Below, piece by piece: positions 1 through 31,943 of a DNA stretch of 31,943 nt. This DNA comes from a virus. Every line of letters begins with the position of its first letter. Positions within the stretch are counted from its first letter, which is position 1. The stretch covers positions 1 to 31,943 of the IMG/VR virus record IMGVR_UViG_3300037246_000376; one strand, written 5' to 3'. Made by a program: the position numbers and the translations under genes. The notes under the pieces were generated by a model. The model saw only the letters and a program-made list of their open reading frames with translations, was not told where the DNA came from and made no database searches.

Positions 1-2
1 TA

Positions 3-1388
3 AGCATCGCAGCGCGTGAATGGCTGGAAATGGCCACCTACCGCCAGCGCAAAGCAATGTACGACAAGCGCGCTTTATTCACGCGCGCAACTAAAGAAGG
101 CGACCATGATTTTGCTGCATTTGGCCAGTGCATTATTGAGCGTGAGATTGACTGGAACAAAACGCCGCCGGCGCTGCTATACCGATGCTGGCATTTGCGC
201 GATGTCGCGTGGGCGGAGAAATACGATGGATCTATAGGTGAGATCCACAGAAAATGGAAGCCAAGTATTTCGACATTGGTAAGGGCGTTCCCAGACACGG
301 TGAGCGATATACTGAAGGAGCGAGTAAAGAAAAATCCGCAAGCGGAAGTGGATTGTCGGGTTATTACGATAGAAACAGAAGAATTGCACGACGAGCAACT
401 GATGGGTGAATTTCAGCATCCTTGGGCGAAAATTATTATTGACGTGCAGAACGATACGGTCTTGCTGCACGATGGCCGCTGGACATCCGGCCTTACGATA
501 CCGCGCTGGCAAACTGTGTCTGGATCGCAGTACGGGTATTCGCCGGCCACGGTTGCCGGTCTGCCAGACGCACGGTTGATTCAGGCCATGACTCTGACGC
601 TGCTCGAAGCCGGAGAAATGGCGGTGCGGCCAGCAGTGATCGCTTCTCAGGACGTGATTCGCTCAGACATCAATCTGTATCCCGGCGGTATTACGTGGGT
701 TGATGCAGACTACGATGAGCGTAAAGGCGAAGTGCTCCAGCCGATCACGCAGGACTTACGCGGTATCGGCGGTATCGGTTTTGATATGCAGGAAGATATG
801 CGCGCGCAGCTCTCGCGAGCCTTCTACCTGGATAAGCTATCTCTGCCAGACCCCGGCCAAGGCGGCATGAGCCCGTTTGAAATGAACGAGCGCATCCAGC
901 AGTACATCCGCGATGCGCTGCCATTGTTCGAGCCAATGGAAGTTGAATATAACGGCGGGCTATGTGAGGACACGTTTGATGCCTTGATGCACGCTGGGGT
1001 ATTTGGGCCGCCGAGTGACGTACCGCGCGAGCTGCGCGGGGCGAATATCCGGTTCCGGTTCACTTCTCCGTTACACGACTCAGAGGATCGCAAGCAAGCC
1101 GCGACCTTCATGGAAACGGCGGAACTATTACGGGTGGCCGTTGAAATGGACCCAACTTCGCAGTTCAATCTGGATTCTAGGGTGGCGCTGCGGGATGCAA
1201 TGAAGGGCATGGGAGTGCCGGCAACGTGGATGCGCACACCAGAAGAAGTAGATGAAGCCGGCGACGAAATGGCGCAGATGCAGAACATGGCAGAGCAGGC
1301 GCAAATGGCACAAGAGGCCGGCGCCGCTGTGGAGCAGGTAGGTAAGGGTGGGGAAGCCATAAAGCAACTAACTAACGAGGCCGCATGA
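3..1388 (+). CDS. Portal (head-to-tail connector) protein, 5' end outside window
   Basis: Twelve-fold connector at the packaging vertex through which DNA enters and leaves the head; T7 gp8-like head-tail connecting family. The reading frame is open to the left edge, and residues SIAAREWLE precede the first visible Met (position 30), so the true start lies upstream. The region around that Met (WLEMATYR, then FAAFGQCII about 30 residues later) fits the conserved N-terminal third of these connectors, where a helix is followed by an FGTG-like segment. The middle holds the typical DLRGIGGIGFDMQ stretch and MSPFEMNERIQQ, which resembles the T/S-A-x-E clip or stem helix. The C-terminus is a Gln/Met/Ala-rich helix, as usual for the barrel. 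About 461 residues are visible; T7 gp8 has 536, so a modest N-terminal part is missing. The stop overlaps the next start by 4 bases (ATGA). Confidence 0.9.
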   Translation, partial: SIAAREWLEMATYRQRKAMYDKRALFTRATKEGDHDFAAFGQCIIEREIDWNKTPPALLYRCWHLRDVAWAEKYDGSIGEIHRKWKPSISTLVRAFPDTVSDILKERVKKNPQAEVDCRVITIETEELHDEQLMGEFQHPWAKIIIDVQNDTVLLHDGRWTSGLTIPRWQTVSGSQYGYSPATVAGLPDARLIQAMTLTLLEAGEMAVRPAVIASQDVIRSDINLYPGGITWVDADYDERKGEVLQPITQDLRGIGGIGFDMQEDMRAQLSRAFYLDKLSLPDPGQGGMSPFEMNERIQQYIRDALPLFEPMEVEYNGGLCEDTFDALMHAGVFGPPSDVPRELRGANIRFRFTSPLHDSEDRKQAATFMETAELLRVAVEMDPTSQFNLDSRVALRDAMKGMGVPATWMRTPEEVDEAGDEMAQMQNMAEQAQMAQEAGAAVEQVGKGGEAIKQLTNEAA

Positions 1389-1723
1389 CGCAGAAGAAAA
1401 ACGAAGATCCGCTGACATTGGCGGGGAAAAATGTACTGGCCCGACCGGATTATTCACCATTCATAGTCACAGCTCTGCGCGCACTGGCCAACGGGACCGC
1501 TAATGCGCATCAGCAAAAAGAAGCTCTGGACTACATTATTTATCAGGTCTGTGGTACATATGATTTGGCGTACAGGCGAAATGAGCGCGATACGAATGTT
1601 GCCCTTGGTAAACAGTTCGCTGGACAGACGCTCGTATTTTTATTGAATGAGGCCGTGGTGAGCAAAGAAAGTCTGGATAAACAATCGGCCCGACAAGCAG
1701 GAGAGCAACCCAATGTTGATTAA
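1385..1723 (+). CDS. Small Bbp19-like phage protein
   Basis: 112-residue protein translationally coupled to the portal gene through an ATGA overlap. The centre reads YIIYQVCGTYDLAYRRNERD, followed by a T..ALGKQFAGQTLVFLLNE helix. This resembles the small Bbp19-like proteins next to portal genes in many podoviruses, which have the pattern 'CGTYD...R.T.F..G.RFVG..ll..L'. Biochemical function of that family is not established; the position suggests a minor head or assembly component. No signal peptide or membrane segment is seen. The C-terminus is polar and overlaps the scaffold gene by 11 bases in a different frame. The family call is from memory of the pattern, not from a search. Confidence 0.6.
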   Translation: MTQKKNEDPLTLAGKNVLARPDYSPFIVTALRALANGTANAHQQKEALDYIIYQVCGTYDLAYRRNERDTNVALGKQFAGQTLVFLLNEAVVSKESLDKQSARQAGEQPNVD

Positions 1724-2621
1724 CCAATGGCATAAACAGCAGGAAGAAACCACAGAGGTAACAGCCGGAGGTGGCGGAGAGCAAGTTACGGAGCCAGTTA
1801 CGGAGCCAGTTACGGAGCCGACGACGGAACAGCCGTGGCGCGCTGAATTTGCTGGCGAGGATGATAAATATGCTCGCGATCTTGAGCGATACGCGAGCCC
1901 AGCCGATGCGATGCGGGCCGGATACGAAGCCCGCGGACGTATCCGCGCTGGCGATGTTCTGAAGCCTCTGGCAGAGGACGCAAGCGACGAAGATAAGGCC
2001 GCGTTCCGCGAGCAGCAAGGGCTACCGGCAGAAGCGGCCGGGTATTTTACTGATCTTCGAGACGGGCTGGTGATTGGCGAGGACGATAAGCCCATGTTCG
2101 AGGACTTCGCAGGGATGATGCACGAACACAATGCTCCGACAGAGTTGGTTCATTCGGCAATCGAATGGTACAACGGGCTACAAGAGAAAAATGATTTAGC
2201 AGTAGCGGAGCTGGATAACTCTGATCGTCAAGAATTCGAGGATGACAAGCGCCTTGATTGGGCCGGAGATTATCGGGCCAACATCAATGTCGTTAATGCC
2301 TTTATTGATGGAACCTTCTCCGAGGCCGATGCTACGGCGCTGCGCAATGCGCGAGGCCCAGATGGGAAAGCGTTGTTCAATATGCCCGGAATAATGGACG
2401 GGCTGGTGAAAGTCGGTCGCATGATGAATCCTGGCTCAGCCATTTTGCCGGCTGGCGTAAGCGATCTCGGGAAAGGGATGAAGGAACGCATTGCTGAAAT
2501 AGAGAAGGTGATGAGTACAGATCGTCCCACATACAACAAAGATCAAGAAATGCAGAAAGAGCTTGAAAGCCTATATGAAGCGCGCCTGCAAATGGAAGCG
2601 CGAGAGAAAAACGCGGCCTAG
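1713..2621 (+). CDS. Capsid assembly scaffolding protein
   Basis: Acidic, helix-rich 302-residue protein between portal and major capsid, the invariable place of the scaffold in this cassette. Scaffolds drive capsid polymerisation and leave or are degraded before DNA fills the head. Features supporting the call are a low-complexity Thr/Glu/Pro N-terminus (residues about 12-45), a segment on lengths and loads (DLERYASPADAMRAGYEARG near residue 57-76) that recurs in podovirus scaffolds, an extended charged middle, and a C-terminal helix rich in Glu/Lys/Gln (ELESLYEARLQMEAREK) of the kind that binds coat protein. No enzyme motif is visible. The start ATG lies inside the preceding gene; there is no clear Shine-Dalgarno, so coupled translation is likely. 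A run of three 12-base repeats sits in the 5' part. Confidence 0.75.
   Translation: MLINQWHKQQEETTEVTAGGGGEQVTEPVTEPVTEPTTEQPWRAEFAGEDDKYARDLERYASPADAMRAGYEARGRIRAGDVLKPLAEDASDEDKAAFREQQGLPAEAAGYFTDLRDGLVIGEDDKPMFEDFAGMMHEHNAPTELVHSAIEWYNGLQEKNDLAVAELDNSDRQEFEDDKRLDWAGDYRANINVVNAFIDGTFSEADATALRNARGPDGKALFNMPGIMDGLVKVGRMMNPGSAILPAGVSDLGKGMKERIAEIEKVMSTDRPTYNKDQEMQKELESLYEARLQMEAREKNAA
1785..1820 (+). repeat. Three tandem 12-bp repeats in scaffold gene
   Basis: The unit GTTACGGAGCCA is repeated three times in frame, the last copy ending in G instead of A. It encodes VTEP-VTEP-VTEP in the disordered N-terminus of the scaffold. Near-perfect identity suggests recent slippage expansion. Confidence 0.9.
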
Positions 2622-2651
2622 TTGACACGGCGGATTTTGTTGGCGCATAAT
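2622..2651 (+). promoter_or_regulatory. Sigma70-type promoter of the capsid unit
   Basis: A perfect -35 box TTGACA (2622-2627) is followed after 18 bases by CATAAT (2646-2651), a five-of-six match to the -10 consensus. It lies immediately after the scaffold stop codon, ahead of a 170-base leader and the major capsid gene. Transcription would start around 2657-2659. Having its own promoter would let the host polymerase make the most abundant virion protein in excess of its operon neighbours. Inferred from sequence alone. Confidence 0.65.
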
Positions 2652-2656
2652 CCGCC
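2629..2656. promoter_or_regulatory. Inverted repeat across the capsid promoter -10
   Basis: GGCGGATT (2629-2636) and AATCCGCC (2649-2656) form a perfect 8-bp inverted repeat with a 12-base gap. The right arm covers the last three bases of the -10 box and the left arm sits in the spacer. Because it is mostly upstream of the predicted transcript start, it is better placed to be a dyad operator than an RNA hairpin of that transcript, although read-through RNA could fold it. No binding protein is encoded in this window. Confidence 0.45.
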
Positions 2657-2657
2657 T

Positions 2658-2691
2658 GTGTCCGGCCACCCCGCCTAGCGGCCCCGGACAC
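2658..2691 (+). promoter_or_regulatory. Hairpin at predicted 5' end of capsid mRNA
   Basis: GTGTCCGG (2658-2665) pairs perfectly with CCGGACAC (2684-2691), and inside it CCGC (2671-2674) pairs with GCGG (2678-2681) around a CTA loop. The predicted start of the capsid promoter falls within a base or two of the first stem base. A GC-rich stem at the extreme 5' end is known to shield mRNAs from 5'-end-dependent decay (ompA is the classic case), so the inferred role is mRNA stabilisation. There is no U-tract, so it does not look like a terminator. Confidence 0.55.
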
Positions 2692-2820
2692 GGCACGCCA
2701 AAACACGGCCCTGCCCAGTTTCAAGTCGGCCCCCAGTCACGGGCTACTCCGGCCAAACTGCCAGCAGCTACCCCGATGTTAAGGAATTATTTTTAATCCT
2801 TTTCTATGGGAGAGCTTGTC

Positions 2821-3678
2821 ATGGCAGAAACCGCCTTTCAAATTCAATATAGACAGGAATTCATTGCTGGCTTTGAGCAACTTCAGTCGATCGTGCGTAT
2901 GACGACTACGACTGAGGCTGTTATCAAAGGTAATCAGGCGACATTCCTTATCGCGGATTCTGGGCCGAATGAAACGGCAAAGACTCGCGGTGTTAACGGC
3001 TTGATCCCGGCTCGCGGTGACAACCTGACGCAACCAGTGGCAACTCTGGTTGAATGGCATGATCTGGTCCGTAAGACTGGGTTTAACGTGTTCGCGTCTC
3101 AGGGCAACCAACGGGCGATCATGCAGCAAACATCAATGGGTGTTGTTAATCGAAAGATTGATAACGACATCATCACAGAGCTTGACACGGCTACGCTGAC
3201 AACTGGCGTCGCTGCTGCCCCAAGCCTTTTGATGTGTCTCACGGCTAAGTCTGGTCTCGGCAACAACGATGTTCCGTTCGATGGGAATATCTGCGCGTTG
3301 ATAACTCCGGGGTTCGAGGGCGAGTTGATGGAAAGTGTGCCGCAATTTGCGAGCGCAGATTACATCAACTTGAAGCCTTATCCTGATGCGGGGCCAGCTT
3401 GGGACGACAGCCCCGGATACTGGAAATGGTTGGGCGTGAAATGGATCGTACATCCAAACCTCTCGGGGGCCACCACGGTCTCTGCAACCAATCATATGTA
3501 CCACAAGTCGGCTATCGGCCATGCGTACAACTCGGATGATCTTCAGGCTCTCGCCGGTTACGACGAGGAACAGGATTATTCGTGGGCACGCACGTCGATT
3601 TTCATGGGCTCCCAGATACTACAAAACAGTGGTATCGCCAAGATGCTCACGATCGATAACGTGATGGTACTTTCCTAA
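2821..3678 (+). CDS. Major capsid protein
   Basis: Coat protein of the icosahedral head, HK97-like fold of the podovirus type. Residues AFQIQYRQEFIAGFEQLQS at the start form the N-arm. The core contains conserved-looking stretches such as MGVVNRKIDNDIITEL, a helix in the position of the HK97 spine, PFDGNICALITPGFEGELM, and WLGVKWIVHPNLSG near residue 200, followed by HKSAIGHAYN, all of which recur in capsids of T7-unrelated podoviruses. At 285 residues it is short but within range. I chose ATG 2821 over the in-frame ATG 2806, because GGGAG at 2808-2812 is a Shine-Dalgarno 8 bases before 2821 and would be inside the coding region if 2806 were used. The gene has its own promoter and long leader. 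It lies between the scaffold and a small decoration-like gene. Confidence 0.87.
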   Translation: MAETAFQIQYRQEFIAGFEQLQSIVRMTTTTEAVIKGNQATFLIADSGPNETAKTRGVNGLIPARGDNLTQPVATLVEWHDLVRKTGFNVFASQGNQRAIMQQTSMGVVNRKIDNDIITELDTATLTTGVAAAPSLLMCLTAKSGLGNNDVPFDGNICALITPGFEGELMESVPQFASADYINLKPYPDAGPAWDDSPGYWKWLGVKWIVHPNLSGATTVSATNHMYHKSAIGHAYNSDDLQALAGYDEEQDYSWARTSIFMGSQILQNSGIAKMLTIDNVMVLS

Positions 3679-3711
3679 GCCTCGGCTTAACTTTACAGGA
3701 GGCATGAAATC

Positions 3712-3996
3712 ATGGCTTATGATGCAAACAATCTGAATCAGTGCTTTGTGCGCGTTGGCTCTGGTGAGGGAGGGGCAAATGCTGGGTTCGGCGTTGGTAT
3801 GTGGACATACCGCAGCGCGGAGGCGTTAGCAACCGTTATCGCGGATAACTTCATTACCGATGGTGGCGATCAAGGCATAAAGGTGGGCGATGCGATTTTG
3901 TTCATCGAAACCGCCAGTGGCGGCACTTGGGCAGAAGTCGATACGGTATCGGCTGCTGGCCTTGTAGCCGTTAGCGCGTTAAGCGGAATGACCTAA
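3712..3996 (+). CDS. Small capsid-associated (decoration-like) protein
   Basis: 94-residue protein 33 bases after the capsid stop, with a strong AGGAGG ribosome site. It starts MAYDANNLNQCFVRVGSG and contains FGVGMWTYRSAEALATVIAD, then GIKVGDAILFIE and a WAEVDTV strand. This pattern (Y-D-x-N start, aromatic-Y-x-S, and a KVGDxI strand) occurs in small proteins directly downstream of capsid genes in many podoviruses. They are usually annotated as hypothetical or decoration proteins. It shares a transcript with the capsid protein, bounded by the promoter at 2622 and the terminator at 4036, which fits a high-copy virion component. A short hairpin over the capsid stop (TAAGCC/GGCTTA, 3676-3689) lies in the gap. 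The decoration role is inference. Confidence 0.6.
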   Translation: MAYDANNLNQCFVRVGSGEGGANAGFGVGMWTYRSAEALATVIADNFITDGGDQGIKVGDAILFIETASGGTWAEVDTVSAAGLVAVSALSGMT

Positions 3997-4035
3997 GCCG
4001 AATTTGGCATAAGGTCAAGAAAGGAAGTAATATCA

Positions 4036-4069
4036 GGGGCAGCTCCTATGGGGCTGTCCCTTTTATTTT
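4036..4069 (+). terminator. Rho-independent terminator after the capsid unit
   Basis: GGGGCAGCTCC (4036-4046) pairs with GGGGCTGTCCC (4050-4060) over 11 positions, nine Watson-Crick and two G-U, around the loop TAT. It is followed directly by TTTTATTTT. This is a textbook intrinsic terminator. It separates the capsid unit from the tail genes, whose transcription must come from read-through or another promoter. The loop contains an ATG (4048) in frame with the next gene, which I do not use as its start. Confidence 0.9.
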
Positions 4070-4080
4070 GGAGAATCCAG

Positions 4081-4668
4081 ATGGCAAAGCAAAAAAATAA
4101 GTCAGAACTTCCAGCTCCAGTAACACAAGTACCAAGCCCCGCGCCAAAGGCCAAAAAACCTGAACCGGCCGCTGTAACTGAGATCAGCAAAGATCCATTG
4201 CCTTTGACGCTCAGTCGATTTGGCTTAGCAGAAGAACGGCGCAATATTTGGAAAGCGCGCCCCAAGCACGGTACAGAACCAGAAGATTTATTGGTGCCGG
4301 CATATTGGCAGCACGTTGGCGAACTGATGAACGTCACAGATGAAATTACCGCGATGGCAGAGGACGGATCATGGTACTGCAAATATCTGGTGTTGAGCGC
4401 GGGGAGGTTATATGCCCATGTAGCTATGCTGGAGCCCGGCCCCACGCAACTAGATCCTGATGTGGAGCGGTCAACAGACAGCGCCGCTCTTGCTGGCTAT
4501 CGGTTCGAGTATGCCGGAGAGACTGAAAAATGGCGCGCTTTACTCGATGGGAACGTCCTGAAATCAGGGTTCCGCAATGAATCAAGCGTGCGTGCATGGG
4601 GGCGCGAGCACGCTCTTATTCTCCAGCAAGGGCAGAAAAAGATCGCTGCCAAGAGAGCAACTTTGTAA
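4081..4668 (+). CDS. Hypothetical structural protein between capsid and tail genes
   Basis: 195-residue protein of unrecognised function. The first 40 residues are a Lys/Pro/Ala-rich disordered tail. The centre holds a compact domain, WQHVGELMNVTDEITAMAED followed by GSWYCKYLVLSAGRLYAHVA (about residues 80-120). The C-terminal part contains GYRFEYAGETEKWRALLDG, a pattern also found in other podovirus proteins at this location, and ends in a basic helix. ATG 4081 is chosen because GGAG lies 7 bases upstream. The in-frame ATG 4048 is inside the terminator loop and would add a hydrophobic dozen residues. Position suggests a head-completion or tail-adaptor role, unproven. Confidence 0.6.
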   Translation: MAKQKNKSELPAPVTQVPSPAPKAKKPEPAAVTEISKDPLPLTLSRFGLAEERRNIWKARPKHGTEPEDLLVPAYWQHVGELMNVTDEITAMAEDGSWYCKYLVLSAGRLYAHVAMLEPGPTQLDPDVERSTDSAALAGYRFEYAGETEKWRALLDGNVLKSGFRNESSVRAWGREHALILQQGQKKIAAKRATL

Positions 4669-4680
4669 CGGGAGAACACC

Positions 4681-5319
4681 ATGACGGATCGGCTGTCACT
4701 TTACAATGGGGCCCTCGCCGTAATGGGCGAGCGCACCTTGGCCAACCTGACAGAAAATCGCGAGCCCAGACGCAAGCTAGATGATGTCTGGGAGAGGGAT
4801 TTCGTTGATACCTGCCTCGAAGAAGGGCTATGGAACTTCGCGTTCCGATCCGTCGCGCTCAGCTTTTCTCCAAGTGTCTCGCCAGCGCCTTTTGGGTATG
4901 TCAATGGCTTTGACAAGCCAACAGACTTTATTAGGACGGCCGCGGTCACGACTGATGAGTTTTTCAAAATCCCGCTGCTTGAATACCAGGAAGAAGTGGG
5001 GTTCTGGTTTGCGCAGGTCGATTTGCTGTACGTCCGCTATGTCTCAAACGATGTTGAATACGGGCTGGATTTTTCCAAGTGGCCGCGTAACTTCACCCGC
5101 TTTTCCGAGCATTTGCTGGCCTACCTGACCGCGCCAACGATTCGCGGCATTGAAGTTGATATTAAGACGATTAAAGAGGATTTGAAGGAATGGCGCCGTA
5201 AAGCCAAGGCCGTCGATGCAATGGAGCAGCCAGCCCGGTTCGCTCCGCCGAGTTCGTGGACTCGATCGCGGCAACAGCGGCGTGGAGATCGCGGCAACCG
5301 AAGCCAGTTGATCGGTTGA
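4681..5319 (+). CDS. Tail tubular protein A (T7 gp11-like)
   Basis: Forms the dodecameric ring that joins the portal to the nozzle. The N-terminus reads LSLYNGALAVMGERTLANLT, then a Glu-Pro-Arg-Arg-Lys-Leu turn and VWERDFVDTCLEEGLWNFAF. This is the signature of the family: L-Y-N-x-A-L, L-G-E, and a G-x-W-x-F-A motif about 50 residues in. Then comes a GFDKPTDFIRT segment, equivalent to the 'lP.D.lR' motif, and a C-terminal helical part with YLTAPTIRGIEVDIKTIKED. Length 212 is close to T7 gp11 (196). The last 20 residues are unusually basic and Ser/Gln-rich. Its stop is two bases from the TTPB start, so the pair is coupled. Confidence 0.9.
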   Translation: MTDRLSLYNGALAVMGERTLANLTENREPRRKLDDVWERDFVDTCLEEGLWNFAFRSVALSFSPSVSPAPFGYVNGFDKPTDFIRTAAVTTDEFFKIPLLEYQEEVGFWFAQVDLLYVRYVSNDVEYGLDFSKWPRNFTRFSEHLLAYLTAPTIRGIEVDIKTIKEDLKEWRRKAKAVDAMEQPARFAPPSSWTRSRQQRRGDRGNRSQLIG

Positions 5320-5320
5320 T

Positions 5321-8038
5321 ATGGCCAAAGACGAAAAACAATTACTCGCGTTCAACCGCGGCGTCGTTTCTAAGCTAGGGCTGGGCCGGCTCGATATCGC
5401 GCGTATGGGGATGTCTGCCGAAAAGCAGACAAACTGGATGCCGCGCGTTCTCGGGTCGATGATGCTCCGACCGGGGCTCCAGCATATTGGTGAGTCCAGA
5501 GGTGTTGGTATTGAAACGCTGGTAAAGCCATTCATTTTTAATCAAAACGATAGTGCGATCCTTGAATTCTCCACTAACACCATGCGCGTGTGGGTAAATG
5601 ATGCGCTGGTAACTCACGATCAAACAACCGATGACACAGTTATAGTCAATGGCAATTTCTCAACCGGGATTGATTTAGGCAACTGGGTAAAAGCCAATGA
5701 GGCTGGGGCCACTTCGACGATAAGTGGCGGTTGGCTCAGAATGTCCGGCACCGGCACCAACTTTGCCCGGACTCGACAAGAAGTAACTATTTCCGGCGGT
5801 GACTCGGCAAAACTTCATTCATTTGAGGTTACGGTGATAAAGGGGCCGGTATTCCTGCGTATTGGCACAACGGCTGGGGCGTCGGACATTTATTCTGAGC
5901 AGGAATTAGGTAGAGGCCGTCATCAGCTACGATTTACGCCGGGCGTTACAACCGTACATTTCGAGCTTTCATCGGTACGGAACTATGAAACTCAGGTGGA
6001 CTTTTGCCGTATTGTTAGTTCGGCCACAGAATTTATGTCGATACCAGAGGCATGGTCTGGTTCTCAGCAACTTGCGGATATGCGGTTTTCGCAATCTGGA
6101 GACGTTATTTTTATGACGTGGGGCTTCCAAGCCCGCCGCATTGAGCGACGAGAAAACGATCAGTGGAGCGTCATTTTTTATGACACAGAAAACGGGCCAT
6201 TCCGAGTTGAAAACACAACTGAGATTACCCTTACTGCATCGGCAATCAGTGGCGGAGGAATATCTTTAACATCGTCAAAATCATTATTCGATACTGGCCA
6301 CATTGGAGCGTTGTTTCGGATGAGTTCGTTAGATCAGACGGTGATAAAAGATATCACTGCCGAAGATCAATGGAGCGAACCGATAAAAGTCATTGGCACC
6401 GGGTCAGCAAGAAACTTTACGTACACTATTACCGGGACGCTGGTGGCGGGAACATTCTGGCAGATACAACGGTCTACATTGGAACCTGGAGCATGGGTAT
6501 GGGCGGGCATAAAAGGGCCGCCGACCGGGCAAGGCCCAGCGTCATTTTACGATGGCTTTGACGAGCAAATAATGTGGTACAGGATCGGCGTTATCGCTGG
6601 AGATTACGGCGCCGGACAAGGCGCAATGGAGGTAAAGCTGGAATACAGCGCCGGATCGATAACTGGGGTCGTGAGAATAACAGGGATCACTACTGACGTG
6701 CTGGCAACGGCCGATGTTCTGGATCCGCTTGGCGGTACAGCCGCAACAAAGTTTTGGTCAGAGGGCGCATGGTCAGTATTCCGCGGATTTCCTACAGCCG
6801 TCGCTCTTTATGAAGGTCGGTTATGGTGGGTTGGGTCTGACAATATATGGGGTTCTGCTTCAGACGCGTACCACGATTTTGATGATCTGGCGGAGGGGGA
6901 TTCGGCAACCATCGCTCGGCGCATAGGCGAGGGGCCCATTGAATCGATACACTGGCTGTTGCCAGCCGGCCGACTTCTGATGGGAACGGCAGAAAATTCC
7001 AAGAACGTCGCGCCAGAACTGATATCTCAGGACAACCCGCTATCTATCAGATCAAGCTCATTTGGTGAGCCGCTTACGCCTACGAATTTCAACATCAAAG
7101 ACGATACGGCGCGCGGCGCGTTTGTCGATCGATCTGGACAGCGGCTTTATGAATTAACCAGCGGCGCCAAGCAGGGCAGCGGTGGGTTGAGTGACTATAG
7201 CGCAGAGGACTTATCGCTGTTCGCACCAGACTTCAATGAGGTAGGCATAGACAGAATTGCTGTGCAGATCAAACCAGACGTAAGAATTCATTGCGTGCGC
7301 TCAGATGGAACCGCCGGAGTGTTGATATTCGACCGCGCAGAAAACGTGATTTGCTGGGTAGAAGTTGTTACCGACGGGTCAATAACTGACGTAGCGGTAT
7401 TGCCGGGCACGGTTGAGGATCAGATTTACTACATGGTCAATCGATTTATCGATTCGTCCCAGCATTATTATCTGGAAAAATGGGCGATGGAATCCGAAGC
7501 GATTGGCGGCCTGCTGAACAAACAAGCGGATTCGTTCAAAGTCTACGATGGATCGGCCACCACAACACCCTTCGGCACCACGGACCTTGTGCATCTTAAA
7601 GATGAAACCGTTGTGGTCTGGGCGGACGGCAAGGATGTTGGTGAGCACACAGTCAGTAGCGCGGGCGGGATCACTCTCCTAGTTGCCGCCAGCAAGGTTA
7701 TTGCCGGGCTTGGATACACCGCTCAGTACAAGAGTGCGAAGCTGGCCACGCTGGAGGGGGTCGGGCTGAATCGAAGGCGAAATGTGCGGCAGATCGGGTT
7801 CACGCTGCTTAACACGCACTACCAAGGGATAAAGTACGGCCCGGATTTCACGCAATTATCAGATTTGCCGCAGGTTGAAGAAGGACTGGAAACGCCGGTA
7901 GATACAATTTGGGCCGAATACGATCAGGATTTGACCGCATTTGGCGGGGAATGGCATACGGATTCAAGGATATGCTTACAGGCGTCAGCACCGAGGCCGT
8001 GTCAGATAGTAACAGCGATAGCAATAATCGAGACGTAA
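5321..8038 (+). CDS. Tail tubular protein B (tail nozzle, T7 gp12-like)
   Basis: Builds the hexameric tail nozzle below TTPA. The opening residues LLAFNRGVVSKLGLGRLDIA, then KQTNWMPRVLGSMMLRPGLQ, match the family N-terminus (F-x-x-G-x-v-S, G-R-x-D, N-x-x-x-x-x-x-G-x-x-x-R-P-G). Near residues 108-236 there is a Gly-rich beta segment (GNFSTGIDLGNWVKANEAG and onward, ending CRIVSS) that looks like a carbohydrate-binding jelly roll. Residues about 478-620 carry the conserved platform part, with FPTAVALYEGRLWWVGSDN, WGSASDAYHDF and IHWLLPAGRLLMGTAEN. Length 905 is longer than T7 gp12 (794), partly through the insert. No clear Shine-Dalgarno precedes the ATG, so coupling to TTPA is likely. The 3' end overlaps the GNAT-like gene. 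Confidence 0.9.
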   Translation: MAKDEKQLLAFNRGVVSKLGLGRLDIARMGMSAEKQTNWMPRVLGSMMLRPGLQHIGESRGVGIETLVKPFIFNQNDSAILEFSTNTMRVWVNDALVTHDQTTDDTVIVNGNFSTGIDLGNWVKANEAGATSTISGGWLRMSGTGTNFARTRQEVTISGGDSAKLHSFEVTVIKGPVFLRIGTTAGASDIYSEQELGRGRHQLRFTPGVTTVHFELSSVRNYETQVDFCRIVSSATEFMSIPEAWSGSQQLADMRFSQSGDVIFMTWGFQARRIERRENDQWSVIFYDTENGPFRVENTTEITLTASAISGGGISLTSSKSLFDTGHIGALFRMSSLDQTVIKDITAEDQWSEPIKVIGTGSARNFTYTITGTLVAGTFWQIQRSTLEPGAWVWAGIKGPPTGQGPASFYDGFDEQIMWYRIGVIAGDYGAGQGAMEVKLEYSAGSITGVVRITGITTDVLATADVLDPLGGTAATKFWSEGAWSVFRGFPTAVALYEGRLWWVGSDNIWGSASDAYHDFDDLAEGDSATIARRIGEGPIESIHWLLPAGRLLMGTAENSKNVAPELISQDNPLSIRSSSFGEPLTPTNFNIKDDTARGAFVDRSGQRLYELTSGAKQGSGGLSDYSAEDLSLFAPDFNEVGIDRIAVQIKPDVRIHCVRSDGTAGVLIFDRAENVICWVEVVTDGSITDVAVLPGTVEDQIYYMVNRFIDSSQHYYLEKWAMESEAIGGLLNKQADSFKVYDGSATTTPFGTTDLVHLKDETVVVWADGKDVGEHTVSSAGGITLLVAASKVIAGLGYTAQYKSAKLATLEGVGLNRRRNVRQIGFTLLNTHYQGIKYGPDFTQLSDLPQVEEGLETPVDTIWAEYDQDLTAFGGEWHTDSRICLQASAPRPCQIVTAIAIIET

Positions 8039-8391
8039 TTGCATGGCGGTACGCAACCGCGGCAGATATCCTAGAGTTTTACGGGAAGCTGCCCCGGCAA
8101 ACGATTCGCGCTATAGTCCTCACAAGGAACGGAGTCCCAGAAGTTATCGGGGGAGTGGCGAGAGACGCGGGCGGCGTGCAGAGGTTCTTTTCGGATCACA
8201 CGGAGAGCATAGTGCCACACCTGAAGTCGATCACAGCCATGCGGGGCCTAAAGGCCCTGATGAAATTGGTTAAGGGGTATCCGGGCGTGGTGTTGGCGAT
8301 TGCACAGGATGACGTTGGCGAAAAGCTACTGACCCGTCTCGGATTTGTTCACATTGATGAGGATGTTTACGCATGGCTTGGTTTGCATTAG
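7972..8391 (+). CDS. GNAT-like (acetyltransferase-fold) phage protein
   Basis: About 139 residues. The conserved-looking domain begins VIAWRYATAADILEFYG (compare the 'iRpAt.aDl..' start of GNATs), has a beta pair VLTRNGVPEVIGGVARDAGG, and ends with KLLTRLGFVHIDEDVYAWLG, the 'L-x-x-x-G-F' strand-turn of GNAT proteins. The acetyl-CoA loop (Q/R-x-x-G-x-G/A) is not obvious. Small GNAT-like proteins occur between TTPB and the internal core genes of several podoviruses; substrate unknown. The start is uncertain. No start codon exists after the TTPB stop, so the gene must begin inside TTPB: ATG 7972 (AAGGA one base upstream), ATG 7951 or GTG 7999 are all possible. The 3' end overlaps the next gene by 19 bases. 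Confidence 0.6.
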   Translation: MLTGVSTEAVSDSNSDSNNRDVIAWRYATAADILEFYGKLPRQTIRAIVLTRNGVPEVIGGVARDAGGVQRFFSDHTESIVPHLKSITAMRGLKALMKLVKGYPGVVLAIAQDDVGEKLLTRLGFVHIDEDVYAWLGLH

Positions 8392-8855
8392 CGTTTAGCG
8401 TTGTATCCGCTGTTGCCGAGGGCTCGGCCGCTAAAAGCGCCGCCGACTCTAAAGCGATACAAATGAGACAGCGCGCCATGTCGGTGCGTGGGTCGGCACA
8501 GCGCGCAGCTCTTGAAGAAAGACGGCAAGCGGATCTGGTTCAGTCCCGCGCTTTAGCGGTGGCCGCCGCTTCCGGCGCCAGTGCAAGTGACAAAGGGATG
8601 CTCGATATCTATGGCGATATCGGCGCAGAGGGAGAATACCGTGCGTTGTCTCAGCTTTGGGAAGGCGACGAAATGGCTCTGGGGCTGCAATACGGTGCCG
8701 ACATCGCGGAGCGAGAGGGGCGGGCCGCTATGACATCGGGGTTGTTGAAAGCTGGCGCCACGGCGTTTGACCAAGGGAGTTCGATGCGGAAAAAATACTC
8801 AAGCAAAACACCGCAGGGAAGCGGAGGCAGCCTTAAAGGATCTTATGGGGATTGA
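8373..8855 (+). CDS. Internal virion protein, T7 gp14-like
   Basis: 160-residue Ala-rich helical protein in the position of T7 gp14 (196 residues), the first ejected core protein, which forms a channel in the outer membrane. Residues 1-22 are a hydrophobic stretch (AWFALAFSVVSAVAEGSAAK). It is followed by a charged coiled segment (SAQRAALEERRQADLVQSRA), the family-typical AAASGASASDKGMLDIYGDI (an 'AASG...S....l..i' core), and a helix ending in a Ser/Gly-rich tail. The N-terminal hydrophobic segment is a plausible membrane insertion element. Translation is probably coupled, since the start lies inside the GNAT-like gene with GAGGA about a dozen bases upstream. Confidence 0.75.
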   Translation: MAWFALAFSVVSAVAEGSAAKSAADSKAIQMRQRAMSVRGSAQRAALEERRQADLVQSRALAVAAASGASASDKGMLDIYGDIGAEGEYRALSQLWEGDEMALGLQYGADIAEREGRAAMTSGLLKAGATAFDQGSSMRKKYSSKTPQGSGGSLKGSYGD

Positions 8856-8861
8856 TGACCG

Positions 8862-10526
8862 ATGCCAGTAATCCCAGACGAAAATGCACTAGGCCGTCGC
8901 CCAGTCCCAGTCTCCCGCCGCGCGATTACAGTTGACCAGAGCGGTGTAATTGTTGCGCGCGCCGCCGTAGAGGCCGGCGCTCAAGTTAGCCAGGCTATTG
9001 CCGCAAAACAGGTTCGAGATGATCGGTTCGCCTACTCGAAGGCGAAATCATCGTTGCTCCGTGCTGATATAGCAATGCGGCGCAAGCTGGAGGAAGAACA
9101 ACCAGACTACGAAAAGTGGGAAGAACAGTACCGAGAAGGAATGAGCGAGGCGCTGGACAACGCTGCTGGGATGATAACCAGCGCGAGCGATAGAGACTTA
9201 TTCCAGTCCGATTCTATGGTGGACATCGATCGTGGCTCCAAGGTGATGTTTGGAAAAGCGTTTGAGCGTGAGACGCAAGACGGCGTAGCCAGCCTTGAAA
9301 GCGATTTGACAGAAAACCGTACCGCTGGATTGCTAGCGTCGGACGTGGACACGCGACGCAGCATCATGGCCAACACGCTTGATAGAATTAACAGCGCATT
9401 AGCCAAGAAGTACATCACGGCCCCGCAGGCCCAAGCGTTACGCGAATCATGGACACAAGACTTCGCCACGGCATACGTGAAGGTGCAGGACGTAGAAGAA
9501 CGTCTGGAAATGCTGGAGAACCCGAAAGGCACGATGGCTGAGTTTCTTGACCCGGACGAACAGGACGTTTTGCTGAAAGCTGCCCGCAGAGAAGATAAAG
9601 ATAACTGGATACGAACAAACGGGCAAGATGCAGCGAACGAGATTCTTAACAGTCGCGGCTCGTTTGACGAACAGATGGCCGCGGCCGAGCGGATCAAGCT
9701 GCCAAAGCGGGAAGAAGCAGCGATCCGAGACGATGTAAAGAACCGGATCAGGCAAGACTTCAACGATACCAAGGCTATTGAAAAAGAGGCCAACGATAAT
9801 CTTTTCCAAGAACTATCCGATAAGATCGAGCTGGGTGAGCTGACCTACGATGAAGTGCAGCAAAATCCTGCATGGATGGAGATACTAGATCAGGGCCAGC
9901 AGAAAACACTAGCGCAGACGCAGCGCGATCGAAACGAGCCAAAGAAAACCGACTGGGCCGAGTGGACTCGGCTTACATTGATGGAGGTTGACGACCCAGA
10001 GGGGTTCAAGAACCTCCAGCCAGAATCGTATCGGCACCTGATGACGCCCACCCAGTACGAAGCGTTTGCCAAGCGCGTACGTGGCTCGCGTGTGCCAGAG
10101 ACATTCAACGCGCCGAATAGCGTGACCAATACAACAATGAAGATGCGCGCGGCTCTTGGCGGAAAAACCAACGTCCTGACAAAAACGGAACGCGGCCGCA
10201 AGCTCACCGCGGAAGTCGTGCGGCGTGTTCACTCCGAGACCATGCGCCGACGTTCTGAAACTGGCCAAGCTGGGTACGAATTATCAGAGCCCGAAACCCA
10301 GGAGATTGTTAATAATTTAATGGTTGAGGTGTCAACGCCTCAATCGGCGTTCTTTGGGCTAATTCAATACTCATCTGATCGAGAAGTATTCAGAGTGATA
10401 GGCGATCTGCCTGATGCTGAGATTAGAGAAATCGAGAGCGCCTTCAAACAGGAGTTCGGTTACACCCCGACGCCGGCAGAAATCTACAATACCTATATCC
10501 AATATCAGCAGCGTCAGAAAAAGTAA
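8862..10526 (+). CDS. Internal virion protein, T7 gp15-like
   Basis: 554-residue, almost wholly helical, highly charged protein in the position of T7 gp15, the periplasmic tube component of the ejection apparatus. The N-terminus (VSRRAITVDQSGVIVARAAVEAG) is followed by long alternating Glu/Lys/Arg/Ala helices, with recurrent segments such as RREDKDNWIRTNGQDAANEI and FDEQMAAAERIKLPKREEAA. The C-terminus reads EFGYTPTPAEIYNTYIQYQQ, typical of the end of gp15-like proteins. No catalytic motif or membrane segment is visible. The family is poorly conserved, so the call rests mainly on order (gp14-like, this gene, giant third protein), size and composition. The stop overlaps the next start by one base (TAATG). 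Confidence 0.65.
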   Translation: MPVIPDENALGRRPVPVSRRAITVDQSGVIVARAAVEAGAQVSQAIAAKQVRDDRFAYSKAKSSLLRADIAMRRKLEEEQPDYEKWEEQYREGMSEALDNAAGMITSASDRDLFQSDSMVDIDRGSKVMFGKAFERETQDGVASLESDLTENRTAGLLASDVDTRRSIMANTLDRINSALAKKYITAPQAQALRESWTQDFATAYVKVQDVEERLEMLENPKGTMAEFLDPDEQDVLLKAARREDKDNWIRTNGQDAANEILNSRGSFDEQMAAAERIKLPKREEAAIRDDVKNRIRQDFNDTKAIEKEANDNLFQELSDKIELGELTYDEVQQNPAWMEILDQGQQKTLAQTQRDRNEPKKTDWAEWTRLTLMEVDDPEGFKNLQPESYRHLMTPTQYEAFAKRVRGSRVPETFNAPNSVTNTTMKMRAALGGKTNVLTKTERGRKLTAEVVRRVHSETMRRRSETGQAGYELSEPETQEIVNNLMVEVSTPQSAFFGLIQYSSDREVFRVIGDLPDAEIREIESAFKQEFGYTPTPAEIYNTYIQYQQRQKK

Positions 10527-13500
10527 TGGCTACGAAATACGATGAAGTCATTGCCAGCGGCGCCGCGGCTGAGCAGCCATCGAATAAGTATGTCTCGATG
10601 CTGCAAGAGGATCAGGAATTCAATACCGCTGTACGCGATCAGTCGATTGCCGGCGCGGCTAAAAAAAATCCCGAGCAGCACGCCAAGGTGGTCGAGCTGT
10701 CGCAGCAAACCGGAATCCCCACTGACATAGTTGAGAAGAAGCAGCCGGAGATCGAGGGGCAGATTCGGGCCAATAAATACACAGAGCTTCTGAAGGACAC
10801 GCCAACACTATCTCGCAAGTATGCGGATAGAGATTTCGCAGCGATGGCGCAGGATGATGTCGAAGGGCTGACGGAGCTGGAGAAAAGCCTACGCGCACCC
10901 GAGCCCAAAGAAATGGGGTTCTGGACAGAATCAGCAGGCCGTCTTGATAAAGGCGTCGCTGTTGTCCAGACATCGCAGATCGGGATTTCTCGGGTGTACG
11001 AACACTTTGGCGTCGGCGGCGGGATTAGCCAAGATTTGTTAGAGCAGCAGAACGCGCGGCTGGCTGAGCTGGCGCCGGCGATGGCATTTGAAGGGCGAGA
11101 ACATTCATGGCTTGGCGGCGTGCCATACATGATTGCTGAGCAGCTTCCGATACAAGCACAGATATTGTCAACTGGAGCAGGAGGGGCGCTGGCATACGCA
11201 ACTGTAGGTGCTGCCGGCGCGCTCGCTTTGGGACAAGCAGGCCCGCAAATTTTAACGCCGGAAGAAATTATTACGGTGCCGGGCGCTGCGGCAGTAATGG
11301 GCATCGCCGGGCTGAAAATTCACTCATTCAAGGGCGCGTTTGAGCTTGAAGGAGGGCTGGCGCAAATAGAATACGCAGAAATGCGCGATGAAAATGGCGT
11401 TGCTCTGAACCCAGATATAGCGAATTCCGCCGCACTTGTAGTCGGTGTGGTGAATGGCTTGCTGGAGTACGCTTCGTGGCGTCTGATAGGACACACATTC
11501 GAAGGTCTGAAGATTGTTACCAAACAAAGAATACGTAAAGCATTGCTAACTGAAACAGGCCGCCAAGCGATTATGACGGTGGCTAGACGGTATGCCGCTG
11601 TAGTTTTAGGTGAGGGCTTACAAGAGGTTGGCCAAGAAGCAAGCACCATTCTTGGCGGCGATATTGCAAAGGCGTTAGATCAGGAGTCGTTCACAGATGC
11701 AACATGGGGCGATGCACTTGAGGGGTTACTAGCGATCCCAGCGGTAGCTGGTGAGGCAGTAGGTATTGGCGAGGCCACAGAAAGACAAAAAGAAATTTTT
11801 GAGCAAGAAAAAGGAGCCTTCAAAGGTGGTACGCAGGCTGGCGTTGGGTTTGCATTTCCGGGAACTGCTACCACAACGGTTCGTGCGGTTGCGCAAGCCA
11901 GACGGGCGGAGTCACAGACACAGATAGAGCAGGGCAAGATCGACAAGCTGGTTGACGTTGCTCAGAATTCCAAGCTCGCTCAAAACTCACCAGAAACCTT
12001 TAACCAGCTCGTTCGCGAGATCGAGGAAGATGCTGGTGCGTTTGCAGATATATATATCACGGCCGAAGAAGCCGCCGGATACCTGGAAGCCGAAGGCGCT
12101 GATGTTTCTGACCCGGACACCCTGAACCCGGTTACATCGGCCATTGCAGATCAGCTTGAACAGGCGCTATCGACTGGCACTGATGTTGTTATCCAGATCG
12201 CTGACTTCATGGCATACGTGCCAAACTCAGATAACTTCCAGTCGCTCCGGGCCCATGTGAAGCTCAGCCAGCGGTCGCTTACGCCAGCAGAGGCCGGCGA
12301 GGCTCAGACCGAGCTGCAAACGCGGCTTAACAAGCTGATGGATGCAGCCAATGAGAACATGGAGATCCACCAGCAGGCGCAGAAGATTTACGAGACTGTC
12401 GAGCAGCAGCTAATTGAGTCTGGAGCCGTGACGCCGGAGACGGCGAAGTACGCTGCACAGATCATCCCGGCCAACGTGGCGCGAACTGCAAACGAATACA
12501 ACGTGTCTGTAGAGTACGTCTATCAAAGGATGGGCCTGAAGATCGTTGGGCCAAGCGCAGCGGCCCCGGTAGCGGCTGCCGAAACTCTTGAGCAGGCGCC
12601 AATCTCAATAGAGGAATTCGAGGGCACTACGCCGCAAGTGGACTTCAATGCTGTCGATAACTACGGCGTCGCATGGAACGCGCGCACAGTTGCCGAGTAC
12701 ATCGGCATCGAGGCCGACGAGCACATATACGAAACAGTGATCGATACGGCAGATCTGGCGCCTGCATTGGTAGAGCAAGAGGACGCCGCTGATATTCGCG
12801 TTGGCAAAGACGATGATGTAATTGACCAGTTTGATCTTGATGAGGCAGAGGATCTTCTGGAACAATTTAATGAGGATGAGTTCCATAAGCCAGAGCTGGA
12901 CGAATGGCGAGATTTTCTAGTCACCGACTATGATGAAGCAGACATCCTCCAGTTAGCGCGTGAGATCACAGCGCGGCGATTCGAGTTCAATGCCGTTGCC
13001 GAGGACTTGGGCTTTCAGGGAGAAAAGGCGCCACCACCGCCAGTCGTCACGCGCAACCCAGACGGCACGTACACGATCGTTGACGGCAATCACAGAATCG
13101 AATACTGGCAAGCGCAGGGGTACGAAGGTATCCCGGTTGTGCTCAACGATCAGAGGGCGAGAGAAGGGGCGCCAGAGACTCTGTTTCAGGAGCCAGTACA
13201 GCCTGATTTGCTAGACCAACCGTTAGCCCCAGAAGGCGTTGTTGAAACGGAAGTCGAAGCACGCGCAGATATGGCTGCTTTGTCGGATATGCTGGGCCCG
13301 CATTTATACGGCAACATGAGTGACATTGCAAAGGTCACGGTTAAAGAGCTGTTCCAGAATTCATTTGACGCTCTGAAGGCATTGATAGAGAAGGAAGGTA
13401 AAACTGATTCAGAGATCAATATAAGCGTGGACTCAAGTTTGAGGACTATCTCAGTCAGCGACAATGGTACTGGGATGACGCCAGAGATAATTCAAAACGC

Positions 13501-16500
13501 GTTTCTTACGCTTGCCGGAACGCATAAAGAAACCAGCCGCCCATCGGGCAGCTTTGGTATTGCCAAAATGCTGTTCTTATTCGGCAATGAGAATTTAACG
13601 CTGGTCACAATTCGCGATGGCGTAAAAACGACTCTCAAAACAACAGGGCCAAACCTGATAAAAAGCTCTACTCCAGGCTCCACTATACCGAAGCCAAAAA
13701 TGTTTTCAGAGCCAACTACGGAAGCAAGCGGAACGACGGTGACAGTAGAAATTCCGTCTGAGTACACTCACCCAAACACCGGCGCGCTGACCTACATTGA
13801 CGCACCTACAACTATGGATGCAAATAATGTACTGAGGCATAGCCCGTTGTTTGAAGATATTGATGTCACTGTGAATGATGTAGGGATGGAAGTTGGGTTG
13901 CGGTTCCCGATCGAGGACTTCGCGCCGTTCGCGACCGTGAAATTTGCATGGGGCACGGCCCGGATTTTAATAAGTAAACAAGAAAAACCCAATCTAACGA
14001 CGAGCTGGAGAAGGAACACACACATTTTGTCGAATGGTCTTTGGCAGTTTAGTACCTCGATGAAACAGAATATGTTTAAGATCGACTCAGACAACATACC
14101 GCGTGAAATATATATAAACGTGGAGCCTTCTGTAACTCCGCGGCAAAACAATTACCCGTTTGATCTTAACCGACAGCGATGGTCTAGCACTGCCGCAGAA
14201 GATATAGAACAGATCGAGCGGTATCTTGGGATCTTATATTTCCAAGCGGACACGGCAGAAATGGCGCAAGGGTTCGGCGGCATCCAGCAAGTAGATAGTT
14301 TCGGTGTTGTGTCTGAGCCTCGCCAATTAGCTCCTGAAGTCACTGACGATATCCGCGAGGATATGCTGGTGATTGACGAAGGCGAACAAATAGAAATAAG
14401 AGACGGCAGAGTATTCGTTAAGGGCAAAGAGGTTCCTGAAATAACTCGCGAAAGCATGGCTGCGGTTAGCGTTGATATCAGCAAGTTCCAAATAGAGCAG
14501 GACGAGGTAGACCCAACCCAGCCAATCATTCATTCCAACATGGTCGTGAAAAAGGAAGGCACGGGATTCCCAGAAGGCACGCCGTTGTTGGATGCGTTAC
14601 GCCAATTGTACCCAGATCGAGCAGACGCGTACCTCACCGGCATTGGCAGAATGGCTATCCAGATAAGGGATCTTGTGCATGAGCATGGTGGCGGAAGATA
14701 CGCGGGCCTGAATAAACTACCAGTGGGAACCAGCTTCGACCATAAATACTTCGGCGTTCACACAGTTGTCCCGTTTAGAGCAATGTTACTTAATCCTGGT
14801 GTGTCATCTGTTGACTTTATGCCCGGCAAGCCCGGCGAGCCTGAAGTGCAACGACTTATTGCTAACAACATGATTATGACAATGGTGCATGAGATTTCTC
14901 ATTTTGTGCAAATGAATCACAGCACCGATTTCATAACAGAAATGCAGGGAGTTATTTCTACACTCGAAACATTCGCTGCTGGAGAAATGGGCGATTTAAG
15001 AGTACAGTTTAATGCCCTGATACGAGACAACTATGATATCTACCGTTACATCAGTACAGTCATCCAAGACGAGCTTGTGGCAAATCTTGGCGTCCGCCTC
15101 CAAGATATCGCTAGTACAGAACCGATTGGAGGCGCAGGCCAGCTTGGAACAACTGCTGCAACAGGCAGAGATAGACAACCTAGAACAAGATTGGATCAAC
15201 CGATTGAAGAAGGGGTTGGCGCTGCTCCAGACATCGGATTCGATGAAGGCGTTTTACGCGGCGCTGAAAGTGCAGGGGATTTAACCTCACCAGCGCCCGG
15301 CAGCATTGACAACGTAGGCGCCGAAGAAGCCGTTGAAATTGACCAACGGATAAAAGATCCAGAAATACTTTACCAGAGCTTCGCCCACGGCGGCCCGGCG
15401 CTATTCGATGCGTTCGATATTGGGTTCCTCGGCACCGGCGAGGGGGCCGCTGCCTTTGGCTGGGGGCTGTACTTTGCCGATCTTGCAGAAACCGCGGAAC
15501 ACTATATGCGAACTGTCGGTGGCGGCAAGCTCACCATCAATGGCAATGACATCAATCTGGATGACAGCGCGCTACACAACATTGGCGTATTGCGCCGGGC
15601 GCTCGGCGGCGCCAATACTAGAATCCCTGATGATGCAAAGCGCGTGCTCGGAGAAGGTGGAGAGCACCTGAAAACAATCCTGTTCGATAACGATATGGCG
15701 GACCTGATTATGGTTGCCATAGAGGCGACTGACAATGCTGGCCCAGAGGCAGCGGTTCGCTGGCTGCGCAACAAAGGCAGAGGGCTGTCAGATACCCTCC
15801 AGCGAGACTTCGTGCCGGCGGAAAACGCGGACCTCGCTGAGCAGGCGTACGCGGATGCGGCAGACGTTCTTGAGCAGCAAGAAGTTGAAGTATCGGAAGG
15901 CCATCTATACGAAGTAGAGATAGACGATGATGTTGTTGATGACTTTCTCGATTACAACGCGCGGTTATCGGACCAGCCCATCGGCGCGTTCTTTGAGGAA
16001 ATTATATCTACCGATCTGAGCGCGGCAGTTAGAGGCGGCACAGTGGTTGGGCTACGCGGCATTGGCGATATGGAAGGGCTTGAAGTCTTGGGTGTTGAGC
16101 TTAGCGATACCGGCGCAGAGTTGTACCGGGCACTGGCTGACACAGATGAGCAGGCATCTAAGCTGTTGTCAGAGCGCGGCATCAAAGGCATGAAGTATTT
16201 TGATGCGTCCGGCGGAGGCCGCGACACCGGCGATGCTGCCGCCAGTCGCAACATCGTTGTATTCGATGACAGCATTATTCAAATCCTGTCGATAGATGGC
16301 GAAGCGGTAAGCGAGAAAGCGCAGAAGAAGATCCGCGAGAATATGCTGGACGAAATGGCTACTTCGATGGAGCTGGCGCAAAAGGCCAAAGATACCGAAG
16401 CAGAGAAGCGCGGCAGCATTTCATTTGATCCCGAGACGCGGGCGGCAACTATCCGGCTCATGCAAGCGGCTGATCTCACCACGTTTCTGCACGAAGCCGG

Positions 16501-19500
16501 GCACCTGTTTCTGGATATGGAGCGCCGGCTGGCGACTGACCCAAGCATAACGACTCCAGAACACCTGAAAAAAGATCATGCGGCGATTCTGAAATTCCTT
16601 GGTGTTGATAGCTGGGAAGCTATCGGCAAAGACCAGCACGAAAAATGGGCCGAGGCGTTCGAGAAGTACTTGGAAGAAGGCCGGGCGCCGAGCGTGGAGT
16701 TACGCGCTGCGTTTCGCCGGTTCGCCGCATGGATCAAGAACGCGTACCGGGCACTGGGCGGGCTGAAGTCTGAGTTAACCCCAGAGATCCGACACGTCAT
16801 GGATCGGATGCTGGCTACCAGCGAGCAGATAGAGGCGGCCGAGGCCGATCTTCACTATGACCCGCTATTTGAGGACGCCGAAGAATCCGGCATGACGCCG
16901 GAGGAATTCGCTGCGTACCGGGCCCGGACTGAACGCGGCACCAACTCGGCAAATGAAAAGCTATTCAAGAAGATTCTCAGCCAGCTTCGACGTAAAACTA
17001 CAAAGCAGTGGAAAGCTGAGCTGGCCAATGTCCGGGCTGAGATCGAGGGCGATCTGTCACAGGAGCCTCTGTACCGTGCCATAACATTTATGCGGGCTAA
17101 GAATCCTCCAGAGGGCTTCGATGCCAACAAGCTAGACCGTAAATTGGTCTATGCAATGATGGGCTTCGCCACGCCGAAGCAGCAGAAGCGCGATCCCAAC
17201 GTAGTTTATGAGGACACTGATCCTCTGTCTGTGGCCATAGCCAAGCTCGGCGGGCTGGACCGCGAGGCAGCCGAGGCCGAGGGCTTCGATCCGGGCTTGT
17301 GGACTGGGCGCTCTGCTGCTGCTGACAATATGATTCTGGTTGGCAAGCCGCTGTTCCGAAAGACCAATGGCCTGTCGTTCTCGCTGATGGCTGAATCACT
17401 GGCTGAGAAGGGCTATCTATCTGAGCCCAGCACCGGCGAGTTGATGGACAAGCTCATGGCGGATCTGGGCGGTGATACGCAATACTCAGAGCGCGTCGAT
17501 TTCAACCTGATATTTGAAGATCCCAACGCTGCCGCTGAGCCGAAGAAACGTCGCATGGCGCCTCGCCAGCTCCGCGGGCTCACTGCGGTAAAGGGCGGGG
17601 CCAATCCAGACACGATAGCAGCTTTGTTTGGCTTCGCTTCAGGCCGGGATCTGGTAGATGCGATCGTATCCAATCCCACGCTCTCGCAGGCGGTGAGCGC
17701 CGCTGCTGAGCGAACCATGACAGAGCGACACGGAGACATCCTGAATGACGGAACACTTGAAGCAGAGGCCCAGGAAGCGGCTCACAACACAGACAGGGGC
17801 GCCGTTATCCTCGACGAGCTGAAGGCGCTGAACAAGCTGTCCGGCACAGAGGCAGCCGTGAACCAGCGACGAGCTGCCAGAGACGCGGCAGAACGAACAA
17901 TTGCCAGAAAACGGATCACCGGACTCCGGCCTGACCTATATCGGAAAGCTGAGATCCGGGCCGCAACAGAGGCCGAAGCTGCCAAGATCGCTGGAAACGT
18001 AGATGAGGCACAGGCCGCCAAGCAGAAGCAATACCTGAACTATCACCTGTGGCGTGAGGCGACCAAGGCCAAAGAAAAAGCCGAGGCGATTCGCCGGCAG
18101 CTCAAGGTCATGCAGACCAAGACATACACAGCGCGCGAATCTAACCCTGAATACACGGCTCGATTCAAGATGCTGCTGGCAGCCTACGATTTCAACCGTA
18201 GCAACCGCGCGGCTCGCGAGCAGGCGAAGGTGCAGCTCGACGCGCTGAAAGCATGGATCGAGGAACACCAAGACGATATCAATACCGATGCCACAATCGT
18301 TGAGAGCGACATCATCAACCGCGTCATGCACTACCGGGATATGACGCTGGACGATCTGATGGCGGTACGGGATATGGCGGTGAGCCTGCGCCACGCCGGC
18401 AAGAGGGCCAATGCTGCTGAAATGAAGGCGTACAACGATGAAATGGATCTGCTGGCCATCAATGTAGCGGAGAAAACCAAAGGCAAGAAGCCTCTGGCCA
18501 GAGAGCGCACGCCGATACGTAAGGCTCGCGAGGCAGCAAGATCCATATTCGCCGCGCACCGTAAGACTGAAAGCCTGATTCGTGAAGCGGATGGGTTTCA
18601 GGATCTAGGCCCGCTGTGGAAACGGGTAATCCAGCCGTTACTTGAGGCCGCTAACAGACAGATAGCCATGCAGGAAAAGGCCCACGACGCGCTGGGAGAT
18701 ATATTCAAGGGACACGAAGCGGCGCTGCGCACGACACATGATCGCCGTACTTTCACACTGGAGAGTGGCGAGAAACTACGCCTGTCACTCGGCGGTCGGT
18801 TGGTTATCGCGCTGAACTGGGGGAATGAGGGCAACCGTGAGGCGATGTTGAATCAGGCTCACCAGCCCATGACCGAGGGCGATATCAACAAGATCCTAGC
18901 CACGCTCTCAGACACCAATTGGGATACGGTTGAGTCAATCTGGGAGTACCTGGATAACGAATACTGGCCGCAGATTGCGGAGCTTGAGAAGCGTATGACT
19001 GGCGTATCTCCGCCGCGTGTCGAAGCTATACCTTTCCAATTAGCCAGTGGCAGAATCATGCGCGGCGGCTACTACCCAATCATTGGCGATCCATCTATCG
19101 ACTGGCAACAGTTCGACCAGGATGTAACCGAGCGGGCCGAAAGGCTCAAGAAGGGTGGAATCGGCCGGGCCGCCACAGCTCACGGTCATACAATCGCGCG
19201 TATTGGTTGGGGTGGCAAGGCCGTTAGCGTAGGCATCGATGGGCTGTTTAGCCATCTTGATACTGTCATTCACGATCTGACTCACCGCGAGGCCGTGCGC
19301 CAAGCCGATCGTGTGCTGGGACACAAGAGCGTACGGGATGCTCTGACCACGGCGCTGGGCCGAGAGGCTGTTTCGTCGATGCGACACAGGCTGGCAGAAG
19401 TCGCCTCCGGGCACCGGCCGCCTAGTGAACTGGCGATTACCCAGCGGGTATTCCGTTGGGCACGTCTAGGCTTAACGTATTCGGCGCTTGGGTTTTCGCT

Positions 19501-20494
19501 GAAAACTGGTGTCACACAGATGCTCGGGCTCGGCGTGGCGATCTCGGAGTTTGGTCCGGCGATGGTTCTGAAGGGGATCATGGATTTCTACTCTAATCCG
19601 ATCACCAATACGAAATTCATAAAAGAACGCTCTGTGTATATGCGCGATCGCGTTAGCACCATGAACCGGGATACCGGAGCAATACTACGGACCCTTCGTG
19701 GCAAAACGACATGGAACGCGCTAAAGGAAAAATCCTTTATGTTCCTGCTGGCTGGCGATCTGGCTGTGTCGCGCCCGTTGTGGTGGGCAGCGTACACTAA
19801 GGGTATGGACCGCGCTGCATCAACCGCCAAAGAGGATTCGGGATTTCAGAACGAGCAGGATGCAATCAACTTTGCTGACCGTGCTGTATCTCGTACGCAG
19901 CAGAGCGGTATGCTCATGGATCTCTCGGGGGTTGAGGACAAAAACGAGTTTGTGAAAATGTGGACCGTAATGTACTCAGCCTTCAGTGCCATCTACAATA
20001 TCACCACTGAGCAGACCAAGAAGGTAAGGGTTGGCAAGATCAATAAAGTTCAATACACCTACGCGCTTATGTGGGTCATTGTGATCCCGGCGTTGATTGA
20101 AGAACTGACAATGGGGTTCGATGATCGTGGCGACGAGGATGATGAAAATTTCTTTTTCAATAAGTGGACGCGGGCTGTTGCATCTTATTCACTGGCCACG
20201 ATGTTTCTGCTTCGCGAGCTATCCTGGACGATGCGCTCTGGTGAGGCCAGCAAGCTACCAATTCAACGATTGATAGAAGCTGTGCCAAATCTTGTAACGC
20301 AACTTGAGCAAGGAGAGCTGGACAGCGCGGCAGTGCGTGCTGTATCCACATTAGTATCTACAGGCGCCCATATTCCCGGCGGTTCTCAAGCGACGCGCTC
20401 GATAAACTACCTTATCGCTCTTGATGAAGGCACCGAAGAAGGGTTTAATCCGTGGGAGTTTCTTATCACGGGCCCGAGAGAGGATGAGGAATAG
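10526..20494 (+). CDS. Giant polyvalent internal virion protein (T7 gp16 position)
   Basis: 3322 residues in the place of T7 gp16, so probably packed in the head and ejected first. Domains in order: Ala/Gly-rich hydrophobic segment (207-240); helix EGLQEVGQEAST (363-374) typical of phage polyvalent proteins; ParB/sulfiredoxin-like VDGNHR (852-857); GHKL ATPase with N-box ELFQN (941-945), G1 DNGTGM (979-984), G2 GSFGIAK (1008-1014) and T-box GTT (1069-1071), running to about 1170; zincin HEISH (1455-1459) with E1516 a possible third ligand; polyvalent-type ADP-ribosyltransferase (1616-1920) with FGWGLYF at 1644-1650; second zincin HEAGH (1989-1993); long charged helices to about 2750; C-terminal domain with a hydrophobic stretch near 3180-3195. 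I see no lytic transglycosylase motif. The start overlaps the preceding stop. Individual motifs are seen; target and function are inference. Confidence 0.85.
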   Translation: MATKYDEVIASGAAAEQPSNKYVSMLQEDQEFNTAVRDQSIAGAAKKNPEQHAKVVELSQQTGIPTDIVEKKQPEIEGQIRANKYTELLKDTPTLSRKYADRDFAAMAQDDVEGLTELEKSLRAPEPKEMGFWTESAGRLDKGVAVVQTSQIGISRVYEHFGVGGGISQDLLEQQNARLAELAPAMAFEGREHSWLGGVPYMIAEQLPIQAQILSTGAGGALAYATVGAAGALALGQAGPQILTPEEIITVPGAAAVMGIAGLKIHSFKGAFELEGGLAQIEYAEMRDENGVALNPDIANSAALVVGVVNGLLEYASWRLIGHTFEGLKIVTKQRIRKALLTETGRQAIMTVARRYAAVVLGEGLQEVGQEASTILGGDIAKALDQESFTDATWGDALEGLLAIPAVAGEAVGIGEATERQKEIFEQEKGAFKGGTQAGVGFAFPGTATTTVRAVAQARRAESQTQIEQGKIDKLVDVAQNSKLAQNSPETFNQLVREIEEDAGAFADIYITAEEAAGYLEAEGADVSDPDTLNPVTSAIADQLEQALSTGTDVVIQIADFMAYVPNSDNFQSLRAHVKLSQRSLTPAEAGEAQTELQTRLNKLMDAANENMEIHQQAQKIYETVEQQLIESGAVTPETAKYAAQIIPANVARTANEYNVSVEYVYQRMGLKIVGPSAAAPVAAAETLEQAPISIEEFEGTTPQVDFNAVDNYGVAWNARTVAEYIGIEADEHIYETVIDTADLAPALVEQEDAADIRVGKDDDVIDQFDLDEAEDLLEQFNEDEFHKPELDEWRDFLVTDYDEADILQLAREITARRFEFNAVAEDLGFQGEKAPPPPVVTRNPDGTYTIVDGNHRIEYWQAQGYEGIPVVLNDQRAREGAPETLFQEPVQPDLLDQPLAPEGVVETEVEARADMAALSDMLGPHLYGNMSDIAKVTVKELFQNSFDALKALIEKEGKTDSEINISVDSSLRTISVSDNGTGMTPEIIQNAFLTLAGTHKETSRPSGSFGIAKMLFLFGNENLTLVTIRDGVKTTLKTTGPNLIKSSTPGSTIPKPKMFSEPTTEASGTTVTVEIPSEYTHPNTGALTYIDAPTTMDANNVLRHSPLFEDIDVTVNDVGMEVGLRFPIEDFAPFATVKFAWGTARILISKQEKPNLTTSWRRNTHILSNGLWQFSTSMKQNMFKIDSDNIPREIYINVEPSVTPRQNNYPFDLNRQRWSSTAAEDIEQIERYLGILYFQADTAEMAQGFGGIQQVDSFGVVSEPRQLAPEVTDDIREDMLVIDEGEQIEIRDGRVFVKGKEVPEITRESMAAVSVDISKFQIEQDEVDPTQPIIHSNMVVKKEGTGFPEGTPLLDALRQLYPDRADAYLTGIGRMAIQIRDLVHEHGGGRYAGLNKLPVGTSFDHKYFGVHTVVPFRAMLLNPGVSSVDFMPGKPGEPEVQRLIANNMIMTMVHEISHFVQMNHSTDFITEMQGVISTLETFAAGEMGDLRVQFNALIRDNYDIYRYISTVIQDELVANLGVRLQDIASTEPIGGAGQLGTTAATGRDRQPRTRLDQPIEEGVGAAPDIGFDEGVLRGAESAGDLTSPAPGSIDNVGAEEAVEIDQRIKDPEILYQSFAHGGPALFDAFDIGFLGTGEGAAAFGWGLYFADLAETAEHYMRTVGGGKLTINGNDINLDDSALHNIGVLRRALGGANTRIPDDAKRVLGEGGEHLKTILFDNDMADLIMVAIEATDNAGPEAAVRWLRNKGRGLSDTLQRDFVPAENADLAEQAYADAADVLEQQEVEVSEGHLYEVEIDDDVVDDFLDYNARLSDQPIGAFFEEIISTDLSAAVRGGTVVGLRGIGDMEGLEVLGVELSDTGAELYRALADTDEQASKLLSERGIKGMKYFDASGGGRDTGDAAASRNIVVFDDSIIQILSIDGEAVSEKAQKKIRENMLDEMATSMELAQKAKDTEAEKRGSISFDPETRAATIRLMQAADLTTFLHEAGHLFLDMERRLATDPSITTPEHLKKDHAAILKFLGVDSWEAIGKDQHEKWAEAFEKYLEEGRAPSVELRAAFRRFAAWIKNAYRALGGLKSELTPEIRHVMDRMLATSEQIEAAEADLHYDPLFEDAEESGMTPEEFAAYRARTERGTNSANEKLFKKILSQLRRKTTKQWKAELANVRAEIEGDLSQEPLYRAITFMRAKNPPEGFDANKLDRKLVYAMMGFATPKQQKRDPNVVYEDTDPLSVAIAKLGGLDREAAEAEGFDPGLWTGRSAAADNMILVGKPLFRKTNGLSFSLMAESLAEKGYLSEPSTGELMDKLMADLGGDTQYSERVDFNLIFEDPNAAAEPKKRRMAPRQLRGLTAVKGGANPDTIAALFGFASGRDLVDAIVSNPTLSQAVSAAAERTMTERHGDILNDGTLEAEAQEAAHNTDRGAVILDELKALNKLSGTEAAVNQRRAARDAAERTIARKRITGLRPDLYRKAEIRAATEAEAAKIAGNVDEAQAAKQKQYLNYHLWREATKAKEKAEAIRRQLKVMQTKTYTARESNPEYTARFKMLLAAYDFNRSNRAAREQAKVQLDALKAWIEEHQDDINTDATIVESDIINRVMHYRDMTLDDLMAVRDMAVSLRHAGKRANAAEMKAYNDEMDLLAINVAEKTKGKKPLARERTPIRKAREAARSIFAAHRKTESLIREADGFQDLGPLWKRVIQPLLEAANRQIAMQEKAHDALGDIFKGHEAALRTTHDRRTFTLESGEKLRLSLGGRLVIALNWGNEGNREAMLNQAHQPMTEGDINKILATLSDTNWDTVESIWEYLDNEYWPQIAELEKRMTGVSPPRVEAIPFQLASGRIMRGGYYPIIGDPSIDWQQFDQDVTERAERLKKGGIGRAATAHGHTIARIGWGGKAVSVGIDGLFSHLDTVIHDLTHREAVRQADRVLGHKSVRDALTTALGREAVSSMRHRLAEVASGHRPPSELAITQRVFRWARLGLTYSALGFSLKTGVTQMLGLGVAISEFGPAMVLKGIMDFYSNPITNTKFIKERSVYMRDRVSTMNRDTGAILRTLRGKTTWNALKEKSFMFLLAGDLAVSRPLWWAAYTKGMDRAASTAKEDSGFQNEQDAINFADRAVSRTQQSGMLMDLSGVEDKNEFVKMWTVMYSAFSAIYNITTEQTKKVRVGKINKVQYTYALMWVIVIPALIEELTMGFDDRGDEDDENFFFNKWTRAVASYSLATMFLLRELSWTMRSGEASKLPIQRLIEAVPNLVTQLEQGELDSAAVRAVSTLVSTGAHIPGGSQATRSINYLIALDEGTEEGFNPWEFLITGPREDEE

Positions 20495-20497
20495 GTT

Positions 20498-21361
20498 ATG
20501 GCCGGTACTCGCAAAGATCGATTAGGCGGTGTCTCCACCAGTGTTGCCGTCAAGGCTCCGGTTGTCACTGTGAGCACGGCCAACCTCACGCTGTCTGGCC
20601 ATCAGACCGTCAACAGCATCGCTCTTGTTTCCGGCGATCGGGTGCTGGTCAAAGATCAGACCGCCGCTATCGAAAACGGGATCTACAACGTCGATACCTC
20701 GGCATGGCAACGTGCCGTAGATTTTGACGGCAACCGCGATGTTGTAGAAGGGACGCTGATAATCGTCGTTGAAGATGGCGGCCTGTATACGCTGTACCGG
20801 GTAAATTCAAGTGACCCGATGACCATTGGCGTAACCCCGATAACCTTCGTGTTGTATGGCGGCATAACCGACACCGATGCAATTCACGATAACGTGTCTG
20901 GAGAGATCACGGCGATCTCCGGGAAACCCAGTCCAGTGGCCGCGGATGTCCTGCTTGGTGAGGATTCAGAGTCAGGCGATTCCAAAATAAAAATCGAAAT
21001 TGGCAATTTGCCCGACTCTGACGCTGGGCCAAAGGTTCTAACCCTGCCCAAACCCACGAATAGCGAGGATTTGACGCTGCTGTTTTTCAATAAAGCCGTC
21101 ACTCTGACGCAGATTCGGGCCGTACTGCCGAACGGTACTGGCAGCCCCAGCATCACGTACCAGATCAAGCACCACACCGATCGGAGCAATGCCGGGAATA
21201 ACGGCACGGCCAGTACCGTCGTCACTTCGACAACGACCGGAACCAATGCTACTCTCAGCGATGCCACGATCCCGGCTGATTCATGGGTATGGGTTGTTAC
21301 CACGGCAAAAGGTGGTACAGTACCGTCATTCGTGATCGTGTTGTTCTATGACGAAGATTGA
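20498..21361 (+). CDS. Tail fibre protein with adaptor N-terminus, copy 1
   Basis: 287 residues. The first 90 form the domain found at the virion end of many phage fibres: DRLGGVSTSVAVKAPV, GHQTVNSIALVSGDRVLVKD, ENGIYNVDTSAWQRA and FDGNRDVVEGT. A second copy opens the fibre at 28415. The middle is a linker (AIHDNVSGEITAISGKPSP). The C-terminal 110 residues form a beta-rich domain (VLPNGTGSPSITYQIKHHTD, then Ser/Thr-rich strands ending FVIVLFYDED) that resembles a compact receptor- or sugar-binding fold. The ribosome site GAGGA lies 7 bases before the ATG. Attachment through the N-terminus is known for the family; the role of the C-terminal tip is inference. Confidence 0.8.
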   Translation: MAGTRKDRLGGVSTSVAVKAPVVTVSTANLTLSGHQTVNSIALVSGDRVLVKDQTAAIENGIYNVDTSAWQRAVDFDGNRDVVEGTLIIVVEDGGLYTLYRVNSSDPMTIGVTPITFVLYGGITDTDAIHDNVSGEITAISGKPSPVAADVLLGEDSESGDSKIKIEIGNLPDSDAGPKVLTLPKPTNSEDLTLLFFNKAVTLTQIRAVLPNGTGSPSITYQIKHHTDRSNAGNNGTASTVVTSTTTGTNATLSDATIPADSWVWVVTTAKGGTVPSFVIVLFYDED

Positions 21362-21375
21362 GGGGGAGTAACCAC

Positions 21376-21552
21376 ATGAAAACAAAAGACATCACTCTCA
21401 CGGCCGCTGAGATAGAGGCGATGCCGTCGCGGGATCTCGTTAATCTTCTGATGAGGGCGACGAAAGTAACCGGCACGGCCGCTGTCAGGCGTGCCGATGG
21501 CAGTATCAAATATGACGAGCCGTCCAAGCTCGAATCTGTTAAGGAGATATAG
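21376..21552 (+). CDS. Small hypothetical protein in the fibre block
   Basis: 58 residues: a short polar beta start (MKTKDITLTAAEIEAMPSRD), then LVNLLMRATKVTGTAAVRRA and a charged end. ATG 21376 is chosen because GGGGGAG lies 7 bases upstream; the in-frame start at 21358 would overlap the fibre gene and has no ribosome site. Its last codons (AAG GAG ATA TAG) provide the Shine-Dalgarno of the next gene. Function unknown; it may be a small virion or assembly factor, given its neighbours. Confidence 0.6.
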   Translation: MKTKDITLTAAEIEAMPSRDLVNLLMRATKVTGTAAVRRADGSIKYDEPSKLESVKEI

Positions 21553-21554
21553 GT

Positions 21555-21947
21555 ATGGCACTCGTATTAACGACGATATTGCGCGACGATCTTGCGGATC
21601 AGATTACTTTGACAATTGACGCTGGCCCTGGTGTGGGAGCTTTGGTGTTCGAGACATCTGGCGATGGCGAAGTTGCCACCTGTGATTTTGTGGCCACGTC
21701 ATTTGGCGCTGCTGCGACTGGCGTTATTACGCTTCAAAGTACGCCACGATCGGACCTTAGCGCAGTAGGTGGCACCATTGCCCAATTCTCAATTTTTGCA
21801 GATAACGGTGGCACGCCGGTTAAGATTCTCGAAGGAACCGTTACAGGTATCTCTGGCGGCGGCGACATTGAAATCACGTCTCTGGTTATTGTGGCCACTG
21901 AACAAGTTGATCTGACTTCGCTCACGATTACTGTTCCGGCTTCATAA
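21555..21947 (+). CDS. Small phage structural protein (MALxL...R family)
   Basis: 130-residue all-beta protein. It begins MALVLTTILRDDLADQITLT and continues IDAGPGVGALVFETSG, then FVATSFGAAATGVITLQSTP and QFSIFADNGGTPVKILEGTV. This pattern (short MAL-x-L start, R-x-x-x-D, I-D-A-G, then S-F-G-A-A-x-x-G) is shared with small proteins in tail or fibre blocks of many tailed phages, generally labelled hypothetical or minor structural. AAGGAG lies 8 bases before the ATG. Its small jelly-roll-like make-up suggests a fibre cap or decoration role, not demonstrated. Confidence 0.65.
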   Translation: MALVLTTILRDDLADQITLTIDAGPGVGALVFETSGDGEVATCDFVATSFGAAATGVITLQSTPRSDLSAVGGTIAQFSIFADNGGTPVKILEGTVTGISGGGDIEITSLVIVATEQVDLTSLTITVPAS

Positions 21948-21973
21948 GGGTAAGGGCGTCAAGGAGATAATAT

Positions 21974-22462
21974 ATGGCTACTGCAAGTCTAAATTATGCT
22001 GGCGCCGCTGGCGTCGAGATCACATTCACCTTAACGTCCATAACTGATACGTCATGGCGCCAATCAATTCTGGTTGATAACACCGCTAATTTATATCTGG
22101 ATAGCCTAGTTGGTGGAAACGTGCAGGTCGGTACGACACCAACTGTCGATACTACCCTCGATTTTTATACCTATGGCCAATATAACACCTCGGCTGACTT
22201 CACTGGCGGCGCCTCTGGTACAGATTCGGCGTATACGCCAGACGGCGAAGAAACTTTATTCCGCCTGCTCACGTCGATTGTTGTCGATGTTACCTCCGAT
22301 CAGGAGTACGAATGGGGTCCGGTCGCTGTCGCGCCGTTATACGGCGGATGGCTGCCACAACGCTATGGTTTGCTGATGCAGAACAACACCGTCGCCACGA
22401 CCAATGCGACAGGCACCAACAATGGTACATTTTACACTGGCATCAAGCTCGATAGTGCATAA
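21974..22462 (+). CDS. Small phage structural protein, unknown role
   Basis: 162 residues, beta-rich, with no charged helix. It opens MATASLNYAGAAGVEITFTL and has a WRQSILVDNTANLYLDSLVGG segment and a YGQYNTSADFTGGASGTDSA stretch. It ends in APLYGGWLPQRYGLLMQNNT, a 'LFGG-x-x-P-x-x-x-G-x-x-x-x-N' pattern that recurs in tail-tip-associated proteins of other phages. AAGGAG stands 7 bases before the ATG. It is the third consecutive small beta protein between two large fibres, so a virion role at the tail tip is plausible. I do not recognise a defined family. Confidence 0.6.
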   Translation: MATASLNYAGAAGVEITFTLTSITDTSWRQSILVDNTANLYLDSLVGGNVQVGTTPTVDTTLDFYTYGQYNTSADFTGGASGTDSAYTPDGEETLFRLLTSIVVDVTSDQEYEWGPVAVAPLYGGWLPQRYGLLMQNNTVATTNATGTNNGTFYTGIKLDSA

Positions 22463-22474
22463 GAGTGGTATGCA

Positions 22475-22816
22475 GTGTGGCACAAAAAGTTCTACATCAC
22501 TTATGTAGACGGCGAGGTTATACACCTTACCTCTGCTGAGTGGCCCGATGTACGGGCGGACGGTGTTGACCGAATAGACTTCGGCTGTGTGCAACGCACA
22601 GGTGACAGTATCTATTATCTCTACCCAGAAAAAATCACGGACTCAGGCGAAATGGCTTGGGTCTGTGGTTCGTTTGCGGTATATCAGAATACCTGCGAAG
22701 AAAGCATCATGCGAGTGAACGGCGAAGTTCTTGGCCGTACGCGCCGATCTATGCCTGACATCAAACACAACCAGATAAAACTTGGTTGGTGGAGAAGGCA
22801 AGATGCCGGCAATTAA
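22475..22816 (+). CDS. Hypothetical protein with GTG start
   Basis: 113 residues with many aromatic residues and Cys (residues 38, 64, 73). It reads MWHKKFYITYVDGEVIHLTS, then ADGVDRIDFGC and GDSIYYLYPEK, and ends in a basic Trp-rich tail. The frame upstream reaches the stop of the preceding gene at 22460-22462, and the only start between is GTG 22475, preceded at 9 bases by AAGAG. An ATG at 22470 is in another frame. It overlaps the giant fibre gene by 14 bases, so it may couple translation of that gene. Function unknown. Confidence 0.55.
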   Translation: MWHKKFYITYVDGEVIHLTSAEWPDVRADGVDRIDFGCVQRTGDSIYYLYPEKITDSGEMAWVCGSFAVYQNTCEESIMRVNGEVLGRTRRSMPDIKHNQIKLGWWRRQDAGN

Positions 22817-25800
22817 ATTTCAACAAACGGATATTACTGCAGGAGAAGGGTGTGCCGTAGGCACAATTGCATGTGCCGGCGGATCAGTCACTTCTGAAAC
22901 ACCTCAAAGAACCGTTCTATATGAAGAAGGGGCCGCCGCCGGATCTAATGAACTTACCGTAACGATTGGCAATGGCGAAAGCCTAGTTGTAGGGATGAAT
23001 ATGGCCTTGGGCACTCGCCCTGGTTCTTCCGGCCAAGTAGCACTTCACAGCGGTACACATATTTTTCGATTGAACGTCACAAGTTCCGGCAGCAATCTGA
23101 CACTGGAAGAAGTACATATATGTCGGGTCACACAAGGCTGCTCTAATCAAGAATCATTGGGTAGCACAACGGGCATTGGCGAAAGTCTGGGTAGCACTGG
23201 TGTCAAGGAAGTAAACATTACTCAATCCGGCTCGTCTACGCTTGCGGCCACCGAAAAAATTATTTACATATGTAAATTTACCAACTCTCACGATCACGCC
23301 AATCGAAGTTTTGGATACACGCAAGATCAGTTAATTGACACGCCGTATTTGCGTAGCGACGCATCTGGCACACCAAGTATTGCGTTACTAACCGCCAGTG
23401 GCGCTGCCGAACTACCGAAAGAAGGCTCCGGTACTCCATCAATAGCGGGACCAACTACGTCTGGCGTCGCAATTGCTCGAAGCCATCTGCGCACTGCGAG
23501 CGGCACGCCACAACTCGAAGCAGACCCAGCGCGCATTGTAGTAATCAAGCGAAACAGTGGCGGGCGTCTTTGGCCTCCCCAACCACTTATTTTAGATAAA
23601 CAGAATTTTTTTGGGAGTAGGTGTAATTACGCTTTACTTCCTGGACAAGATATTCAGCACTCAGGCGCTCCAGCAGTGCGCGACGTTCCGCGAAACATCA
23701 GGTACTTCCTAGAACAAGTGCCCAGCTCAGGATCTACTGCAACTAGCGAGCCTAGAATTATAACCGCCGGACATTTAGGCGCTGTACCGGCGATGTTTAT
23801 GGAGCCAGTCGATGACGACGATTTTCTCCGATGGGTTTCTCCAGATCCAGGTATGGGGTCCGACTTCAATGGCCCTCTGCCAATAACAGTTTTCGCGCTG
23901 TTCATTCCGACTGGCAATGGCATAGTCGGGGGTTCCACTCAGTCCTATATATGGAGTCTTGCAAATCCTGACGGTTCTCCAAGTGCTGATCTGTATATAA
24001 CAACCCTTGCAGCAGGCGGCGATCGAATACAAGTAGGCGCTAGATTAAGTACCTTACGTGTTAAAGAAACCTCATTTGGCAGCCTGAAACCTGACGCTTT
24101 GAATTTAGCAGTGCTGAGTGTTGGTAACTCCGCGCTTGGTACTGAGATATCAGCATATATATTAAATGAGGACGGCTTTGCCACGTCCAGCGGCGGTGAC
24201 TTTGCAGAAACCTATTCACCCAGACTATCCCTGAACGCAGCAGGAATTGGGGGGGAGCTAGGAACGTCCAGCCAATCCGATCACCCGTTTGCTGGCGGTC
24301 TAATTGGTGTTTGGGCTTTTAGGGGGCTATCTTTACGGGAAAGCGTTAGCGTAGCCCGAGCTGAAAAAATAATTCGACGGTTCTGGGCGAACCCGTGGCA
24401 AACATTCGAGCAACGACCGCGCCTAATGGTGCCAGTGTTGGGGCAGGCCCTTCTGCCTGCGTCTGGCACAGCCACTACCCCGCCGAAAGAATTTGCATCC
24501 GGCACCCCATCGATAGCCATACCAACTACGTCTGGTGCGGCGAAAGTCCGTAAGTCCGCCAGCGGTACTCCTACAGTTTCAGGAACCATAACCCTAACAG
24601 TTGTACACGACACACCGAGAACTGACTGGCCAGATGTCCCAACGGAATTTAATAAGGCCAATTACTTTGGTAGTAAATGCGTATGGGCGATGATTCCTGG
24701 GTGGGGTCATGTTGATAATTTTTCTGGCTCCGTTAAATCATCCGGGCATAAATTAAACCTTGACGCAAGCGAGGTAGGTACTGGATCGTCATTCGATACG
24801 GCGACTGTCAATGCTAAGCGGATTGGCGGTATACGTACTATCTCCAGCGCCCCGGTTGATGGAACAAACTTCGGCCGGCTGTCCGTTGGGGCTGGGCGGC
24901 ACCCGCCATTCGATTTCCCAAGCGACCAATTTACGATAATCGCAATAATAAAGCCGAATGGCGATGGCCTCGCTCCGGGCCAAACGGAAGCCTGTATTTT
25001 TGCTAAGGCCCTTGGATCGGCCACTGCTGATTTTGACCTAAAACTTGGGCTTGGCACGGCTACTGGTGTCACGGTTCAGACACGCGTGCGACAAGACACA
25101 ACAGTTCGGGAAGTAACTATAGGCGGCATATCTGTTGTTATCCAGAATGATGCGCTGAACTTTATGGCGCTTGAGGTCACTATTGTTGGGAGTGGAGGAA
25201 GGAATCGAGGATACCACTTAACAGAAGAAGGCAACTTTATAGATGGTTCCATTCAGAGCGCGGGTGTTTGGAATCCCCGTACAACCACAAGCCTTGGCCT
25301 GTATGGTAATCCAGCAGCAGCATCCGAGCCTTTCGATGGGGAGATTCTAGGCATTTGGGCGTTCGATAACCTGCGATTATCAGAAGCTCTTTGTCGTAAC
25401 TTCTTTGCAGATCCTTCGCAGGTATTCAAAGGCCAAAGGATCTTAATACCTATTGAGAAAAAAACCTCCCCGCTTAATTCTTCTGGCTCAGCCACAATTG
25501 CAAGTCCGTTAGCCTTGCTCCCAAGGAATATACCAGTTCCGGCGTTCGGCGGTTCGTTCCACGATAACACTGCGGATGAACTACTAAGAACGCAATTTCC
25601 GACTTTCGATCACACCGGCACGTACACGATCTCGTTCTGGGTACGTGTTGGTAGTGATGATCGTGCGGAAACAACCAGAACTTGGATAGCCGGCGCTAAC
25701 ACGGATGGCGGCAATGCCGTTTGGGCTGTAAGTCAGGGGGTATCGACCAACGGCCTTATATTATCGCAGCCGACCAACGAAATTGTCCTTGCTAACGGTA

Positions 25801-28400
25801 CTGTAATCGAGAACAAGTGGCAGTATTGTACTGTCTCCCGTAATGGCACTGATTCTTTTCTGTCACTAGATAGCATTTCGGGTACGACAGCCGATGACCC
25901 AATCCAGGTTGGTAATTGGTTAGAGATATTTGGTCAAACCGAGGGCGGTGTTGAATCGCACTCAGCAAACATTGATCTGTTTAACCTAAAGATATGGGAT
26001 ACCTACCTTACAGAACCAGAGCGACAGGACGAAAAATACAGATACGAGCCTAAACATAAAAGACAGTCGTTGATCGGTTGGTATCCGCTTGACCAAGATC
26101 ATCAACTTAAACCGGATATTGGTAGCCATCCAGTATGGTCTCGGACGGATGGTGCGGATATTCTATGGAGGGTTGCTAACCCGCAACAAGTTTTCAGGGA
26201 ACAGAAACGGTTAGTCGCGCTTCCCCCATCGGCCGGGGGCCCTTCCGCCAGCGGCACACCGTCAATCACTATCCCAACAACCAGCGGTGCTGCGAAAGTA
26301 CACAAAACAGCATCCGGTACGCCGTCGATCCCACTAATAACAACCAGCGGTGCTGCACTGGTTGCCAAGCCGGCCAGCGGTACGCCGACACTTACGCTGA
26401 TTACCTCCAGCGGCGCAGCTAAGGTTACTAAGGTAGCCAGCGGTACTCCGTCAACCGGGCCGCCGACCGCCAGCGGTGTTGTTGCAATCAGTAACCCGCG
26501 ACTCCTTGCGCGACGGCTTAGGACGATCATCAACTTATTTGGTGTCGCGCCGCACGCTGCTTCGGGGTCGCCCTCTATCACGATACCGACCGCCAGCGGT
26601 GCTGCGAAGGTCCGTAAGCCGGCGTCCGGTACTCCGAGTATCACGATCCCCACTGCGAGCGGCGCAGCTAAGGTTCACAAAGTCGCCAGCGGTACGCCGT
26701 CGATCACCATACCGACGGCCTCCGGCGCAGCTAAGGTTCATAAGGTCGCCAGTGGCACGCCGTCGATCACTGCCGTTACTGCCTCTGGCCGAGCACAAGT
26801 ACAACCGTCGCCAACACTAAGGCGCCGCCTGCTGAGAACTTGGTTATTACTAATCAAGGCGCACGCCGCCAGCGGCACGCCGACGATCACAATTCCAACG
26901 GCGTCTGGCGCGGCGAAAGTTCACAAGGTAGCCAGCGGTACGCCAAGCATCACAGTACCGACAGCCTCGGGCGCCGCGAAGGTTCACAAGGTAGCCTCTG
27001 GCTCACCGTCCATCCCACTGATAACTGCGTCTGGCGCAGCTAAGGCTCACAAGAAATCCAGTGGCTCATCGTCCATCCCACCCATCACAGCCAGCGGCCG
27101 AGCTGAAGGGTCTGAACTGCTACGGCGTATCCAGAGAGTACGCAAAGTCTATCTGTTGCTTGCCAGCACAGCCCCACCGGCTGCATCTGGCACGCCGTCG
27201 ATCACCATACCGACGGCCAGTGGTGCGGCTAAAGTTCGCAAGCCGGCGTCCGGTGCTCCATCGATAGTCGTTCCCACGGCCTCTGGCGCTGCCAAGGTTG
27301 CCAAGAAGTCTAGCGGCACACTATTTATCCCGGTCGTAACCGCCAGCGGTAGATCCGAAGGGTCTGAATTACTCCGACGCCTCCACCGAGCCCGTAGGGT
27401 TTATGTGCTTCTGGCTGGCACGGCTCCGCCGGCGGCCTCGGGCACTCCATCGATAGCCATACCGACCGCCTCTGGTGCGGCCAAGGTAGCCAAGAAGGCC
27501 AGCGGCACGCCGTCCATTGCTCTGCTAACAGCCTCGGGCGCGGCCAAGGTCCGTAAGCCGGCATCCGGTACTCCGTCAATCGCCATAGTCACGGCGTCTG
27601 GCGCCGCAAAGGTACATAAATCTGCCTCTGGCACGCCGTCTATTACGCTACCGACAGCTCTCGGCAGAGCCAGCGTAAGCGCGCCTGCGGTCCTGGTCCG
27701 TCGTCTGCGACGTATCATCAGCCTGTTCGCCGTGGCTCCGGTGGCTGCCAGTGGCACGCCCAGCATCGCAATCCCGACGGCATCTGGGGAAGCCAAGGCT
27801 CATAAGCTGGCCTCGGGCGCTCCATCGATCGCTCTGATAACCGCCAGCGGTGCGGCTCAAGGCCAGATAAAAGCAAGCGGCACGCCATCGATCGCTCTGA
27901 TAACCGCCAGCGGTGCGGCCAAGGTTCATAAGGTCGCCAGTGGCACTCCGTCCATAGCGGCCATACTCGCCAGCGGTGCGGCGGCCGTCAGTAACCCACG
28001 GCTGCTGCTCCGACGACTCCGGGCGGTATGGGGAGCACTGAGCGCGATTGTTGTCCATGCTGCCAGCGGCACCCCGACTGTCCCGGCAGTGACAGCGAGT
28101 GGTGCTGCGAAGGTTCACAAAACTGCCAGCGGTACGCCATCCATTGCACCAGTGACAGCCAGCGGTGCGGCGAAAGTCCGTAAGCCTGCCAGCGGTACGC
28201 CATCCATCCCGTTAATTACGGCCTCGGGTACAGCGGTAAGCGGCGGGCAATCTGCAAGTGGCACGCCAACTATGCCGCTGCCCACGGCCTCGGGTACAGC
28301 GACGCAGCCGCCACGCGGAAGCGGCGCGACAAGCATCGCTATAATCACAGCCTCGGGTACGGCTGAAACTGTCCGCCGGCGCATTTTTATTATAAGTTAA
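22803..28400 (+). CDS. Giant LamG-type tail fibre with SGTPSI repeat C-terminus
   Basis: 1865 residues. ATG 22803 has GGAGAAGG 4 bases upstream and is preferred to TTG 22782. Residues 1-180 form a beta-rich head with HICRVTQGC and IIYICKFTNSHDHANRSF. Three concanavalin/LamG-like domains follow (about 256-546, 607-886, 913-1140). The first two share a GIWAF or GVWAF strand and an 'NPWQTFEQRPRLMVPV / DPSQVFKGQRILIPI' ending, as in phage LamG domains; the third ends similarly (NPQQVFREQKRLVALP) and has TISFWVRVG and KWQYCTVSRNG. Single SGTPSI units link the domains. Residues 1149-1865 are a long repeat array. LamG folds usually bind glycans, so this is probably a receptor-binding fibre. No chaperone domain is visible. 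Confidence 0.75.
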   Translation: MPAIKFQQTDITAGEGCAVGTIACAGGSVTSETPQRTVLYEEGAAAGSNELTVTIGNGESLVVGMNMALGTRPGSSGQVALHSGTHIFRLNVTSSGSNLTLEEVHICRVTQGCSNQESLGSTTGIGESLGSTGVKEVNITQSGSSTLAATEKIIYICKFTNSHDHANRSFGYTQDQLIDTPYLRSDASGTPSIALLTASGAAELPKEGSGTPSIAGPTTSGVAIARSHLRTASGTPQLEADPARIVVIKRNSGGRLWPPQPLILDKQNFFGSRCNYALLPGQDIQHSGAPAVRDVPRNIRYFLEQVPSSGSTATSEPRIITAGHLGAVPAMFMEPVDDDDFLRWVSPDPGMGSDFNGPLPITVFALFIPTGNGIVGGSTQSYIWSLANPDGSPSADLYITTLAAGGDRIQVGARLSTLRVKETSFGSLKPDALNLAVLSVGNSALGTEISAYILNEDGFATSSGGDFAETYSPRLSLNAAGIGGELGTSSQSDHPFAGGLIGVWAFRGLSLRESVSVARAEKIIRRFWANPWQTFEQRPRLMVPVLGQALLPASGTATTPPKEFASGTPSIAIPTTSGAAKVRKSASGTPTVSGTITLTVVHDTPRTDWPDVPTEFNKANYFGSKCVWAMIPGWGHVDNFSGSVKSSGHKLNLDASEVGTGSSFDTATVNAKRIGGIRTISSAPVDGTNFGRLSVGAGRHPPFDFPSDQFTIIAIIKPNGDGLAPGQTEACIFAKALGSATADFDLKLGLGTATGVTVQTRVRQDTTVREVTIGGISVVIQNDALNFMALEVTIVGSGGRNRGYHLTEEGNFIDGSIQSAGVWNPRTTTSLGLYGNPAAASEPFDGEILGIWAFDNLRLSEALCRNFFADPSQVFKGQRILIPIEKKTSPLNSSGSATIASPLALLPRNIPVPAFGGSFHDNTADELLRTQFPTFDHTGTYTISFWVRVGSDDRAETTRTWIAGANTDGGNAVWAVSQGVSTNGLILSQPTNEIVLANGTVIENKWQYCTVSRNGTDSFLSLDSISGTTADDPIQVGNWLEIFGQTEGGVESHSANIDLFNLKIWDTYLTEPERQDEKYRYEPKHKRQSLIGWYPLDQDHQLKPDIGSHPVWSRTDGADILWRVANPQQVFREQKRLVALPPSAGGPSASGTPSITIPTTSGAAKVHKTASGTPSIPLITTSGAALVAKPASGTPTLTLITSSGAAKVTKVASGTPSTGPPTASGVVAISNPRLLARRLRTIINLFGVAPHAASGSPSITIPTASGAAKVRKPASGTPSITIPTASGAAKVHKVASGTPSITIPTASGAAKVHKVASGTPSITAVTASGRAQVQPSPTLRRRLLRTWLLLIKAHAASGTPTITIPTASGAAKVHKVASGTPSITVPTASGAAKVHKVASGSPSIPLITASGAAKAHKKSSGSSSIPPITASGRAEGSELLRRIQRVRKVYLLLASTAPPAASGTPSITIPTASGAAKVRKPASGAPSIVVPTASGAAKVAKKSSGTLFIPVVTASGRSEGSELLRRLHRARRVYVLLAGTAPPAASGTPSIAIPTASGAAKVAKKASGTPSIALLTASGAAKVRKPASGTPSIAIVTASGAAKVHKSASGTPSITLPTALGRASVSAPAVLVRRLRRIISLFAVAPVAASGTPSIAIPTASGEAKAHKLASGAPSIALITASGAAQGQIKASGTPSIALITASGAAKVHKVASGTPSIAAILASGAAAVSNPRLLLRRLRAVWGALSAIVVHAASGTPTVPAVTASGAAKVHKTASGTPSIAPVTASGAAKVRKPASGTPSIPLITASGTAVSGGQSASGTPTMPLPTASGTATQPPRGSGATSIAIITASGTAETVRRRIFIIS
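26247..28400 (+). repeat. Hierarchical in-frame repeat array of the giant fibre
   Basis: 28 copies of a 63-base unit encoding a 21-residue motif of the type ASGTPSITIPTASGAAKVHK plus one residue. Units are grouped in blocks starting at 26247, 26559, 26868, 27183, 27435, 27747 and 28062. Block lengths are 312, 309, 315, 252, 312 and 315 bases, followed by a last five-unit block that ends the gene. Each of the first six blocks closes with an extra segment of about 20 residues rich in Arg and Leu/Ile (for example LLRRLRAVWGALSAIVVHA). The 252-base block has three units instead of four, a loss of exactly one 63-base unit. Confidence 0.95.
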
Positions 28401-28414
28401 GGCAGAGGATACAC

Positions 28415-30001
28415 ATGGGCTCTACACCAGAAGATCGAATCGACGGCATATCTACCAGCGTCGCTGTTAAGGCGCCAGTCAAAACGCTGAGCCTTGCGAA
28501 CATTACGCTGTCTGGTGAGCAGACTATCAATGGCATAGCATTGGTGGAAGGCGATCGTATCCTTGTCGGAACACAGGATGACCCCAGAGAAAATGGGATC
28601 TATGACGTTGACACTTCAGAGTGGCAACGGGCGCCAGACTTTGATGGCAACCGCGATGTTGTAGATGGCACCATTATCCCGGTCAGCGAGGGCGGCAATG
28701 CTGGAGGCCAAGTAATCCCCGACGCCGATTTGATCTATCTGCGCCTTGACACGACCAACGATCCTCTGACCGGCGAGCTGCAAACGCAGGCTGTTGTGCC
28801 GTTCGTCGATGCAACCTGGGATCTTGGCAAGACAGGTAAAATCTACGATCGCATCTTCTCCAGATCAGTAAGGGCGCTGTACGAACAGCTTGGCGCTGGC
28901 GCCGCCGTCACCGCCAATGGTTCAGCAATGGTGGCGTGGCTCAATAACGCCAGCGCAACGGCTGTCGTCTCAGAGAAAGGATCGATCGCTGTAGTAGCAG
29001 TGGACGGCGCAGCGGATATGGAAGTGTCCGGCATTGGTTCCGCGCTGTTCGGCCAAGCAATAAGAGGCAAGCCAAACAAATTGGGCGGCGTCTTGGGCGA
29101 ACTGGATATGAAAGTTTTAGCCAACGACAGTTGGCAATTCGGCGCAGGCACTAATGAAGTTCCCGGCGAACTTAAAGTCGGCGCTCATGCACAAAGCCAA
29201 GGCGGCACGCCATTAGAATATATTGACAGCGCCCGCCCCGGCGTAAGAATTGCAGATACGGGGCACGTATACATTCCTGATAGCGGGGCGCTGCGTTTTG
29301 GCGATGGGTCTTATACGCAGGGCAAAAGATTTGACGCAAGCATTTCCTGGACTGGCAGCGATCTTCTGATTAACCCTATGGACCCTTTGGGCGCCACTGC
29401 GGGGGGGTTCCCTGGGTCTCGGAGCGTTATTATTTCTGGCTCTGGGCAATCCGGCGGTGATGGCAGTTTAGAATTAGCTTATATTCGTATCAATTCTTAT
29501 TTCGGTGCCAGCTCTGGTATAGATATGATGGCCACCACAAGCGGCGGGCCCAATGCCGCGGCGCTCCGGTTTGGAACCCGTCAGCAAGATCGGCCGGCGA
29601 CAACGGACCCGGTAGCCATTTTTAGCTTTCATTACGACCCTGTTAATGACCAGCGATTGGTACTGGACTCTGATCTCGATGTCGCTGCGCCGCTCACTGT
29701 GGCTGTGCCCATCGTCAACTTTGTGCGTACCGGAGGGGTGCAGATACTACTGGGGGATTTAGGTCTTGCAGATGACGTGGGGATCATTTTTGGGGCCGTT
29801 GATGGCGGCATGATTGGTACGACCGCAACTCAAAAACTGGCGCTCTGGGGTACGGCGCCGATCGTGCAGCCAACAACAGCGGTAGCAGAATCTACATTGG
29901 TCGTCGGCGCCGGCTCAGCTCTGAATGATAACTCTGAGTGGGATGGTTACACTCTCGGCCAAGTCGTCCAAGCCCTACGTATTTCTGGAGTATTAGCATA
30001 A
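28415..30001 (+). CDS. Tail fibre protein with adaptor N-terminus, copy 2
   Basis: 528 residues. Residues 1-95 repeat the adaptor of the fibre at 20498 (DRIDGISTSVAVKAPV, ENGIYDVDTSEWQRA, DFDGNRDVVDGT), by hand count about two thirds identical. Then come a fibre-shaft start (TWDLGKTGKIYDRIFSRSVR), long Gly/Ala/Ser beta repeats including GHVYIPDSGALRFGDGSYTQ, and a C-terminal cap. The cap (GTTATQKLALWGTAPIVQPT, then DGYTLGQVVQALRISGVLA) matches the 'K-L-x-F/W-G-x-x-P-x-x-Q' and 'Y-T-L-x-Q-V-V-x-A-L' ends of many siphovirus and podovirus fibres. AGAGGA lies 5 bases before the ATG. Probably a second receptor-binding fibre sharing the attachment site with copy 1. Confidence 0.85.
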   Translation: MGSTPEDRIDGISTSVAVKAPVKTLSLANITLSGEQTINGIALVEGDRILVGTQDDPRENGIYDVDTSEWQRAPDFDGNRDVVDGTIIPVSEGGNAGGQVIPDADLIYLRLDTTNDPLTGELQTQAVVPFVDATWDLGKTGKIYDRIFSRSVRALYEQLGAGAAVTANGSAMVAWLNNASATAVVSEKGSIAVVAVDGAADMEVSGIGSALFGQAIRGKPNKLGGVLGELDMKVLANDSWQFGAGTNEVPGELKVGAHAQSQGGTPLEYIDSARPGVRIADTGHVYIPDSGALRFGDGSYTQGKRFDASISWTGSDLLINPMDPLGATAGGFPGSRSVIISGSGQSGGDGSLELAYIRINSYFGASSGIDMMATTSGGPNAAALRFGTRQQDRPATTDPVAIFSFHYDPVNDQRLVLDSDLDVAAPLTVAVPIVNFVRTGGVQILLGDLGLADDVGIIFGAVDGGMIGTTATQKLALWGTAPIVQPTTAVAESTLVVGAGSALNDNSEWDGYTLGQVVQALRISGVLA

Positions 30002-30399
30002 TGCCATCTTCGATCGATACTGTATTGTACGAAGTAATCGCGGCCACACAGAAAGTTCGGCCGGGCGCTGATGGTTTTACCGTTAAGCCTATTCACCTTG
30101 CCAATGTCTCCAGCCCGGTCGTCACACTCGATAACACTGGCACGCCATCTGTTATAACTACTCAGCGGTTCAAAACTGGCGGGACCGCGGACATCACGAC
30201 GTTTGATGACGGCGTAGAAGGGCAGTTTATCCAAGTTCTGCTCAAGCACTCGGTAGACTTCACGAACGGCGCTGGTCTGGTGCTGAAAAACGGGATTGAT
30301 TTCATTACCGGCCAGTCCGGCGATGTGATTTGCTTCATCGCCTTTGAGGGTGACGGCACCACATGGTACGAAGTCTCACGCAGCATCAACCACGTCTAG
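30001..30399 (+). CDS. Short fibre- or spike-associated beta protein
   Basis: 132 residues, coupled to the preceding fibre by a TAATG overlap, which fixes the start (a longer frame begins inside the fibre at 29938 without support). It contains PVVTLDNTGTPSV, a GGTADITTFDDGVEGQFIQV strand pair, then NGIDFITGQSGDVICFIAFE and a WYEVSRSIN end. This last pattern (I-T-x-x-x-G-x-x-G-Q-x-x-x-x-L, D-x-I-x-x, W-x-E-x-S-R-S) is the same as the small beta domain at the tips or linkers of phage tailspikes. Here it stands alone. Likely a tail-tip protein; the partner is unknown. Confidence 0.7.
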   Translation: MPSSIDTVLYEVIAATQKVRPGADGFTVKPIHLANVSSPVVTLDNTGTPSVITTQRFKTGGTADITTFDDGVEGQFIQVLLKHSVDFTNGAGLVLKNGIDFITGQSGDVICFIAFEGDGTTWYEVSRSINHV

Positions 30400-30453
30400 C
30401 TCGAAATAGACCCTAATTTGTGTCACCCTTGGGCTCCGACACGGGAGAAAGGC

Positions 30454-30855
30454 ATGGGCATACTCAGTAAAATCTTTGGCGCCAGCACCGCCGCGGTCAC
30501 AGAACCTATAAACGCCGTGGGTTCTATCGTCAAAAGCGTCTTTGGCGACAAGGGCGAAAAGCTGACGCACGAAGAAGTCATGGCCCGGATTCAGCAGAAT
30601 CCTATGATGGTGCAGGCCGAAATCAACAAGGTCGAGGCTGGCCATAGGTCTACGTTCGTCGCCGGCTGGCGACCGTTCATCGGATGGGTCTGTGGTATTG
30701 GACTGGCTCAAGCCTTCCTGATCGCACCGTGGATGGACACGTTTGGGCGCATAGCGCCATCCATCCCTCTTGACCGCCTGATGGAGCTGGTCATCGCCAT
30801 GCTCGGGCTCGCGGCGTATCGCACAGTTGAGAAGCTGGCCGGGCGCGCGAAATAA
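30454..30855 (+). CDS. Holin, 3TM (gene-transfer-agent type)
   Basis: 133-residue inner-membrane protein that permeabilises the membrane at the end of infection. The HRSTFVAGWRPFIGWVCGIG stretch (residues 64-83) and the end GLAAYRTVEKLAGRAK are the hallmarks of the 3TM holin family found in gene transfer agents and many phages ('h-R-s-x-x-v-A-G-W-R-P-f-x-g-w' and 'l-G-l-x-g-x-R-T-x-E-K'). Hydrophobic segments lie near residues 75-92 and 108-124; the N-terminal third is an amphipathic region. ATG 30454 has GGGAG a few bases upstream. It overlaps the next gene by one base. The 54-base gap before it contains no clear promoter. Confidence 0.9.
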   Translation: MGILSKIFGASTAAVTEPINAVGSIVKSVFGDKGEKLTHEEVMARIQQNPMMVQAEINKVEAGHRSTFVAGWRPFIGWVCGIGLAQAFLIAPWMDTFGRIAPSIPLDRLMELVIAMLGLAAYRTVEKLAGRAK

Positions 30856-31226
30856 TGGAAGCGCCGACCGCAGAACAAGTGAAAAGCGCCGGGCGCCATC
30901 CTGCCGTTGGATGGATAGCAGCGCCTTTAATTTTGTCAATAGTCTATGGACTTTATGACTGGAACACGACTGATAATGAAGTCAAGCCACGGCTGGCAGT
31001 TATCGAAGAAGTGTTACTCGAACAGCGCGCCATCAATGAATCTCTCGATGAAGCGGTTGACGCCAACCTGATAAACAACGCGCAGCGAACCATTCGTGTT
31101 ACCGCTCGTATTACCACGCGGCTAGAGGGCAAAGAAAACCTGACCCCTGAAGAACGTAAGGAATTGCTCACCGCGAAATATCAAAATCAAGAGGCTTGGG
31201 AATCTTTAGAACGGCTAGACGATTAA
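30855..31226 (+). CDS. Spanin-like single-pass membrane protein
   Basis: 123 residues. A short N-terminal tail precedes one membrane segment (VGWIAAPLILSIVYGLYDW, about 18-36), then an all-helical, charged region (AVIEEVLLEQRAINESLDEA and onward) suited to coiled-coil formation in the periplasm. Size, topology and position right after the holin fit an inner-membrane spanin (Rz-like), which fuses the membranes at lysis. No embedded or adjacent outer-membrane lipoprotein (Rz1) with a lipobox is seen in the window. The start overlaps the holin stop (TAATG). Alternative: an uncharacterised accessory membrane protein of the lysis cassette. Confidence 0.5.
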   Translation: MEAPTAEQVKSAGRHPAVGWIAAPLILSIVYGLYDWNTTDNEVKPRLAVIEEVLLEQRAINESLDEAVDANLINNAQRTIRVTARITTRLEGKENLTPEERKELLTAKYQNQEAWESLERLDD

Positions 31227-31241
31227 CAAAAGGATAAAATA

Positions 31242-31943
31242 ATGAAAGCATTTCTGATATTTACGCTGTTGATATTCTGTACTGCTGCCTACGCTGACAG
31301 CAACCAGGATCATACCTGCCAAGGCGGGCACAATTGTAACGACGGCGGTACTGGTGGCCAAGGCGGTACTGGTGGAGCCGGCGGTGCCGGCGGTGCTGGT
31401 GGAGACGGCGGCGGCGCTCAACAGGATCAGGGGCAAGACCAGAGCCAGACTCAGGACATCAACATCGATAATGATGTCTCGCTGCTTAGCGGCGGCGGAG
31501 CTAATGGATCTGTAGAGATCGGCACGAACACCAATACTTTTACCGAGGCTCCTTCCGCCGCCTACGCTTACGCCGCGGTCTGTGGCACGGGCTTAGGCGC
31601 CGGCACGCTGGACTTTACAGGCTCCGTCTCGGGCGAGAGCCAGCACTGTAAGTTTCTGCGCATGGCGGCGTTCTACGAAGGGCTCTACCGTGAGGCCGTG
31701 GTTCGGGATGATAACCCGATGGCGAAACTTTGGTATGGCCAGATGGTGTCGAACGCGCAGCAGGCCCAGTCGTTAGTAGAGTCAACGGCATGGACCGGAG
31801 CGGCGAAGGAAACCACGGCGGATCTCGCTCTGCCTGTGATTCTCTGCGGCGCTGGCGCCGTTGTTACGGCCGGCTGGGTTGGGGTAGCTTGCGCGGCGAT
31901 CATCGCGGCGAAGGCTACGGTCGATCACAAGGCCATGAAGGAA
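31242..31943 (+). CDS. Secreted glycine-rich protein, 3' end outside window
   Basis: ATG 31242 opens a frame that stays open to the window end (234 codons) with AAAAGGA about 8 bases upstream. Residues 1-18 are a signal peptide (MKAFLIFTLLIFCTAAYA, cleavage after Ala-Tyr-Ala). Residues 34-58 are a collagen-like Gly run (GGTGGQGGTGGAGGAGGAGG). Residues 60-73 are Gln/Asp-rich, followed by a Cys-containing domain with ESQHCKFLRMAAFYEGLYRE, and a hydrophobic C-terminal region at about 195-224 that could span the membrane. It is therefore exported, not a cytoplasmic protein. I do not recognise the family. It lies directly behind the holin and spanin-like genes, so a lysis, envelope or superinfection role is possible. 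The rest of the protein is not visible. Confidence 0.6.
   Translation, partial: MKAFLIFTLLIFCTAAYADSNQDHTCQGGHNCNDGGTGGQGGTGGAGGAGGAGGDGGGAQQDQGQDQSQTQDINIDNDVSLLSGGGANGSVEIGTNTNTFTEAPSAAYAYAAVCGTGLGAGTLDFTGSVSGESQHCKFLRMAAFYEGLYREAVVRDDNPMAKLWYGQMVSNAQQAQSLVESTAWTGAAKETTADLALPVILCGAGAVVTAGWVGVACAAIIAAKATVDHKAMKE

What the first reader, a model, noticed from the sequence alone, without database searches (positions are those of the whole stretch)
10526..20494. A 3322-residue ejected-protein candidate carrying at least five effector-type modules
Seen: VDGNHR, a full set of GHKL boxes, two HExxH motifs, an FGWGLYF ART motif and C-terminal virion-type sequence in one frame, in the T7 gp16 position. 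Known: phage and conjugative-element polyvalent proteins combine such domains and are thought to enter the recipient cell. Inferred: this phage injects one chain acting on host DNA-binding proteins, proteases or nucleotide metabolism. The mix (ATPase plus two proteases plus ADP-ribosylation) is unusual in its breadth.
Basis: partly seen in the sequence, partly recalled or inferred. Interest (0 to 1): 0.82.

Follow-up and report, generated by a model that had tools for sequence, protein, structure and literature searches.

The report
Phage giant protein with ATPase-linked protease
This phage gene encodes a giant protein, probably injected with the DNA, whose conserved frame carries a swappable set of effector domains; one of them, an Hsp90-like ATPase joined to a Wss1/Spartan-like protease, seems undescribed, occurs in well over a hundred viral metagenome sequences, and was not found in any isolated phage searched.

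Summary
The 3,322-aa frame (10526-20494) is real. It is the homologue of Bordetella phage BPP-1 Bbp10, in a podovirus structural cassette (portal, capsid, tail A/B, internal virion protein, Bbp11-like, then this gene). Comparison with 16 GenBank and 80 IMG/VR relatives shows a conserved chassis (residues 1-~676 and ~1950-3322) around one insertion slot that varies from 21 to 2,246 aa. Across relatives the slot holds known polyvalent-protein effectors (ART, PBECR nucleases, GNAT, GGDEF, RadC). The second HExxH (1989) is part of the chassis: it is present in every intact relative and belongs to the published CLCA_X zincins. In this window the slot holds a GHKL ATPase plus transducer fused to a WLM/SprT-type zincin (HExxHxxxxxH), then an ART-PolyVal domain. 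The VDGNHR (ParB-like) region could not be verified. The ATPase-zincin dyad is one unit: relatives in 185 IMG/VR stretches, moved between unrelated giant proteins, sometimes stand-alone, and not found in 50,697 isolate phage records, plasmids or the literature searched. Best reading: a known kind of protein carrying a new cargo, an ATP-gated protease.

The parts
10526..20494 (+). giant ORF, 3322 aa, Bbp10-type giant internal virion protein
   Evidence: phrog_9880 E 6e-292; BLAST to 16 phages
10526..12553 (+). N-terminal chassis, residues 1-676
   Evidence: N1 (1-175) found in 64 relatives and N3 (440-690) in 54
10640..10900 (+). LPD22 domain, residues 39-125
   Evidence: Pfam PF18834, 70.7 bits, E 1.3e-19
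12554..16417 (+). cargo slot, residues 677-1964
   Evidence: 21 aa in Vibrio phage MZH0603 and up to 2246 aa in relatives, median 540; effector domains in slot of relatives
12788..13225 (+). ParB-like candidate with VDGNHR (13079-13096), unverified
   Evidence: Pfam ParB_N E 0.13, NCBIfam Noc E 0.019, no relatives, AF2 pLDDT about 30-60
13238..13825 (+). GHKL ATPase domain, residues 905-1100
   Evidence: Pfam HATPase_c_3; HtpG E 2e-14 by profile; AF2 pLDDT mostly >85 and Foldseek to Hsp90/TRAP1 E 3.5e-12
13823..14425 (+). transducer-like middle domain, residues 1100-1300, with Arg1216 conserved 45/45
14513..15100 (+). WLM/SprT-type zincin of the dyad, HEISHFVQMNHSTDF at 14888-14932
   Evidence: WLM hits in 20/37 members, YgjP 15/37, SprT 6/37; Wss1p E 0.0012 by profile against PDB; HExxH 68/68, third His 64/68 in a second set of loci
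15341..16315 (+). ART-PolyVal domain, residues 1606-1930; His in AHGGP 15383-15397, FGWGLYF 15455-15475
   Evidence: PF18760 E 0.0016, below cut-off; about 15 relatives share it
16418..16825 (+). chassis zincin (CLCA_X type), HEAGH 16490-16504 and invariant Glu2039
   Evidence: invariant H, E, H, E in A1 and A5; present in all relatives that reach this region; AF2 pLDDT >85
16373..20491 (+). C-terminal chassis, residues 1950-3322
   Evidence: aligned in 16 phages and in 80 IMG/VR loci
8373..8855 (+). internal virion protein (Bbp12/gp14-like), neighbour
   Evidence: phrog_418 E 2.6e-17
8862..10526 (+). Bbp11-like protein, neighbour; matches only the C-terminal part of phrog_10475
   Evidence: BPP-1 gene order

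Best explanation
The protein is the giant internal virion (ejection) protein of a BPP-1-like podovirus, built as a conserved chassis with one effector slot. It is packaged with the DNA and enters the cell with it (inferred). The chassis zincin sits directly after the slot and probably cuts or releases the cargo (inferred). In this phage the cargo is a GHKL-transducer-zincin dyad followed by an ART, with a possible ParB-like domain in front. The dyad most likely works as an ATP-gated protease: ATP binding closes a GHKL dimer, with Arg1216 of the transducer as the gamma-phosphate sensor, and this positions a Wss1/Spartan-like protease on its substrate. By analogy with Wss1/SPRTN (proteases that digest DNA-bound proteins) and MORC/GyrB/Hsp90 (ATP-driven clamps), I favour host proteins bound to DNA, for example on the incoming phage genome, as targets (about 0.3 for that step). 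The ART would modify host proteins, as T4 Alt does. Shown here by computation: chassis, slot, domain identities, and the dyad as one conserved unit. Not shown: ejection, proteolysis, ATP gating, targets.
For: Same gene order as BPP-1. Chassis conserved in 16 isolates and 80 viral contigs. Slot length 21-2246 aa, filled by ART-PolyVal in 19/55, PBECR5 in 6, GNAT in 5, PBECR1 in 3, GGDEF, RadC. The dyad aligns end to end across giants that share no chassis, needs at least two changes between chassis on the tree, and exists as 530-730-aa stand-alone genes. Catalytic residues: Q944, N945, D948, D979, G981, K1001, K1014, R1216 in 45/45 and E941 in 44/45. In a second set of 68 dyads picked by GHKL patterns, 68/68 have HExxH and 64/68 the third His. 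AF2 pLDDT mostly >85 over the dyad. Foldseek to Hsp90, MORC2, GyrB. Zincin profile to Wss1p, WLM, SPRTN. A dyad giant in L118 lies next to a DNA ejection protein homologue.
Against: No virion proteomics was found for this protein or any Bbp10 homologue. The zincin-to-Wss1 similarity is modest (E 0.0012) and covers mainly the motif helix. GHKL similarity is general, so Hsp90-like, MORC-like and gyrase-like modes are not told apart. The ParB-like region is unverified, the ART model is poor, and the chassis zincin has no significant PDB match.
Confidence: 0.62

Rival explanations
1. The dyad is an assembly or self-processing device: the ATPase-protease matures the giant protein or other virion proteins before or during packaging, and is not an effector.
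For: P1 DdrB is processed before packaging and Iyer et al. propose autoproteolysis for polyvalent zincins (PMC5512222). The dyad is nearly always inside giant proteins.
Against: Chassis relatives do without the dyad (one search finds HATPase in only 2/55 slots), while the chassis zincin is always there and is the better candidate for processing. The dyad also occurs as stand-alone genes.
Confidence: 0.18
2. The GHKL part is an Hsp90-like chaperone that refolds the ejected giant after passage through the narrow tail, and the zincin trims it.
For: Best structural and sequence matches are Hsp90/HtpG/TRAP1. Large ejected proteins must refold (general knowledge).
Against: Most relatives with the same chassis have no dyad; similarity extends also to MORC2 and GyrB.
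Confidence: 0.1
3. The gene is a lysis protein, as annotated in some relatives ('lysis protein', 'lysin', 'crystallin motif').
For: Annotations in H1, H2, H33; OANV1 gp16 in PMC9239159.
Against: No peptidoglycan hydrolase domain found by Pfam, PHROGs or NCBIfam in the protein; a separate holin-like gene lies at 30418-30855.
Confidence: 0.04
4. The cargo modules are decayed remnants without activity.
For: ART scores below the Pfam cut-off.
Against: GHKL, zincin and ART motif residues are intact, and the frame is open over 10 kb.
Confidence: 0.06

Closest known systems
Bordetella phage BPP-1 Bbp10 and PHROG 9880
   Same: Same gene position and order, same N and C chassis, same HExxH with downstream Glu
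   Different: Bbp10 has only about 175 aa in the slot; the window has about 1,290 aa with ATPase, protease and ART
Polyvalent proteins (Iyer et al. 2017, PMC5512222)
   Same: Large phage protein with ART, zincin and LPD domains; same effector families in the slot of relatives
   Different: The paper's main text does not mention GHKL, HSP90, WLM or SprT; the ATPase-zincin dyad is not described there
CLCA_X zincins (Lenart et al. 2013, PMC3650047)
   Same: The chassis zincin: Bbp10 residues 700-1000 was a seed of that family
   Different: Nothing for the chassis zincin; zincin 1 of the dyad is a different, WLM/SprT-like type
Wss1 / SPRTN / WLM-SprT proteases
   Same: HExxHxxxxxH(D/S)xxF motif and helix context; profile matches Wss1p and SPRTN
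   Different: Here fused behind a GHKL-transducer ATPase in a phage giant protein; no known WLM/SprT protein with a GHKL domain was found
RIIA proteins of T4-like phages
   Same: Phage GHKL ATPase with N and middle domains; Foldseek and tblastn neighbours
   Different: RIIA is a separate protein with a variable C-terminal domain (PMC7824862), not a giant structural-cassette protein

Membership tests
Bbp10-type giant internal virion protein (PHROG 9880) | C-terminal core of about 1,370 aa with HExxH...E zincin | tested here: met
   (E 6e-292), A1
Bbp10-type giant internal virion protein (PHROG 9880) | Position after internal virion protein and Bbp11-like gene, before tail fibre | tested here: met
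Bbp10-type giant internal virion protein (PHROG 9880) | Presence in virions and ejection | not testable with these tools
   no proteomics found
Polyvalent protein | Several domains of unrelated activities in one phage protein | tested here: met
   GHKL, two zincins, ART, LPD22
Polyvalent protein | Delivered into the host with the DNA | not testable with these tools
   inference from position only
GHKL ATPases | Bergerat fold with N, G1, G2, G3 boxes | tested here: met
Hsp90 family proper | Match to an Hsp90 equivalog model above its cut-off | tested here: not met
   NCBIfam PRK14083 41.8 bits against cut-off 455; match limited to the N-terminal region
WLM/SprT-like zincins | HExxH plus third His and profile match above Pfam cut-off | tested here: inconclusive
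   motif met; WLM best E 6.3e-6 in 20/37 members; window member below cut-off (14.0 against 26 bits)
ART-PolyVal (PF18760) | His-Tyr active-site signature and Pfam match above cut-off | tested here: inconclusive
   signature met and aligned with relatives; Pfam 19.7 bits against 31.2
DdrB-type ParB nuclease | ParB/Srx fold with conserved Arg | tested here: inconclusive
   VDGNHR only; E 0.13, low pLDDT, no relatives
CLCA_X zincins | Homology to Bbp10 residues 700-1000 | tested here: met
   BLAST to BPP-1 772-1024 at 39%; PMC3650047

The most novel reading that the evidence does not exclude
The GHKL-WLM/SprT dyad is a new class of ATP-gated metalloprotease, spread among uncultured phages as a cassette of injected proteins. 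It would act as a clamp-protease that strips host proteins from DNA at the moment of infection, a phage counterpart of Wss1/Spartan driven by an Hsp90/MORC-type ATPase.
Probability: 0.25. Interest if true: 0.85.

Novelty: new variant of a known kind. Interest (0 to 1): 0.62.

Why it matters
It gives a clear rule for reading this large phage family: a fixed chassis with its own zincin and a single effector slot, so the slot contents can be read as the phage's first-strike toolkit. It also adds a two-domain ATPase-protease that appears absent from described polyvalent proteins and from sequenced isolates, yet has relatives in at least 185 stretches of a viral metagenome collection. If it cuts host proteins under ATP control, it would be a new type of injected phage enzyme and a possible protein tool.

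Tried and rejected
Close-relative scans with single sequences of the core, the GHKL part and the ParB-like part found nothing; the alignment scans succeeded. A ParB-like identity was sought by Pfam, NCBIfam, phmmer, viral scan and AF2 without support. T7 gp16 membership is not claimed: the match is gene order only. A defence-system reading was rejected: PADLOC gave no match for the window's dyad. Plasmids hold no dyad, only GHKL fragments. The AF2 model of the ART and chassis zincin gave no significant PDB match. Early regular-expression counts were wrong or incomplete, first from a mistyped pattern and then from missing the DNARGM variant of box G1; the corrected count is. A search of bacterial phyla failed because no genome handle was available.

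Full report
Observation. Two HExxH motifs are unlikely by chance in a protein of this composition (0.2% of shuffles). No near DNA-level relative of the first 25 kb exists among 50,697 phage records. The source record is a 31,943-base virus contig.

What the gene is. Neighbouring genes match portal/head-tail adaptor, major head protein, tail proteins A and B, internal virion protein phrog_418, and a protein like the C-terminal part of BPP-1 Bbp11. The order is that of Bordetella phage BPP-1, where the next gene is bbp10. The giant matches phrog_9880 with E 6e-292 and 43 isolate phage records by tblastn. The 16 relatives compared are 1,902 to 4,012 aa long.

Chassis and slot. BLAST, phmmer and alignment show two conserved parts: residues 1 to about 676, including LPD22, and about 1950 to 3322. 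In Vibrio phage MZH0603 only 21 aa separate them. Over 61 complete proteins the gap is 21 to 2,246 aa, median 540; here it is about 1,290. Pfam scans of 55 slots find ART-PolyVal in 19, PBECR5 in 6, GNAT in 5, PBECR1 in 3, HATPase in 2, and GGDEF, RadC and PARP once each. ARTs, PBECR nucleases, GNATs, GGDEF and RadC are effector types catalogued for polyvalent proteins (PMC5512222, section list). So the slot is an effector bay.

The second HExxH is chassis. HEAGH at 1989 lies in the C chassis. The motif is present in all relatives that reach this region, with invariant H, E, H and Glu2039. The same region of Bbp10 (residues 700-1000) was a seed of the CLCA_X zincin family (PMC3650047). Its fixed place next to the slot suggests processing or release of the cargo; that is inference.

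The dyad. phmmer with residues 900-1300 and 1290-1560 hit the same three relatives (L019, L020, L021) in the same order. A scan with their alignment found 55 viral loci. The large proteins among them carry the whole unit, with HExxHxxxxxH at the same profile position in nearly all. Only some have the BPP-1 chassis, and there the unit may sit in the slot or near the N terminus (L100), so it moves as a cassette. A tree needs at least two changes of chassis. Small stand-alone dyads of 532 to 732 aa exist (L134-L139, L142), some of them in neighbourhoods with a portal gene and a DarB-type helicase. A second scan from another clade gave 185 relatives. Among 68 distinct dyads picked through GHKL patterns, all 68 keep HExxH and 64 the third His; 31 carry DNARGM in place of DNGxGM. 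Genome contigs gave one locus, a 6-kb MAG contig. Plasmids and isolate phages gave only partial GHKL matches.

Folds. AF2 with 39 sequences gives pLDDT mostly above 85 over residues 930 to 1515. Foldseek matches Hsp90/TRAP1, MORC2 and GyrB, E down to 3.5e-12. In BFVD one uncharacterised viral protein matches over 652 columns at 36% identity; RIIA and other GHKL proteins follow. The zincin profile matches Wss1p (E 0.0012), a fission-yeast WLM protease (0.007), proabylysin and SPRTN. Pfam WLM is hit by 20 of 37 members and YgjP-like by 15. The catalytic residues of both halves are conserved.

ART and ParB. The ART signature (AHGGP, TGEGAAAFGWGLYF) aligns with relatives, although the Pfam score in this protein is below cut-off and the model is poor. 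The VDGNHR region remains unverified.

Mechanism. I favour an ejected chassis that delivers an ATP-gated protease and an ART. The ATP gate rests on the conserved GHKL boxes and Arg1216. The choice of DNA-bound proteins as substrates is an analogy with Wss1/SPRTN and MORC and is weak. Packaging and ejection were not tested.

Literature. Iyer et al. 2017 does not mention GHKL, HSP90, WLM or SprT in its main text. The jumbo-phage survey describes GHKL in topoisomerases and RIIA, and SprT-like proteases separately. Full-text searches for the combination found no description. The library holds open-licence papers only, so an earlier description elsewhere cannot be excluded.

Noticed in passing
window 8862-10526: The Bbp11-like protein (554 aa) matches only the C-terminal part of phrog_10475. 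BPP-1 Bbp11 is annotated with a soluble transglycosylase, but no such domain was detected here or in the giant, so the peptidoglycan-cutting enzyme of entry is not identified.
   Followed up: partly
window 20498-21361 and 28415-30001: Two ORFs share an N-terminal domain (both match the start of phrog_14824), probably a virion attachment domain used by two different fibre or spike proteins.
   Followed up: no
window 22782-28400: 1,872-aa ORF with a weak Laminin_G_3 match and no PHROG match; probably a large host-recognition protein.
   Followed up: no
L020/L122 (IMGVR_UViG_3300010430_000285): Relative with a 4,686-aa giant; its slot holds the dyad and, further on, a stretch with a PPCTSFA motif like C5 cytosine methyltransferases.
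   Followed up: no
L155-L234: A large subclade of dyads reads DNARGM in the GHKL G1 box, with Ala for the usual first Gly; four members have another residue in place of the third His.
   Followed up: partly
L009 (PQ492659, Limnohabitans phage DC33): The record is classified as Inoviridae but carries a BPP-1-like giant-protein cassette; the taxonomy label looks wrong.
   Followed up: no
L013 (BK063671, vir555): A virus recorded with a Methanomicrobiales host carries the same chassis (phrog_9880) and an ART, so the system may extend to archaeal viruses.
   Followed up: no
L137, L142: Stand-alone ATPase-zincin dyad genes lie in neighbourhoods with a portal gene and a large DarB-type helicase (phrog_62).
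   Followed up: partly
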